Positions 1 through 64,000 of a stretch of DNA of 64,000 nt are shown in pieces. Location: assembly GCA_003856375.1 (NCBI GenBank), contig CP034120.1, positions 682,001 through 746,000 on the forward strand, given 5' to 3'. Under the pieces are notes generated by a model. The model had not been told where the DNA came from. It saw nothing but the letters and a program-made list of their open reading frames with translations, and searched no databases. Both the position numbers and the translations under genes were made by a program. The first letter of the stretch is position 1. Each line of letters starts with the position of its first letter. The DNA is from Glaciecola amylolytica. GTDB lineage: Bacteria > Bacteroidota > Bacteroidia > Flavobacteriales_D > Crocinitomicaceae.

Positions 1-937
1 CATCGTTGTAATTCCCTTCTTTTTTCTCTCCCACAAATTTCCGGAGTTCTTCCGAAAGCCATCTGCAATACAATTCGGCGCCTTCTCGTGAAACATTGAC
101 TACCGGAAATTCATTGTATGCTTTATGAGAAAAGTAATGTTCTGAAAAAGGGCTTAATTCCCCATTGTTTAGACTATTCCATTGTGCCTGATCCGGTTTT
201 GCTTTCAGGAATTCAGCTTTTCGGTCCTGGATTAACAAATCGAAGAGGAAAGTACGATATTCAAAGTTCGTCACTTCCGTTGTTCCCATGTAAAATGCCT
301 GAGCAGAAACCATTTTTCCGTTGTAATCGAAACTTCCGCTGGGAATGTAAGCATAGTCATCCTTGTCGTGCTTTTGAAGCGCTTTCAGCATACTTCTCTT
401 CTTTTTCTTCGTAAGGGAAATTTCTGCTTCGGTCAGCTTCGGAAATTGATAGGGTTCTTCAAAAGCGGGCCTGTAGACCTTTTGGTGATCTTTCTGCGGT
501 GTCTGAAATGCGATTTTCGGATTGGTTTCATTAAAATCTTCATTCTGCCCCGGCTCTGCCTCTGAGTTTTCCGACACTTGTTCTTGAAACGGTTTGTTTT
601 GCTGTTCGTGATTGAGTGAAACAGAAGCTGTACGTTGCTTTGGGTTTGCTTGTGCTTTATTGGTAAGAGGTGTTTTTCGATCTGCTTTTTCGATATCCGG
701 ATTTTTGGTCTCGTTTTTCGAAGCTGCTAAAATAAAAAGTATTGAAAGGGCTAAAGTTCCTACAGTTGTCATCATGATCATCCATTTTTTAGTGAATACT
801 TGCTTTTTAGGAAACTGATTCACCTCAGGAGTATGGATGGATTCGATAAAACGCTCTTTGGTCTGTCCGAACGATTGTACCGTTTGGTCTTCTTTGGCCA
901 GTTGGAAGAGTTGTTCCAGTTGTTGTTGCTTATCCAT
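1..937 (-). CDS. Membrane protein with SUMF1-like domain, partial (N-terminal ~312 residues)
   Basis: This reading frame begins at the ATG complementary to 935-937 and runs off the left edge. The first ~50 residues are hydrophilic and probably cytoplasmic. One membrane segment follows at about residues 52-73, then a charged, Asn/Gln-rich linker. From about residue 195 the sequence (YIPSGSF, MGTTEVTNFEYRTFL, FPVVNVSREGAELYCRWLS) looks like a formylglycine-generating-enzyme/SUMF1 fold, as in the gliding proteins GldK and GldJ. The start overlaps the stop of the upstream sigma-factor gene by 8 bases, so the two are probably translationally coupled. By position it could be the membrane partner of the sigma factor, but I see no classical anti-sigma motif; that role is inference. 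The end of the domain lies outside the window. Confidence 0.8.
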   Translation of the reverse strand, partial: MDKQQQLEQLFQLAKEDQTVQSFGQTKERFIESIHTPEVNQFPKKQVFTKKWMIMMTTVGTLALSILFILAASKNETKNPDIEKADRKTPLTNKAQANPKQRTASVSLNHEQQNKPFQEQVSENSEAEPGQNEDFNETNPKIAFQTPQKDHQKVYRPAFEEPYQFPKLTEAEISLTKKKKRSMLKALQKHDKDDYAYIPSGSFDYNGKMVSAQAFYMGTTEVTNFEYRTFLFDLLIQDRKAEFLKAKPDQAQWNSLNNGELSPFSEHYFSHKAYNEFPVVNVSREGAELYCRWLSEELRKFVGEKKEGNYND

Positions 938-1451
938 GGCTTGCTGCTGTTTTTAAAGAAGATTCATAGGTGAGAATACCCATGAGTTTTTCACGGCCTC
1001 TTTTCAGACGTTGTTTCACGGCCGATTCGGAAGCATTTTGAATCACGGTAATCTCCTGAATACTGAAACCGGTAATCTCGAACAGAATGATACATTCCCG
1101 CTGTTCTTCGGAAAGTTGTGCCAAAGCTTCGTAGAGATAGTGAATATCTGCATGAGCCTGTGGATTGGCATTCCGATCCCAAATGTCTAAATGAGAATTT
1201 CCTTCCGGAATCCGGTTTTCGCGCTTCTTTTGGTGATAATTTCCTAAAACACGCACACAAATGCTAAACAAAAAAGAAAGAAAAGCTTCTTTGGATCTCA
1301 ATGAATCGAACTTTTCGTAGGCCACTACAAGGCTGTCGTTCATCAAATCCCTGAAATCCATTTCGCCGTAAACCCGCGCTCTGCAGAAGCGCTCGAACCG
1401 TTCATGAACCGGCTCGTAGAGTGTGAGAAATGCTTCTTGTTTTTCCTTCAT
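930..1451 (-). CDS. RNA polymerase sigma-70 family (ECF-type) factor
   Basis: The product is a 173-residue protein of typical ECF sigma length. A region-2-like segment (DFRDLMNDSLVVAYEKFDSL) is followed by a region-4 helix-turn-helix in which LSEEQRECIILFEI, IQEITVIQNASESAVKQRL and RGREKL are recognisable. It would direct RNA polymerase to a small set of promoters. The gene overlaps the downstream SUMF1-domain membrane protein by 8 bases in one operon, the usual arrangement for an ECF factor and its membrane regulator. Upstream, at 1464-1486, a short inverted repeat (ACATAC, 11 bases, GTATGT) lies just before the start and could be a regulatory site. The regulon cannot be inferred. Confidence 0.88.
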   Translation of the reverse strand: MKEKQEAFLTLYEPVHERFERFCRARVYGEMDFRDLMNDSLVVAYEKFDSLRSKEAFLSFLFSICVRVLGNYHQKKRENRIPEGNSHLDIWDRNANPQAHADIHYLYEALAQLSEEQRECIILFEITGFSIQEITVIQNASESAVKQRLKRGREKLMGILTYESSLKTAASHG

Positions 1452-1512
1452 TCCTGTTAAATCACATACGTGTTACAACTGTATGTTTGACAAAAGTGAA
1501 AAAAGTTACATT

Positions 1513-1554
1513 AAAACCAGTAAGGGCGAAAAATTTTTCGCCCTTACTGGTTTT
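1513..1554 (-). terminator. Perfect 21-bp-arm hairpin terminator
   Basis: This is a perfect inverted repeat centred at 1533.5: AAAACCAG...CTGGTTTT outside, with a core of GGGCGAAAAA/TTTTTCGCCC. It lies downstream of the von Willebrand A gene and upstream of the sigma-factor gene, both on the minus strand, and ends in a T-run when read on that strand. It fits an intrinsic terminator. The 20-base core is also found in the hairpin after tig at 59232-59271. Confidence 0.8.
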
Positions 1555-1576
1555 CTATTGAAAGAATAGCCTTGAT

Positions 1577-3472
1577 TTAACTGTTTCTCTGCAGAACCAC
1601 TTTCCCGCTTAGCCAATGGTTATTTTCATCCAGATAGCGAATCAGATAGATTCCGGTAGTGTAATTTGATAAATCAACCTGAATGCGTTCATCTTTTTTC
1701 AATTTCGGGAGTACTTGCAGCAATTTTCCGCTTAGATCGGTGATGTAAAGTTCTTTGATATCTGTATTCGGAAGAATATGAATAATTCCGTTTGTCGGAT
1801 TCGGGTAATAACTCCAGGTAATTTCAAGATTCTTTGGTTTGACGGAATCTGTTGAATCTGCCGGATGAGTAGAAACAATCGAATCCGGAATATTCAAAGC
1901 CAGATCAGGAATGTTTTGCTGGCAATCCGGCATGTAGGTATAACTTTTCACGATCCGAACCATGATGGTATTCAGTGTTTCCACTTCATAGGAATCTGTC
2001 GATGGTTTGATGTGGCTGTTTCCGATTCCGCTGTGATCCGTCAGGAAAGTATAAGTTCCGTTTGTTCCCAAGGCCAAAGCACGCATGAGGTATTCCGTAC
2101 TTTTATTGATTCCGCTGGCTCCGATCGGCACAATGCGGATTCCTTTTTCGGCTGCCTGAAGAATCAAGCGCTGCAAACGCTCATTTACTCCGGTTCCTTC
2201 ATGCGGTGGTGCATCGAGAACGAGGAATAGGATCCGGGCTCTGGCATTTTCGCTCCAGCTCAGATTGTTGATTGCCGAGTCGAGTGCAACATCTGCAGCT
2301 TCCGGATAATCGCCGCCGCCGCCGGCAAATTGCTCATCGATAAAAGCCGATGATTCTGTCAGAATGCGGTTGAAATTCATGCTTTTAGTAACATATGAAT
2401 CCCCTTCATCTCGGTAATAGACATTCGCGAACCGGAAATTCAGTTTGTTACTAATTTGTTTCGACTGGAAAATGATGTCATTCATTTCTGCCTTTAAAAA
2501 GCTGATTTCGTCGCCCATAGAACCAGTTGCGTCTACCACAAAAGCAACGTCTACATTTTCTACTTCCTGACAAGTGATATTTAATTTTTGATGGTTTATT
2601 CCGTTTTCAAAAGCGCTGACGCGGTTGATCGTGGACGTTTTTCCGTTGTAAGAGATTTGAATGGTCAATTTACCGTTTACAATCGGAGTTTCATTTTTCA
2701 CCGTCAGCCAACATTCCGCTTTTCCGGTATTGTCTGTTCTGGTTGTGAAAACAACATCGCGGTTCATGAATAATTGTACGATTGCATCTACGATCGGAAT
2801 GCCGCTTTCAGACTGTAACATCACGGTATATCTTCCTGAAGGTGCTAGCTGCCATGTTTTCTGATAACTCGCCAGTTCTCCTTTCGACAAGTCCTGCCAG
2901 AGTTTCCATTTGGCAAAGTCATTGATTTCTCCTGCTGTCAATAAGCTGGAACTAGCCCTGTCGCTACGACCTCCCCGAATGGTAATATCTCCGTCGGAAG
3001 CTGATCTGACAGCTCCCGGAGTAACAGCAGCTATCCTTGAAACATCTTTTTTATAGAGTTTGCTTTCTGAAACAGAGCGTTTTTCCTTCGAACCGGATAC
3101 AATCATGACTTCTTCCAATTCAAGCCGTTCCCCGCTTTCAGTTCCGGTGCTTACAGTTTTTTTCGCCGTCGGGTCTTCTTTCATTTTGAAGTCTGAAACC
3201 TCATCACCTGTCACTTTAATTTCTTTGGTAATAGGAGTGAAGCCGGCATAATTCATCACGCAGACATACGTTCCCGTATCCAATGCCACGGCGAAATTCC
3301 CGAGTTTATCCGTCAGTACGGACGCAACGAGTTTATCGCCTTTGTAAATATCGACGTTTCCATAGCGCAAAGCAGAACCGCTTGCTTCGGTGTTCATGTT
3401 TCCTGAAATAGATTGTGCAAAAACAGCACTTGTTCCCAGCAGCAGGATAAAAAGTAAGGTAGCGAATCTCAT
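1577..3472 (-). CDS. Secreted von Willebrand A-domain protein with T9SS type A sorting domain
   Basis: A 631-residue exported protein. A signal peptide at residues ~1-19 (ending AVFAQ) precedes a carboxypeptidase-regulatory-like beta domain (about 20-95, with KLGNFAVALDTGTYVCVM). A short stretch around 130-175 (VAAVTPG-like and ITIRGGRSDRASS) resembles the start of a TonB-dependent receptor plug, but no barrel follows. A second beta domain (~200-295) leads to a vWA domain beginning near residue 310, with the MIDAS-type DATGSM motif. The C-terminus (YPNPTNGIIHILP ... TTGIYLIRYLD ... GKVVLQ) is a type A T9SS sorting signal, so surface attachment or secretion is expected. Ligand and role are unknown. 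A strong hairpin lies just downstream. Confidence 0.88.
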   Translation of the reverse strand: MRFATLLFILLLGTSAVFAQSISGNMNTEASGSALRYGNVDIYKGDKLVASVLTDKLGNFAVALDTGTYVCVMNYAGFTPITKEIKVTGDEVSDFKMKEDPTAKKTVSTGTESGERLELEEVMIVSGSKEKRSVSESKLYKKDVSRIAAVTPGAVRSASDGDITIRGGRSDRASSSLLTAGEINDFAKWKLWQDLSKGELASYQKTWQLAPSGRYTVMLQSESGIPIVDAIVQLFMNRDVVFTTRTDNTGKAECWLTVKNETPIVNGKLTIQISYNGKTSTINRVSAFENGINHQKLNITCQEVENVDVAFVVDATGSMGDEISFLKAEMNDIIFQSKQISNKLNFRFANVYYRDEGDSYVTKSMNFNRILTESSAFIDEQFAGGGGDYPEAADVALDSAINNLSWSENARARILFLVLDAPPHEGTGVNERLQRLILQAAEKGIRIVPIGASGINKSTEYLMRALALGTNGTYTFLTDHSGIGNSHIKPSTDSYEVETLNTIMVRIVKSYTYMPDCQQNIPDLALNIPDSIVSTHPADSTDSVKPKNLEITWSYYPNPTNGIIHILPNTDIKELYITDLSGKLLQVLPKLKKDERIQVDLSNYTTGIYLIRYLDENNHWLSGKVVLQRNS

Positions 3473-3573
3473 AACATCCAGTTTAGAATTAATACTCTTT
3501 ACATCTGAGATGCGCTTAGGTTCAAAATTCCATAAATCAAATGTGAATTATGGCTTCTTTCACCCAAACCTTT

Positions 3574-4485
3574 TCAAGGATCAATTTTCTTCTGTTTCGA
3601 ATTCACCAGATAAACTCCGCCTACAATGACAATCATTCCCAAAAACTGGGATACGTGAAACTTTTCGTGATTTAAGAATACTCCAAGCAAAACCGCTACA
3701 ATCGGAATCATGTAGGTAACAGAACTGGCAAACATCGGAGACTTCAAAGCAATGATCTGGTTGAACAACAGCAAAGCCAGACAAGTTCCGAAAACACTCA
3801 GGATACTGATGAAAAACAAGGCTTCATAAGCATGTGAATTCGTTTTCAAAACACTCGTCGTATCCAAACTCAAGGTGACAATCCAGGAAGGAATTGCCAA
3901 AAAAGTGAAGGAAAGTGAAGCTATTTCCAGCGATTTAAACTCACTCAATTTGTATTTGATTGTGTTCAGGCTTGTTCCGTACATCAAGGTTGCCAGTAAA
4001 ATTGCTCCGACATGCAGCATGGAAATTTCCATCGGTTCGTCATTCAGTATTCCGACAAGAATGCAGATTCCGGTGAAAGCTATGAGAAGCCCGACGACTT
4101 GTTTCAAACGGATTTTTTGTTTGAAAATTAAGAACCCGAGTATTAAGGTAAAGAAAGGAGTGAAACTGTTGAGCATTCCCGCCAATCCGGAAGACAGCTT
4201 GGTTTCGGCAAACGTGAAGAGAAATGCAGGAAAGAAGTTTCCGCAGGTTCCGACAATCAATAAGTAAAGTACCTGTTTCCAGTTCGTGATTTTTTTCAGG
4301 TTCATCAAACCGAAAGGGAGCATCACCAAACCTGCAATAGCCATTCTTAAGGCTCCAACCTGTGAATCGGAGAAAATAGCTCCTCCCGACTCATCATACA
4401 TTCCTTTTTTCATCAGAATAAAGGAACTTCCCCAAATAAGTGCTAAAATGACTAAGAAAAACCAGCTTTTGAATTCCTTACTCAT
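3574..4485 (-). CDS. EamA/DMT-family membrane transporter
   Basis: The product is about 303 residues with ten predicted hydrophobic segments arranged as two EamA repeats, the drug/metabolite transporter fold (family knowledge: RhaT/YdcZ-like permeases for metabolites). LIWGSSFILMKKGM in the first segment is a typical EamA signature. I chose the start at MSKEFKSWFF because its ATG overlaps the stop of the upstream small membrane protein as ATGAGTAA; an ATG ten codons upstream is also open. The substrate cannot be read from the sequence. The C-terminus is short and basic. Confidence 0.88.
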   Translation of the reverse strand: MSKEFKSWFFLVILALIWGSSFILMKKGMYDESGGAIFSDSQVGALRMAIAGLVMLPFGLMNLKKITNWKQVLYLLIVGTCGNFFPAFLFTFAETKLSSGLAGMLNSFTPFFTLILGFLIFKQKIRLKQVVGLLIAFTGICILVGILNDEPMEISMLHVGAILLATLMYGTSLNTIKYKLSEFKSLEIASLSFTFLAIPSWIVTLSLDTTSVLKTNSHAYEALFFISILSVFGTCLALLLFNQIIALKSPMFASSVTYMIPIVAVLLGVFLNHEKFHVSQFLGMIVIVGGVYLVNSKQKKIDP

Positions 4486-4819
4486 TGGTTGAAGAATCGA
4501 GGTTTTTGCGGGCATTACTCATTTTGAAGCGAATCGCTACCAAAGCCGGTAAGCCAATATGAATCAATATAAAAAGTACGTAACCAAGTGGTTTCAATTC
4601 ATAGCTGCTTGGAATGATTCCGTTTGAAGAAGCACTACTCAGTCCAAAACCGAAATAATAACTCAACGCAACCTTGGAGTCTAACTGAAAATGTACCAAT
4701 CCTTTATCGTAATGGAAAATTCCGTCATACATCGGAATGGGAACGAAAATGCACAAAATCAATAGAAACAAACCGATTAAAACTCCCAGCAAAAACGGTT
4801 TTTCAGTCAATTTCCTCAT
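4478..4819 (-). CDS. Small membrane protein, unknown
   Basis: The product is 113 residues with hydrophobic segments at about 9-30 and 80-96 separated by a polar loop, so probably two membrane spans. I recognise no family. Its stop overlaps the start of the EamA transporter by 8 bases, which suggests translational coupling and perhaps a shared role, but this is positional inference only. Confidence 0.65.
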   Translation of the reverse strand: MRKLTEKPFLLGVLIGLFLLILCIFVPIPMYDGIFHYDKGLVHFQLDSKVALSYYFGFGLSSASSNGIIPSSYELKPLGYVLFILIHIGLPALVAIRFKMSNARKNLDSSTNE

Positions 4820-4906
4820 GCACTTCTATTTTGGTTCTTAATAATTCTTTTGTAGAGACAAGAGTCAAGATTATTTCTAGTCCTGGGTCTCTTTTAGTCT
4901 ATTTTA

Positions 4907-5572
4907 CTATTTCAAAGCTTTAAATCCTTCTGAAAAGAAAACACGATCGCGGTTAACCCGTTCTTCCATTGCAGTTCTGAATTCATCGTACTTTCCTTCC
5001 GGAATGCAATTAATCGGAAAAAACAGTTGCAAATCTTCAATGTATTCGAAGTAAAGTGTCTGCTGATGCGTTTCAACTCTTCTCAAACCGGAAAAATACA
5101 ACACCCGCACCTCACGATCCGCAACAACGACTGCCTTATGCGTAATTCCTACCCGAAACCACGATTGAGCAATCGCAAGGAAAACCAACTGATCCAGCAC
5201 CATCAATCCATAAACGGCAGCAATCGGCCAGGACTCTTTTGTCAGAAGCCAGGCTGTCATCATCGAAAAAAAAGCAATTACTGCTTCAAGTACTAAGAAC
5301 AAGCGAACCTGTTTCTTTCTTTCAGCTGAAACCGGAGTACTCCAAAGAAAACGCTGAGGCTTTCGGGTCATGAAAACTCCTACCCAGCGATTAGCGGATC
5401 TTCGAATGATTAACAACAACAAAAGCATTGCAACCCCAATAAAGATGTGGAACTTGAAGGGTAAACTCGCTATTGCAATATTGAAAAAGTGAATATCAAA
5501 AGCTACGCAAATGATAAACGCAAAGGCCGGAAAAGAAAAAAATAAGAGTAAAATGTTTATGGAACGATTCAT
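4907..5572 (-). CDS. Membrane protein of unknown function
   Basis: The product is 221 residues. Hydrophobic segments lie at about 5-28, 40-58, 90-112 and 117-137, followed by a soluble C-terminal half of beta character (KAVVVADREVRVLYFSGLRR) that may be a PH-like or YcxB-like domain; that assignment is weak. It starts 5 bases after the stop of the DUF349 gene on the same strand, so the two are probably co-transcribed. No catalytic motif is visible. Confidence 0.65.
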   Translation of the reverse strand: MNRSINILLLFFSFPAFAFIICVAFDIHFFNIAIASLPFKFHIFIGVAMLLLLLIIRRSANRWVGVFMTRKPQRFLWSTPVSAERKKQVRLFLVLEAVIAFFSMMTAWLLTKESWPIAAVYGLMVLDQLVFLAIAQSWFRVGITHKAVVVADREVRVLYFSGLRRVETHQQTLYFEYIEDLQLFFPINCIPEGKYDEFRTAMEERVNRDRVFFSEGFKALK

Positions 5573-5577
5573 CGTGT

Positions 5578-7275
5578 TTACTGGATCATTTTAATCTTTG
5601 CTTTCAACTCTTCTATTTTGCGCTGTGCTGCTGCAATTTTAGATTCTACCTCTTTTTTCAACAAATCCGCTCCTTTTGATTTCGCAAAGAAACCCAGGTT
5701 GTTCTCAAACTGAAGAATGTCTGACTTCAATCGGTTGATTTTATCGTGCAAGTCGTATTTTTCTCTTGCCAAAGCTCTTTCCGAATTCGGATCGCCTTTC
5801 AAGGTATCCAAACGCGCCTGGAACAACATTTTTTCCTGCTCTTCTCCTTCCAGCTTCAATTTCTTGTAGTGGGAATCCAAAGCTTCCTTGTATGCATTGA
5901 AAACACGGTCTTTCTCTTTCATTGGTACATGACCGATTTCATTGAATTCCGTTGCAAATCCTTTCAACAAGGTCAATGCTTCTTTCTTATCTTCCGGAAT
6001 CGTAACCGCTTTGATACGGTCAATCAACTCCATCTTTTTCGTCAGATTCTCTTCAAACTCTTTGTCTTTCGAGCTGAAATGCGTTTGTTTTGATTCGAAG
6101 AAATGGTCACATGCAGCGCGGAATTCCTTCCACAACTTTTGTTCGAAACGCTGACCGGCACTTCCCAGATTTTTCCAATCTTTCTGAATCGTCAAAATCT
6201 GATCTGTGGTCTTTTTCCATTCGGTTGAGTTTTTGATCTCTTCCAGTTTATCGATCAAAGCTTGCTTTTTCGCAGCAACTTCATCAAATTTCCCTCTGAT
6301 CGAATCAAAAAACGATTTCTTTTTAGCAAAGAACTCATCACATGCAGCACGGAATTCTTTCCAAACCTCTTCGTTTTCCTTGCGGGGTCCGAAACCGATT
6401 TTTTTCCATTCTTCCTGCAAAGCCAATAAGGTTGCAGTAGCCGAATCCCAGTCTTTCGAATTGGAAGAGGCAAAATCCTTCACCAAATCGGCTGCTTTTT
6501 TCGCTATTTCCTTCTTCTGCTCCAGATTTGAAGCAAGTTCGGTTCTCTTTTCATCGTAAAAGGCCTGAATACGCGCATAAACTGCACGCACAGCATCCCA
6601 ATAAGAATTTTTCAGGCTTTCCCAAGCTTCATTTCCAACCGGACCTGTTTCGTCCCATTCGTTCTGAAGTGTTTTAATAGCCTGTTCCACATCTTTTACG
6701 TGAGGAGTTGCAGCCAATTCCTGAATCCGGTGGATTACATCCAGTTTCAATTGGTGGTTTCGATGCAAATCATGCTCACGTAATTCGCGGTAGATTTTAA
6801 TATGATAGAAGAATGTCTCCAACAAACGGGAATACTCGGATTGAATATCCTGACGCTTTTCTCTCGGAATATCTCCGACTTCTTTCCAGGCGTCGTGAAT
6901 TTCTTTGTATGCTGTCATTGCAGCACCGATATTCTCTTCCTTTTCAACAACTTCTTTTAGTCTTTCCAACAAAGCTTTCTTGCGGCGTAAATTGGCTTCC
7001 TCAGTTTCTTTCTTTGCTTTCTGCTGACCATTTTTACGATCACGGAACTCGTTATAGAGTTGATAAAACTCATCTCGAATCGGATCGGCAACACGCTCCT
7101 CAACCGGCTCACCTTTTTCCTGAGCTTCGAGTTGTCTTACCTGAAACTGACGATCCTCTTCCAAAACTACGTCTTCAAATTGATTACGCAATTCACTCAC
7201 CTCACGCGCTACTGAAAGCGCATCCTCTTGTTGTACGAGATTTTTTAACGACTCTAATAAACTTGCCTTTTCCAT
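5578..7275 (-). CDS. DUF349 domain-containing protein
   Basis: The product is a 565-residue, highly charged, almost wholly helical protein. Several copies of the DUF349 repeat of about 70 residues are visible, each with a W-K-x-[IL]-G-type element and an F-R-x-A-C-D-x-F-F element, for example EEWKKIGFGPRKENEEVW and EFRAACDEFFAKKKSFF. The C-terminus (~490-565) is a coiled coil. It is probably cytoplasmic, as no signal peptide is present. The family is common in Bacteroidota and its biochemical role is not established. The gene is followed at once by a membrane-protein gene on the same strand. Confidence 0.88.
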   Translation of the reverse strand: MEKASLLESLKNLVQQEDALSVAREVSELRNQFEDVVLEEDRQFQVRQLEAQEKGEPVEERVADPIRDEFYQLYNEFRDRKNGQQKAKKETEEANLRRKKALLERLKEVVEKEENIGAAMTAYKEIHDAWKEVGDIPREKRQDIQSEYSRLLETFFYHIKIYRELREHDLHRNHQLKLDVIHRIQELAATPHVKDVEQAIKTLQNEWDETGPVGNEAWESLKNSYWDAVRAVYARIQAFYDEKRTELASNLEQKKEIAKKAADLVKDFASSNSKDWDSATATLLALQEEWKKIGFGPRKENEEVWKEFRAACDEFFAKKKSFFDSIRGKFDEVAAKKQALIDKLEEIKNSTEWKKTTDQILTIQKDWKNLGSAGQRFEQKLWKEFRAACDHFFESKQTHFSSKDKEFEENLTKKMELIDRIKAVTIPEDKKEALTLLKGFATEFNEIGHVPMKEKDRVFNAYKEALDSHYKKLKLEGEEQEKMLFQARLDTLKGDPNSERALAREKYDLHDKINRLKSDILQFENNLGFFAKSKGADLLKKEVESKIAAAQRKIEELKAKIKMIQ

Positions 7276-7316
7276 GATAAAGCTTTTTAGTGGTTTCTCA
7301 ATTTACAAATAAATAA

Positions 7317-8246
7317 TTAACCAACTACAGTTGACATTTCAAAATTAGTCAGGGAAATAAAACGCTCGATTCGGGCATCAATCTCCTCCTTGGTGATTTC
7401 CAACAAACGCTGTGTTCCGAATTTCTCAACACAAAACGATGCCAAAGCAGATCCTGCAATAATCGCACGTTTCATATTTTCAAAAGACGCATCATCCGTT
7501 GAAGCAATGTATCCGATAAACCCTCCTGCGAAAGTATCTCCGGCTCCTGTAGGGTCGAATACATCCTCCAATGGCAATGCCGGAGCAAAGAATACTTTAT
7601 CGTCCTGAAACAACAAAGCTCCGTGTTCTCCTTTTTTAATAATCAATGTTTTTGGTCCCATATCGCGAATCACACGACTTGCTTTCACCAATGAATATTC
7701 TCCTGAAAGTTGACGTGCTTCTTCATCATTGATGATCAAAACATCGATCAATTTCAACGTTTGCTTCAAATCATCCAATGCGATATCCATCCAGAAATTC
7801 ATGGTATCCATCGCGATCAATTTAGGTCTTGTTGTCAAACGCTCAATAACCTGGCGCTGTACTTGCGGACTCAAATTCCCCAACATCAAATATTCAGCTC
7901 CCTGATAAGATTCAGGAATAACCGGATCGAAATCACCCAACACGTTTAACTCTGTTACCAAAGTATCTCTGGAGTTCATATCGTTGTGATAACGACCAGA
8001 CCAAAAGAAGGTTTTTTCTCCTTTTTTGATTTGCAATCCTTCAAGAGCAACTCCTTTGGAAGCCAAAAGATCCAAGGTTTCCTGCGGGAAATCTTCTCCA
8101 ACCACCGAAACAATTCGTTGGTCCTTTATAAAGTTTGATGCAGACAGTGCAATAAACGTTCCTGCTCCACCTACAATTTTATCTGTTTTTCCGAATGGTG
8201 TTTCAATAGCATCAAAAGCCACACTACCAACTGTCAATAGACTCAT
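7317..8246 (-). CDS. PfkB-family carbohydrate/nucleoside kinase
   Basis: The product is 309 residues with a ribokinase/PfkB fold. The N-terminal glycine-rich GGAGTFIALSASNF motif and the C-terminal signature DPTGAGDTFAGGF are both present; D237 in GAGD is the expected catalytic base. The enzyme would phosphorylate a sugar or nucleoside with ATP in the cytoplasm. The substrate cannot be decided from sequence alone. It is the most upstream gene of the minus-strand block and diverges from the VWD-protein gene across about 210 bases of AT-rich DNA. Confidence 0.88.
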   Translation of the reverse strand: MSLLTVGSVAFDAIETPFGKTDKIVGGAGTFIALSASNFIKDQRIVSVVGEDFPQETLDLLASKGVALEGLQIKKGEKTFFWSGRYHNDMNSRDTLVTELNVLGDFDPVIPESYQGAEYLMLGNLSPQVQRQVIERLTTRPKLIAMDTMNFWMDIALDDLKQTLKLIDVLIINDEEARQLSGEYSLVKASRVIRDMGPKTLIIKKGEHGALLFQDDKVFFAPALPLEDVFDPTGAGDTFAGGFIGYIASTDDASFENMKRAIIAGSALASFCVEKFGTQRLLEITKEEIDARIERFISLTNFEMSTVVG

Positions 8247-8460
8247 TTTCTCAATTTATTTGGGCAAATGTACACAATAATTTAGGTTTAAGTTGCTCGT
8301 TATCCATTAACTATTTATGAGAAATAACTCTTCATCGAATTCATTTGTTTTAAAATTCAATATCTAAATCGATTATTTTGTTTTTATTTTAACATTTTTT
8401 AATTCTTTGATTTTTCGGTACATTTATTGTGTTGTAGCTTTTCGAATTAAACCAACGGTT

Positions 8461-10332
8461 ATGAAAAAACATCTTACATTCTTTGGATTATTCGCTCTTG
8501 CAGCACTAGGAACCCTTCAGGCTCAGGAAAAGTCGAACTTTGGCACAGACTTCCAGTCAATCAGAAAAGACATGGTTGCCTGGGATCAGGTTCGGGGAGA
8601 ATGGCTGGCATCTTCGATGGAAGCGATGGCGAATAAGAGACCAACACCGGATCGTAATTTTCCGGAAGAATACACCCCTGCAGAAATGTTTAGCGCCATG
8701 CCGGAAGCTACACAAAACAAAATCCGGTCGCAAATTCAGCAATCGAGTACCAATACCGACAGCGTTTCGAGAACTCAATGGAATCGTTTGAACAGCTTCA
8801 CCAGCAGAACTCCCGACTGTAAACCGGTTATGGGAAGAACATACGGTGATCCGCATTTAAAGTCTTTTGACGGAGCTACATACTCCTTCCAAACTGTAGG
8901 TGAATTTACTCTGGCTAAATCCGGAAGCGGAAATGTGAACATTCAGGTTCGCCAGCGCCCCCAGTCTGATGACTTTTCTCTAAACACAGCCGTTGCAATG
9001 AATGTTGGCGGTGACCGTGTTTGTTTTTACGCCAATGAAAAACCGGACGGAAACAACACCACTCCGCTTCGTATTGAAGGAGAACCTGTTTACATCGACG
9101 GAGCAAATTATTATCTGGAGCACGGAGGAACAATCAGCGCTTCAGGAAACAACAATTATGTAGTTACATGGCCAACGGGTGAACGCGTAAAACTGGACGG
9201 TTCCAGAACCGGAAACATGGGATTCTACAACATTGCCGTAGAGATTTATCCGTGTGCAGACAACTATGAAGGAATTCTTGGAAATGCAAACGGAAGAAGC
9301 TCCGATGATTTTGATATTCGTGGAGGTTCAATGACTGCTTCCCGCTGGAACATGGGTGTTTTTGGTTCATCGAATCAAAACGATCAGATGTTGGAAAAAG
9401 AATACCTTGCTTTTTTATCAAAGGATTTCGCGATGCAATACCGAATCCTGCAAGAAGAATCTCTGTTTGACTACGGATTCAACCAAAGCACTTTTGCTTT
9501 TACCGATTTATCTTTTCCACGCGTTCACCGCACATTGGGAGATTTGAGTCCGGACGATCGCAGAAGAGCACAAAGAGAATGTGAACGCAGAGGATTTTCA
9601 GGTTCGGATTTAAGCGCATGTATGTACGACAATGGGTTCTTACGTATCGAACCGACTCCGAAACCAAACATTCCGAACAGAACAACCGGAAGACAAATGG
9701 AACCGGTAAGAACTCCTGCACCGAACGTGAATCCGGGTCAAAAACCATTCAGAGAACGTTACCCGGCGCCGGAAATAAGACAAGGTGATTCCAAAGTCAC
9801 TCCGACAACAACTACCCGCGAGGTTCTTCCGATCGGTCAAAACAATCCGGAAGGAGGAAATACTGTTAAACCCGGTACTGCAGAACCTATCAACGGAGGA
9901 CGCACTATAACAAAAGGAGAAGGTGTTAAACCAGTTTCTCAGACTCCGGAAGTTGTTTCACCAGAAAGCGGAACCAGAACAACAAGACCTGTTTTCAACG
10001 GCGAAAACACCAAACCTGTCAAAGTAGAAAATCCAAGCACTCAATCCGGGTCAGGTTCTTCTACTCCAATAGAAACGGTGAGACCCGTTAGAGTAGAAAA
10101 TCCTAATCCTGTGGTTAAACAGCCTGAAGTTATCAGACAACCAGAGGTCATCAGACAACCTCAGGTTACCAGACCAGTGATTACCCAACCGATCAGAACG
10201 GAACCAAAATATACACCGCCGCCAAGCAAACCCGTGTCGACGCCGGTACAACGCCCGGTAAGCGCTCCGGTCTCGACACCAAGTTCTACACCTTCGAAAA
10301 CTATTTCAACACCAGTCAGAAGAGGTGGTTAG
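8461..10332 (+). CDS. Secreted VWD-domain protein with Pro/Thr-rich tail
   Basis: The product is about 623 residues. I start it at the ATG at 8461 because MKKHLTFFGLFALAALGTLQAQ is a clear signal peptide; the frame is open further upstream. After an N-terminal region of about 110 residues comes a von Willebrand type D domain (~125-290) with YGDPHLKSFDG, a central beta region, and GILGNANGRSSDDF near its end. The last ~210 residues are low complexity, rich in Pro, Thr, Val and Arg with repeated PVRVENP and PEVIRQP units. VWD domains are best known from animal mucins and occur sporadically in bacteria. No T9SS sorting domain is visible. A UUCG-loop terminator follows. Confidence 0.85.
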   Translation: MKKHLTFFGLFALAALGTLQAQEKSNFGTDFQSIRKDMVAWDQVRGEWLASSMEAMANKRPTPDRNFPEEYTPAEMFSAMPEATQNKIRSQIQQSSTNTDSVSRTQWNRLNSFTSRTPDCKPVMGRTYGDPHLKSFDGATYSFQTVGEFTLAKSGSGNVNIQVRQRPQSDDFSLNTAVAMNVGGDRVCFYANEKPDGNNTTPLRIEGEPVYIDGANYYLEHGGTISASGNNNYVVTWPTGERVKLDGSRTGNMGFYNIAVEIYPCADNYEGILGNANGRSSDDFDIRGGSMTASRWNMGVFGSSNQNDQMLEKEYLAFLSKDFAMQYRILQEESLFDYGFNQSTFAFTDLSFPRVHRTLGDLSPDDRRRAQRECERRGFSGSDLSACMYDNGFLRIEPTPKPNIPNRTTGRQMEPVRTPAPNVNPGQKPFRERYPAPEIRQGDSKVTPTTTTREVLPIGQNNPEGGNTVKPGTAEPINGGRTITKGEGVKPVSQTPEVVSPESGTRTTRPVFNGENTKPVKVENPSTQSGSGSSTPIETVRPVRVENPNPVVKQPEVIRQPEVIRQPQVTRPVITQPIRTEPKYTPPPSKPVSTPVQRPVSAPVSTPSSTPSKTISTPVRRGG

Positions 10333-10335
10333 TAC

Positions 10336-10362
10336 AAAAGGAGTCTTCGGACTCCTTTTTTT
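10336..10362 (+). terminator. Intrinsic terminator with UUCG tetraloop
   Basis: The stem AAAAGGAGTC/GACTCCTTTT closes on a TTCG loop and runs into eight Ts. It starts four bases after the stop of the VWD-protein gene, so it very probably ends that transcript. Confidence 0.9.
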
Positions 10363-10522
10363 ATGCTTGCATGTTCTGTTTGTAGTTTTTTGCCAGTTTT
10401 ATTGAGAGCGCCAGAAAAATCATACGAATTCCTTCAAAAATTGAAACAAATTAAAAATCGAACGTTAATTACTATTTGAGGCACTGGTGTTTATTCAGTT
10501 GGTTTCGGTGTAAATTTGATTT

Positions 10523-13201
10523 ATGAAGTGGAAGAAGAGGTTGGTGAAGACGCTAAAATGGTTGTTTGCAACTGTTTTATCACTCGTTTTGCTTATTTCC
10601 ATCCTGCTTTACGTTTTCAAGGACGACATTATTGACTACGCCGTTTCCGAAATCAACAAAACACTGAAAACCAAGGTCACGGTAGAAAAAATTGATCTGA
10701 CGTTCTGGAGCACCTTTCCCAATTTAAGTCTCGACTTCAACAAAGTTTTTATTCAGGATGCCTTGCCGAATTCCACACATCGCGATACGCTTTTGTATAC
10801 GGAACAGATCCGGCTCAAGTTCAATCCGATGGATATCTGGAACGAGAACTACAATGTCAAGAAAATCGTAATCAAGCCGGGAACGGTACAGTTGAAAGTC
10901 AACGAAAAAGGAGAAGTCAATTACGACATTTTCAAAGAATCCGAATCGGGAGAAAAAACAAATTTCAAACTCAAACTCGAATCGATCCGGGCCAGCGGAT
11001 TGCGTTTTTCCTACCTGAACAAAATCAATGAAAGCAGTTACAAAGCGAAAGTTCAGGAAATTCATTTAGCCGGAAATTTCACGCAGGACAAATTCGACAT
11101 TGCAACGGAAGCCGATTTTTATGTTCAGCGTATTCAGCATGGTTTGGTTCCCTTCATCATCAATCAGCAGGCATCTACCGAAGTAAATATTCACATCGAT
11201 CAGATCAAGGAAACGTTCAGTATTCCGGGCGGCGAGTTATTGCTTTCGGGAATCCCATTCGATTTCGACCTGAGTGTAGACACTACAGAAGTGAAATTGC
11301 GTCTTGATGCAAATAAGATTCCGCTGGCAGATCTTGCAAACAAACTGGCGATCAAAGAAGTGAAAACTGTTTCCGAATTGAAAGGATCCGGAACTGCCTC
11401 TTTTCACCTGTCACTCCAAAATGCAACCAAAAGAGATTCTTACCCGAAAGTAGATTGCAATTTTTCGATCGATAACGGGCGCTTGACTGAGCCGACGAAA
11501 GGATTGACCCTGAGAGACATCGATCTGAAAGGCTATTATTCCACCCTGAAAGGAAAAGGCAAAGAGGAATTGGTGATTCAAAATGTTGCCTTTCAAACAA
11601 TCAGCGGTCCTTTTTCCGGGAATTTATCCGTACGTCAATTTTCAAAACCAAGTTATCGCGGTTCGGCAAAAGGCTCTTTGGATCTGGAAGTCATTCACGG
11701 CTTGTTCCGCATTCCGAAAATAGAAGAACTTACCGGGCAAGTGAAAGTGAATACGAATTTTCACCTCGAAACGGTTTTTGAAAACAATGAACCTTCCATT
11801 GAAATTGTGGATGGAAACGGAAATGCCTTGCTCGACAATGTAGATTTCCGCCTTCAAAACGATTCCAGAAAGTTCTACGACATCTACGGAAATCTGATTC
11901 TGAACCGCAGCGAAGCCGTTCTGGAAGAGCTTAAGGTTCATTTGGGCGAATCGGATCTGGAGCTGAACGGAAGTTTTGATTACATCGATCAGTTCCTGCA
12001 GGATAAACACACCCTGGATGTTTCCGTAATTGCTGAAAGCCGGAAGATCAACCTCAAAGATTTCACCAATACCATCGCCGGAGATCCGAAAACCAACCTC
12101 GAAATCCGGGAATGGATGCTGCCGACACTGATTAACGGAAGTGTGAAACTGAATGTGGACGCCATTCACATGGATCACCACACTTTTTCGCAGATCAACG
12201 GTGAAATGACGGTCGGAAACAGAAGCATTGTCATTCAGAAACTGCATGGAATCACTGCCAACGCAACGGTTCGCGGAAGTCTAGCGGTCGTAGAATCTTC
12301 ACCTGAATATTTTCAGCTTGCCACCAACCTGAGTTCGAAAGACATTTACTTTAAACCGATTTTCCGGGAATGGAATAATTTCGATCAGGATGTGATCAAA
12401 GAAGACAATATCAGCGGGCGCGCAGAAGCAATTCTGGATTTAAAAGCTCCTTTCGACCTGCATTACGGAATTTTGAAAGACGAACTTGAGGCTCAGGTTC
12501 AATTGAAAGTTATTGGCGGACAGTTGAAAAACGTAAAAACGTTTACAGCGCTTACAAAAGATCTGAAAACGACTAAGACGAAAATGATCCTGAAAGCAAG
12601 AGAAATTGATGCACTTGGCGACAAACTCAACAACATTCAGTTTGAAACCCTGGAGAATACCATTTTCATCAAAAAGAGTGTGATCATCATTCCGAAGATG
12701 GAAATCAAATCCAATGCGCTTAATATTTCGGTGGATGGAAAGCACAAATTCAACAACGACATCGATTACAAGTTTGCCTTCCGTTTCCGTGAATTGAAAC
12801 AGCAAAAAGACGAATCGGAATTCGGGATTGTGGAAGACGACGGAACGGGAATCAAGGTCTTTGTCCGCATGTACGGAAACCTGAATGATCCGATCATCGA
12901 ATGGGACAAAACTTCGCGAAAGGAAGAAGCAAAACAAAACCGGGAAGAAGCGAAAAAAGAAGCCATTTCAATTTTGAAATCGGAATTGGGCTTGTTCAAG
13001 AAAGATACAACGATCAAAAAATACCTGCCTCCGAAAAAGGAACATGAAGTATTGGAAATACAATTCGGGAAGGAAGAAGAAGTGAATCCGTTCGAGGAAA
13101 AAAAGAAAATCGAAAAGGAGAAAAAAGGATTGAAAAAGTTTGGCGAAAAACTCAAGGAGAAATCCAAACCAACTGAAAAGGAAGAATTCATTGTCGAATA
13201 G
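10523..13201 (+). CDS. AsmA-family protein
   Basis: The product is 892 residues. One membrane segment at about 8-30 is followed by DDIIDYAVSEINKTLKTKVTVEKIDLTFW, the usual entry to AsmA-type repeats. The remaining ~750 residues are mostly beta strands, as in AsmA/TamB/YhdP proteins, which span the periplasm and are linked to phospholipid transport and outer-membrane homeostasis (family knowledge). The last ~110 residues are very rich in Lys and Glu, forming a charged tail. A TAAATTTG box lies five bases before the start codon. The marC-like gene follows 57 bases downstream and may be co-transcribed. Confidence 0.85.
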   Translation: MKWKKRLVKTLKWLFATVLSLVLLISILLYVFKDDIIDYAVSEINKTLKTKVTVEKIDLTFWSTFPNLSLDFNKVFIQDALPNSTHRDTLLYTEQIRLKFNPMDIWNENYNVKKIVIKPGTVQLKVNEKGEVNYDIFKESESGEKTNFKLKLESIRASGLRFSYLNKINESSYKAKVQEIHLAGNFTQDKFDIATEADFYVQRIQHGLVPFIINQQASTEVNIHIDQIKETFSIPGGELLLSGIPFDFDLSVDTTEVKLRLDANKIPLADLANKLAIKEVKTVSELKGSGTASFHLSLQNATKRDSYPKVDCNFSIDNGRLTEPTKGLTLRDIDLKGYYSTLKGKGKEELVIQNVAFQTISGPFSGNLSVRQFSKPSYRGSAKGSLDLEVIHGLFRIPKIEELTGQVKVNTNFHLETVFENNEPSIEIVDGNGNALLDNVDFRLQNDSRKFYDIYGNLILNRSEAVLEELKVHLGESDLELNGSFDYIDQFLQDKHTLDVSVIAESRKINLKDFTNTIAGDPKTNLEIREWMLPTLINGSVKLNVDAIHMDHHTFSQINGEMTVGNRSIVIQKLHGITANATVRGSLAVVESSPEYFQLATNLSSKDIYFKPIFREWNNFDQDVIKEDNISGRAEAILDLKAPFDLHYGILKDELEAQVQLKVIGGQLKNVKTFTALTKDLKTTKTKMILKAREIDALGDKLNNIQFETLENTIFIKKSVIIIPKMEIKSNALNISVDGKHKFNNDIDYKFAFRFRELKQQKDESEFGIVEDDGTGIKVFVRMYGNLNDPIIEWDKTSRKEEAKQNREEAKKEAISILKSELGLFKKDTTIKKYLPPKKEHEVLEIQFGKEEEVNPFEEKKKIEKEKKGLKKFGEKLKEKSKPTEKEEFIVE

Positions 13202-13257
13202 ACTTAAAGATCGAATTACGAATTATATGTATTATTACTTAATCAAAATAGGTTCAT

Positions 13258-13920
13258 ATGACCGGAATTCAGTCTTTTCTTGACATGCTCTTTATTGGAG
13301 TTATTGCATTATTTCCCGTAGTAAATCCGATCGGGTCTGCTTTTATCGTAAACCCGTTTTTATCGAATTTATCTGCTCAGGAAAAGCGAAAAGCTGTTAC
13401 CAAAATCACCCTTTACGCCTTTACCTTATGTACTATTTCATTTTTTGCAGGACATTGGATTCTTCAATTATTTGGAATTACGATTCCCATCGTTCAGCTT
13501 GCCGGGGGAATCATGATCTGTAAAATTGGCTGGGAACTGCTTTCTTCAGATAAAAAGAACGAAAAAGTTTCCGCGGAAACAGATTTGAATGAAAATTCGA
13601 ACTATTCCAATGTGAAGGATAATTTATTTTACCCGATCACCTTCCCGATCACAACCGGAGCAGGTTCTTTATCTGTTCTCTTTACATTAAGCGCCCACAG
13701 TGCCGATAAACACATCAATTTGTACCTCATCAATACCGCTGCAATTTTACTGGCGATTATCATCATGTGTGTACTCATTTATTTCTTCTTCTTAAATACA
13801 AAAAAAATCATCCGGGTAATTGGCCCCGACGGAGAGAAAATCCTCAACCGGATTATTGCATTTCTTATTTTTTGTGTCGGGCTGCAAATTGCAGTAACGG
13901 GGATTAAATCGCTTATTTGA
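13258..13920 (+). CDS. MarC-family integral membrane protein
   Basis: The product is 220 residues with six hydrophobic segments. FPVVNPIGSAFIVNPF near the N-terminus and FPITTGAGSLSVLF in the middle are the two repeated N-P/T-G motifs of the MarC/NAAT family. The first E. coli member was once named for multiple antibiotic resistance, but the function remains unclear. Its end faces a convergent T9SS cargo gene across a long inverted repeat. Confidence 0.9.
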   Translation: MTGIQSFLDMLFIGVIALFPVVNPIGSAFIVNPFLSNLSAQEKRKAVTKITLYAFTLCTISFFAGHWILQLFGITIPIVQLAGGIMICKIGWELLSSDKKNEKVSAETDLNENSNYSNVKDNLFYPITFPITTGAGSLSVLFTLSAHSADKHINLYLINTAAILLAIIIMCVLIYFFFLNTKKIIRVIGPDGEKILNRIIAFLIFCVGLQIAVTGIKSLI

Positions 13921-13935
13921 TAACGATTTTTTTCT

Positions 13936-14084
13936 CCTCCCCCTTAGTCCCCCTCCAAAGGGGGAAACCTGGATTCCACTTTAGAAGATTAAACTTTTCT
14001 CCGATTATTTAAATCCGGTAATATATTTCTTTCTTTGAAAGAGAGTTTAAAATCTCCCCCTTTGGAGGGGGATAAAGGGGGAGG
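13936..14084. repeat. GC-rich inverted repeat, 30-bp arms, ~89-bp spacer
   Basis: The left arm (13936-13965) and right arm (14055-14084) are inverted copies matching at 28 of 30 positions. Each arm holds a CCCCCTCCAAAGGGGG core that can itself fold. The element sits between two convergent genes. It could terminate transcripts from both sides or be a dispersed MITE/REP-like unit; I see no transposase. Confidence 0.75.
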
Positions 14085-14110
14085 ACTTTGTATCAAGAGG
14101 ACTTTGTCTA

Positions 14111-14926
14111 TCAATCCGTAATAACCACTTTTTCAGACCAGGTATGTAATCCGGAAGAAACCACCACACGGTAAACACCATTTGTCAGTTCCAAGGGCGT
14201 ATCTTCCGTTGTTTGGAATGAACGAACAATTTTCCCCAGTTCATCGGAGATCGTTACATGGAATAGTTGTTTTTCCGGGTGAAGCGGTAGCTGCAGCAAG
14301 GTTTTTCCTTGTGAAGGATTCGGAGCGATTACCGTACCGGAAATAGCTGAAGAAAGTTCCATGGATACGATTCCCAACTCTGTGATCATTCCGTCCGTAT
14401 CGCGTTGTGAGATGCGGTAATAACTAATTCCTCTCAAAGGATCAGTGTCAGAGTAGGAATAATTCAAAGGTGTGTTGCTGTTTCCTGCGCCGGCAATTTT
14501 TGCGAAAAAAGTAAACTCAACAGCGTCTTGCGAACGTTCAATGATGAACTCCAGGTTGTTTCTTTCCGTTTCTGTTGACCAAACCAATGAGACGTCACCA
14601 TTCGAAACAATCGCGTCAAATGCTTTTAATCCGACAGGCAGAATAGTTGGATTAATGCAATTTATTGTTGAACCGGCTGAAACATACATATAAGTTGTCC
14701 AGCTTGCCGGCAGACATAATCCACATTTAAATGTTCCGGAAGAAAGCTGACAGGTACATGAGGTTAGTAATAAACCGCTATTGTTGTAAAAATCTACTGT
14801 ATACAGATTTGTTACAGGAGTACCGAGTGCAAATCCCGGACAAGTCTGAGAATTCCCGTTAAATGAAAGTGTTAAGGCAGCAAGAACAGGAGTAAACTGT
14901 TTGCGAACAGCGGGAAATTTTATCAT
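14111..14926 (-). CDS. T9SS type A sorting domain-containing secreted protein
   Basis: The product is 271 residues. The N-terminus is hydrophobic and ends NSQTCPG, consistent with a signal peptide. A cysteine-rich stretch at about 50-80 (TSCTCQLSSGTFKCGLCLP) is followed by a typical Bacteroidota module (LPVGLKAFDA ... WSTETERNNLEFIIERS ... YYRISQRDTDG), often found just before T9SS signals. The C-terminus (IAPNPSQGKTLLQL ... LTNGVYRVVVSSG ... SEKVVI) is a type A sorting domain. Its function is unknown; it is probably a surface or secreted protein. The product is short for such cargo, with little besides the sorting modules. Confidence 0.82.
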   Translation of the reverse strand: MIKFPAVRKQFTPVLAALTLSFNGNSQTCPGFALGTPVTNLYTVDFYNNSGLLLTSCTCQLSSGTFKCGLCLPASWTTYMYVSAGSTINCINPTILPVGLKAFDAIVSNGDVSLVWSTETERNNLEFIIERSQDAVEFTFFAKIAGAGNSNTPLNYSYSDTDPLRGISYYRISQRDTDGMITELGIVSMELSSAISGTVIAPNPSQGKTLLQLPLHPEKQLFHVTISDELGKIVRSFQTTEDTPLELTNGVYRVVVSSGLHTWSEKVVITD

Positions 14927-14986
14927 AATGTGTGTTTGGCCGCAAATGTATGCATTCGTTTCGTATAAAATGTTGGCAATAGCTGA

Positions 14987-17440
14987 TTATACTGCCTTCT
15001 TTCTAAACCATTTCCCTGCATCGATGTAGAAAAGTCCTTTGATGGAAAACGAATTCAGGTAGGGATTATCGAACAGGTTTTTGAAAGTGTTGAAATATCC
15101 GTGATCCAACCCATTTTTGGACGCATAAATGTTGTATTTCCAGACAAAGCGTACTTCACTGCCCGGATACACAACCCAGCGCAAATCAAAATCAACGGTA
15201 AAAGCATTGAAACTGGTGTTGTGATGACTTTTTCCCGAAGAGTCCACACCGGTGTAGGAAGAAGCCCGATAGTTCCCGTCCTGCAGCAATTCCATAAATG
15301 ATTGATAGGATACTTCCTGCCAGTAATGGTTGAAACGCAATTTCAGACTGAATGTTTTGGTGAAGGTATAATCCAGAGCAACAGAGTTTGTAACGATCCA
15401 ACGTTCCCGGTTTCCGAGAGTAATTTGCTCGGAGTAATTCGTATCTGTAACATGTACGTAACCGAAATTGTGAAAATACTTCGAAACGGTAGAACTTAGA
15501 ACGGTAAAAATCTTCGGTGAAATCCGGATTCGGGGACTCAGATTCAGATCGAGATTTGACATACCTTTGCGGTCAAAAACACGGTGGTAGGCGTAAAAAT
15601 CAAGAGCAAAGCGCCTGGAATAATCGCTAGAGTAAAAGCCGCCATATTGAAAGGAAGCCGGAAAGTGAACCGGAATCCCGAAAACGCGCGATTCAAAAAA
15701 GTCATATTCCCCCAGGGGGTAATAGTTGAGTGAAATACCTGCTGAAAGGAATTTTTTGGTGGTGACAATGTATTCCGAGTTGAAGGACAAATACCCGAAT
15801 TTGGAAGGTTTGTACAGATATTCCAGATTGGCTGTTGCCTCGAAATTTTGTCTCAGAAGCCGCTTGGTGGGTTTGTAGCCTGTCCACTCATAATTTCCGA
15901 GAAAACCGAAGTAATTGTTTCGAGCCAAAAAGCCCAGTTCGTTCGGGTCGAAGTTGTTGTCGCTGTCATAATATTCGACATTGAACTGATTCACGCCCTT
16001 TACTTTCCGGAAGCTCAGGTAAGAAGTGCGTCCGATGGTTGTTTCTGCTTTAGCTGAATTAACGGAAACTTTGGTATTTCCCGTTAAACTGTAAACCCGC
16101 GATTTGTCGAATACCAAACCTTCGAGCATGCTGACATTGGAAATGGCGTTGATCTCGGGTCGGAAAACATTGGTGTTCAGAAACGAAATATTGGCATTGT
16201 TTTTCAGGTTTTGAGAAAGCACGAAGACATTGTAGTTGGAAACCGGATGTGCGAGCAATTTGTGCTCATTTCCGCTTGAATCAGTGTAGCGCAAAAAAGA
16301 CCGGTTTTCGATCGCGTTGAAAACCCCGATTCCCAATCCGTTTTTTGTTCTTCCCGAAACTTTTAAAGCATTGATCAACTGAGCTCGATCCGGAATTGAA
16401 TGAATCTGATTGTTCGGGTCTTGTTTTGCGGAGTCGAGGGCTTCGTATTTGAGATAACTTTTCGTGCCAATCCTCCGGGAATAAAACAAGTCGCCGATTC
16501 CGAATAAGTCCATTCCTTCGAGGAAAAAAGGCCGGTTTTCGGGATAGCGAACTTCAAACGGTGATAAATTTAGAACCAAACGGTCGGAAACGGTTTGTCC
16601 GAAGTCGGGAACTAAAGTGGCGTCCAGCGTAAATGATTCGCTCAGCCCGACTTTCATGTCCATTCCGAAACGCGGTCTGAATCCCCAATTTTGACTTTGA
16701 GTGTTTTCATCGTAGCTGTCTTCCAAATACATGGTAGAATAGGGTGAAAACGATAAACGAAGCGGATTTCCCAGGTTTTCGATTCCTTTTAAATAACCAC
16801 TTTGAGCAATGACACCGTATTGAAGCGGATCTACCGGCGACCAATAGGATTTTTCCCTGTTTCTCCGGATTTGCCGCACGAAGTTGATCCGCCAGTTCTG
16901 AACAAGTTCTTTCGGGAAGCGTAATTGAGTCAATGGAATCCGGATTTCAACACTCCATCCTTCTGCAATTCGCTTGACTTTACTGCGCCAAACGGCATTC
17001 CAGGAATAATCTTCACTTGTCTGGTTGATAATGGCGTCCAATTCTGTTCCGGCTGCGGTGACGTAAAACCCGAAAGCATTTTGTCCGGCGCCATACGGGT
17101 CAATCAACACTCCGAACCAATCGGCATTTCCAAAATCATCGCGCTCAGATAAAAAGGCAATAATGGAGTCCGGATGATTATCTGTCAGTTTCGCACTGAT
17201 ATAAATGTATTGGTCGTCATAAAGAAACTTGACTTCACTCTTGTATTTGCTGGGAAGTCCGGGCTGAGGATAGTTGTCAATGAAATTGTTTGCCGTTTCG
17301 GCTTGATCCCATGCCACTTCCAGAATCATACCGTCTAACGTGATTGCATGATCTGTTTTCTTTCCCGAGATTGTTTTTTGCCCGAGAATAGAAAAAGAAA
17401 TCAGAATAAAAGTTAGAAGTATGGAGCAGCTCAAATTCAC
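14987..17440 (-). CDS. DUF5916 protein with N-terminal CBM9-like domain
   Basis: The product is 817 residues. A signal peptide (to about residue 20, SILGQ) precedes a carbohydrate-binding-module-9-like domain at ~25-210 (LDGMILEVAWDQAE, DDQYIYISAKLTDN, WSVEIRIPLTQLRFP). The rest, with alternating aromatic beta strands ending in a hydrophobic residue, matches DUF5916 and probably forms an outer-membrane beta-barrel. The ligand is not known. The open frame has GTG as its most upstream plausible start (17438-17440), and no ATG lies near the signal peptide. It diverges from the lipoprotein gene at 17482, so the 41-base gap must hold both promoters. Confidence 0.85.
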   Translation of the reverse strand: MNLSCSILLTFILISFSILGQKTISGKKTDHAITLDGMILEVAWDQAETANNFIDNYPQPGLPSKYKSEVKFLYDDQYIYISAKLTDNHPDSIIAFLSERDDFGNADWFGVLIDPYGAGQNAFGFYVTAAGTELDAIINQTSEDYSWNAVWRSKVKRIAEGWSVEIRIPLTQLRFPKELVQNWRINFVRQIRRNREKSYWSPVDPLQYGVIAQSGYLKGIENLGNPLRLSFSPYSTMYLEDSYDENTQSQNWGFRPRFGMDMKVGLSESFTLDATLVPDFGQTVSDRLVLNLSPFEVRYPENRPFFLEGMDLFGIGDLFYSRRIGTKSYLKYEALDSAKQDPNNQIHSIPDRAQLINALKVSGRTKNGLGIGVFNAIENRSFLRYTDSSGNEHKLLAHPVSNYNVFVLSQNLKNNANISFLNTNVFRPEINAISNVSMLEGLVFDKSRVYSLTGNTKVSVNSAKAETTIGRTSYLSFRKVKGVNQFNVEYYDSDNNFDPNELGFLARNNYFGFLGNYEWTGYKPTKRLLRQNFEATANLEYLYKPSKFGYLSFNSEYIVTTKKFLSAGISLNYYPLGEYDFFESRVFGIPVHFPASFQYGGFYSSDYSRRFALDFYAYHRVFDRKGMSNLDLNLSPRIRISPKIFTVLSSTVSKYFHNFGYVHVTDTNYSEQITLGNRERWIVTNSVALDYTFTKTFSLKLRFNHYWQEVSYQSFMELLQDGNYRASSYTGVDSSGKSHHNTSFNAFTVDFDLRWVVYPGSEVRFVWKYNIYASKNGLDHGYFNTFKNLFDNPYLNSFSIKGLFYIDAGKWFRKKAV

Positions 17441-17481
17441 AGCGCAAAATTCGTTATTTTTGGTAATATAAAGTCATAGTT

Positions 17482-18366
17482 ATGTCAGGAATAAACTTTC
17501 TAAGTCGTTTCATTTGTTTTTCAGCCCTTGTTCTATCAATTACTTCTTGCGGACTAAAATATGTACCCGGACCGAGCTTGCAGGATTTGGAGAAAAACAG
17601 AAAAACGAAACTGGAAGAGCAGCTGACACGTGACTTTGCGGCTGTAGGGAAGACCTATGTTTCATTGACTTATGGCGAAACGGTTGTGATAAAACCCTTG
17701 TCATACCAACGGCTTGATTCGCTTTTTGAGGAAAAATACCGACTGAGTAAAAGCGGTTTGCCGACCAAAGATTTGGAGCCGCTGATCGAAAACCAAAAAA
17801 TGGTTTTGCTTTCGGATACGACGGAGGTATTGTATATGGAAACGCATTGGTTTGAGCTGATTCAGGATTCGACTTGTGAGTTTATTATTGCGCAATGTTT
17901 TCTGAACAACAAGAATGTGCTGCGGAAGATGGATTTTGTAGATCAGTTTCAAACGGGGAAATCGAACCGTGCCTGGGCTGAAATTTACATGAAAGAAGAT
18001 TGGCTGACCCGTGATATGGGATACACTTCCAACGAAGATCTGACGTTTTATTCGAAGATGAAAAATAGGGAATTCAGTCTTCAGGGAGAAGAGAAAGAAG
18101 CGTTTTTGAATAATGTGTTTTTGGTGATGCGCATTGCACGTGAAAACAAAAATACCGCAGCACAGGGAATTGTTTTGAAATTGGCAGCCAATCAGCTGAA
18201 GAACGAAATTCCGAATTTTCAACCGGCTGATTATACCTATTCGTTCAAAAAGGAAATCAATTCGGAAACAAAACAGGATCAATACGTTGTTGAAGCAGTT
18301 TCTTTATCAGATAAAAATATTCTGATCACCAGAAAGTACGACGAATTTTTCATGCCCTCATATTGA
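17482..18366 (+). CDS. Lipoprotein of unknown function
   Basis: The product is 294 residues. A hydrophobic N-terminus ends in LSITSC, a lipobox, so the mature protein should be lipid-anchored. The body is hydrophilic and mixed helix/strand, with no motif I recognise. A TATTTTTG box lies at 17455-17462, about 20 bases before the ATG. Its end overlaps the end of the convergent comEC fragment by nine bases. Confidence 0.7.
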   Translation: MSGINFLSRFICFSALVLSITSCGLKYVPGPSLQDLEKNRKTKLEEQLTRDFAAVGKTYVSLTYGETVVIKPLSYQRLDSLFEEKYRLSKSGLPTKDLEPLIENQKMVLLSDTTEVLYMETHWFELIQDSTCEFIIAQCFLNNKNVLRKMDFVDQFQTGKSNRAWAEIYMKEDWLTRDMGYTSNEDLTFYSKMKNREFSLQGEEKEAFLNNVFLVMRIARENKNTAAQGIVLKLAANQLKNEIPNFQPADYTYSFKKEINSETKQDQYVVEAVSLSDKNILITRKYDEFFMPSY

Positions 18367-19485
18367 GATTTTGAAAGGAGGAATCTGTTCGTCTTTGTAT
18401 AAATAATGTTGTAGACCTTGAGTCATTAGCTGTTTGTTTTCCTCCTTTTCCGGAGTTCCTTTTGTGCGGTAATTGAAATGCTTTCCGTTTAATGCGATCG
18501 ACCATCCGTTTTTGTGTTTGGTAATCCGGATGTTTTTCTTCCCGATTTTCAAATGATTATCTGATTTCAATTCAATTGTTTCCGTCAGATTCAAACCTGA
18601 ATCGCGCACCGCGTTTTTGAGAATTTGCCGAACCTGCTTGTTTTTGGACGAGTTTTCATAGAAGGTAACCAGCCGTCCTTCGTATTGAATCATTCCGCAA
18701 AACCGCTTGCCTGAAAAGATCTGAAACTCGTTACCGGTGAATTTATCGTGCCGCTTCCAGGAGATAAATAAAAAACAGCAAGCCAATGCCGCAAAAGGTA
18801 ATTTCGGAATGTGTTGTTTGATCAATGTTTCGTAAGTGCAATAGCCGATGAGCCCGATCAGCAGTAGAAACTGAATGAAGTTCAATTCGAATCCTGCAGC
18901 CAAACCTCCCGGAATTTGATCTACAAAACCGATTCCGAGAACCAGAAGCTGCAGCGAAAGAACAGTGAGGAAAATAATGAGCGTATTGAAATAAGGAATC
19001 CAGGCGGTGAAAATGAGGATGATGAGGAAAAGCAGCACAACAAACCCCAGCAGCATGACCACGATGTTGGAAAGCAGGAAATAATTGGGGAATTGATGAA
19101 ACCAATAAAGCATAAAAGGAGTCGTGGCAATCGTGGCGGCAATTCCAATAGCGCTTCCTTTCCAAAGCCAGTCGAGCCATTTCTGTTTTACATGAATTAA
19201 CTGATAAATGGGGTTTTGAAAGAGAAAAATTCCGATCAAGGCAACGTAGGAAAGCTGAAATCCGATGTCGAACAGGTAATACGGATCATACATCAGAAGT
19301 ACCATCGCGGAAAGGAGTAAATTGTTCATGCCGTTATTTTTGCGGCTCAGCAATTGGCCCAAAGTCAAGATGCTGAACATGACAACAGCCCGGATAACAG
19401 AAGGAGAAGCACCGCTTAAAAGGCCGAATCCCCAAATCAAATCAATACAACAGAGAAAATAATGGCTTGTTTCTTTGAAATCCAT
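18358..19485 (-). pseudogene. comEC: comEC, C-terminal part after a frameshift
   Basis: This 375-residue frame continues the ComEC/Rec2 competence domain that breaks off in the frame at 19437-20303. WGFGLLSGASPSVIRAVVMF and DIGFQLSYVALIGIFLFQ are hallmark transmembrane motifs of the DNA-uptake channel, and about seven membrane segments follow. The last ~125 residues form a small soluble domain; no full metallo-beta-lactamase domain is present, as in many Bacteroidota homologues. The apparent N-terminal residues before WGFG read out of phase with the family. Homology resumes right after a 5-bp tandem duplication at 19434-19445. Unless that is a sequencing error, the channel is broken. Confidence 0.82.
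19434..19445. repeat. Tandem AAATC duplication at the comEC frameshift
   Basis: The plus strand reads AAATCAAATCAA. Removing one 5-base unit joins the two comEC frames and gives VVLIWGFG, as expected for an intact ComEC. The site is therefore the likely cause of the frameshift, by slipped-strand mispairing or assembly error. Confidence 0.8.
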
Positions 19486-20303
19486 TTGCTGAAAAATCCG
19501 AGAATGGTCTGAAAGATGATCAGGATAATTCCGACATGCAATCCTGAAACGGCTAAAACGTGCATTGCTCCGGTATTTGAAAAGGAATCGAGTACTTCCG
19601 GATCAATTCCGGCTTTGTTTCCGAGCAGCAAAGCAACCCCGATTCCTGAAACGGATTCCGGAAGCCAGTTTCGCATTTTCCGGGCAATCTGATCCTGCCA
19701 TTTGGAAAAGAAAATAGAGAGATTGTTTCTGGTTCCGATCTTTGAAATAAAGTTGGAAGGAATAAACGCTCTTCCGATGTAATGATGCGTTCCGTAATAA
19801 TAAGCGGCATCGAAACTGCCCGGATTGGTCTCCGTTCTGAAAATTTCCAAAGGAGTTTTAAATGCTACATAATCGCCGGTGGAATAGATTTTTTCCAAAG
19901 TGTCGAGCGTGAGAATGATATTTCCGGAACTGGAAAGCTGTTTGTTTTCCTCGCTTGTTTTTTCCAGACTGATGTGGATGGTCTGATAACCTGATTCTGA
20001 AATAGTGGATTTGAAAACAGTACCGAAATTGACTTTTCCCGAAAGGTCGTTGATGGCAGAGGCATCGGCTTTTACCAGTTCCGTTTTCCCGAATCCCAAA
20101 AGCATAAAACTGCAAACAGAAAGAGCAATCGCGGCATGGTTCAGATGAACGGATTTCCGGAATAAATCGGAGAAAACCAGATAGAGGATCAGCAGAATAA
20201 CAAGCGAAAGAATACTCAATCCTGCAAGGCCTGATCCTTCACCGGAAATGAACGAAAGTAGAATGCCGGAAATTAAACCCAGCGTAATAGGTAATAGTGG
20301 CAT
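19437..20303 (-). pseudogene. comEC: comEC, N-terminal part truncated by a frameshift
   Basis: This 288-residue frame carries the start of a ComEC/Rec2 protein: N-terminal membrane segments (MPLLPITLGLISGILLSF and following), a DUF4131-like soluble domain at ~95-185, and the beginning of the competence domain with VALLLGNKAGIDPEVLDSF and MHVLAVSGLHVGIILI. The frame stops at VVLI just where the family continues into the next membrane helix, found in another frame downstream. Together the two parts give about 647 residues, a normal length for Bacteroidota ComEC. The channel would carry single-stranded DNA across the inner membrane during natural transformation. Confidence 0.85.
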
Positions 20304-20418
20304 AGTGTATAGCGGTTTTGAGTGAAATACGACACTAATCTAATAAATTGTAAGATAGAAGATATCCCGGATTGATTTTTCTTTGTTTCTTTACAATCAA
20401 AACTTTACAAACCAAATT

Positions 20419-21276
20419 ATGTTGAAACTGAATTATTTCGTACCTGCTTTGACACTTAGCTTAACCCTGGCATCGTGTGGAGATAGTGAGTCCGATAAAA
20501 AAGAAACTGCAACAGTTGAGACAACTACTACGACTTCTCAGGAATCATCTGAGGATGATTATGTTTTGCCTCAGCCCATCACTTTAGCAAATGCGTTTAA
20601 AGCTGCCGGATTGAAATATGAAACCGGAAAAACAAATCCTGTTGAAAATGCAGGTAAATATGCTCTTAAAATTGACCAGTTGATGAATCTTGGAGTTTAT
20701 TCCACAGATTTGGCGTATTGTGCAATCAATTCGAAATCACAGGAAGCCCGCGACTATCTGGCAGTGATTCAGAAGGTAGGTTCCAAAGTAGGATTGGAGA
20801 GTGTTTTTTCCGACAAGGAATTAATCGCAAAATTCGATAAAGAATTGGGGAATCCATCGGCATTGGAAGATCTGATCTACGACATTCAGGAAAAAACCGA
20901 TGTGTATATGGAAGACAATGATCTGAAGTATTTGGGAGATATTCAGTTTGCCGGAGCGTGGATCGAAGGAATGTATCTGGGAATCGGAAATACGAAAGAA
21001 GGAGCGGAAATCGGAAAAGCGCTGGTGGAACAAATGAGTTTGTTGAAAAACATCATCAAAGGTTTTAAAAGCCATCCGGGACAGGAAGATGCCCGATTGA
21101 AAGAAGTAATCGCCTTGTATGAAGGAGTTTTGAATACTTATGAAAATCAGCCTTCCGTGAAGAAAGTTTCTAAAAATATCAATATCGAAACTCCGGAATT
21201 GACTGAAGCAGAATACCAGGCTTTAGCAAAAGAAGTGAAAAAGGTTCGTGATAACATTGTTAAACCGGGAAAATGA
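20419..21276 (+). CDS. Lipoprotein of unknown function
   Basis: The product is about 285 residues. I start it at ATG 20419 because the sequence then begins MLKLNYFVPALTLSLTLASC, a lipoprotein signal with lipobox; the frame is open 12 codons further upstream. A Glu/Thr/Ser-rich linker follows, then a mostly helical body of ~230 residues. No family is recognised. The next gene starts within its stop codon (ATGA), so the two form an operon. Confidence 0.7.
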   Translation: MLKLNYFVPALTLSLTLASCGDSESDKKETATVETTTTTSQESSEDDYVLPQPITLANAFKAAGLKYETGKTNPVENAGKYALKIDQLMNLGVYSTDLAYCAINSKSQEARDYLAVIQKVGSKVGLESVFSDKELIAKFDKELGNPSALEDLIYDIQEKTDVYMEDNDLKYLGDIQFAGAWIEGMYLGIGNTKEGAEIGKALVEQMSLLKNIIKGFKSHPGQEDARLKEVIALYEGVLNTYENQPSVKKVSKNINIETPELTEAEYQALAKEVKKVRDNIVKPGK

Positions 21277-21785
21277 TTTTTATGAAAAAACTGACTACGT
21301 TTTGTTTGCCTTTAATTACTTGTTTTTTCTGGATGGCTTTGGCTTCAGGAGGCAATGACAGTGCTTTGGAAGCACAGATGAATACTTTGAAACAAGAATG
21401 TAAGGAACTGATCAATGGTGCCCGATACGAAGGTTCCAAAATTACATACTACAATGTAGGAAACTCAAAACAAACCAAGAATATCGAAGTTTTTATGTTT
21501 CTTTCGAATGAATATCAATTTGCGGTCAGCGCGAAAAAATGTTCGGTTCCGGTATCCATAAAAATATTTGATGCTCCGAATGATGTGAAGGGTCGAACGC
21601 TTGTGAAGGAGTTTAAAAAAGTTCAGGGAAAGAACTGGAAGTTTTCTTCTAACGAATTGAATGAGTTGTATTTGAAGAAGAAGCATGGCTCGGATCGCTT
21701 GAAAAATATTCACATCGAATATAGTATTGCATCCGGGAAGGAATCAAAAGAAGGAATTGTTTTGGTTTACGGTAACAAATCTTAA
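21273..21785 (+). CDS. Exported protein of unknown function
   Basis: The product is 170 residues with an N-terminal signal peptide (MKKLTTFCLPLITCFFWMAL, reading from the internal ATG at 21282). The ATG at 21273 overlaps the preceding stop as ATGA, so translational coupling is possible; either start is plausible. The mature part is hydrophilic and beta-rich, with a Lys-rich middle. No known domain is visible. A terminator follows 11 bases after the stop. Confidence 0.65.
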   Translation: MIFMKKLTTFCLPLITCFFWMALASGGNDSALEAQMNTLKQECKELINGARYEGSKITYYNVGNSKQTKNIEVFMFLSNEYQFAVSAKKCSVPVSIKIFDAPNDVKGRTLVKEFKKVQGKNWKFSSNELNELYLKKKHGSDRLKNIHIEYSIASGKESKEGIVLVYGNKS

Positions 21786-21796
21786 TAGATTATATG

Positions 21797-21825
21797 AGGC
21801 TTTTTGCTAGATAAAGCCTATTTTT
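21797..21825 (+). terminator. Intrinsic terminator before thrS
   Basis: AGGCTTT and AAAGCCT form a 7-bp stem with a 9-base loop, followed by ATTTTT. The same Ts form a TATTTTTG box (21819-21826), a possible -7 element for thrS, so terminator and promoter may overlap. Confidence 0.6.
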
Positions 21826-21844
21826 GCACTAAATTTTGTAAGTG

Positions 21845-23788
21845 ATGATTAATGTAACTCTTCCTGACGGATCAGTTAGACAATACGAAGCAGGAGCAAC
21901 AGCATTGGATGTTGCTCTTAGCATTTCTGAAGGATTGGCTCGTAACGTATTGGCAGCCAAAGTGGATAACGTGGTAATCGATGCGACTCGTCCGTTGACG
22001 GGTGACTGCACCTTGCAGTTGCTGACCTGGAACGATGATGAAGGAAAATCGACCATGTGGCACTCTTCAGCTCACTTAATGGCCGAAGCTTTGGAGTTTT
22101 ATTATCCGGGAATTAAATTGGCGATCGGTCCTCCGGTTGCGAACGGATATTACTACGATGTCGATTTTATGGATTATACTTTCAAGGAAGAAGATCTGGA
22201 AAAAATCGAGCAAAAAATGAAGGAGCTTGCAAAGCTAAAGAACCCGTTTGTACGCAAAGAGGTTTCCAAAGCGGATGCATTGGCATATTTTACGGAAAAA
22301 GAAGATCCGTATAAGTTGGAATTGATTCAGGATTTACCTGACGGGTCGATTACATTTTATACGCAGGGAAATTTCACGGATTTATGCCGTGGACCTCATA
22401 TTCCGGATACCGGATTTATCAAAGCGGTAAAATTGATGTCGATTGCCGGAGCTTACTGGCGTGGTGACGAAAAGAACAAGCAATTGACGCGTGTTTACGG
22501 AGTAACTTTCCCTAAACAGGCTGAATTGACTGAATACTTAGAGAAAGTGGAAGAGGCAAAACGCCGTGACCACCGTAAACTAGGAAAGGAATTGGAATTG
22601 TTTACCTTCTCTCAGAAGGTTGGACAAGGTTTGCCATTGTGGTTGCCGAAAGGAGCTGCATTGCGTGAGCGTTTGGAAAATTTCCTGAAGAAAGCACAAC
22701 GCAAGGCCGGATATGAGCAGGTGATTACTCCGCATATCGGAAACAAAGAATTGTATGTGACTTCTGGTCACTATGAGAAATATGGAGCAGATTCCTTCCA
22801 GGCAATCAAAACTCCGGATCCGAACGAGGAATTTTTATTGAAGCCGATGAACTGTCCGCATCACTGCGAGATTTTCAAAAGCAAGCCGCGTTCATACAAA
22901 GATCTTCCGGCTCGTTTTGCTGAGTTCGGAACAGTATATCGCTACGAACAAAGCGGTGAGTTGCACGGATTGACACGTGTTCGCGGATTTACTCAGGATG
23001 ATGCGCACATTTTCTGTACGCAGGATCAGGTGAAAGAAGAGTTCAAGAAAGTAATTGATTTGGTGTTGTATATTTTTAAAACACTGGATTTCCAGAACTT
23101 CAAAGCTCAGATTTCATTGCGTGACCCTGAAAATCCGTCGAAATACATTGGTTCCGATGAAAATTGGGCGAAAGCTGAAAGTGCAATTATCGAAGCGGCA
23201 GCGGAGAAAAATCTGCCAACAATTGTTGAATTGGGTGAAGCTGCGTTCTACGGACCAAAACTGGATTTCATGGTTCAGGATGCACTTGGAAGAGAATGGC
23301 AGTTGGGAACTATTCAGGTAGATTACAATTTACCGGAGCGTTTTGAATTGGAGTATACAGGTGCAGATAATCAAAAACACCGTCCGGTAATGATTCACCG
23401 TGCGCCTTTCGGATCGATGGAACGCTTTGTAGCGGTATTGTTGGAACACTGTGCTGGAGACTTCCCGTTGTGGTTGGCAACAGAGCAAGTTGCAATCCTA
23501 CCGATCAGTGATAAATACAACGAATATGCGAAAGATGTTTTAGAATTGCTAAATAATTCCGATATTCGCGGCTTCGTTGATGACCGTAACGAAAAGATAG
23601 GCAAGAAAATACGCGAGGCGGAACTGAAAAAAATCCCCTTCATGCTGGTTGTAGGAGAGAAAGAAGCTGAAGATAAGCAAGTCTCTGTAAGACAACGCGG
23701 AGAAGGAGATAAGGGTTCTTTGGGAGTAGATGAGTTTGCTGCTTTAGTTCGCCAAGCGATTGAAAAAGAATTGTCGACAAATGTTTAA
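21845..23788 (+). CDS. thrS: Threonyl-tRNA synthetase
   Basis: The product is 647 residues, the usual ThrRS length. An N-terminal TGS domain (1-62) leads to the second additional domain with HSSAH (H73, H77) used in editing. The class II catalytic core follows, with [10 protein letters not shown] and [18 protein letters not shown], and a C-terminal anticodon-binding domain from about 545. It charges tRNA-Thr with threonine in the cytoplasm. I take the ATG at 21845; a GTG just before it is also in frame. It heads the conserved cluster thrS-infC-rpmI-rplT, with infC starting 8 bases after its stop. Confidence 0.97.
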
Positions 23789-23796
23789 TTAACTGA

Positions 23797-24342
23797 ATGA
23801 AAAAAGACAACAGAAGACCTGTAAGAAAAGAAGACAACGATCAACACCGCATAAACGGAAAAATCACTGCACGTGAAATTCGTTTGGTAGTCGAAGGTGA
23901 AGAACCTCAGGTGATGACCCTATCTGCGGCTATGCAGTTGGCAGAAGAACAGGAAATGGATTTGGTGGAAATTTCCCCGAATGCGGTTCCGCCGGTTTGT
24001 AAGATTATGGATTACCGTAAATTCTTATACAACCAAAAGAGAAAACAAAAGGAATTGAAGGCAAAACAAAGTAAAGTTGTTTTGAAGGAGATTCGTTTTG
24101 GTCCGAATACGGATGATCATGATTTTCAATTTAAATTGACACATGCTCGTAAGTTTTTGGAAGAAGGTTCGAAAGTAAAGGCATATGTGTTTTTCCGTGG
24201 TAGAACGATTGTCTTCAAGGATAGAGGTGAGATTCTATTGTTGAAATTTGTTCAGGAATTAGCAGACCTTGGAACTTTGGAGCAAATGCCAAAATTGGAA
24301 GGGAAGAGAATGATTGTAATGATCAACCCTAAAAAGAAATAG
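23797..24342 (+). CDS. infC: Translation initiation factor IF-3
   Basis: The product is 181 residues with both IF-3 domains. The N-domain contains [12 protein letters not shown] and [19 protein letters not shown]; the C-domain contains [18 protein letters not shown] and [14 protein letters not shown]. It binds the 30S subunit and controls start-codon choice. Translation starts here at an ordinary ATG, whereas infC in E. coli and many bacteria uses a rare AUU start for self-regulation, so that control is not expected. A small hairpin (24338-24353) overlaps the stop codon. Confidence 0.96.
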
Positions 24343-24513
24343 CGTAAGCTATTGATAATAGGCAAGCGTTAGCGCAGCCTGCAAAGAGAATGTTTTCGGA
24401 ATTGAAAATGGATAATTGATAAGAAGGTTACTTCGACTCCGCTCAGTCACCTTTTTGAATTCTGAATTAAAGATAAAGTTGATAAAGTGCTCATTTTTTA
24501 AAGAAAAAGAGAA

Positions 24514-24711
24514 ATGCCAAAAATGAAAACAAATTCCAGTGCTAAGAAGAGATTCACAGTAACTGGGTCTGGTAAAATCAAGAGAAAACACGCTTTCAAA
24601 AGCCACATTCTTACGAAAAAAACCAAGAAGCAAAAGCGTAATTTGACTCACGCAGGTTTAGTACATGATGCTGACTTGTCGAACGTTAAATTAATGTTGA
24701 ATATGAAGTAA
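24514..24711 (+). CDS. rpmI: 50S ribosomal protein L35
   Basis: The product is 65 residues, very basic. [20 protein letters not shown] and [20 protein letters not shown] are the L35 signature. It lies between infC and rplT as in most bacteria. The gap of 171 bases to infC carries no gene, only a short TTCGACTCCGCTCAG-type motif (24431-24448 region) that recurs in altered form after the PafA gene. Confidence 0.96.
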
Positions 24712-24882
24712 AACAAATCCGCTAACGCGGAATGTTTCACTTTGTAAAAATCCTAAAGCAGGATAAAATTAAGCCCCGATGCAATACGAAGTATCAGCTG
24801 CGGGGTGGTATTGTTTAACCAAGTATCGAGTACCAAAGTCAACTGAAACAGTGTTGCACTCCATATTAAAAAACTAAAAGTT
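24712..24882 (+). promoter_or_regulatory. Candidate structured leader of rplT
   Basis: The 171 bases between rpmI and rplT are long for this cluster. They contain a small hairpin (TCCGC, loop, GCGGA) soon after the rpmI stop and a larger fold closed by CCCCG...CGGGG (about 24775-24804) with an inner ATAC/GTAT stem. L20 autoregulation through mRNA folds is known in other phyla. Whether this is such a site is inference. Confidence 0.35.
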
Positions 24883-25230
24883 ATGCCAAGATCGGTAAAT
24901 CACGTTGCTTCAAGAGCTCGCAGAAAGAACTTTATGAAGTTGGCCAAAGGTTACTACGGCCGTAGAAAAAATGTATGGACAGTAGCGAAAAACGCTATTG
25001 AAAAAGGATTAAACTATGCTTACGAAGGTCGTAAGCAAAAGAAAAGAAATTTCCGTTCATTGTGGATCGCGCGTATCAACGCAGGTGCACGTTTACACGG
25101 AATGAGCTATTCTCAATTCATGGGAGCTGTCAACAAAAGCGGTATCGAATTGAACCGTAAAGTGTTAGCTGACTTAGCAATGAACCACCCAGAGGCGTTC
25201 AAAGCTGTAGTTGATTCCGTGAAGAAATAA
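24883..25230 (+). CDS. rplT: 50S ribosomal protein L20
   Basis: The product is 115 residues. [32 protein letters not shown] and [20 protein letters not shown] identify L20, an early-assembly protein that binds 23S rRNA and often represses its own operon. The length and order fit the family. A strong terminator follows 30 bases after the stop. Confidence 0.97.
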
Positions 25231-25260
25231 AAATCGAAAATACACTTTATCAATAAGGAG

Positions 25261-25290
25261 AGCGCCCGTCAACTGACGGGCGCTTTTTTT
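25261..25290 (+). terminator. Intrinsic terminator after rplT
   Basis: An 11-bp stem (AGCGCCCGTCA/TGACGGGCGCT) with a 2-base centre is followed by seven Ts. It ends the thrS-infC-rpmI-rplT transcript. Confidence 0.92.
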
Positions 25291-25347
25291 GTGTCTATAT
25301 CCGTGAATAAGATTAATTTCGAAAGAATTTCAATAACTATTCCTGAA

Positions 25348-26991
25348 ATGAAAAAAGGATTTTTTCTGGCTGCTACACTTTTAATGATCAACAGTTTGTT
25401 TGCTCAGACTTCTGATTTTGTGAAAAGTGATTCGATTATGTATCCGGTTCATAAAGAACATATCGGAACAATTGCGTTTATGGGAGAAATCATCCCGATT
25501 GAGCGCTTTAAAGAATCTGACTTTTTGAAATCGTTTGAATTGAAGGAGAAAATGGATTTGAATATCCGCGTTTTCATGGCAAATTCACTGACGAATTACC
25601 TGCACGTGCTTGCACCGGATTTGAGCACGGAAGAACTTGTTCAGTCCGGAAACTACCAGTTTACCTTTTTAGTAGACGGAACTAAGGTCTATGAGGAAAA
25701 TCTGAATGCAGGAGCGGGAAGTCCTGAAAGCAAAAATCAAAGAACGGTTTTCCGGATTCCACTTATCAGTTCTTCCGGAGAAGATTCGTGGGGAGTATTT
25801 CTTTGGAACCGTTTCTGGTTGAGCGCCGGGCAAGAAGCTTGCGGCAACGGAGAGCACATTCTGAAGATCGAAATCCGGCCTTATCTGAATCAGACAAAGT
25901 TGCTGGTTGGAGAATTGATTGCAGAAGGACAGCTTAAAGTCCATGTTCCTGCGGTAGCAATCGACGAAAAGCTCGTCCGGATTCAAGCGATCAAATCTCA
26001 GAAAGATTGGAGTGTGTCAACAGATCGGATCGACACGGCAAAAATAGAAGAACTGAACCGGAATATTCTGACGAATACTTACAAGGATCTGACGAGTATC
26101 GTGGTGATTAAAGACGGAAAGCTCCTGCTCGAAGAATATTTCAATAACAAAAACCGCAATTCGCTTCATGATACGCGTTCTGTGGGAAAAACGTTTGCTT
26201 CCACCTTGTTGGGAATGGCAATCCGAGACGGATATATCCGGAATGAAGAACAGCATTTGAGTGCTTTTTACGATCTGAAGAAATACCAAAACAGTTCTCC
26301 GGTGAAAGACAGCATTACCTTGAAAGATTTACTGACGATGAGTTCTGTTTTTCAGGGGTTCGACATGGATGAGTCGTCTCCTGGAACTGAAGAGAAAATG
26401 TATCCCAGCCCGAATTGGGTTGATTTCACCTTGAATCTTCCGATTGATGAAACGAAGATCCGGGAGAAAAGATGGGAGTATTTCACGGCCGGAGTGGTGC
26501 TTTTGGGAGATATCCTGAATCAGTCGGTGCCGAATAGTCTGAAGGAGTATTCCGCTCAGAATTTATTCAAGCCATTGGGGATTTCGAATTACAAATGGCA
26601 ATTTACTCCCCAGAAAATAGTCAATACTGCGGGAGGTTTGCAGTTGCGGTCTTTGGATTTGGCTAAATACGGACAATTGTACCAAAATAAAGGTTTGTGG
26701 AATGGAAAACAGCTTTTACCGGAAGATTGGGTTGAAAAGAGTCTTTCGCATCAGGAAAAGGTAATTGAAGGGGAATATTACGGCTATTTGTTCTGGAATA
26801 AAACCTACAAGGTAGACGGAAAGGATTATGAAGTATATTATTGCAGCGGTAATGGAGGAAATAAGGTCATTGTATTCAAAGATCAGCCTTTCGTGATTGT
26901 GATTACGGCGACGGCTTACAATAAGCCTTACGGACATTCGCAGGTAGACAAGATCGTTCAGAATTATTTGATTCCTGCGTTGGTGCGATAA
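25348..26991 (+). CDS. Secreted serine hydrolase (class C beta-lactamase fold)
   Basis: The product is about 547 residues. I start it at 25348, where MKKGFFLAATLLMINSLFAQ gives a signal peptide; the frame is open upstream through the rplT terminator, which is unlikely to be coding. An N-terminal beta domain of about 215 residues precedes a penicillin-binding/beta-lactamase fold. The SxxK motif is S278-V-G-K281 and is followed by TLKDLLTMSSVFQGF and FKPLGISNYKW, typical of the family. It could be an esterase or peptidase; it should not be read as a resistance gene. Confidence 0.82.
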   Translation: MKKGFFLAATLLMINSLFAQTSDFVKSDSIMYPVHKEHIGTIAFMGEIIPIERFKESDFLKSFELKEKMDLNIRVFMANSLTNYLHVLAPDLSTEELVQSGNYQFTFLVDGTKVYEENLNAGAGSPESKNQRTVFRIPLISSSGEDSWGVFLWNRFWLSAGQEACGNGEHILKIEIRPYLNQTKLLVGELIAEGQLKVHVPAVAIDEKLVRIQAIKSQKDWSVSTDRIDTAKIEELNRNILTNTYKDLTSIVVIKDGKLLLEEYFNNKNRNSLHDTRSVGKTFASTLLGMAIRDGYIRNEEQHLSAFYDLKKYQNSSPVKDSITLKDLLTMSSVFQGFDMDESSPGTEEKMYPSPNWVDFTLNLPIDETKIREKRWEYFTAGVVLLGDILNQSVPNSLKEYSAQNLFKPLGISNYKWQFTPQKIVNTAGGLQLRSLDLAKYGQLYQNKGLWNGKQLLPEDWVEKSLSHQEKVIEGEYYGYLFWNKTYKVDGKDYEVYYCSGNGGNKVIVFKDQPFVIVITATAYNKPYGHSQVDKIVQNYLIPALVR

Positions 26992-27071
26992 GAAGTGCTT
27001 TAGTTGATTTTTACGCGTTTATAGACGCATAGATATCTGTCTATTCGGTAGCGATTGCTTGAAATGCGGCC

Positions 27072-27512
27072 TTACTTTTTCGTGATTTTCGAAATAGTTT
27101 TCCCAAACGATTTGGAAGGTTTGTCCATATCTTTTATTGCAAAGTTAATTGCTTCCCGAATCAAGGTCGTGACTTCTTCATTTCGATAATCTTCCGGCTT
27201 TTTCACATCTATGTGCCGGATTAAATTTCCTGTTCCGGTCAACAGATGATGCGGATCTTGCAATAAAGTTCCCTTATTGAATCCGAGGTTTAAGTGATTG
27301 GTGTAAATGGGCAACATACAAAATGCATCCGAAAGTTTGTCGGAAATGGAAAAAACGGAAGTTAAGGCATGCGTATGATACAAGAGCTCGTTGCTTTCCG
27401 GATACAATTCCAGAATATAGCTTCTCAGATCACAAAACAAGTCAATAAGTGCCTGATCTTTCAGATCCAATAAAGATTGAAAATCGGAATGAAGTGTTCT
27501 TGATTCTGCCAT
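27072..27512 (-). CDS. DUF1801 (YdhG-like) domain protein
   Basis: The product is 146 residues. The pattern LLYHTHALTSVFSI ... THLNLGF-like ... LLTGTGNLIRHIDVK ... VTTLIREAINFA matches the DUF1801/YdhG fold of small cytoplasmic proteins of unknown function. It is of normal length and has no signal peptide. It lies 23 bases downstream of the small secreted-protein gene on the same strand. Confidence 0.78.
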   Translation of the reverse strand: MAESRTLHSDFQSLLDLKDQALIDLFCDLRSYILELYPESNELLYHTHALTSVFSISDKLSDAFCMLPIYTNHLNLGFNKGTLLQDPHHLLTGTGNLIRHIDVKKPEDYRNEEVTTLIREAINFAIKDMDKPSKSFGKTISKITKK

Positions 27513-27535
27513 CGGACTGTTTTTGGGAAAGATAA

Positions 27536-27946
27536 CTATTCCGTTTTTGTCTTCAAAATAGCCCGGGCAAACTTCCAGGTACGATTCACGTTCGAACTGA
27601 AATTGAAAATAAGTAACAACTCGCTGTCCATCAAATCGGTCTGTATGATTTGCTGAAAACCGGCTTCGTATTTTCCATCCCGGATTCGGGATAGTTGTGC
27701 CAATTGTTCACTGCTTCCGTGGTCAAAGATCTGAATGCTCGATTCTTCCATTCCTCCCCAATCGGTCCAAACGACAAAACTCAAAGTATCACCTTTTGAA
27801 ACGGAGAATTCCAGATTTTGAGAGCTTCCTTCATAAATTGTTGCTATCAACTGATGATTCACGTAGATCTTCATTTCGTCGAGTCCGTCGGCATATGAGA
27901 ATTTACTGAATAGAGTAACGAGAATAAAAAGGAAGAATTGTTTCAT
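27536..27946 (-). CDS. Small secreted protein, unknown
   Basis: The product is about 136 residues. I choose the ATG at 27946, which gives MKQFFLFILVTLFSKFSYAD, a signal peptide; the frame is open 41 codons further upstream but that part covers an intergenic palindrome and is unlikely to be coding. The mature part is short and beta-rich. No family is recognised. Confidence 0.6.
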   Translation of the reverse strand: MKQFFLFILVTLFSKFSYADGLDEMKIYVNHQLIATIYEGSSQNLEFSVSKGDTLSFVVWTDWGGMEESSIQIFDHGSSEQLAQLSRIRDGKYEAGFQQIIQTDLMDSELLLIFNFSSNVNRTWKFARAILKTKTE

Positions 27947-28010
27947 ATGGAGAAGCTTTATTTGTGCGAAAGATAAGGAATAATTCCGTCCAAACTGCCC
28001 TGTTTTACTA

Positions 28011-28035
28011 CCGATTCGTAATATTGCGAATTGCC
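28011..28035. repeat. REP-like palindrome, copy A
   Basis: CCGATTCGTAATATTGCGAA and the five following bases form a near-palindrome of 25 bp. Its reverse complement matches 24 of 25 positions at 59283-59307. Both copies are followed within 40 bases by GGCAAAATGA. In copy A two direct repeats of CAATTTGGCAAA (28043-28054, 28059-28070) lie next to it. Confidence 0.7.
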
Positions 28036-28140
28036 ATTTTGTCAATTTGGCAAAGTAGCAATTTGGCAAAATGAAACAAAAAATGAATCGGGAAAGTTGT
28101 TCGTAAATCCTTTACGTGGTTAATATCTAATTTTGCACTG

Positions 28141-28194
28141 TTGATTAATTATTAATCTTTTTGTGATTTACAATTAATCAAATGAGTAATTTTG
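28141..28194 (+). promoter_or_regulatory. Candidate dinB promoter with palindromic operator
   Basis: A TAATTTTG box at 28187-28194 with TTTG at 28160-28163 (23-base spacing) fits the Bacteroidota promoter pattern. GATTAAT and ATTAATC form a 15-base palindrome just upstream (28143-28157), and a further ATTAATCAA lies in the spacer (28173-28181), pairing with TTGATTAAT at 28141. This arrangement suits a repressor site. The leader to dinB would be ~135 bases and contains a small hairpin AAAAGC-GCGA-GCTTTT (28215-28230). The rest of the 27947-28332 gap shows no gene. Confidence 0.45.
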
Positions 28195-28332
28195 AAACGG
28201 GAACTAAGATAAGAAAAAGCGCGAGCTTTTGAATACTAAAATTGCGACAAGCGCTAGTGCAAAGTGATTTAGGACCGTCAGAGTTCCCTGTTCGGAAACG
28301 TTATGCAGCCGTATTTTTTAAAACTACGAGAC

Positions 28333-29553
28333 ATGAACGAACAACAACGAAGCATCGTTCACATGGATTTGGATACTTTTTTTGTTTCCTGTGAACGTTT
28401 GGAAGACAACCGCCTGAATGGAAAGCCGATTTTGATCGGAGGGGCTTCTGATAGAGGTGTAGTAGCCAGTTGTAGTTACGAAGCACGGAAATTCGGAATT
28501 CACTCGGCGATGTCAATGAAAATGGCCAGAGAACGCTGCCCGGAAGCAGTTGTGATCAAAGGATCTGCGGCAAATTACACCAAGTACTCACGTTTGGTAA
28601 CAGACATCATTCAGGATGCAGTGCCCTTGGTCGAAAAATCGTCGATTGATGAATTCTATATGGATTTGTCGGGAATGGACCGCTTTTTCGGATGCTACAA
28701 ATATGCAGGAGAACTGCGTCAGAAGATTATGCGGGAAACGGGATTGCCGATTTCGTTCGGGATGTCGATCAATAAAACCGTTTCGAAGATTGCAACAGGA
28801 GAGGCAAAGCCCAATAATCAGATGAATGTCATCGACGGAGAAGAACGTTCTTTTTTGAGTCCGCTTTCTGTGCAGAAGATCCCGATGGTTGGACTGAAAA
28901 CCTATCAGACGCTTTGCAATTTGGGAGTGAGGCGCATTGGAACCATTCAGCAAATGCCAATTGAAATGCTGGAAAGCGTATTGGGACAAAACGGAATTGC
29001 GATCTGGAAAAAAGCTCAGGGAATTGACAACAATCCGGTGGTTCAGTACAGCGAACGGAAATCGATTTCCAACGAACGGACCTTTGAACAGGATACGATC
29101 GACGTGGTCAGATTGCGTTCAATTGTCTTTGCTCTGGCTGAAAGTCTGGTGTTTCAGCTGCGCAGAAGCGAAAAAGTGTGTGCTTGTGTGACGGTGAAAA
29201 TTCGCTATTCTGATTTTCAGACAAAGACCCTGCAGCAGCGAATTCCCTATTCGGCAGCAGATCATGAGATCATTCCGATTGTAATGAATTTGTTCGAAAA
29301 ATTGCACAACCGGCGTTTATTGGTTCGTTTGGTGGGAGTGAGAATGAGTGAATTGGTACACGGAAATTATCAGATGCGCTTGTTTGATGAAGGTTCGCGT
29401 TTGGCGACCTTATATCAATCCATGGACGATATCCGGGGTCGTTTTGGAGAACGGGCTATTTTGAGAGCGGTAGGAATGAAAGTGAAGAATATCGGGCATT
29501 TTAATCCTTTTAGAGGAGAAACTCCTGTGGTAGTTGCAAACCGGATTGTCTAA
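28333..29553 (+). CDS. dinB: DNA polymerase IV (Y-family, DinB)
   Basis: The product is about 406 residues. HMDLDTFFVSCERL (D12, D14) and SSIDEFYMDLSG (D106, E107) are the metal-binding catalytic motifs of Y-family polymerases; SYEARKFGIHSAMSMKMA and the helix-hairpin-helix region (GVRRIGTIQQMP) are also present. It copies past damaged bases with low fidelity. I start at MNEQQRSIVHMD; an ATG ten codons upstream is also in frame. It is followed, after 545 gene-free bases, by a short DnaE-type polymerase; such pairs are commonly DNA-damage mutagenesis cassettes. Confidence 0.93.
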   Translation: MNEQQRSIVHMDLDTFFVSCERLEDNRLNGKPILIGGASDRGVVASCSYEARKFGIHSAMSMKMARERCPEAVVIKGSAANYTKYSRLVTDIIQDAVPLVEKSSIDEFYMDLSGMDRFFGCYKYAGELRQKIMRETGLPISFGMSINKTVSKIATGEAKPNNQMNVIDGEERSFLSPLSVQKIPMVGLKTYQTLCNLGVRRIGTIQQMPIEMLESVLGQNGIAIWKKAQGIDNNPVVQYSERKSISNERTFEQDTIDVVRLRSIVFALAESLVFQLRRSEKVCACVTVKIRYSDFQTKTLQQRIPYSAADHEIIPIVMNLFEKLHNRRLLVRLVGVRMSELVHGNYQMRLFDEGSRLATLYQSMDDIRGRFGERAILRAVGMKVKNIGHFNPFRGETPVVVANRIV

Positions 29554-30098
29554 CATTTTTACTGAAGAGGAGAATGGGAGCGGAATTATCGAATATCCGA
29601 AGCAACTCAAGGTTTGAACTATAACAGAAACAATTGATAAAAAGAATAAGCCATTGAACACCTAACCGCAAGCTGATCACTACGCAGGTTATTTCCCTTC
29701 GTTTACGCCTGAACCGGAACGAACGGAGGGAAATACTTCTTGCAAAGCAGAATTTTTAAAGAAGAAAAAGAAAACTAAATGATTGAAAACCCAACCACCA
29801 AATAAAAGTCAGCGATAGCTGATGAAGACTGAGGCTCCGTCCTACAGGACGGAAAAGCCGAAGGTAACACATCAATTGTTTCCCTCTGTTCACAAATACA
29901 GACCTGACCACTCTACCTCCTATACCACCTAAACGCAGATGGATGGAGGGAAATAATTGAAATCAGGTTCCTGGATGTCACGCTGCTGCCGGATCAGGAG
30001 AGAAGGTACAAGTACCGTGACATCAGGAATTTGATTGTTTAATAGTGCAGAAAATTTGTAACTCAGTAGAATGCTTACTAATTCGTAATTAACCAGGT
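29554..30098 (+). other. Gene-free, hairpin-rich spacer between dinB and dnaE-like gene
   Basis: No credible coding frame is present in 545 bases; the longest are short and lack family features. Three hairpins can be read. The first pairs TATTTCCCTTCGTT (29690-29703) with AACGGAGGGAAATA (29722-29735). The second is TCCGTCCT/AGGACGGA near 29836-29853. The third pairs CAATTGTTTCCCTC (29873-29886) with GAGGGAAATAATTG (29946-29959) around a ~59-base loop. The TTTCCCT/AGGGAAA theme occurs in both large hairpins. It may be a structured non-coding RNA, a leader of the downstream gene, or the remnant of a lost gene or element. Confidence 0.5.
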
Positions 30099-33044
30099 AT
30101 GCTAAACAATCATTCATGTTACAGCTTGAAATACGGAATGACAGATCCCGAAGAATTGGTGCAATGGGGCGCAGATTCCGGATATGAGCGCATTGCTTTA
30201 ACCGACATCAACAATACTTCCGGAGTGTTGAATTTTGTGCGTTACAGCAAGGAAAACGGACGGATTCCGGTTGTTGGAGTGGATTTTCGCAACGGCATTT
30301 CGTGCTGCTATGTGGTTTTGGCTAAAAACAATGACGGGTTTCAGGAAATAAACGAGTTTTTAAGCAAACACACACATGAAGAAAAGCCATTTCCGGATCG
30401 GGCACCGGTTTTTGAACATTGTCTGGTGATTTATCCGTGGGGAAAAGAACCGAATGAACCGGGGGAAAATGAATTTATTGGCGTGGCTGCACATCAATTG
30501 AACCGTTTCCGCTTGAATCCCTTGAAAGCATCCGAAAAGTATGTGGCGCTTTCACCTATGACCTTTCGTTCAAAGCGGGATTTTAATACACATCGCTTAT
30601 TGAGAGCGATCGATCAGAATGTATTGCTTTCAAAACTGCCTGTAGAAGAGCAAAGTAGGTCGGACGCCCTATTTCTAAAGAGAACGGATTTGTCGGAGAA
30701 CTATGAAGAATTCGGGCACTTGCTTATTCGTTCGGAAGAGCTATTGAAACAATGTCAGATCGAATTCGAGTTTGCTCCTCAGGCAAAATCTCAGAACCTG
30801 GCTTTTTATGACGGTTCCAAAGAAAACGATTTGAAACTGGTCCGTTCGCTTTGTGAAGAAGGCCTCAACAAACGCTACGATGAAGTAACTCCTGAAATCA
30901 GGGAGCGGATTGAAAAGGAAATCGGAATCATCGCCGAAAAGAACTACATCACTTACTTTTTGATTGCCTGGGACGTGATTTCGTATGCAAGATCGAAAGG
31001 ATATTACTACGTCGGAAGAGGAAGCGGAGCGAATAGTTTGGTGGCCTATCTGTTGGGAATTACAGATGTGGATCCGCTGGAACTCGATTTGTATTTTGAG
31101 CGTTTTATTAATCTTTACAGACAAAATCCGCCCGATTTTGACATTGATTTCTCCTGGCGTGACCGTGACGACATGTTTCGATACATGTTTGAAAAGTTTG
31201 AGAATGCAGCATTGATTTGTACCTATAATACCTTCCAGTACAAAGCCACGCTCCGTGAACTGGGGAAAGTATTTGGTTTGCCCAAAACGGATATCGATGC
31301 AATTTCAAGTGATAAACACATCCCGAAGGAATATGACCCGATTCAGGAACTGGTTTTGAAATACAGTCATCTGATCGCAGGACTTCCGTCGCATTTGAGT
31401 GTGCATGCAGGAGGAATTATCATCAGTGAAAAACCCGTTCATTACTTTACATCCACATTTCTCACTTCCAAAGGATACAAAACCACCCAGTTTTCAATGA
31501 TCGAAGCGGAAGATATCGGTTTGTACAAATTTGATATTCTTTCCCAAAGAGGATTAGGTAAAATCCGGGACACGCTGGATGTCATTGCATACAATCAGCC
31601 GGATAATCCGCCTTGCGACATTCACGATGTGAGGAAATTCATCGTAGACGACAGAATCAATAAACTGTTGCGGGAAGCCAAAGCAATCGGTTGTTTTTAT
31701 GTGGAATCTCCCGGAATGCGGATGCTGCTGATCAAACTGCGCACGAACGGTTATTTGGAATTAGTGGCTGCAAGTTCCATTATCCGGCCCGGAGTTGCAT
31801 CTTCAGGAATGATGCGGGAATATATTTTGCGGCACAGGAATCCCGAACGGGTCAAGGAAGCACATCCGGTTTTATTGGATATTATGCCGGAAACCTATGG
31901 CGTGATGGTTTATCAGGAAGACGTCATAAAAGTGGCAAATCAGTTCGGAGGATTGGATTTAGCGGAATCAGATGTGTTGCGCAGGGGAATGTCGGGGAAG
32001 TTTCGATCAAGAGATGAATTCATGCTTGTTCAGGCGAAGTTTTTTGACAATTCACGCAGGAACGGCCATTCTGAAAAAGACATCCGGGAAATCTGGCGGC
32101 AAATTGAGAGTTTTGCAGGATACGCATTTTCAAAAGGTCATTCTGCATCTTACGCCGTTGAAAGCTATCAGTGTTTGTACTTGAAAGCATATTATCCCTT
32201 GGAATACATGGTGGCAACGATCAACAATTTCGGAGGATTTTACCGAACGGAAGTGTATGTGCTGGAAGCGAAAAAACTGGGCGCAAGGGTAGAAGCTCCA
32301 TGCATCAATCGAAGCCGGAGTGAAACCATTATTGACGGGAAAGTGATTTATCTGGGTTTTCAGCACATTTTGGGAATAGAATTGAAACCGCTTCAGATTC
32401 TGCTCCGCGAACGGGATCTGGGAGGTGTTTTTACCGGATTTGGCGATCTGCTTCAGCGCGTTTCCCTTCCGCTGGAACAATTGCTTTTGCTGATCCGGGT
32501 AGGAGCGCTCCGTTCCTTCGATATTCCGAAAAAAGAGCTTATGTGGAATGCGCACCTGAATTTTCATAAAATCCCCAATAAATCGGCAGAGCAGCCGCAG
32601 TTGTTTTTGCAGGAACGCAGAGAATTTGTATTTCCCGAACTGACCGAAACGGATTTTGAAGAAGTGTTTGAACATCTGGAACTTCTGGAATTCCCGTTGT
32701 GTAATCCCTTCGATGTTTTAGATCAGGAACCGCCAAAACATGTGCTTGCCAGAGAATTGGCACAATGTGTGAATCAGCAGATCTGCACATACGGATATTT
32801 GATCACCGTGAAAAAAATCCTGAGTTCAAAAAATCAGATCGTACATTTCGGAACACTTTTCGATCGGGAAGGAGAACAATTGGATACCGTCCATTTTCAG
32901 GAAACAGCATTGAAATATCCGTTCAGAGGAAAAGGAATTTACGCCATCCACGGAAAAGTTTCCGAAGAGTTTGGACATTACACTATTGAAGTGGAAAAAA
33001 TAGAAAAAATGCCTTACAAAGCAGATGTTCGGTATTCCGATTAA
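30099..33044 (+). CDS. DNA polymerase III alpha-type subunit, short error-prone class
   Basis: The product is 981 residues, shorter than replicative DnaE1. The C-family catalytic aspartates are present in PDFDIDF (D346, D348) and YKFDILS (D479), together with YVGRGSGANSLVAYLLGITD, VLRRGMSGK and FAGYAFSKGHSASYAVESYQ. An OB-fold domain is likely at the end (~895-970). The N-terminal PHP domain has lost metal ligands: the usual HxH is N3-N4-H5, and the usual TDH is T35-D36-I37. This fits the DnaE2/ImuC-like polymerases that work with a Y-family partner, here dinB upstream. The exact subfamily needs a tree. Confidence 0.9.
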   Translation: MLNNHSCYSLKYGMTDPEELVQWGADSGYERIALTDINNTSGVLNFVRYSKENGRIPVVGVDFRNGISCCYVVLAKNNDGFQEINEFLSKHTHEEKPFPDRAPVFEHCLVIYPWGKEPNEPGENEFIGVAAHQLNRFRLNPLKASEKYVALSPMTFRSKRDFNTHRLLRAIDQNVLLSKLPVEEQSRSDALFLKRTDLSENYEEFGHLLIRSEELLKQCQIEFEFAPQAKSQNLAFYDGSKENDLKLVRSLCEEGLNKRYDEVTPEIRERIEKEIGIIAEKNYITYFLIAWDVISYARSKGYYYVGRGSGANSLVAYLLGITDVDPLELDLYFERFINLYRQNPPDFDIDFSWRDRDDMFRYMFEKFENAALICTYNTFQYKATLRELGKVFGLPKTDIDAISSDKHIPKEYDPIQELVLKYSHLIAGLPSHLSVHAGGIIISEKPVHYFTSTFLTSKGYKTTQFSMIEAEDIGLYKFDILSQRGLGKIRDTLDVIAYNQPDNPPCDIHDVRKFIVDDRINKLLREAKAIGCFYVESPGMRMLLIKLRTNGYLELVAASSIIRPGVASSGMMREYILRHRNPERVKEAHPVLLDIMPETYGVMVYQEDVIKVANQFGGLDLAESDVLRRGMSGKFRSRDEFMLVQAKFFDNSRRNGHSEKDIREIWRQIESFAGYAFSKGHSASYAVESYQCLYLKAYYPLEYMVATINNFGGFYRTEVYVLEAKKLGARVEAPCINRSRSETIIDGKVIYLGFQHILGIELKPLQILLRERDLGGVFTGFGDLLQRVSLPLEQLLLLIRVGALRSFDIPKKELMWNAHLNFHKIPNKSAEQPQLFLQERREFVFPELTETDFEEVFEHLELLEFPLCNPFDVLDQEPPKHVLARELAQCVNQQICTYGYLITVKKILSSKNQIVHFGTLFDREGEQLDTVHFQETALKYPFRGKGIYAIHGKVSEEFGHYTIEVEKIEKMPYKADVRYSD

Positions 33045-33179
33045 TGCGTTTCGAATGAGTTCATTGAAGAGGAAGTTGAAAAAAAAATACACGAATTTGT
33101 ATAATCATTTCAAGGGAATTAAAAAATACGTATTTTCGCCAAACTGAAACTACGATACACCATCTAATCGGGGTACAAA

Positions 33180-33707
33180 ATGAAGTTATTTCAATTTTTC
33201 AAGACCAAAAATACTCAGGTTGAAGAGAAGACCACGCCAATTGAACTGAATTCTGGAAGTGACATCTTTGAAAAAATTCAACTGGAGTTTATCAGCAAGG
33301 CCACAAATCATGCTGAAAAAATCGTCCGTGCATTTAATACAAAGTACGACGGTGCATTCGATTATTCCATCAGAAGCTTAAATATATTGGATAGCCTGAT
33401 CGAAGACTTTGCGGATTTTACAGATCTTTCCGATGAAGAGATCATCAATGATTTTTCTACTCAGGCCGGATCATACATTCTGGAAGTTGCCCGCAGAAAT
33501 TTCGGAGGTGTCTACTTTTGGGAAGATAATCTTCGGCAGCCGATGCTCAAAACAGGATTTCCGGATTTTGAAATCACACTCTTAACATATAATAAAGTCA
33601 AGAATCGGATCATTAACGGAGAAGAAGACAATATTCCGTACTTTTTCAAACGCTACTCGGAAAAAGTGCGAAAAGCAGCAAAAGGAGACAATGTCACTTT
33701 TGAATAA
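33180..33707 (+). CDS. Hypothetical protein
   Basis: The product is 175 residues, acidic, without signal peptide or membrane segment, so probably cytoplasmic. It looks mainly helical, with conserved-looking AGSYILEVARRNFGGVYFWE near residue 110, a pattern seen in small uncharacterised immunity- or housekeeping-type proteins, but I cannot name a family. It lies 135 bases after the dnaE-like gene on the same strand; a separate promoter is possible. Confidence 0.6.
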   Translation: MKLFQFFKTKNTQVEEKTTPIELNSGSDIFEKIQLEFISKATNHAEKIVRAFNTKYDGAFDYSIRSLNILDSLIEDFADFTDLSDEEIINDFSTQAGSYILEVARRNFGGVYFWEDNLRQPMLKTGFPDFEITLLTYNKVKNRIINGEEDNIPYFFKRYSEKVRKAAKGDNVTFE

Positions 33708-33765
33708 AATTTAACCCTGAAAACACCCCTTCACTGATCAGATAGTTCCTTTATCAAGTAAAAGA

Positions 33766-34998
33766 TCAAGCCGTTTTAGGCTTCTTTTTTCCGAAATAAG
33801 GTTTCTTTCGTTTTTTATTTCTTCCGTTGGGATTTTTTGCTCCGGAAACAACCCATTCAGGAGCCGTTCCGAATTCTTCAGGCATGGCAACACGCTGAAT
33901 TTCCATTTCGATCAATCGTTCAATTCGAGCCAGCTTCGGCATGTCTTTCGGATTAATCAAAGTGTATGCTTCTCCTTTCGTATTTGCACGTGCCGTTCGC
34001 CCGATCCGGTGAACATAATCTTCCGCATCTCTCGGAGCATCGTAATTAATAACCAGGTTGATTTCCTTGATATCGATTCCGCGGCTCATCACATCCGTAG
34101 CTACCAGGATTCGTGTTCGTTTTGATCGGAAACCTCTTAAAACTTCTTCACGTTCTTCCTGCTCCAGATTAGAGGAAACTCCTTGCGTATTTTTATATCC
34201 GGCTTTCCGGAGAGCAAAAACGATTTCGTGAACCTTGCTTTTGGAAGAGGTGAAAATGATAATACTGTCGTAATTTGCCCGTTCCTTCAGAATGAAATCC
34301 AGAACCTTATTTTTTTGTTCATCAAAACAACCGATTACGTTTTGTACAACACCGGCTGCAGGTTTTGAAATGGAAAGAGCAATCTCTTTCGGATGAATCA
34401 GGATTTTTGAAGCCAGATTCTTGATTTTTGCAGGCATAGTAGCACTGAAAAGTAAGGTCTGTCTCTTTTTGGGAAGATGTGAGATGATTCGTTCGATATC
34501 GTCTGAAAATCCCATGTCCAGCATTTTATCGGCTTCGTCTAAAACCAGGTGCTCCAACTGAGAGAAATCCACGTATCCCTGCATCATGTGAGACAACAAT
34601 TTTCCCGGAGTCGCCACAATAATGTCTGTGCCTTCCACCAAAGCAGTTTTTTGTTCCTCCCATTTTGCTCCGTCACCACCACCATAAATAGTTGTTGATC
34701 CTACAGATACAAAATAAGACAATCCTTGAATCTCCTGCTCAATTTGAATGGCAAGTTCTCTGGTCGGAACCAAAATCAAGGTATTAATGGACGCGTCTTC
34801 TTTTCCGGTCAATTTATGCAGAATAGGCAAAATAAACGCTGCGGTCTTTCCCGTTCCCGTTTGAGCACAAGCCAATAAGTCGTGATTTGCAATCACTTCC
34901 GGAATGGCAAATTGTTGGATAGGAGTTGCATTTTCGAAGCCCATGTGATCGATGGCTTCAAGCACCAGGTCATTTAATCCTAATTCATTGAATTTCAT
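33766..34998 (-). CDS. DEAD-box ATP-dependent RNA helicase
   Basis: The product is 410 residues with the full motif set: Q motif ATPIQQFAIP, Walker A AQTGTGKTAAF, PTRELA, DEAD, SAT and HRIGRTAR. A short basic tail (NGRNKKRKKPYFGKKKP) follows, as in RhlE-type helicases that aid ribosome assembly or mRNA turnover. No further domain is present. The exact subgroup (RhlE, DeaD) cannot be fixed by eye. Confidence 0.93.
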   Translation of the reverse strand: MKFNELGLNDLVLEAIDHMGFENATPIQQFAIPEVIANHDLLACAQTGTGKTAAFILPILHKLTGKEDASINTLILVPTRELAIQIEQEIQGLSYFVSVGSTTIYGGGDGAKWEEQKTALVEGTDIIVATPGKLLSHMMQGYVDFSQLEHLVLDEADKMLDMGFSDDIERIISHLPKKRQTLLFSATMPAKIKNLASKILIHPKEIALSISKPAAGVVQNVIGCFDEQKNKVLDFILKERANYDSIIIFTSSKSKVHEIVFALRKAGYKNTQGVSSNLEQEEREEVLRGFRSKRTRILVATDVMSRGIDIKEINLVINYDAPRDAEDYVHRIGRTARANTKGEAYTLINPKDMPKLARIERLIEMEIQRVAMPEEFGTAPEWVVSGAKNPNGRNKKRKKPYFGKKKPKTA

Positions 34999-35261
34999 AG
35001 GTGCAAAATTAGTGAATCTTATGGAAAGAACGGATTAAAATATTCCGGAGAACAATGAAGTGCTTTGAACGGGGAGATAACTTCCGTGAAATGAGAAAAA
35101 CCTGATTTTCACGACCGTTCGGGCTTCTTTAACTAAGGAGTGTAAATCATCCGGTTAATTGTTTGTCCTGATTCTTAATAATTTGTTAAAAACCGAAAAA
35201 AAGAAAAAGATCATGCAACTAAATTTGTACTATATCCGTTTAGTATTCATAGATTTGCGTT

Positions 35262-37070
35262 ATGAAGAAAAAAATATTAGGTATTTTCCTTGTTGTATTG
35301 GCCTGGAATACAGCAAAATCACAGTGTGAGCAGTATCCGGTTTTGAATCTCGGAAACGACACAATACTCTGTCAAGGAGCTTCAATTACTTATGCAGTTC
35401 CAAGCGGATATGATTCGTATAACTGGAATGTTGGAGCAGGAAACCAACCAAGTGTGACAATCACTACGCCGACTACATTGATTTTGAATGTAGCGAATTA
35501 CACACAAAATTTAGTAGTAAACGGCGACTTTGAAGCCGGAAATACTGGTTTCACAACAGGATATGGTCCCGGAACAGGAGGTGCTTTCGGTTTGTTGACG
35601 AATCCGTCAACTTATGCGATTACTACCAGCCCGAGCAGTGTACACAACAATTTCGGAGCTTGCAGCGATGTCGGAACAACAGGTCCTGGAAACATGATGG
35701 TTGTGAACGGATCTGATGTACCAAACACAACCGTTTGGACACAAACCATTGCAGTCGATCCGAGTACGAATTACTCTTTTTCAACCTGGGTAACCAGCGT
35801 CGAAAATATTTCGCAAGCCAATGTGACTGTATTGCAGTTTTTTATCAATGGTGTTCAGATCGGGCCGGTTTTCAGTCCCACTTTGCTATCATGCAACTGG
35901 CAGCAGTTTTCTCAAATATGGAACTCAGGAGCCAATACTTCGGCTACGATCAGTATCATCGCTCAGGTTTCCAGCGGAAACAATGACTTTGCAATCGACA
36001 ATATTACATTTAATACGGTATGTCCTCAATCCGATACGGTGGTGATCAGTTTTGATCCTGCTCAGATCAACGCAGGACCAAACCTGACATTCTGTGAAAA
36101 CGAAACAGATACGATTCAGGTAACAGCAAACTTTGCAAACCCGAACTTTACATGGAATACGGGACAAACTGGTCCAACGGTGATTCCTACAACTTCAGGA
36201 ACGTATATCGTAAGCGCTGTAAGTCCTTCAGGATGTAATTTGAAAGATACCGTGTTGGTAAACATCAAAGCAATGCCGTGGGATTTTGATACGGTGGCTG
36301 CAATGCCAACAAGCTGTGGAACTAACAACGGAGCGGTTTATACAACTGTAACAGGAACTTTCATCGGTCAGCCGCAATATACCTGGAGCGGTCCGGGACC
36401 AAACAGCCCGAATCAGATCAATGCATCTGTTTGGCAGAATTTAGGAGCTGGATGGTATTATATTGAACTGACAAACAACGGTTGTACCAGAAGAGATTCC
36501 GTATTGGTAACTCCATTGAATCCACCGGTGGCAGGTGTTTCTGCAAATCCAACTTCGGGTTATGCACCTTTGAATGTGAACCTGACGAATAACAGCAGTA
36601 ACGGAATTACCTATGACTGGTATTTCGGAAATGGAAATTCGACCACAGCAACTGACCTGTCTTCTCAGAATCAGACGTATGATTCGGTTGGAACTTATTT
36701 GGTAACACTTGTGGCAATCAGCGGAAACTGTACGGATACTGCAACGGTACTGATTACAGTTCTCCCTCCTCCGATTCCACCGGTAACTGTTCCGGTAGAT
36801 TTGAAAGTACCGAACATTTTCACTCCTAACGGAGATCATGTGAATGACTTCTTCACGTTCGAATTGTTAAACATCAAGGAATTGGATGTAACGATTGTAA
36901 ACCGCTGGGGAAATCCGGTGTATGTTTCAAGCGGAGTTCCGTTTAGCTGGAATGGAAAGGATTCAGCAGGGAATTTGCTTGCAGACGGAGTTTACTTCTA
37001 CAAATATGTCGCTAAAGGCCAACAGGATGAACCTTTCGAAGGACAGGGATTTGTGCAGTTGATTAAATAG
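35262..37070 (+). CDS. Secreted PKD-domain protein with T9SS type B sorting domain
   Basis: The product is 602 residues. A signal peptide (to about residue 20, NTAKSQC) precedes several Ig-like/PKD-type beta modules; a carbohydrate-binding-like region at ~85-250 (VVNGDFEAGNTGFTTGYG, DNITFNTVC) and a PKD domain at ~425-500 (YDWYFGNGNSTTATDLSSQ). The C-terminus (VPNIFTPNGDHVNDFFTF ... NRWGNPVYVS ... LADGVYFYKYVA) is the gliding-motility-associated type B sorting domain. It is probably exported by T9SS and held at the surface or released. A TAGATTTG box lies only five bases before the start codon. Confidence 0.9.
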   Translation: MKKKILGIFLVVLAWNTAKSQCEQYPVLNLGNDTILCQGASITYAVPSGYDSYNWNVGAGNQPSVTITTPTTLILNVANYTQNLVVNGDFEAGNTGFTTGYGPGTGGAFGLLTNPSTYAITTSPSSVHNNFGACSDVGTTGPGNMMVVNGSDVPNTTVWTQTIAVDPSTNYSFSTWVTSVENISQANVTVLQFFINGVQIGPVFSPTLLSCNWQQFSQIWNSGANTSATISIIAQVSSGNNDFAIDNITFNTVCPQSDTVVISFDPAQINAGPNLTFCENETDTIQVTANFANPNFTWNTGQTGPTVIPTTSGTYIVSAVSPSGCNLKDTVLVNIKAMPWDFDTVAAMPTSCGTNNGAVYTTVTGTFIGQPQYTWSGPGPNSPNQINASVWQNLGAGWYYIELTNNGCTRRDSVLVTPLNPPVAGVSANPTSGYAPLNVNLTNNSSNGITYDWYFGNGNSTTATDLSSQNQTYDSVGTYLVTLVAISGNCTDTATVLITVLPPPIPPVTVPVDLKVPNIFTPNGDHVNDFFTFELLNIKELDVTIVNRWGNPVYVSSGVPFSWNGKDSAGNLLADGVYFYKYVAKGQQDEPFEGQGFVQLIK

Positions 37071-37100
37071 AAAAAAACGCAATACTTATCAATTGATTAG

Positions 37101-37136
37101 GCGGGTTTGACTACTAGTTCAAACTCGCTTTTTTTG
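37101..37136 (+). terminator. Intrinsic terminator
   Basis: GCGGGTTTGA and TCAAACTCGC form a 10-bp stem with one G-U pair, followed by a run of seven Ts. It ends the T9SS type B gene, 30 bases after its stop. Confidence 0.85.
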
Positions 37137-37192
37137 TGGTTGAAACCTGAAAATTTCAGGATGATTCAAAAGCTTCTTGGAGCGATTTTTAC

Positions 37193-38479
37193 TTAGATCT
37201 TGAACAAGCGATGGTATTTTTTTGTTTGCATATTGTAATATCCTTTCATTTTGTCTCTTTCTTTTCCATGACGGGTTAAATGAACAACCTTCCATATCTT
37301 TTCGGATACACTCTTTTCTCCCATTATCACCTTCCAACCTGGTTTTACTTTGATACTGAATAACTTTTCTCCGGATGGCATATAATAGAAAGTACATTTG
37401 GTTTTTCTTGGTTTGTCAGGGCGATCACATTCCATTAGCACATCTTCATCCAACCAGGAATATACAAAGCCTGAATTCTTGAATTCCAGTTTTAAATTAC
37501 CCGATGAACGGTCATATACATACAATGCATCGGTTGCTGATTGAGTAGGAAACCATTCAGGCATCCCTTTTTCCCATCGTTGTATATGTAAGACATTGTC
37601 ATTATCATAGCAAAAACCATCAGAATTTTTTTTTGAATGCACACAAAAGAAACGGAAGTCTGGTGTGTTTTTGGGTGGATTGACCAGTGGGTTTCCTGAA
37701 GCATCGGCAGGAGAGATAGTTTTTCCAGTCGTTCGGTTAAAAATGATCAACTTTTCACCCGGCGTATTGGATTGAAACATTCCACCGCCAATGTATTTCA
37801 ATGATGCATATTGAAAAGGGATATCTTCCTTAATTCCTGTACTTTCTTCCAGTAACATTCCCATCATTTCATTCTTTTGAGCTAAGAAACGATGGTTTCC
37901 GCAAAAATAGAGTTCCTTATCGTACTCAGGAAGGATTGTGTGATCGAATGAAACGGACAGGCCGTATTTTTTATCTTTGATTAATGTGACAAATGCTTCG
38001 GATGCAAGTTTGTTTAGCCGGATATCATCAAATTCGGCAGGTAATACATTGATGCGTCCAACAGAACGAATATACCAACTGTCAAGCAGAGAAGCGGATG
38101 CATCTTGAAATAACTCGATGACAACGCTTCCTTTTTTCTCTCCTTGCACCAGTATCAGGTATTCAGAGACTTCAACATAGTTCCCTGTTTTTCGCAAATT
38201 CAATGAGTAAATTTTGTCGTAAACAGGTTCTGATTTTAGCCATGTGGCATCTTTCAAATCTGATTTTGTTGCATAGGCGTATTTTCCATTATAGCCGGCT
38301 ACAAAAAAACGCAAATCTTTTATAGGCTTGAAAATAGTGTCGTAGATTGGTTGTAACAACAGATTCCCTTCGGAATCGTTCAAACCCATACGGTTTCCTT
38401 TGTGGGTAATTGTCTGAGCAGAAACAGGTACGGAACAAAGTGCAATAATACCTGTTAAGATGTATAAACCGATTTTCAT
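37193..38479 (-). CDS. Secreted WG-repeat-like protein
   Basis: The product is 428 residues. A signal peptide (IIALCSVPVSAQ) is followed by a repeat unit GNRMGLNDSEGNLLLQPIYD and weaker copies (KKYGLSVSFDHTILPEYD), resembling WG repeats, whose consensus contains G-L-I-D and Y-D. The rest is beta-rich with no catalytic motif. Role unknown; probably periplasmic or outer-membrane associated. The gene is transcribed toward the convergent T9SS type B gene. Confidence 0.65.
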   Translation of the reverse strand: MKIGLYILTGIIALCSVPVSAQTITHKGNRMGLNDSEGNLLLQPIYDTIFKPIKDLRFFVAGYNGKYAYATKSDLKDATWLKSEPVYDKIYSLNLRKTGNYVEVSEYLILVQGEKKGSVVIELFQDASASLLDSWYIRSVGRINVLPAEFDDIRLNKLASEAFVTLIKDKKYGLSVSFDHTILPEYDKELYFCGNHRFLAQKNEMMGMLLEESTGIKEDIPFQYASLKYIGGGMFQSNTPGEKLIIFNRTTGKTISPADASGNPLVNPPKNTPDFRFFCVHSKKNSDGFCYDNDNVLHIQRWEKGMPEWFPTQSATDALYVYDRSSGNLKLEFKNSGFVYSWLDEDVLMECDRPDKPRKTKCTFYYMPSGEKLFSIKVKPGWKVIMGEKSVSEKIWKVVHLTRHGKERDKMKGYYNMQTKKYHRLFKI

Positions 38480-38589
38480 GACTTAAGCTTTAGTTCGACT
38501 AAACTAAGGATTCATCTTGACCGATTCATTTCCTTATGATTATTTATACAATCATCTGGCAGCGGAATAATAATACCAGAAGTTCGGAA

Positions 38590-39060
38590 TTACTTTTTCT
38601 GAGCCCGCCATTCTTTTAAAGACAATTCCCGGTCTTCTACCACATCGTAATAATAGATCTGATTGTCGGGATAAATTCTGAATTCAAAATAAGTAGCCAA
38701 AGCCTGACCGTTGTCTTCCGCAACAGAAACTCCGTAGTATTCCTGATCATCGGAAGGTTCTGATGAAATCCGGCCAACCAAATGTCGTTTTCCTTTGGAT
38801 TCCTTTTCAATTTTATCAGACAGCTCTTTCACCTCCGGAAGTTTCCAAACCTGGTCAATCAGCTTGTTTTCCTGATTCGATATTTTTACATGAACCTCTT
38901 TCGGTGGTTTTTCTACCTTGGTTTTCTCTTCCGGTTTTGTTTCTTCCTGCGGAACAGAAATAACCTCTTTTTCAACAGCTTGTTCTTCTGTCTTTTCATC
39001 GCTGCAGGATGCGAGCACTGCAACCAGAAAACCGATCGCTATGATTCTTTGATGCTTCAT
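38590..39060 (-). CDS. Lipoprotein of unknown function
   Basis: The product is about 156 residues. The start at 39060 gives MKHQRIIAIGFLVAVLASCS, a lipobox; six codons further upstream are open. A Glu/Lys/Pro-rich linker of about 40 residues leads to a C-terminal domain of ~95 residues with GVSVAEDNGQALATYFEF and PDNQIYYYDVVED. I do not recognise the fold. It is divergent from the serine-hydrolase lipoprotein gene. Confidence 0.68.
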   Translation of the reverse strand: MKHQRIIAIGFLVAVLASCSDEKTEEQAVEKEVISVPQEETKPEEKTKVEKPPKEVHVKISNQENKLIDQVWKLPEVKELSDKIEKESKGKRHLVGRISSEPSDDQEYYGVSVAEDNGQALATYFEFRIYPDNQIYYYDVVEDRELSLKEWRAQKK

Positions 39061-39194
39061 GTAACCCAAGATAGTCAAATTGACTTATAAATTAAGACGA
39101 TTTTGATTTTTTTGGCGAAGAGGAATCTGCGAAATTCTTTTACTGAATGATTTTCAACTAAGAACCGTTTTTGAAGATTTTCTATCTTTGCGCC

Positions 39195-40439
39195 ATGATT
39201 CAAAGAATGAATGTAAATTGGTTCTTGTTGGGTTGCCTTTTTGTTCTTTTCAGTTGTGAAACAAAAATGAAGCTTACTCAGGAAGATGAAGACCGGAAAA
39301 AAACTGTACAATCCCCGTTTCCGGCATTCAATAAGCTTCCTGAATCATTTATTCCTCATTATTACGACAGTATCAGTCAGTTTTACCGCAACCGCATTGC
39401 TCCCGATTTTAACGGAATGTTTTTGGTGGCGAAAAATGGTGAGATCGTTTATGAACGCTACAAAGGAATGGCGAATCATCAGTACAAACGACGTATAGAT
39501 AAACACACGCCGCTGCATGTTGCTTCCATTTCGAAAGTCGTTACGGCCGTTGTAATCTGTAAATTGGCAGATTCCGGTGATTTGGTTCTGGATAAAGATA
39601 TCCGTTCGTATCTGCCGGAAATCATGTATGAGGGAATTACGGTCAGAATGCTTTTGAATCACCGAAGCGGAATTCCGTATTATGGCTACTTTCCATATTC
39701 CATTTGGCCGGCAACTAAAACACTGACAAATCAGAAGATTGTGCAATTACTGAATCGATACAAAATGCCTTTGTATTTTCCTCCGAATTCGCAATTTTCC
39801 TACTGTAATACCAATTATGCCTTACTGGCTTTAATCGCCGAACGGATTACGCACAAGAAATTCCCCGTTTTGGCCCGGGAAATGATCTTTGAACCATTGG
39901 GAATGACGGATTCATTTATCAACGATGGTTCACAAAATTCGGACAGCTTATCTTTGTCTTATGATTCGAAAAACAGGGCGGAGCCTTTTACCAATCTGGA
40001 CGGAATTTACGGAGATAAAAACCTCTACACAACAGCCCGGGACTTATTGAAATTCGATAAAGCGACCTATTCCGGAACCTTTCTCAGTGATTCGATCAAG
40101 AAAGAAATGTTCCGCGGATACAGTTACGAACGGGAAGGGAAAAGCAACTACGGTTTGGGTTATCGTTTAAGAGAAGACAAAGGAAAATCGACTTTATTTT
40201 TTCACACGGGCTGGTGGCACGGAAGTACCGGTTGCTATGCTTCGCTGCGTCAGGATACGATTTGCATGGTGATCATTTCAAATCATTATACCCGGAAAGT
40301 CTTCGCAATTAACCGCTTGTCAACACTTTTCGGATCTTATCCGTATGAACCGTTAATTGATACAAAGGAAAACTTCGTTCAGCCAAACGTGGCAAAAACA
40401 CACGTGAATCAGGCAATTAACCGCAAGAAAAATGGGTGA
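39195..40439 (+). CDS. Serine hydrolase lipoprotein (beta-lactamase fold)
   Basis: The product is about 414 residues. The start at 39195 gives a lipoprotein signal ending LFVLFSC. The beta-lactamase/PBP fold shows S111-I-S-K114 as SxxK, YCN (in FSYCNTNYALLAL) as the second motif, and HTGWWHG as the third, so all three catalytic motifs appear intact. It could be a peptidoglycan DD-peptidase or an esterase. A TATCTTTG box lies five bases before the ATG. Its end overlaps the YchJ-family gene by 8 bases. Confidence 0.85.
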   Translation: MIQRMNVNWFLLGCLFVLFSCETKMKLTQEDEDRKKTVQSPFPAFNKLPESFIPHYYDSISQFYRNRIAPDFNGMFLVAKNGEIVYERYKGMANHQYKRRIDKHTPLHVASISKVVTAVVICKLADSGDLVLDKDIRSYLPEIMYEGITVRMLLNHRSGIPYYGYFPYSIWPATKTLTNQKIVQLLNRYKMPLYFPPNSQFSYCNTNYALLALIAERITHKKFPVLAREMIFEPLGMTDSFINDGSQNSDSLSLSYDSKNRAEPFTNLDGIYGDKNLYTTARDLLKFDKATYSGTFLSDSIKKEMFRGYSYEREGKSNYGLGYRLREDKGKSTLFFHTGWWHGSTGCYASLRQDTICMVIISNHYTRKVFAINRLSTLFGSYPYEPLIDTKENFVQPNVAKTHVNQAINRKKNG

Positions 40440-40821
40440 TACTTCAGCTTTATGTCATTGTTGCAGCGGGAAACCGTTTGAAGATTGCTGTGAACCGTTT
40501 TTGTCGGGAAAGGCATTTCCGGAAACCGCGGAGCAATTAATGCGCTCACGCTATTCTGCTTATGTGACTTTGAATAGTGCCTATATTCTGGAAACAACAG
40601 CGTCCAAATTCAGAAAGTACTATTCTCCGAAATCTATTTTGGAATGGGCTTCAAGCAGCACCTGGATTAGTCTGGAAATCGTTTCCTCAGAAGAGAAAAG
40701 AGTCAGATTCGTGGCAACTTACCTGGACGATCAACAGCAATTAACGCGTCACAAAGAAGACTCCAAATTTGAAAAATCCGGTGGCCGCTGGTATTTCCTG
40801 GACGGAAAAACGTTCGATTAA
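40432..40821 (+). CDS. YchJ-family (UPF0225) SEC-C protein
   Basis: The product is 129 residues. The N-terminal CHCCSGKPFEDCCEPFLSG is a SEC-C type cysteine cluster for a metal ion, and AEQLMRSRYSAYVTLNSAYI is the characteristic YchJ motif; an NTF2-like fold follows. The family has unknown function. It is translationally coupled to the upstream serine hydrolase gene by an 8-base overlap. Confidence 0.88.
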   Translation: MGDTSALCHCCSGKPFEDCCEPFLSGKAFPETAEQLMRSRYSAYVTLNSAYILETTASKFRKYYSPKSILEWASSSTWISLEIVSSEEKRVRFVATYLDDQQQLTRHKEDSKFEKSGGRWYFLDGKTFD

Positions 40822-40824
40822 TTT

Positions 40825-41781
40825 CTATTGAAACAACTCGGTTAAAACTCTTCCTTTTCCGGTAGGCATAGAGAAATGAAGCATTTCAGAAATCGTTTTG
40901 CTGATATCCAATTGCTCTGAAGCAGTCTTGTATTCTACATTTTTCTTGAAATCCGGTCCGATTGCCAATAAACTGATGTGTCGGCATCCTTCGCATCCGT
41001 CGCCATGACTGATATAACCGTCTTTGTGTCCGTCCAAATGTCTTCCGTGATCGTTGGTGATCAGTAAGGTTGTTTTGTTTTTCAATTTGTCATTCGCCTG
41101 AATGAAATTCCAAAGTTGGAAGGCGTAATCATCGCATTTTTGAATCGAACTCAGGTATTTTAGCCACTCTTTGGAATGTGCGTATGCATCTGCAGCCAAC
41201 AAATTTATCAGCATCAGATGAGGAGGCTTGTCGGTAGAAAGCACCTCTTTTACCTTGTCGAAAGTTTCCTGATCTCCGGCATAGTCGGAGCTGTTTCCGT
41301 TTGGTCCGCAATAAGTTTCAGGCTTGTAAACATTCCACCATTTTTTGTAATTCGTATTTCCCAATACTTCTAATTTTCCTTTACTGGAAATAACCCATGC
41401 GTCTGATTTCGGAACGTTCTTTTCTTTTAGATAATACTGGAACATGGACGGGTATTTGGGAAGTTTCTTTCCGCTGTTGGAAATGCTCTGATATCTTCCT
41501 GTAATGATTGCGGTGTGGCCTGAAATCGTGTAAGTAGGCCCGTTATTTCTGAAATTGCTCAGGAGAACACCTTCTTTTTTTAATTCATTTCCCAAATGAG
41601 GAATATACTTGTAGGTCGTGTCACCGAAGGTTTCCGTAAAACGCGGACCGTCAATAATCAGTACGATCACGTATTCCGTATTGTATTTTTTTATCGGTGT
41701 ATCAGGAGATTTTTTGAAATCAAATGAACTGGTCACCAAAACTCCAATTGCAATTACTGCTGATAGTAACAATTTAGTCAT
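40825..41781 (-). CDS. Alkaline phosphatase superfamily / phosphodiesterase-like protein
   Basis: The product is 318 residues with a signal-peptide-like N-terminus. Metal ligands of the alkaline-phosphatase superfamily can be read in order: D in VLIIDG, a Thr in GPTYTISGH (probable nucleophile), D and H in LLAADAYAH, D-H in ITNDHGRH, and H in HGDGCEGCRH. It would cleave a phosphate or sulfate ester outside the cytoplasm; the substrate is unknown. It lies back to back with the YchJ-family gene, with 3 bases between the stops. Confidence 0.82.
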   Translation of the reverse strand: MTKLLLSAVIAIGVLVTSSFDFKKSPDTPIKKYNTEYVIVLIIDGPRFTETFGDTTYKYIPHLGNELKKEGVLLSNFRNNGPTYTISGHTAIITGRYQSISNSGKKLPKYPSMFQYYLKEKNVPKSDAWVISSKGKLEVLGNTNYKKWWNVYKPETYCGPNGNSSDYAGDQETFDKVKEVLSTDKPPHLMLINLLAADAYAHSKEWLKYLSSIQKCDDYAFQLWNFIQANDKLKNKTTLLITNDHGRHLDGHKDGYISHGDGCEGCRHISLLAIGPDFKKNVEYKTASEQLDISKTISEMLHFSMPTGKGRVLTELFQ

Positions 41782-42167
41782 GCTTCATTTTAAGAACATA
41801 AAGTTACTTTTTTTAATCAAACAGCGGGTCATAGAATAAATTAAGGTGAGTTTGATACAAGAATTCCGTCGGATCGTTTATATCGACCAAGATTAAAATA
41901 GCTTAAATAAAATAAGTTCGTTTTTGTAACGTTTCGTAACTTTAGAATTCTATAATTCAGACTTCTGCTTATGATAATTTTTCTTTTGCAAACACACTTA
42001 TGCTTACCCGTTTCTAAGTTCTTGTTAAAGAGCAATCTAGATTTTAGTGTTGTTTTTAAAAAGTCTTTTATCATCAATAGGGCTATTACAACGGATTTAC
42101 TTTAGATTAACTTAAAGATGAGTTCATGTGTGAATTTCATCCGGAGAGAACAACTATTTCTTAAATT
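41782..42167. other. Gene-free intergenic stretch
   Basis: These 386 AT-rich bases separate the divergent phosphodiesterase and LytTR-regulator genes. I see no coding frame with family features, no RNA gene and no clear repeat. Promoters for both genes should lie here. Confidence 0.6.
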
Positions 42168-42920
42168 ATGAAGACGAAGAGAGTATTAATTATTGATGAC
42201 GAGATTGATGCCAGGCGTGTTATTTCCAAATATTTGGAGCGCTATTTCCCCAATTTTCAGGTTCTTGGAGAGGCAGATTCCTATAAATCGGCCGTTCAAC
42301 TGATCAATGAAACGGAGGCAGATTTGATTTTTATTGATATTAATCTTGGTGACGGAACCGGATTTGACGTGTTGGATGAAAGTGACGCATTTGCTGCACA
42401 GATCATTTTTACGACGGCCTTCGACCAGTATGCGGTAAAAGCTTTCAGATATCAGGCTCTGGATTATCTGATGAAACCGATCGATTCGGAATTGTTTGTA
42501 GAAGCGGTGAATCAGGCTTTGGATAAAGTGAGAGAACGCCGTTCCATGAGTGCCGATCAAATCATGATTTCTTACGGAAACGGAGAGCGGAAAATTTCGA
42601 TTCCAACAACGGACGGAATGTGTTTTGTGCGCCTGGATTCAATTATTTGCTTCGAAGCGGATAGTTCGTACTGCAAAGTCTTTTTGGATGATTCAAAAGA
42701 GATATTGGTGTCCAAACCCTTGAAGTTCTTCGACGATAAACTGCGGTCAAACGTTAATTTCATCCGTCCGCATAAATCATTCATCATCAATATGAAATTT
42801 GTAGATGAATATTTGAAGGAAGAAGGAGGATATATCAAATTGAAAAACGGATTGAAAATCCCGATTTCACGCCAGAAGAAAGAGGATGTGATTCGTGATT
42901 TGCAAACGCATTTTTTATAA
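42168..42920 (+). CDS. LytTR-family response regulator
   Basis: The product is 250 residues. The receiver domain (1-125) has the acidic pair D10/D11, the phospho-acceptor D57 in LIFIDINLGDG, and K103 in YLMKPID. A LytTR DNA-binding domain (~145-248) contains SIICFEADSSYCKVFL, FIRPHKSFIINMKFVDEY and IPISRQKK. Its natural partner is a LytS-type kinase; two such kinases without an adjacent regulator lie about 6.8 and 9.9 kb downstream, so a functional link is plausible but unproved. A hairpin shared with tolC ends the gene. Confidence 0.93.
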   Translation: MKTKRVLIIDDEIDARRVISKYLERYFPNFQVLGEADSYKSAVQLINETEADLIFIDINLGDGTGFDVLDESDAFAAQIIFTTAFDQYAVKAFRYQALDYLMKPIDSELFVEAVNQALDKVRERRSMSADQIMISYGNGERKISIPTTDGMCFVRLDSIICFEADSSYCKVFLDDSKEILVSKPLKFFDDKLRSNVNFIRPHKSFIINMKFVDEYLKEEGGYIKLKNGLKIPISRQKKEDVIRDLQTHFL

Positions 42921-42926
42921 AAAAAC

Positions 42927-42960
42927 AAGTAGGGACGCGATGTGCATTGTGTCCCTGCTT
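42927..42960. terminator. Bidirectional terminator-like hairpin
   Basis: AAGTAGGGAC pairs with GTCCCTGCTT over 10 bases with one G-U pair, between the convergent response-regulator and tolC-type genes. A-runs lie on its left and Ts on the minus-strand side. It probably serves both genes. Confidence 0.6.
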
Positions 42961-42980
42961 ATTCCCATATCGCGTTCCTG

Positions 42981-44288
42981 TTATGGGATCAATTTCTTAT
43001 AATCTCCTGTCAGCAATGCCAGATTCAAAACCGCCGTGCGAAGATTGAATTCGGAAGTAACCTGCCTGTTTTTCGCCTGAATAATCGAGAATTGGATTTC
43101 GCGCAATTCGAATTGTGTCAATGAACCGTTTTCAAAAGACTTCTGAGCAATTTCAAACATTTCTGTTGTATTGACAATCGAACGGTTTTCCAGGTTGTAC
43201 ATGCGCTCCGAATAGGTGTAATCCTGCCACGCTTTATCGACCTCGGTTTTAATGGATTGTTCCTGTTTCTGAACGGTCAGTTCCGCGTTTTCCTTTTGAA
43301 GCTTGTTGTTCTTAACAGCCGTCACATTCGACAAACCATCCAGAATGGTCCAGCTCAAGGTCAGTCCGACTCCCGGACCCAAACTCCTGTTGGAAGAAAG
43401 CAGCCCGACTTCGCTTTTGGAAATCGTTGCGGAATATTGTGCGTAGAATGACAGTTGCGGATAATAACGGCTCTGTAATTCTTTGCGTTGCTGGTCAATG
43501 ATCGCGATCTGACTTTTCTGAACCAACAAACTCGTATTCTGATTCAAAGCACTTTCCAGAACCGCATTCCGGTCGAGTGGCTGCATTGGCGGAATGTTGT
43601 CGTCCACATCGAATTGCAGATTTCCCGCATCTCCCATCACAGCTGCCAGATCTGCCTTCATCTTACTGATCGTATTCAGATGCGTGAGGTAATTCGAACT
43701 GTCGGCATTCAGATCCAAACGGGCCTGAAGCAATTCCAGATCGTTCGCTGCTCCGTTTTTGTGTTTCAGATCAATGAGATCAAAACGTTCCTTCGACAAT
43801 TGAATGGCATCTTCGTAAACGGTTTGCATGCGTTTGTAATATTGCAAACTGTAGTACAACACGGTTGCCTGATAAATGGACATTTCCATTTGAGCCGTCA
43901 TGTTGACTGTCGCCAGATCTTCCGAAAGTTGAAGCCGCTTGTCTCTTGCAAACATGGCAAATCCGTCAAAGAACGTCCAGTTCAAACGTGCAGCTGCAGT
44001 CAGGGAGTTATTGTTTGCTCCGTTCTTTTCATTGATCTGTCCCGAATAGAATTCCTGACGCGTATTGGTATTTGTCCAGCTTTGATCGGCGTTAATCCCG
44101 ACTGTTGGCAGATAGCCGGCTGCTCCGATGTTGTTTGCGTTTTCAGCAATCGTTGTATTGTTGCGTTGAATCAATACGTCGAAGTTTTTTTCCAGCGTTC
44201 GTTTGATCACTTCTTCGAAGCTTATAACCTGCTGTGAAAAAGCAAAGCTACCTGAAAAAAGCAGGGATAAAAGAATTAAGGTTTTCAT
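42981..44288 (-). CDS. TolC-family outer membrane efflux protein
   Basis: The product is 435 residues with a signal peptide (LLFSGSFAFSQQ) and two long helical repeats typical of TolC/OprM channels, including PTVGINADQSWTNTNTRQEF and RYYPQLSFYAQYSATIS. It would form the outer-membrane duct for the RND pump encoded upstream; its ATG overlaps the stop of the pump gene as ATGA. The operon order is marR, adaptor, RND pump, tolC. Confidence 0.93.
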   Translation of the reverse strand: MKTLILLSLLFSGSFAFSQQVISFEEVIKRTLEKNFDVLIQRNNTTIAENANNIGAAGYLPTVGINADQSWTNTNTRQEFYSGQINEKNGANNNSLTAAARLNWTFFDGFAMFARDKRLQLSEDLATVNMTAQMEMSIYQATVLYYSLQYYKRMQTVYEDAIQLSKERFDLIDLKHKNGAANDLELLQARLDLNADSSNYLTHLNTISKMKADLAAVMGDAGNLQFDVDDNIPPMQPLDRNAVLESALNQNTSLLVQKSQIAIIDQQRKELQSRYYPQLSFYAQYSATISKSEVGLLSSNRSLGPGVGLTLSWTILDGLSNVTAVKNNKLQKENAELTVQKQEQSIKTEVDKAWQDYTYSERMYNLENRSIVNTTEMFEIAQKSFENGSLTQFELREIQFSIIQAKNRQVTSEFNLRTAVLNLALLTGDYKKLIP

Positions 44289-47200
44289 GCTTTTACTTTT
44301 GATTTTTTTGATGTCAGATAGATATACAATCCCGGAATGACGAACAGGGTCAGGATGAGGGAAAATGCAAGTCCGCCCACGATCACAATTCCCATTGAAA
44401 TACGGCTGGTTGCAGCGTCTCCCAATGCCAGAGCAATCGGAAGCGCTCCCAATATCGTTGCCAGAGTGGTCATGAGGATTGGTCTGAGACGCTGGGCAGA
44501 AGCATCAATGATCGCATCTCTGATACTCAAACCTTCTTCTCGGCGCTGATTGGCAAATTCCACGATCAGGATTCCGTTTTTTGTAACCAAACCAACCAAT
44601 ACGATGATTCCGATCTCCGAGAAAATATTGAGAGTCTGATCGGTAATCCATAAGGAGAGAACGGCACCGGCCAAGGCAAGAACGATCGTGATCATGATAA
44701 TGACCGGATCGCTGAAACTTTCAAATTGTGCCGCCAAAATCAGGTAAATGAGAACTAAAGCAAGGAGGAATGCGAAAATAATACTGCTTCCGCTTTCGGC
44801 AAATTCTTTGGAAGTTCCGGCCAAACTGTGTGAGAAACTTTCAGGAAGTACTTCTCCGGCAATTTTGTCCATTGCGTTAATCCCGTCACCAATCGTAAAG
44901 CCATCATTCGGCATAGCCGAAACTGTTGCGGAAATGTAACGGTTGTAACGGTATAGCTGCGGCGGACTGGATTCATTTGAGATTTTGACAACGTTGTCAA
45001 TCGGAATCAGATTTCCCTGATCGGTACGCACCTGAACGGAACTTAAATCATCCGGATCATTTCGTTTTTCGCGCATTGCCTGACCGATTACCTGGTACTG
45101 TTTTCCGTTAAGAATAAAATACCCGTAACGCTGACCCGAAAAATAGAGTTGCAGGGTAGAAGCGATCTCTTTCACATCCACGCCCATGCTCATTGCTTTG
45201 TCACGGTCGATCTCTACTTGTAATTCCGGTTTATTGAATTTTAAATCCACGTCAACCATTTTAAAGGTAGGATCGCTCGAAGCTTTTTCCAGAAATTTCG
45301 GCAGTATTTCTTTCATCTGCTCAAAATTCGGTGCCTGAAGCACATATTGAACGGGAAATCCTGCAGATCGTCCACCTCCGATGGTTTGTTCCTGGATGAT
45401 CATGTTTTTCGCAAAATTGTAGGAGCCCAGAATCGGAGTAAGCGCATTGGCAATTTCTTCCTGAGTTCGTTTTCGTTCTTTCCCCGGAACTAAATTCACG
45501 CGTATAAATGAACTGTTGACTGCATTGGATGAGAAATTCGGAGAAGTAACTGCGATAATGTTTTCTTTTTCCGGCATGGTATCGATCAAATCAATCAACT
45601 GTTGCTGATGCTGATCCATGCGCTCAAAGGAGGTGCCTTCAGGAGCTGTGGAGCGAATTTGAAAACGACCTTTATCTTCCATCGGAGCGAGCTCTGTCTG
45701 TAGACCTAAACCTGCCCAAATAATAATAACGATACAGCCTGCCATTAGAATAAATGCGGTCCATGGTCGTTTTAGAAAACGCGTGAGACCATTACGATAT
45801 CCCGACATCAATTTGTCCAGCCATACTTCCGTCATTTTATAGAAACGGGAATGTTTTTCATTTTTCCTCAACAAGCGGGAACTCATCATTGGAGTCAAAG
45901 TCAGGGAAATAAATGCCGAAATGATCACGGAACCGGCAACAACCACTCCGAATTCCCGGAATAAGCGACCAGTTAATCCCTGAAGGAAAATAACAGGTAA
46001 GAATACAACAGAAAGTGTGATTGTTGTGGAGATGATGGCGAAGAAAATCTCGGATGAACCTTTGTGAGCTGCTTCCTTTGGGTCTTCCCCTTTCTCAACG
46101 CGTGAGTAGATGTTTTCCATTACAACAATCGCGTCATCGACCACCAATCCGGTTGCCAGAACGATTCCCAATAAAGTCAATAAATTGATCGAGAAATCGG
46201 AAATGTACATGATGAAAAAAGTTCCGATCAGGGAAATCGGAATAGCAATAATCGGGATCAGGGTGGTGCGCCAGTCGCGTAAAAACAGGAAAATAATGAT
46301 CACAACCAACCCGAAAGCAATCAGAATGGTTTCTTCCACTTCGGAGATCGATTTGCGGATGTTTTGTGTGGCATCTAAAGCAACACCTAAGCGGACATCG
46401 GAGGGAAGTTCCTTCTTGATTTGATCAATCTTCTTGTAAATCTCATCAACAATTTCAATGTAATTTGCTCCAGGCTGCGGATTCACAGCAATACCAATCA
46501 TCGGTGTGCCATGATTTCCCCGTAATAAGGTTCGCTCATTTTCCGGAGAGAGAGTAGCCTGACCAATGTCTTTCAGACGAACGATTTGCGTTCCTTTTTT
46601 TGCAACGATTATATTATTGAATTCATCTTCAGTAGAAAGTCTTCCGAATGTGCGAATCGTTAATTCTACTGAATTCCCTTCAATGCGTCCAGATGGTAAT
46701 TCTACATTTTGATTTAGCAGAGCACTTTGAACTTCGAAAGGAGTTACGTTCATACCGGTCATTTTCTCAGGATCCAGATTGAGTTTCATGGAGAATTTTT
46801 TTTCTCCCCAAATGCGGATTTCTGAGATTCCTTTTACCGTTTGAAGACGCTCCTTGAAAACATTGTTTCCCAAATCAGATAATTCCAGCAAGCTCTTTTT
46901 ATCTGATTGAACCGTTAAGGAGAAAATGGTTTCTGCATTTGCATCAGACTTCACAACCACAGGAGGATCTGAATCAGGAGGAAGATTCCGGATCGCTCCG
47001 GATACTTTATCACGTACATCATTTGCTGCGGCATCCAGATCGACGCTCAAATCAAATTCAACGGTAATGCTGCTTCGTCCGTCTGAACTGGTCGAACTAA
47101 CTGTTCGAATCCCTGAAATTCCGTTAATAGCTTCTTCAAGAGGTTCGGTAATCTGAGATTCAATCACATCCGGGTTTGCTCCGACGTAATTGGTTGTAAC

Positions 47201-47338
47201 GGTAATGATCGGGGGATCGACGGAAGGAAATTCGCGTACGCCCAAAAAGATGAACCCGATGATTCCGAAAAGTACAACCACGATAGACAGAACCGATGCG
47301 AGAACGGGTCTGTTAATACTTAGTGAAGCTATATTCAT
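44285..47338 (-). CDS. RND-family efflux pump permease (HAE1 type)
   Basis: The product is 1017 residues with 12 membrane segments and two large periplasmic loops, the usual AcrB-like layout. ATGLVVDDAIVVMENI holds the paired aspartates of the proton relay in TM4; GYFILNGKQYQVIGQ and the FPSVDPPIITVTTNYVGAN motif near the N-terminus are also typical. With the adaptor and outer-membrane protein on either side it should form a tripartite exporter. Substrates cannot be inferred. It overlaps both neighbours by four bases (ATGA). Confidence 0.95.
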   Translation of the reverse strand: MNIASLSINRPVLASVLSIVVVLFGIIGFIFLGVREFPSVDPPIITVTTNYVGANPDVIESQITEPLEEAINGISGIRTVSSTSSDGRSSITVEFDLSVDLDAAANDVRDKVSGAIRNLPPDSDPPVVVKSDANAETIFSLTVQSDKKSLLELSDLGNNVFKERLQTVKGISEIRIWGEKKFSMKLNLDPEKMTGMNVTPFEVQSALLNQNVELPSGRIEGNSVELTIRTFGRLSTEDEFNNIIVAKKGTQIVRLKDIGQATLSPENERTLLRGNHGTPMIGIAVNPQPGANYIEIVDEIYKKIDQIKKELPSDVRLGVALDATQNIRKSISEVEETILIAFGLVVIIIFLFLRDWRTTLIPIIAIPISLIGTFFIMYISDFSINLLTLLGIVLATGLVVDDAIVVMENIYSRVEKGEDPKEAAHKGSSEIFFAIISTTITLSVVFLPVIFLQGLTGRLFREFGVVVAGSVIISAFISLTLTPMMSSRLLRKNEKHSRFYKMTEVWLDKLMSGYRNGLTRFLKRPWTAFILMAGCIVIIIWAGLGLQTELAPMEDKGRFQIRSTAPEGTSFERMDQHQQQLIDLIDTMPEKENIIAVTSPNFSSNAVNSSFIRVNLVPGKERKRTQEEIANALTPILGSYNFAKNMIIQEQTIGGGRSAGFPVQYVLQAPNFEQMKEILPKFLEKASSDPTFKMVDVDLKFNKPELQVEIDRDKAMSMGVDVKEIASTLQLYFSGQRYGYFILNGKQYQVIGQAMREKRNDPDDLSSVQVRTDQGNLIPIDNVVKISNESSPPQLYRYNRYISATVSAMPNDGFTIGDGINAMDKIAGEVLPESFSHSLAGTSKEFAESGSSIIFAFLLALVLIYLILAAQFESFSDPVIIMITIVLALAGAVLSLWITDQTLNIFSEIGIIVLVGLVTKNGILIVEFANQRREEGLSIRDAIIDASAQRLRPILMTTLATILGALPIALALGDAATSRISMGIVIVGGLAFSLILTLFVIPGLYIYLTSKKSKVKA

Positions 47339-48366
47339 CGTGTTACGATTTTAGTTTTCACGGGAACTCCCGGTCGAACAGCCAGTAAACCTGAGATTAG
47401 TACCAAATCACCGACTTTCAGATTTCCGATTACCTGCACTTTATCAGGAGTACGGAGTCCGGTTTCTACAGCGACTTCTTCAACCAATCCGTTGCGGACA
47501 ACAAAGATTTTTTGCCCTTTCAGAATCGGGACGATACTTTCCGACGGAATCATGAAGGCATTTTCTTCTTTTCCCATGTCGTAATCAATGGAAACAAACT
47601 GTCCGGCGATCAACCCTCCGGGATTCGGAAGCGAAGCGCGAACGGTCATCATGCGGGTTCCTTCGTCGATTCGTGGTTCAAAAGCGTATACTTTTCCGGA
47701 ATAACTTTGAGAATTCCCGTCTGTTTTGAACTGAATCACCTGGCCGTTTTTTACATTTTTAGCGAATTTTTCCGGAACAGCAAACTCGATTTTCACCGGA
47801 TTTTCCTGAACAATTGAAGTGATCAGCGTAGTACTTGAAATAAATGCTCCTTCACTCACGTGCCGCAGTCCCACTTTTCCCGAAAAAGGGGCTTTGATCG
47901 TTGCTTTTGAAATCTGTACATTCAATAATTCGAGTTTTGCTTTTGCGTCCGCCAATGCTGATTCGGCTACCTCGTATTCCTGCAGGCTGATTCCTTTTGC
48001 CTGATAAAGACTCTTTTTTCGGGCTTCATCTTTCTGTGCCAGATCCAATTCAACCAATAACTGAGATTTTTGCGCTTTCAGAATGTCGGAATCAACCTGA
48101 ACGAGTACGGAGCCTTTTGCCACACTTTGTCCTTCTTTGAAAGAAATGTGCTGAATGCGTCCGGAAACTTCCGAATAAACATCAACTTGCTCGTTGGGAA
48201 TGATCGAACCGGGAATGGAAATGGAGCGAACTACTTCGCCGGCTTCAACTTTGATCACATCTACCGTAACCATAGGTGCTTGCTGAGCTTTCAGATCTTT
48301 TTTTTCTTCTCCGCAGGAAGCGGCCAGAAGTACAAGTGCTAAGATGGGGGTTATTTTCAGTATCAT
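47335..48366 (-). CDS. RND efflux periplasmic adaptor (membrane fusion protein)
   Basis: The product is about 343 residues. I start at 48366, where MILKITPILALVLLAASC gives a lipoprotein signal and the gene begins 4 bases after the marR-like stop; an ATG 10 codons upstream is open but would overlap that gene. A lipoyl/hairpin region (IQHISFKEGQSVAKGSVLVQ; KATIKAPFSGKVGLRHVSEG) and a beta-barrel follow. It links the pump to the TolC-type channel. Confidence 0.92.
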   Translation of the reverse strand: MILKITPILALVLLAASCGEEKKDLKAQQAPMVTVDVIKVEAGEVVRSISIPGSIIPNEQVDVYSEVSGRIQHISFKEGQSVAKGSVLVQVDSDILKAQKSQLLVELDLAQKDEARKKSLYQAKGISLQEYEVAESALADAKAKLELLNVQISKATIKAPFSGKVGLRHVSEGAFISSTTLITSIVQENPVKIEFAVPEKFAKNVKNGQVIQFKTDGNSQSYSGKVYAFEPRIDEGTRMMTVRASLPNPGGLIAGQFVSIDYDMGKEENAFMIPSESIVPILKGQKIFVVRNGLVEEVAVETGLRTPDKVQVIGNLKVGDLVLISGLLAVRPGVPVKTKIVTR

Positions 48367-48370
48367 AGAA

Positions 48371-48835
48371 TTACTTTTTATTGTAGAAAATTTCAAATTG
48401 GTCGGCAGATATTTCTTTTGATTTATGGATTAATTCCGAAAGGATCTGCTCAAAATTAGCATGCAGACTCGGATCGAGCAATCCCATAAAGTAGTCATTT
48501 GTTTCTTTGATTCCGTTTTCGATTTCATCAATCCACGGTTCCGCTTTCGGGGTAATATTCAGCATATGCTGTCTGCGGTCTTTCGGGTTTGTTTTTCGTT
48601 CGATGAATCCGTCGGCCGCCAAAGCATCCAGGATTCTCACCAATGAAACCTTGTCAGTCAGAATGTGATCTGCAAGTTCCTGCTGACTGATATTGCCGTT
48701 GTTTTTCCCGATTACATACAAAGGATAATAATAGCGTTCAACCGGCGTATGCGACATTCTGTCTGCCAGCTTACCGATGTATTGTTTGGTTAGAAAACTA
48801 AAAGCTCTCCCCAAAGGCCATTCATTTTGAGTCAT
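48371..48835 (-). CDS. MarR-family transcriptional regulator
   Basis: The product is 154 residues with a winged helix. QQELADHILTDKVSLVRILD is the recognition region and ERKTNPKDRRQHMLNITPKA is the MarR wing. It heads the efflux operon and probably represses it until a small ligand binds. The divergent kinase gene starts about 125 bases away, so its promoter region is shared with the operon. Confidence 0.93.
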   Translation of the reverse strand: MTQNEWPLGRAFSFLTKQYIGKLADRMSHTPVERYYYPLYVIGKNNGNISQQELADHILTDKVSLVRILDALAADGFIERKTNPKDRRQHMLNITPKAEPWIDEIENGIKETNDYFMGLLDPSLHANFEQILSELIHKSKEISADQFEIFYNKK

Positions 48836-48923
48836 ATACCAAGAATAGTTTATAAAGCTAACTATTAAAGATGTTAACTAGTTCTGTTTTAACTAAAAAA
48901 TGACCGAAATAACCGGATTCTGT

Positions 48924-48931
48924 TAAATTTG
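48924..48931 (+). promoter_or_regulatory. Candidate -7 box for kinase copy 1
   Basis: TAAATTTG matches the Bacteroidota TAnnTTTG element; the surrounding 30 bases are almost the same as upstream of copy 2. With transcription starting about 6 bases later, the TTG at 48962 is the first well placed start codon. No clear TTTG -33 element was found. Confidence 0.45.
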
Positions 48932-48961
48932 CCACTAAAACGAATTTCATACATTCTCAGT

Positions 48962-51871
48962 TTGGTTAAATACATTTTATGGGGACTCTTTCTTGTCAGA
49001 ATTGCTGCAATAGTATCTGCACAAACAAACCGTATTTCATGGGAATACAATTATGACCACTTTGGGATAAAAAGTGGTCTGCCAAGTTCTGAGTCGTATC
49101 AGGTTCATCAGGATCAATCAGGTTTGTTGTGGGTATTGACAGATCGGGGAGTTGTGAGGTATGACGGGTTTGAGTTTCAAAAATACACGATCGAAAACGG
49201 ATTGTGCGACAATGTTAATTTCAGAATTTCAGAAGATTCAAACGGAGGTGTCTGGTTTTTGGGATACAACGGCTTGCTGAGTGTTTTCAAAGACGGGAAA
49301 ATGCAGGCTTACAAGTACAATCATCTGCTAAAGAAAACTTTTTCTGTTGCTCAGAATGCACATATTTCATTTTGTGTGCTGAAAGATCATTCTCTGATCT
49401 ATAGCTTATATGGTAAAAGGATGATGATTCGCATCAGTGAAAATGGTAAAATAGAACGATTGTCTGACAAGTTTCCTACGACAACAGGTTTTTATGAATT
49501 CGGAGATGAACTGGTGTATTTCAATAGAAGTAAAACATCTCATCTCGATAACATGTTTTTCATCCGGAATCAGAAACGGTTTTTTGCAGGAAAAGTACAT
49601 AATAACGGAGTGTGCAGGGCAAAAAAGCACAAAGGATATAGTTTCATAATGACCGATCTGAAATTGTACTTGAATGATCAGCAGCAATTCAAGCTCTTAT
49701 CAGGTGATCTGGAAGTCATTTCATTGGATGCAGACAAGGAGTTTTTATATGTCGGATTTTACAAAGCAGGTATGAAGAAGTACCGTTTTGATCCTCAAAC
49801 CAAGTCACTCATTTTTGTTCAGCATTACCTACCGGATTATTCGGTAACATCCACATTTAAAGATTTAAATAATACCTTATGGATTACGACCCTTGAAAAA
49901 GGATTGTTTTCAATTTCTGATGAAGCATTCAGGCAATTGGCAATTAATGAAAAGATTTTGTCCGAAGAGGTGCGTTTTATCTACGGAAATAAAAAGAAAG
50001 TTGTGATTGCTCATTATGTTGGTAAATGGCAGCAGTTGTACCCTCCGTATTTATGCAAAGATGTCGGGAAGATCTTTCGCCGCTTCAATTTGCTGCCAGT
50101 AAACGACGGATTTGCATTTCAGAAGAATGTTGTGGATTGGAGTGATTGGAGAGATGTGGATTGGAGCGACTGGAAAGATGTAGATGCTACTTATGCTTCC
50201 AATCCGAATTATGTAAACGGTTCTTTTGTTGTGGGAATTAATTTCTTTGCGACTGAAATTATTGAGGTGAATGGGAAGGAAGAGTATCGGATTGATCTGA
50301 AACCAGCACGTGAGTATAATCTTTCCAGAGCTTATGTTTGGTTCCACGTGATGGAGCACAAAAAAGTATTTATTGTGTATGACAGCGGACTAATGGTTTT
50401 TGATATTAAAAATTCAAAGACATCCGGAAAATACAGACCCGTTTTAAATAAGGCGGTTAAAAAGTTGAAGTACAATCCGTTCTGGGGCTTAATAGCGATA
50501 TCTGATACTGAAGGGCTTTTCAGGATCGATATGAATAAAGAAACAGCTTCGGTATTTGCTTCGAATCTGAACCTGGGAAAACAGCTTTTGAATATGTTCT
50601 TTGACGAGAAAAACCGCCTGTGGGTGGTGAGTGAAAGAGGGCTGTTTCTGCTTGCAAAGAAAAATAATCAAGTTGTTTGTCAGAAGTTTATCAATAAAAA
50701 ACTGTTATCCAGTGCGGAAGTAACGGATTTGTATGCTTATAACGATGTGCTTTATCTGGCAACCAAATTCGGGGTACAGAAAATAGATGTTTCGAGGGTG
50801 AAAAAAGAGTCAAAGGAATGTCCTGTTAAAATCTTCTCCATTCGCACGTTTTCCAATAACAAAGAACTGGATCAAACTGAAAAGATTCCCGCAAATACTG
50901 ATCTGATCAAAATAAACCTGCTGAACAAAAACCTGGATAGAAATGCAACATACAAGTATCGTTTTGGAAAGGATCAGACCTGGATCAAGTCGGATAAGGG
51001 AGAAATCATTCTGAACAATCCGTCGGCTGGAAAGTATGATCTGGAGCTTACGTATTTAAATGCATTAGGAACGTGGTCGAAACCGGTACAAATAGCTGCC
51101 TTCGAAGTGGAAAAAAATATTTTCCTCCGATGGTATTTTATCCTGTTCTATGTTGCATCTGTGATGATTCTGTTTTACATCGTTTTAAAACTCTCGATTC
51201 AATATGTGAATAAGAAAAATTACATTTTTAACCGGATGATAGAACTGGAACAAATGGCTTTATCAGCGCAGATGAATCCGCATTTTATTTTCAATTCATT
51301 GAATTCAATTCATAGTTTCCTGCTGTATGAAGAAAATGAGAACGCAGAAAGATACCTCATCCGGTTTTCTAAATTAATCCGGCAGACGCTTTCCAATTCG
51401 AGGATGTCTTATATCACGGTGGAAGAGGAATACGAAATGTTGAAGAACTACATTCTTTTGGAACAGATGCGTTTCAAAAGCACATTTACTTTTGAAATTG
51501 ATTGTGATTTAAAACGTTTGCCTTTTCATCCGTTTATTCCTCCGATGCTGATTCAGCCTTATGTGGAAAATGCAATTATTCACGGATTGATCAAGCGGGA
51601 AGAAGGCGCAAAGTTGTTCCTGAAATTTTATATGGAAGATCAATTATTGCATGTTTTGATCGAAGATAACGGAATCGGGTATTCAGAATCAATGAAGCGT
51701 CAGCGGGATACCGGACATAAATCCTATGGAACACAAATCACGGAAGAACGTTTGAAATCCTTAAAAGGAAAAAATAAGGAAGGTTATAGTGTTACAATCA
51801 GCAATGTGGATGATTCAAACCCTGAATTTCCGGGAACCCGTGTAATTCTGACAATTCCAATTCCGAATTAA
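48962..51871 (+). CDS. LytS-type sensor histidine kinase with two-component propeller, copy 1
   Basis: The product is about 969 residues from the TTG at 48962. No ATG lies in frame near the start; this TTG gives a good signal peptide (VKYILWGLFLVRIAAIVSAQ) and is conserved in copy 2. A periplasmic sensor of two-component-propeller blades follows (LPSSESYQVHQDQSGLLWVL; TSTFKDLNNTLWITTLEKGL), then a Y_Y_Y domain (TYKYRFGKDQTWIKSDKGE), one membrane helix (~720-745) and a His_kinase/HATPase_c module. H774 in QMNPHFIFNSLNS is the phospho-acceptor; IEDNGIGYS binds ATP. A 24-base unit (WSDW-type) is repeated twice at ~50138-50185. It likely signals to a LytTR regulator. Confidence 0.88.
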   Translation: MVKYILWGLFLVRIAAIVSAQTNRISWEYNYDHFGIKSGLPSSESYQVHQDQSGLLWVLTDRGVVRYDGFEFQKYTIENGLCDNVNFRISEDSNGGVWFLGYNGLLSVFKDGKMQAYKYNHLLKKTFSVAQNAHISFCVLKDHSLIYSLYGKRMMIRISENGKIERLSDKFPTTTGFYEFGDELVYFNRSKTSHLDNMFFIRNQKRFFAGKVHNNGVCRAKKHKGYSFIMTDLKLYLNDQQQFKLLSGDLEVISLDADKEFLYVGFYKAGMKKYRFDPQTKSLIFVQHYLPDYSVTSTFKDLNNTLWITTLEKGLFSISDEAFRQLAINEKILSEEVRFIYGNKKKVVIAHYVGKWQQLYPPYLCKDVGKIFRRFNLLPVNDGFAFQKNVVDWSDWRDVDWSDWKDVDATYASNPNYVNGSFVVGINFFATEIIEVNGKEEYRIDLKPAREYNLSRAYVWFHVMEHKKVFIVYDSGLMVFDIKNSKTSGKYRPVLNKAVKKLKYNPFWGLIAISDTEGLFRIDMNKETASVFASNLNLGKQLLNMFFDEKNRLWVVSERGLFLLAKKNNQVVCQKFINKKLLSSAEVTDLYAYNDVLYLATKFGVQKIDVSRVKKESKECPVKIFSIRTFSNNKELDQTEKIPANTDLIKINLLNKNLDRNATYKYRFGKDQTWIKSDKGEIILNNPSAGKYDLELTYLNALGTWSKPVQIAAFEVEKNIFLRWYFILFYVASVMILFYIVLKLSIQYVNKKNYIFNRMIELEQMALSAQMNPHFIFNSLNSIHSFLLYEENENAERYLIRFSKLIRQTLSNSRMSYITVEEEYEMLKNYILLEQMRFKSTFTFEIDCDLKRLPFHPFIPPMLIQPYVENAIIHGLIKREEGAKLFLKFYMEDQLLHVLIEDNGIGYSESMKRQRDTGHKSYGTQITEERLKSLKGKNKEGYSVTISNVDDSNPEFPGTRVILTIPIPN

Positions 51872-51920
51872 TTGATAATTAATCGGACAAAATTGAAGAG
51901 GCTTTTTTTGACTTTTCAAT

Positions 51921-51968
51921 TTACCCGTGCATCGTTTCCGATTTTCCATTAAAGAAGCTTCGAATTCC
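51921..51968 (-). pseudogene. Remnant of the 3' end of the miaE-like gene
   Basis: The 48 bases after kinase copy 1 match the last part of the miaE-like gene at 55067-55124, apart from a 10-base deletion. The same stretch lies after kinase copy 2 as the true end of that gene. It shows the duplication once included the neighbour's 3' end. Confidence 0.8.
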
Positions 51969-52064
51969 TTGAAAGCCATTTACCTGGAAAAGTAAAGGCG
52001 AACGATTAAAGATGTTAGCTGGTTCTGTTTTAATTGAGAACTGACCGAAATAACCGGATTCTGT

Positions 52065-52072
52065 TAAATTTG
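52065..52072 (+). promoter_or_regulatory. Candidate -7 box for kinase copy 2
   Basis: TAAATTTG lies in the same setting as in copy 1 (GGATTCTGTTAAATTTGCCA), 31 bases before the likely TTG start at 52103. Its conservation through the duplication supports a promoter. Confidence 0.45.
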
Positions 52073-52102
52073 CCACTGAAACGTATTTCATACACTCTCA
52101 GT

Positions 52103-54991
52103 TTGAATAAGAACATTTTATGGACTCTCATTTTTGTCGGAATCGCTGCGACAATATCTGCACAAGTAAATCGTATTTCGTGGGAATACAACTATGATCA
52201 TTTTGGTATAAAAAATGGTTTGCCAAGTTCTGAGACCTATCAGATTCATCAGGATAAATCAGGTTTGTTGTGGATTCTGACCGATCGGGGAGTAGTGAAG
52301 TACGACGGGTTTGAATTTCAAAAATATACCACTGAGAACGGATTGTGTGATAACGTCAATTTCAGAGTTGTTGAAGATGAAAACGGCGGAATTTGGTTCG
52401 TCGGATTTAACGGTTTGCTAAGTGTTTTCAAAGATGGGAAAATGCAGGCTTATAAATACAATCACGTGCTCCGAAAAGCCATTGTCCTTAGTAGTAATAC
52501 CAACATTTCAATTCACGTAAATAAAGACAACTCTGTTGTTTATTGTGTTTTCAGGAAGAAGATCATTTCAGTTAGTAAAGATGGAAAGGTCAAAGACCTG
52601 GCTAAAGGAGTCGTAAATATCGGGTGTTTTCTTGAATTCGGAAATGATATCCTATGCTTACAGAAACAATCACGTAGCGGAATTATAGCGAACTACTATT
52701 TCCGGAATAAGAAGCTGGTTTTTGCCGGAAATTTATTGCTTTCCGGTACAACAAGATTAAAGAAGCATAAAAACTTTTGCTTTGTGATGTCCGACTACAA
52801 ATTGTATTTGAATGATGGTGAAAAGTTTAAACCGCTTGTGGTGGATCACCAAGTTATTTCATTGGATTCGGACAAGCAGTTTTTATATGTGGGGATGTAT
52901 AAAAACGGGATGAATAAATACCGGTTCGATCCGAAAACAAAAGAACTTGCTTTGGTCCGGCATTATTTACCGGGTTGTTCTGTCAGTTCAACCTATAAGG
53001 ATTCAAATGGTACTTTATGGATAACCACGCTGGAAAAAGGTCTTTTTGCCATTTATGATGAAGCATTTAAGCAATTGGCCATTAATGGAAAAAACTTATC
53101 GGAAGAAGTCCGGTTTATTAATGGAAACAAACAAAAGGTAGTCGTAACGCATTATGTGGGTAAATGGCAGCAGTTGTATCCGCCGTTTTTGTGTAAAGAC
53201 GCCGGGAAGATTGTTTATAGGTATAATTTGCTGCCGGTAGGTGATGGATTTTTATTTCGGAAAGACATTGTTGATTGGAGTGATTGGAAAGATGTAAATG
53301 CAACCAGCATTGTAAACCCGATTTACGCCAATGATTCGTGCGTTTTTGGAATTTTAAATAATACGACTAAGGATCGGATTGTAAAAATGACAAAATCGTC
53401 CCTGTTTGTTTATAAAATCAAACATCTTCAAACTTCAAAGTTGATTGGTTCCTATCTTTCATTCCATTTCGATTCAAGTAAAAAAGTGTTTGTTTTGTTT
53501 CATGAGGGAGTTTTTGTGTTTGATGTCGAAGGTCCAAACATTGCGAATAATTACAGAACTGTTTTAAGGAAAAGAATCAATGAGATAAAGTATAACAAAG
53601 CTTGGGGATTGATCGCGTATTCGGGTTTCGAAGGACTCTTTCAAATTAATATGAAAGAAGAGAAGTATGCGAAATTTGCCCCCGGAATAAATATCGGCAC
53701 ACAAATTTCAAGTGTTTTTTTTGATGAAAAGAACCAGCTCTGGATTGCGAGTGAAAAAGGGATATTTGTGCTGGTAAAGAAAGAGGGAAAAATTACCGTG
53801 AAATCTTTCCTGAACAAGAAATTGTTGTCTAGCTCCGAGATAATGAGTTTGTATGCTTATAAGGATGTACTTTATCTGGCAACCAAATTCGGGGTTCAGA
53901 AGATAAACTTCCGGGAGATTAAAAAAGAAAAATTTGATTGCCCGCTTTCCGTTTTTTCGATCAGGGCATTTGCTAAGAACGAAGAGATACCGGGAGATAA
54001 AGTATTCTCAGCAAATACTGATCTGATTAAAATTCGCCTTTCAAACAAATACCTGAGCAAGTACCGGGTTTACAGGTATCGTTTTGGAAAAGATCAAACC
54101 TGGATCAAGTCGGATAAAGGAGAAATCATTCTGAATAATCCGACAGATAGAAAGTACGACCTGGAGATTTCGTATTTGGATAACTTTGATTCCTGGACAA
54201 AGCCGGTTCATATAGCTGGTTTTGAAGTGGTCAGGAACGTGTTTCTACGTTGGTACTTTATGGTGGTTTATGCTTTGATCGTTATCATTTTATTTTACAT
54301 CATTTTGAAACTTTCCATTCGATACGTCAATAAAAAGAACTACATCCTGAACCGGATGATTGAATTGGAGCAGATGGCCTTATCGGCACAAATGAATCCG
54401 CATTTTATTTTCAATTCATTGAATTCGATTCACAGTTTTTTATTGTTTGAAGAAAATGAAAATGCAGAAAAATACCTGATCCGGTTTTCTAAATTAATCC
54501 GGCAGACTTTGGGTAACTCAAGAAAGCAATACATTACCCTGGAAGAAGAGTGTGAAATGTTGAAGAACTACATTCTTTTGGAACAGATGCGTTTCAAAAG
54601 CACATTTACTTTTGAAATTGATTGTGATTTAAAACGTTTGCCTTTTCATCCGTTTATTCCTCCGATGCTGATTCAGCCTTATGTGGAAAATGCAATTATT
54701 CACGGATTGATTAAACGGGAAGAAGGCGCAAAGTTGTTCCTGAAATTTTATATGGAAGATCAATTATTGCATGTTTTGATCGAAGATAACGGAATCGGGT
54801 ATTCAGAATCAATGAAGCGTCAGCGGGATACCGGACATAAATCCTATGGAACACAAATCACGGAAGAACGTTTGAAATCCTTAAAAGGAAAAAATAAAGA
54901 AGGTTATAGTGTTACAATCAGCAATGTGGATGATTCAAACCCTGAATTTCCGGGAACCCGTGTAATTCTGACAATTCCAATTCCGAATTAA
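52103..54991 (+). CDS. LytS-type sensor histidine kinase with two-component propeller, copy 2
   Basis: The product is about 962 residues from the TTG at 52103 (signal peptide ending IAATISAQ). The order is the same as in copy 1: propeller sensor, Y_Y_Y domain, one membrane helix, His_kinase with H767 in QMNPHFIFNSLNS, and an ATPase domain ending IPIPN. The sensor half has diverged clearly from copy 1, while the last ~145 residues, from EMLKNYILLEQMRF to the end, are identical. It has one WSDW unit where copy 1 has two. The two kinases could sense different signals and share a downstream regulator. Confidence 0.88.
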   Translation: MNKNILWTLIFVGIAATISAQVNRISWEYNYDHFGIKNGLPSSETYQIHQDKSGLLWILTDRGVVKYDGFEFQKYTTENGLCDNVNFRVVEDENGGIWFVGFNGLLSVFKDGKMQAYKYNHVLRKAIVLSSNTNISIHVNKDNSVVYCVFRKKIISVSKDGKVKDLAKGVVNIGCFLEFGNDILCLQKQSRSGIIANYYFRNKKLVFAGNLLLSGTTRLKKHKNFCFVMSDYKLYLNDGEKFKPLVVDHQVISLDSDKQFLYVGMYKNGMNKYRFDPKTKELALVRHYLPGCSVSSTYKDSNGTLWITTLEKGLFAIYDEAFKQLAINGKNLSEEVRFINGNKQKVVVTHYVGKWQQLYPPFLCKDAGKIVYRYNLLPVGDGFLFRKDIVDWSDWKDVNATSIVNPIYANDSCVFGILNNTTKDRIVKMTKSSLFVYKIKHLQTSKLIGSYLSFHFDSSKKVFVLFHEGVFVFDVEGPNIANNYRTVLRKRINEIKYNKAWGLIAYSGFEGLFQINMKEEKYAKFAPGINIGTQISSVFFDEKNQLWIASEKGIFVLVKKEGKITVKSFLNKKLLSSSEIMSLYAYKDVLYLATKFGVQKINFREIKKEKFDCPLSVFSIRAFAKNEEIPGDKVFSANTDLIKIRLSNKYLSKYRVYRYRFGKDQTWIKSDKGEIILNNPTDRKYDLEISYLDNFDSWTKPVHIAGFEVVRNVFLRWYFMVVYALIVIILFYIILKLSIRYVNKKNYILNRMIELEQMALSAQMNPHFIFNSLNSIHSFLLFEENENAEKYLIRFSKLIRQTLGNSRKQYITLEEECEMLKNYILLEQMRFKSTFTFEIDCDLKRLPFHPFIPPMLIQPYVENAIIHGLIKREEGAKLFLKFYMEDQLLHVLIEDNGIGYSESMKRQRDTGHKSYGTQITEERLKSLKGKNKEGYSVTISNVDDSNPEFPGTRVILTIPIPN

Positions 54992-55066
54992 TTGATAATT
55001 AATCGGACAAAATCGAAGAGGCTTTTTTTGACTTTTCAATTTTACATTTTCACTTGTCAGTTCAAT

Positions 55067-55657
55067 TTACCCGTGCATCGTTTCCGATTTTCCGTATTTA
55101 TCCATTAAAGAAGCTTCGAATTCCAAAAACTTTTTCCAGCGCGCATCTACATCAATTCCGTCTCCGTATTTGCGTGCGAAATTCAGGAAAACAATGTAAT
55201 GACGTGCTTCGCTTTCCATCAGACTGCGGTAAAAAACACGCAGATCTTCGTCGTTGATTTCTTCTGAAAGGATTTTGAAACGTTCACAGCTTCTTGCTTC
55301 GATCATGGCCGCAAACAGCAATTGGTTTACCATGTGCGATTTTTTCGGATTTCCGGAGTGAGTGACTTTGAGAAAATCCAACAGATCGTGAACATATGGA
55401 TCCTTGCGTTCGAATCCGAGTTGGTATCCGCGTTCCAGAATTTTGTCGTGAACCATTCCAAAATGCTCCATTTCTTCCTGACAAATTTCAATCATGGCTT
55501 TGACCATGTCGGGATATTGCGGATACTGAACAATGATAGAAATGGCATTACTTGCTGCTTTTTGTTCGCAGAAAGCATGATCCGTCAATATTTCCTCGAT
55601 GTTTTTCTCTACAATATTTACCCAACGCGGGTCAGTCGGCAGTTTTAAACCTAACAT
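55067..55657 (-). CDS. miaE: tRNA-(ms2io6A)-hydroxylase, MiaE-like
   Basis: The product is 196 residues from the ATG at 55657 (MLGLKLPTDPRW); 14 more codons upstream are open but lack family features. It is a ferritin-like four-helix protein whose di-iron ligands can be read as E in CEQKAASN, E-E-x-x-H in QEEMEHFGMVH, E in MIEARSCERF and E-x-x-H in MESEARHY. It hydroxylates the isopentenyl group of modified A37 in some tRNAs. The 3' end is duplicated as a remnant after kinase copy 1. Confidence 0.88.
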   Translation of the reverse strand: MLGLKLPTDPRWVNIVEKNIEEILTDHAFCEQKAASNAISIIVQYPQYPDMVKAMIEICQEEMEHFGMVHDKILERGYQLGFERKDPYVHDLLDFLKVTHSGNPKKSHMVNQLLFAAMIEARSCERFKILSEEINDEDLRVFYRSLMESEARHYIVFLNFARKYGDGIDVDARWKKFLEFEASLMDKYGKSETMHG

Positions 55658-55827
55658 AATTGAAATTTTACGGCAAATTTCGTTATTTCTTGAATTCAAA
55701 TCCTAGTTTTGTTAGAATAATGAAGTAATTATTGTTCCCGCGGATTGCACAGATGTCGCAGATTCATACTTAATCTGCATTCTCTTCGGAAATAATTTTT
55801 ACTCTGACTAATTTAAATAAGTTGAAT

Positions 55828-57459
55828 ATGAGGGGCTTTTTAGTAGTGTTGCTTTGTTTCGGATTATCATCCAATCAGGCTTTTTCCCAAAAGAATACTC
55901 CAAAAGTGGTGGTCGGAATTGTGGTTGACCAAATGTGCTACGATTATTTGTATCGTTTCTATCCTCAATTCGGAAAAGACGGTTTCAAACGCCTGATGGA
56001 CAAAGGAACTCATTTCAGAAATGTGACTTACAATTATGTTCCTACTTATACCGGCCCGGGACACGCTTCGATTTATACGGGAAGCACTCCGAGTAACCAC
56101 GGGATTGTAGCAAATGAATGGCATTACCGTCCTTTTGGAAGAGAAGTGAATTGTGTGGAAGATACTACGGTTTCTACGGTTGGTTCGACAAGTAAGTACG
56201 GAAAATGTTCGCCTTATTTTCTGCGTTCGAATACGATCACGGATCAATTGAAACTCACTTATCCGACTTCAAAAGTAATCGGTGTTTCGATCAAAGACCG
56301 CAGTGCTATTTTGCCTGCCGGACATTTGTCGGACGGTTCTTATTGGTATGATTATGCTACGGGAAATTTCATCACCTCGACTTTCTATAAAAATGAATTG
56401 CCTGCATGGGTGAATCGTTTCAATGACCGGAAACTGGTTTCGAATTATGTCAATCAGCCATGGAATTTGTTGAAGGACTCAGCATCTTATACGTATATCA
56501 AACAGGACAATTCTCCGTATGAAGGATTGGTAGGAGGAAAGACGAGCCCTGTTTTTCCATATGATTTCAGTAAATTATCTCCTGCAGATCAATTGAATGT
56601 ATTTACGATTCTGCCGGCTGCAAATACGTTTCTGACGGATTTTGCCATTCAGGCGCTGACCGATGAAAAACTGGGAACGCATGCCACAACCGATTTCCTG
56701 ACAATCAGTTATTCTACACCGGACATTGCGGGCCACACCTTCGGACCGTATTCATTGGAAATGGAAGACATGTACTTCCGATTGGATCAGGAACTTGCCC
56801 GTTTGTTTCAGACTTTGGATAAACAAATCGGAAAAGGACAGTATGTGGTTTTCCTGACAGCAGATCACGCAGTGGTTCCGGTTCCTCAGTTTTTAGCAGA
56901 TCACAAATTGCCGGGAGGATATCTGTTCCTGAAAGACAAAACGGACAAGTTAAGAGCAAAATGCATTTCGAAATTCGGGAAAGATTACCTGAATACGATT
57001 GAAAACGACAATGTGTATTTGATTGATGAGGTTTTGGGTACTGAAACAGAAACCCAGGTCATTGCTTTTTTCAAGCAGGAGATTTCCCAATGGACAGAAG
57101 TGAAACGTGTTTACACAAAAGAAGAACTTCAATCCAAAACCGCTGAAAACTGGCAGCAAATGGTTGCTTCAGGTTATGATAAGGAACGCAGCGGGGAATT
57201 GATTTTTATTCTTCAACCGGGATTTTTACCGAAAACGGCCGACACACCCAATTCTCATAAAGGCACAAGTCACGGTTCAGCATTCAACTATGACACGCAT
57301 GTTCCGGTATTGTTCTACGGAAAGGAAATTCTTCCGCAGGATGTATTTACGCCTTATGAAATAGTGGATATAACAGCAACTCTGGTTCATGTATTGGATG
57401 TTCAGCGTCCGAATACTGCTGTTGGAAAGCCGATGTTGGAGTTGTTCCGTAAAAAGTAG
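55828..57459 (+). CDS. PafA-type alkaline phosphatase
   Basis: The product is about 543 residues with a signal peptide (VLLCFGLSSNQAFSQ). I use the ATG at 55828; a TTG two codons upstream is also open. VDQMCYDYLYRFYPQF, VPTYTGPGHASIYTGSTPSN (T75 probable nucleophile), SIKDRSAILPAGH, STPDIAGHTFGP, TADHAVVPVPQF and SHGSAFNYDTHVP are the metal- and phosphate-binding motifs of the PafA group. It should release phosphate from monoesters in the periplasm or outside. A hairpin follows. Confidence 0.92.
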   Translation: MRGFLVVLLCFGLSSNQAFSQKNTPKVVVGIVVDQMCYDYLYRFYPQFGKDGFKRLMDKGTHFRNVTYNYVPTYTGPGHASIYTGSTPSNHGIVANEWHYRPFGREVNCVEDTTVSTVGSTSKYGKCSPYFLRSNTITDQLKLTYPTSKVIGVSIKDRSAILPAGHLSDGSYWYDYATGNFITSTFYKNELPAWVNRFNDRKLVSNYVNQPWNLLKDSASYTYIKQDNSPYEGLVGGKTSPVFPYDFSKLSPADQLNVFTILPAANTFLTDFAIQALTDEKLGTHATTDFLTISYSTPDIAGHTFGPYSLEMEDMYFRLDQELARLFQTLDKQIGKGQYVVFLTADHAVVPVPQFLADHKLPGGYLFLKDKTDKLRAKCISKFGKDYLNTIENDNVYLIDEVLGTETETQVIAFFKQEISQWTEVKRVYTKEELQSKTAENWQQMVASGYDKERSGELIFILQPGFLPKTADTPNSHKGTSHGSAFNYDTHVPVLFYGKEILPQDVFTPYEIVDITATLVHVLDVQRPNTAVGKPMLELFRKK

Positions 57460-57488
57460 GCTTTGGCCTCGATTGTAAGCTTGTTTTC

Positions 57489-57547
57489 GACTTCGCTCAG
57501 TTAACTGAAATACAGTGTTCTTTAAGCAGACCGAACGAAGCGAAGTC
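57489..57547 (+). terminator. Candidate terminator after the PafA gene
   Basis: GACTTCGCT and AGCGAAGTC form a 9-bp stem around a 41-base loop and are followed by a T-rich stretch (AAATTTTTTAGTTTTTTT). The motif TTCGACTTCGCTCAG is similar to one at about 24431, and such motifs are dispersed in Bacteroidota genomes. Confidence 0.5.
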
Positions 57548-57702
57548 AAATTTTTTAGTTTTTTTAATGAAAAAAATCATCGAACGCTTGCAAGAATTGA
57601 AATAATCACTAATTTTGTGCACCCAAAAGGGAAGGATTGAACGAAATCCTGATAAATTGAAATAGAATTATAAAAACACTGAGGTGTTTCTTTTATAATA
57701 TG

Positions 57703-57784
57703 CGGATGTGGTGAAATTGGTAGACACGCTAGACTTAGGATCTAGTGCCGAGAGGTGTGCGGGTTCGAGTCCCTCCATCCGCAC
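57703..57784 (+). tRNA. tRNA-Leu (anticodon UAG)
   Basis: The acceptor stem GCGGATG/CATCCGC with discriminator A, a long variable arm as expected for leucine, the T-loop GGTTCGAGTCC, and an anticodon loop CTTAGGA with anticodon TAG at 57737-57739 are all present. The length is 82 bases, and CCA is not encoded. It reads CUN leucine codons. Confidence 0.96.
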
Positions 57785-57857
57785 TTCAGATGGTCTCGTT
57801 GTTAATCAATGAAGACCATTTTTTGTTTATACAAGTTAAGAATTAAAAGAAAACGGA

Positions 57858-59210
57858 ATGAACGTAACACGTCAAGAAGTTAATGCAGAAACGGCGCTTT
57901 TAACAGTGCAGGTTTCACCGGCAGATTACCAGGGAAAAGTGACTGCTTCTTTAGATAAATACCGTAAGCAAGCGAAAATTCCGGGATTCCGTCCGGGGAA
58001 AGTTCCTATGGCTATGGTACAAAAGCAATACGGAAAAGCAGTATTGGCTGAAGAAATGAATAAATTGGTTTCTGATGCTTTGTATGCTTATGTTCAGGAA
58101 AATAAATTAGAAATTCTTGGAAATCCGATCCCGAAAGATGGAACGGATGTAAAAGGAGATTTCGACAATCCGGGAGATTTTGAATTCATTTATGAAATCG
58201 GATATTCTCCTGCTATTGATTTGAAATTGACTTCCAAAAACAAATACGATTACGTTCAGGTAAAAATCGATGATAAATTAGTTGATCAGCAAATCGACGA
58301 TTTACGTCGCCGTTACGGAAAAATGTCTTCTGCTGAAGAAGTGAACGATACGGATATGCTTTTGGCTCAATTCGTTGAGTTGAACGAAGACGGATCAATC
58401 AAAGAAGGTGGAATCATGCATTCTTCAACGACTTCTATGGAATTTGTTGAAGATAAGAAAGTGAAAAAATCATTGGTTGGTAAGAAAGTAGGAGACAAGG
58501 TAACAGTTTCTGCTACTGCAATTACCCGCGGTGACAGCGATAAAGCTGCAATGCTTGGAGTTAAGCCGGAAGAATTGGCAAATCATTCAGATTCTTACCA
58601 AATGACGATCAATGACATCAAACGTATGGAATTGGCGGAATTGAACCAGGATTTGTTCGACAAGTTATTCGGTGAAGGTGCAGTTTCTTCTGAAAAAGAA
58701 TTGCGTGAGCGTATTGCAAACGATTTGACTCAGATGTTCTCAAATGATTCTGACCGTTTGTTGACTCGTGAAGTTTACCGTGATTTGGTTGAAAACACAC
58801 CGGTTAATCTTCCGAACGATTTCTTGAAGCGTTGGATTCAATTGTCGAACGAGAAGCCGATCACCATTGAGCAAATCGAAGCTGATTACGACAATTATGC
58901 AAAAGATTTGAAATGGCAGTTGATTCAAGGTCATATCTTCAAGGCAAACGACATTAAATTGGACAATGCTGAGGTAATTGAGTTTACGAAAGGATTGATC
59001 GTTAATCAATATGCTCAATACGGAATTCCTGCTCCGGAGGATAGCGAATTGACAAAACAAGCTGCCGGAGCTTTGCAAAACCGCGAAGAAGCAAATCGTA
59101 TTTACGATATGTTGGCAGAAGCAAAATTGACTGAATACTTTAAGAATACAGTGAAATTGAACTCGAAAGAAGTTTCTTACGATGAGTTCGTTGAAATGGC
59201 TTCGAAATAA
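57858..59210 (+). CDS. tig: Trigger factor
   Basis: The product is 450 residues. The ribosome-binding N-domain has the signature GFRPGKVPMAMVQKQYG. A degenerate FKBP-type domain lies at ~150-245 and the helical chaperone C-domain follows. It binds nascent chains at the ribosome exit. Length and order agree with the family. The gene follows tRNA-Leu by 73 bases and is ended by a strong hairpin. Confidence 0.95.
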   Translation: MNVTRQEVNAETALLTVQVSPADYQGKVTASLDKYRKQAKIPGFRPGKVPMAMVQKQYGKAVLAEEMNKLVSDALYAYVQENKLEILGNPIPKDGTDVKGDFDNPGDFEFIYEIGYSPAIDLKLTSKNKYDYVQVKIDDKLVDQQIDDLRRRYGKMSSAEEVNDTDMLLAQFVELNEDGSIKEGGIMHSSTTSMEFVEDKKVKKSLVGKKVGDKVTVSATAITRGDSDKAAMLGVKPEELANHSDSYQMTINDIKRMELAELNQDLFDKLFGEGAVSSEKELRERIANDLTQMFSNDSDRLLTREVYRDLVENTPVNLPNDFLKRWIQLSNEKPITIEQIEADYDNYAKDLKWQLIQGHIFKANDIKLDNAEVIEFTKGLIVNQYAQYGIPAPEDSELTKQAAGALQNREEANRIYDMLAEAKLTEYFKNTVKLNSKEVSYDEFVEMASK

Positions 59211-59231
59211 GAAAATACGTTACTAGTTAAT

Positions 59232-59271
59232 AAAAAAGTCGGGGCGAAAAATTTTTCGCCCCGACTTTTTT
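59232..59271 (+). terminator. Perfect hairpin terminator after tig
   Basis: This is a perfect inverted repeat of 20-bp arms, AAAAAAGTCGGGGCGAAAAA and its complement, running into eight Ts. Its GGGCGAAAAATTTTTCGCCC core is the same as in the hairpin at 1513-1554. Confidence 0.92.
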
Positions 59272-59282
59272 TTGCCTGATTT

Positions 59283-59307
59283 GGCAATTCGTAATATTAC
59301 GAATCGG
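59283..59307. repeat. REP-like palindrome, copy B
   Basis: GGCAATTCGTAATATTACGA and the next five bases form a near-palindrome. In reverse complement it matches copy A (28011-28035) at 24 of 25 positions and is likewise followed by GGCAAAATGA. Confidence 0.7.
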
Positions 59308-59385
59308 CAAATTGTCATTTAGGCAAAATGACGAAGTTGATAACTAGCGGAATTCATTAACTTCGTTCCTTCGAATTTTACATTC

Positions 59386-60921
59386 ATGAACAACACTTTA
59401 GCTCCCTGGCTCATTGCCACTGTCCTTATCGGATATTTCGGTTTATTGATTTTAATCGCATACATCACTTCCAGAAAGGCTGATACTGATTCCTTTTTCA
59501 TGGGAAACAGACAAAGTCCGTGGTATCTGGTTGCATTCGGAATGATCGGAACGTCACTTTCCGGGGTTACATTTATTTCAGTTCCGGGAAAAGTGTTTTC
59601 GGAAGGAATGGCTTATTTTCAGATTGTTTTGGGGTATGTTTTGGGATATGTCGTCATCGCCCAGATCTTAATGCCGCTGTATTATCGCTTGAATGTGACT
59701 TCGATTTACGAATTTCTGAACAAGCGTTTTGGAATCGTCAGTTATAAAACCGGAGCCGCATTTTTCATTCTTTCCAGAACATTGGGGTCGGCAACCAGAC
59801 TTTACTTAGCAACGGAAGTGCTTCAAATGTTCCTGTTCGAAGATTTGGGAGTTCCGTATTGGGTAACAACAGTAACGACCATTGTACTGATTTGGGTCTA
59901 TACGTTTAAGGGTGGAGTGCGAACGATTGTCTACACAGATGCTTTTCAGACCATCTTCCTGGTTTCGTCCGTAATCATTTGTACCATTATTATTGCTCAA
60001 ACTCTGGGAGTCGATTTTTCCGGATTGTATGAGAAAATCACCTCATCTTCTACGAAAAACGGTTATTCCATGTCGCGCATTTTCTTTTTCGACGACCCGA
60101 ATTCGCCACTTTATTTCTACAAACAGTTTTTCGGAGGAATGTTCCTGGCAATTGCCATGACAGGTTTGGATCAGGATCTGATGCAGAAGAATTTGACCTG
60201 TAAATCAATCGGAGATGCGAAAAAGAACATGTATTCCTTCACAACGATTTTGGTGATTACGAACTTTTTATTCTTACTGCTTGGTGGTGCGTTGTATGTC
60301 TATATTCAGTCAACCGGACTCGAAGTTCCCGCAAATACCGATCACACTTTCCCGACTTTGGCTTTGAACAACTTTGGTTCCATAGCCGGAATCTTCTTCC
60401 TGCTCGGAATTACGGCTTCGTCTTACGCGTCGGCTGATAGTGCCTTGACGGCGCTCACAACCGGATTTTGTATTGACTTCCTGAATTTCAACCGACGGGA
60501 AGAACAGCAGAAAAAACGCTACAAACTAATCGTGCATATCGGATTTTCGCTTTTGTTTCTACTAATTATTCTCTTCACGAATTGGTATGTAGATTCAACT
60601 CCCGGAACGGATTTGATCGGCTTGATTCTGAAATTGGCCGGATATACTTACGGACCTTTGCTCGGTTTGTTTACACTGGGAATTTTCACCAAACGCGTTT
60701 TGAAAGAGAATCTGGTTCCTGTTGTTTGTGTACTGATTCCGGCAATCTGTTTCTTCATCAGCAAGTATTCACAAGCAATGACGGGTGGAATTTTACAGGA
60801 AAACGGAACGTATCTGGGAGGTTATATCTTCGGGAATGAATTGTTGATTTTGAACGGATTATTAACGTTTATAGGACTTTGGCTGATTTCTAAACCGGGA
60901 AAAACAGTAGCTGCAGCATAA
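59386..60921 (+). CDS. Sodium:solute symporter (SSS family)
   Basis: The product is 511 residues with about 13 hydrophobic segments. GMIGTSLSGVTFISVPGKVF near residue 45, TGLDQDLMQKNLTCK near 265 and TASSYASADSALTALTTGF are typical of SSS transporters. It would import a solute with sodium; the substrate (sugar, amino acid or other) is not evident. The HAD-like gene starts 30 bases after its stop and could be co-transcribed. Confidence 0.92.
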   Translation: MNNTLAPWLIATVLIGYFGLLILIAYITSRKADTDSFFMGNRQSPWYLVAFGMIGTSLSGVTFISVPGKVFSEGMAYFQIVLGYVLGYVVIAQILMPLYYRLNVTSIYEFLNKRFGIVSYKTGAAFFILSRTLGSATRLYLATEVLQMFLFEDLGVPYWVTTVTTIVLIWVYTFKGGVRTIVYTDAFQTIFLVSSVIICTIIIAQTLGVDFSGLYEKITSSSTKNGYSMSRIFFFDDPNSPLYFYKQFFGGMFLAIAMTGLDQDLMQKNLTCKSIGDAKKNMYSFTTILVITNFLFLLLGGALYVYIQSTGLEVPANTDHTFPTLALNNFGSIAGIFFLLGITASSYASADSALTALTTGFCIDFLNFNRREEQQKKRYKLIVHIGFSLLFLLIILFTNWYVDSTPGTDLIGLILKLAGYTYGPLLGLFTLGIFTKRVLKENLVPVVCVLIPAICFFISKYSQAMTGGILQENGTYLGGYIFGNELLILNGLLTFIGLWLISKPGKTVAAA

Positions 60922-60951
60922 TATCTGAGCGGGTACAGCGTTCCTGAGTCT

Positions 60952-61620
60952 ATGAGTATGAAACCAAAAGCATTTTTGTTTGACCTGAATGGGACAATGA
61001 TCGACGATATGGGATTCCATCAGGAAGTATGGAGCCGGATTTTGAATGACGATCTGAAAGCAGGTTTAACCCATGAGGAAGTAAAACAACAACTATTTGG
61101 TAAGAATAATGAGTTGCTTGAACGCGTTTTCGGGCATGGAGCTTTTGACGAAGAACAGGTAAAGGAAATTTCCAAAAAGAAAGAAGAACTATATCAGGAA
61201 TTGTATCGCCCGCATCTGAAATTGATTTCCGGATTGGAGAATTTGCTCGAAAAAGCATACCGGGAAGGAGTTTTCATGGCGATTGGTTCTGCGGCATTGC
61301 CTTTCAATATTAGGTTTGTGATAGATAATTTATTGATCCGCCATTATTTCAGAACCATTGTGAGTGCTGATGATGTGACGGAAAGCAAACCGAATCCGGA
61401 AGTGTTTTTAAAAGCTGCTATGCAATTAGGAGTTTCTCCCGAAGATTGTATCGTGTTTGAAGATGTTCCGAAAGGAGCCGAAGCCGCTTTAAATGCCGGA
61501 ATGAAAGTCATTATTGTGACAACGACACATACTCCTGAAGAATTTGAGAAGTACCCGAATGTGTTGTTCTTCATATCCGATTACAATGATCCCCGACTAA
61601 ACGATTTGTTTTTAAGTTAA
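60952..61620 (+). CDS. HAD-family hydrolase, beta-phosphoglucomutase-like
   Basis: The product is 222 residues with a HAD-IA fold. Motif I reads FDLNGTMIDD (D9, N11 from the ATG at 60958), so the usual second aspartate of DxDGT is asparagine. The cap domain follows at ~20-85, motif II is near GSAALP, K lies in ESKPNPEVF, and motif IV is VFEDVPKGAEAA. The nucleophile is kept but the usual acid/base residue is not, which would alter catalysis. Two ATGs (60952, 60958) are possible starts. Confidence 0.82.
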   Translation: MSMKPKAFLFDLNGTMIDDMGFHQEVWSRILNDDLKAGLTHEEVKQQLFGKNNELLERVFGHGAFDEEQVKEISKKKEELYQELYRPHLKLISGLENLLEKAYREGVFMAIGSAALPFNIRFVIDNLLIRHYFRTIVSADDVTESKPNPEVFLKAAMQLGVSPEDCIVFEDVPKGAEAALNAGMKVIIVTTTHTPEEFEKYPNVLFFISDYNDPRLNDLFLS

Positions 61621-61753
61621 AATTGAAAAGTTAAAATGGAGAAATGTAACTTTCGACTCTACCCGCAATCAGTAATTACTTTTCAATTTTACATTTTCAC
61701 TTTTAAGTTCGCATCGCGAATTTCCGTATCTTCACTTAACAAATAGGATTACG

Positions 61754-62896
61754 ATGAACATCATTCTTCATGATAACGAATTACACCTGCGTTTTGCGCC
61801 ATTGACACTCACAAGACCGCTTGGAGACTTGCGGGTAGGAATCTTGACGAATAAAGAACGGTGGGAAAAGTGGATTCCTGAAGCGACGGTGTCATTTCAA
61901 ACTGAAAAGTATATCTCGAAGAAATTTCCGAGAATCTCCGGAGATTCCGAAATTGAAGTCAATGCGGCAATTATTCCGAATGAAGCCATTGCAGCTGCGA
62001 TCTTGCATTTGGAAGACAATCAGGTTTTAGTATCTGAAAATACCTGGATTGCCAGAAGAGGAAATGCTTCTGAGCGGATTAAATGGTCGGAGCAGCATCC
62101 TTTGGAGCTGACGCAGCGTTGGGATCTCTTTCAAATGAATGATGAAGTATTGGTAGCAGACTACTTTTTACTGACGGGAGGAAGAGAATCGCAGCACATT
62201 TCCGCTTCAAATACCATTATCGGTGATCCGTCATTGATCTTTATCGAAGCAGGAGCTTCCGTTGAAGGCTCGTTTCTGAATACGACTTCCGGCCCGATCT
62301 ACATTGATAAAGAAGCCGAAATCATGGAAGGATCGATGATTCGCGGACCATTTTCCTTAGGAGAACACGCTGTTGTGAAAATGGGTGCAAAGATCTACGG
62401 AGCAACAACCATTGGTCCGTATTGCAAAGTAGGTGGCGAGATTTCCAATTGTGTCTTTCAGGCCTATTCCAATAAAGGCCACGATGGTTTCCTTGGGAAT
62501 TCGGTAGTAGGTGAGTGGTGTAATTTCGGCGCGGATTCCAATACGTCGAATCTGAAAAACAACTATTCCATGATTCGTTCCTGGTCCTACGAAGAAGGAA
62601 GAGAAGTGGAAACCGGATTGCAGTTTATGGGAGTTTGTATGGGAGATCACAGCAAATGTGCCATCAATACCATGTTCAACACAGCTACGGTTGTGGGTGT
62701 TTCCTGCAACGTATTTGGCGGCGAATTCCCTAAGAAATTCATTCCGTCCTTTTCCTGGGGAGCCGTGAACGGAACAGAATTGTTCGAACTCAAAAAAGCC
62801 AAAGAAGCTGCCAATGCCATGATGAGCAGACGTGGTCTGGAACTTACGGAAGGCGATCAGTATATCTTTGACTATCTGTCAAAGCACGGAGGATAA
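61754..62896 (+). CDS. GlmU-like sugar nucleotidyltransferase family protein
   Basis: The product is 380 residues. The N-terminal part (MNIILHDNELHLRFAPLTLT, RPLGDLRVGILTNKERW) matches the sugar nucleotidyltransferase family found in Bacteroidota. From ~170 to 320 hexapeptide-type repeats (IYIDKEAEIMEGSMIRGPFS; HAVVKMGAKIYGATTIGPYC) form a left-handed beta-helix as in GlmU/LpxA. It may form a nucleotide sugar for cell-wall or glycan synthesis. The exact substrate is unknown. Confidence 0.85.
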   Translation: MNIILHDNELHLRFAPLTLTRPLGDLRVGILTNKERWEKWIPEATVSFQTEKYISKKFPRISGDSEIEVNAAIIPNEAIAAAILHLEDNQVLVSENTWIARRGNASERIKWSEQHPLELTQRWDLFQMNDEVLVADYFLLTGGRESQHISASNTIIGDPSLIFIEAGASVEGSFLNTTSGPIYIDKEAEIMEGSMIRGPFSLGEHAVVKMGAKIYGATTIGPYCKVGGEISNCVFQAYSNKGHDGFLGNSVVGEWCNFGADSNTSNLKNNYSMIRSWSYEEGREVETGLQFMGVCMGDHSKCAINTMFNTATVVGVSCNVFGGEFPKKFIPSFSWGAVNGTELFELKKAKEAANAMMSRRGLELTEGDQYIFDYLSKHGG

Positions 62897-63067
62897 ATGA
62901 TTTAGATTTTTTTAAGGAAATTTTTAGTTAAGTATTGTAAATCGACAGGAGAATCAATTGTTGGTGCGTTTCAGGAGAGAGCACAGATAACGTTCTAACC
63001 TTTCATTAGCTTTAAACGTTCTTCGTTTCTAACGATTAGAATGTTTAACACCTAATAAATGTACACT

Positions 63068-64000
63068 ATGAAAAATCTATTTACTTTCCTGATCTTACTG
63101 ATTAGCAGTTCTACCTTTTCGCAATTCAATAGAACCTTTTTGCATGCCACAGTTAACAGTGGAATCTCCACCTTCTCAAATTACAGTTATTACGACGCTG
63201 AAAACAAAGTGAACCTCACAAGTATATCTGATGTCGGGGTGAATCAGGTTCATTTGGTGAATGAACGCATTTCCGCTTCAGGAGATGTGGAAAAATTTGA
63301 TTCCTACGATTACTCCGTATTCCTGACCTCATCTATTCAGCAGAGTCTGTTGATGGGCGTTGTTGAACAAGGATCAGAGCGTTATTGCCTTGTAGGAGCA
63401 GGCAGCGCTTCCTCCATGAAACTGATTTGGTTGAAGATCAACAAGAATACCGGAGCTTTGATCAGTAGTTTCACAAGTCCGCTTGATTACAAAACATCTT
63501 ACTTTGAACCAAAACTGGTAGGAAATGAATTGGTCACTTATGCTGTGAAAAGCACCGGATCTTTGGTTCGTGTTGCCATGAATACGGCAACTTTCACTGC
63601 TGCTACTGAAGAATTGGTAAGTGCTTCGATTACATCCTCAACGAGTTATCAGAACATTTTATCAGGTTTTAAAAGCGGGAACCTGTTCGTGGTAAACGGA
63701 TCGGAGAAAATTGTTTGGGGAGCAGGAGTAAGCTCTGCAACTATTTTTACCAGAACTGCGGCAAATACCTTTATGACTCAAAATACAGGGATTTCCACGA
63801 ATCGTTCTGTGAGCTCTTTTTTGATCGACCCGACAACGATTGGAGTTAGTAACGGGATCAATATCGAACATTACAATGCAGCAGGAACGATGATCCACAG
63901 CGGTAATTTTTCCTGGCCGGCCAATTCGACAGCAAGCCAGATCGAATATAGAAATAATCGCTATCACTTGTATTTCAAATATACCGCTTCGAATGAGGGG
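63068..64000 (+). CDS. Secreted protein, partial (first 311 residues)
   Basis: The frame opens at ATG 63068 with a signal peptide (KNLFTFLILLISSSTFSQ) and runs off the right edge without a stop. The visible part is Ser/Thr/Asn-rich and beta-type, with repeated segments that resemble beta-propeller or adhesin-like secreted proteins of this phylum. A T9SS sorting domain would lie beyond the window if present. No motif allows a firm function. Confidence 0.75.
   Translation, partial: MKNLFTFLILLISSSTFSQFNRTFLHATVNSGISTFSNYSYYDAENKVNLTSISDVGVNQVHLVNERISASGDVEKFDSYDYSVFLTSSIQQSLLMGVVEQGSERYCLVGAGSASSMKLIWLKINKNTGALISSFTSPLDYKTSYFEPKLVGNELVTYAVKSTGSLVRVAMNTATFTAATEELVSASITSSTSYQNILSGFKSGNLFVVNGSEKIVWGAGVSSATIFTRTAANTFMTQNTGISTNRSVSSFLIDPTTIGVSNGINIEHYNAAGTMIHSGNFSWPANSTASQIEYRNNRYHLYFKYTASNEG

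What the first reader, a model, noticed from the sequence alone, without database searches (positions are those of the whole stretch)
48864..55124. Tandem kinase duplication with near-identical 3' ends
Two ~3.1-kb units each carry a LytS-type kinase. The sensor halves have diverged, but 51434-51921 and 54554-55041 differ at only about four positions; those inside the gene are synonymous. Such a sharp boundary suggests recent gene conversion that keeps the catalytic part equal while the sensors evolve apart.
Basis: partly seen in the sequence, partly recalled or inferred. Interest (0 to 1): 0.6.

Follow-up and report, generated by a model that had tools for sequence, protein, structure and literature searches.

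The report
Tandem sensor kinases sharing converted tails
Two neighbouring bacterial sensor genes have drifted far apart in the part that senses but recently copied the same stretch of their signal-sending end from one to the other, and a related species did the same independently with three copies, so such receptors can diversify while their shared output stays the same.

Summary
Two tandem Reg_prop/His_kinase genes (48929-51871, 52034-54991) are about 67% identical in DNA over their first 836 codons. From 51434/54554 they become 99% identical for 488 bases, with three synonymous differences and one non-coding one. The left edge is sharp (21 differences in the 46 bases just before it). Orthologues in sibling species (apparently genus Fluviicola) are only 67-72% identical over the same stretch, so selection alone is excluded. 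The shared tract runs past the gene into a copied scrap of the neighbouring miaE gene and stops at the old tandem-duplication junction (51968|51969). That points to a recent conversion from copy 2 into copy 1. A sibling species with three copies shows the same pattern independently: tails 95-97% alike, while the sensor halves come from different lineages (AU p 7e-5 on DNA, 2e-6 on protein). A single LytTR response regulator at 42168-42920 is found with this kinase across the genus, which suggests several sensors feeding one output. The tract covers the ATP-binding part only, not the phospho-accepting histidine motif. This is a clean, recurrent case of partial gene conversion. Whether selection favours it is untested.

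The parts
48929..51871 (+). Copy 1: beta-propeller (Reg_prop) / Y_Y_Y / His_kinase sensor kinase; the TTG start is probably a little downstream of the listed one
   Evidence: TTG conserved in relatives
52034..54991 (+). Copy 2: paralogous sensor kinase of the same architecture
51434..51968 (+). Converted tract in copy 1 (inferred recipient): kinase codon 836 to stop, 3' flank, and a miaE 3'-end scrap with two deletions (26 and 10 bases)
54554..55124 (+). Matching tract at copy 2 (inferred donor), reaching into the 3' end of intact miaE
51969..52012 (+). Remnant of the MarR start / kinase upstream region: the old tandem-duplication junction lies at 51968|51969
   Evidence: aligns to 48827-48871 with score 19, 0 of 2000 shuffles reach it
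48864..48928 (+). Upstream region of copy 1 with TAnnTTTG-like promoter element, about 90% identical in copy 2 (52005-52070)
55067..55699 (-). miaE, tRNA hydroxylase, convergent neighbour; its 3' end is the source of the scrap
42168..42920 (+). LytTR response regulator, probable common partner of both kinases
   Evidence: co-occurs with the kinase across the genus
48371..48835 (-). MarR regulator, divergent neighbour; left end of the duplicated unit

Best explanation
An old tandem duplication, running from the MarR start to the miaE 3' end, produced two sensor kinases. Their sensors diverged. Recently, homologous recombination copied about 570 bases from copy 2 (ATP-binding end, 3' flank, end of miaE) over the matching part of copy 1. 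The left edge falls in the conserved kinase region and the right edge at the end of homology, which is the duplication junction. The same process acted independently in a sibling species with three copies. Because one LytTR response regulator most likely serves all copies, identical transmitter ends cost nothing and may be favoured: many sensors, one output. Shown here: tract, edges, excess over orthologues, junction, recurrence, regulator co-occurrence. Inferred: donor direction, shared partner, selective benefit.
For: Sharp edge and 99% tract. Orthologues at 67-72% in the same stretch. Synonymous identity 98% in tract against 58% elsewhere. The miaE scrap matches this genome's own miaE and differs from sibling miaE genes, while the intact miaE protein stays 92-95% identical to most siblings, so copy 2's side is native. 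The duplication junction is recognisable. In G006, three copies have tails 95-97% and sensors 60-64% identical in DNA; sensor halves are rejected as one clade (AU p 6.9e-5 DNA, 2.1e-6 protein), tails are one clade 99/98. Seven other distinct tandem kinase pairs have no near-identical tail. There is a single close copy of the LytTR regulator per genome; both it and the kinase are absent from G005 and G010.
Against: There are no other strains of this species to date the event or prove its direction. Whether A and B sensors are sisters is unresolved (DNA 95/98 yes, protein tree unresolved), so import of a divergent sensor half after a recent duplication is not strictly excluded. The tract omits the histidine motif, which weakens the idea of selection for identical partner recognition.
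Confidence: 0.85

Rival explanations
1. Recent duplication of the whole unit, followed by replacement of one sensor half with a divergent version from another species (sensor import rather than tail conversion).
For: Predicts the same contrast between halves. In G006 the sensor halves have clearly different ancestries. MarR and RND proteins next door show different nearest relatives, so recombination in the region is plausible.
Against: The MarR-start remnant at the junction is diverged from the present MarR start, as expected of an old duplication. No sampled species carries either sensor above about 67% DNA identity. Base composition of A and B sensor halves is alike. It needs foreign DNA, whereas conversion needs only the neighbour.
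Confidence: 0.12
2. Strong purifying selection on the ATP-binding domain, without recombination.
For: Kinase ends are generally better conserved than sensors.
Against: Orthologues are 67-72% in the tract; synonymous sites and the non-coding flank are nearly identical between copies too.
Confidence: 0.01
3. Unequal crossing over or template switching between sister copies (expansion and contraction) rather than non-reciprocal conversion.
For: Copy number varies from 1 to 3 at this locus. In G006 the homogenised block runs across kinase end, intergenic DNA and the start of the next gene.
Against: In both species the sensors between the blocks all remain distinct; simple unequal crossing over would duplicate or delete sensors. 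It differs from conversion mainly in molecular detail.
Confidence: 0.1
4. Assembly artefact that copied one tail onto both genes.
For: A 488-base repeat can mislead short-read assemblies.
Against: The two tracts differ at four positions and by two deletions with direct-repeat ends; the genome is one contig of 4.6 Mb; a separate assembly (G006) shows the same with more accumulated differences.
Confidence: 0.02

Closest known systems
Concerted evolution by gene conversion in prokaryotic paralogues (surveyed in PMC6053082; rRNA operons in PMC8022953, known here from its abstract only)
   Same: Paralogues in one genome are more alike than orthologues between species, including at synonymous sites
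   Different: Here only the catalytic end is homogenised and the sensor half is not; the words kinase and two-component do not occur in the main text of the survey
Rhs genes, diversified by C-terminal displacement (PMC2935791; title and general knowledge, paper not read)
   Same: One gene family with a conserved segment and a variable segment separated by a boundary
   Different: There the variable part is C-terminal and displaced; here the variable part is the N-terminal sensor and the shared part is the enzyme end
Bacteroidota Reg_prop / Y_Y_Y / His_kinase sensor kinases with LytTR regulators
   Same: Domain order and a LytTR regulator near the locus
   Different: Several tandem kinases with a single conserved regulator some 6 kb away, and mosaic ancestry

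Membership tests
Partial gene conversion / concerted evolution | Paralogues more similar to each other than to orthologues in the tract | tested here: met
   99.3% against at most 72.5%
Partial gene conversion / concerted evolution | Sharp tract edge and excess identity at synonymous sites | tested here: met
Partial gene conversion / concerted evolution | Different gene trees inside and outside the tract | tested here: met
   Met for G006 (AU p 6.9e-5 outside, clade 99/98 inside). For A/B the sensor tree is unresolved, but A-B path length differs about 100-fold (0.7 against 0.007)
Partial gene conversion / concerted evolution | Non-reciprocal transfer shown directly | not testable with these tools
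   needs strains or an experiment
LytS-type sensor histidine kinases (PF06580) | His_kinase domain over the gathering score, with NPHF motif and N/G boxes | tested here: met
   75.7 and 80.1 bits against 25.2; motifs
LytS/LytTR two-component system | Cognate LytTR response regulator | tested here: inconclusive
   Regulator at 42168-42920 passes PF00072 and PF04397 and co-occurs with the kinase; phosphotransfer not testable

The most novel reading that the evidence does not exclude
In this genus, tandem sensor kinases evolve as exchangeable modules: sensor halves of old, separate lineages are repeatedly joined to one species-specific transmitter end, so a single response regulator gains or swaps inputs without partner specificity having to be re-evolved. 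A second kinase array of the same genome, where the ATP-binding end of one kinase groups with a different lineage from its sensor, would be another case.
Probability: 0.3. Interest if true: 0.65.

Novelty: new member of a known kind. Interest (0 to 1): 0.42.

Why it matters
After duplication, two-component kinases are usually thought to separate their output specificity. Here the output end is repeatedly re-made identical while the sensors diverge, in two species independently, which points to a way of adding inputs to one pathway without insulating it. The locus, with 1, 2 or 3 copies in sibling species and one regulator, is a natural test system for that idea.

Tried and rejected
Purifying selection alone: rejected by the orthologue comparison. 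A purely recent duplication of the whole unit: rejected because about 67% DNA identity in the sensor half cannot accompany 99% in the tail without replacement. The idea that 51969-52012 is further miaE sequence: rejected (1812 of 2000 shuffles score as high); it matches the MarR-side upstream region instead. A general rule for tandem kinases: not supported, since seven other distinct pairs in held loci show no near-identical tail (the pair in this genome's second array has some excess, 72% against 46% synonymous). Literature searches for conversion between tandem histidine kinases listed no described case.

Full report
WHAT IS THERE. The window lies in a single-contig genome of 4,606,342 bases. 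The genus appears to be Fluviicola (Crocinitomicaceae): a contig of sibling G001 has the same length, 290,389 bases, as a contig of a named Fluviicola record. Two tandem genes, 48929-51871 and 52034-54991, encode sensor kinases with Reg_prop propeller repeats and a His_kinase domain; Y_Y_Y is detected in copy 1. The locus order RND efflux genes - MarR - kinase(s) - miaE - pafA - tig is conserved in G001, G006 and G008, and partly in others.

OBSERVATION. Sliding identity between the copies is about 40-92% up to 51433 and 65% in the 60 bases starting at 51385, then 97-100% to near the stop codon. The four differences over 488 bases are three synonymous third positions and one base after the stop. 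Codon shuffles never approach such a run. The tract continues, with a 26-base and a 10-base deletion in copy 1, to 51968/55124. Both deletions lie between short direct repeats in copy 2. The last stretch is the 3' end of miaE, which is complete at 55067-55699.

THE REQUESTED TEST. Within the genome the tails are 99.3% identical in DNA. Against nine orthologous copies from seven sibling species they are 67-72.5%. Third-position identity between A and each orthologue is the same inside and outside the tract (p 0.19-0.73), whereas A against B gives 98% and 58%, p 1.5e-23. Selection alone is excluded.

ANATOMY OF THE EVENT. The 44 bases after the miaE scrap, 51969-52012, align with the MarR start and kinase upstream region of copy 1 (score 19, none of 2000 shuffles reach it) and not with more of miaE. 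So 51968|51969 is the old tandem-duplication junction, and the converted tract ends where homology ends. The scrap matches this genome's miaE and not the sibling versions. An unconstrained scrap from the old duplication would have decayed, so it was refreshed with the tail. Intact miaE remains a well-conserved protein, so the donor was most likely copy 2. This direction is inferred.

RECURRENCE. Sibling G006 has three tandem copies. Their tails are 95-97% identical from about the NPHF motif onward, and the block runs across the intergenic DNA into the start of the next gene. Their sensor halves are not one clade (AU p 6.9e-5 on DNA; 2.1e-6 on protein): copy a groups with G008 and G002, copy c with G012 and G007. 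The tails are one clade (99/98). Other tandem kinase pairs serve as controls and show no such tail. The two copies in G004 show instead a more alike 5' stretch.

FUNCTION. A LytTR response regulator at 42168-42920 has 87-95% identical copies in every sibling genome that holds the close kinase orthologue; G005 and G010 lack both. G004, G009 and G011 hold more distant versions of both, with the regulator next to the kinase in G004 and G011. One close regulator copy per genome faces one, two or three kinases, so a shared output is the likeliest arrangement. The tract includes the N box and G box but starts 159 bases after the NPHF motif at 51275 in this genome, whereas in G006 it starts at about that motif.

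MECHANISM AND LIMITS. Best reading: ectopic gene conversion between tandem copies, tolerated or favoured because the transmitters serve the same regulator. Sensor import after recent duplication is the main rival and would need strain data. Direction, timing and benefit are not shown.

A SECOND ARRAY. At 3,260-3,266 kb of the same genome two further kinases have sensors orthologous to those of siblings, but the ATP-binding end of one groups with that of G013 (100/98), and its sensor-based clade is rejected for that end (AU p 0.02). This hints that sensor/transmitter recombination is not confined to one locus.

NOVELTY. Concerted evolution by gene conversion is known in prokaryotes (PMC6053082). 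The text searches made here listed no described case for tandem sensor kinases, but the library is incomplete.

Noticed in passing
42168-42920: LytTR response regulator with no kinase directly beside it; it co-occurs with the tandem kinases across the genus and in some siblings lies next to them.
   Followed up: yes
L180 (G000:C1:3256000-3272000), 4240-10152, minus strand: Second tandem kinase pair in the same genome: sensors are orthologous to those of siblings, but the ATP-binding end of one kinase groups with that of G013; AU p 0.02 against its sensor-based clade.
   Followed up: partly
L057 (G006:C1:367000-386500), 5268-14110: Three tandem kinases with homogenised tails, intergenic DNA and, for b and c, signal-peptide region, but sensors of different ancestry.
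   Followed up: yes
L065 (G004:C218), 6772-12682: Tandem kinase pair whose early 5' codons are 81-88% identical while most of the rest is about 40-65%: a possible older conversion at the 5' end.
   Followed up: no
48929-49000 and 52070-52140: The kinases of this locus appear to start with TTG, conserved in siblings (some open frames have no early ATG); a TAnnTTTG promoter-like element lies just upstream of each copy.
   Followed up: partly
51908-51968: Decaying scrap of the miaE 3' end with two deletions between short direct repeats (TTCAATTT and TCC).
   Followed up: yes
G005 and G010 (about 2.9 Mb genomes): The two smallest genomes of the genus lack both this kinase and its close regulator while keeping miaE, pafA and tig.
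   Followed up: partly
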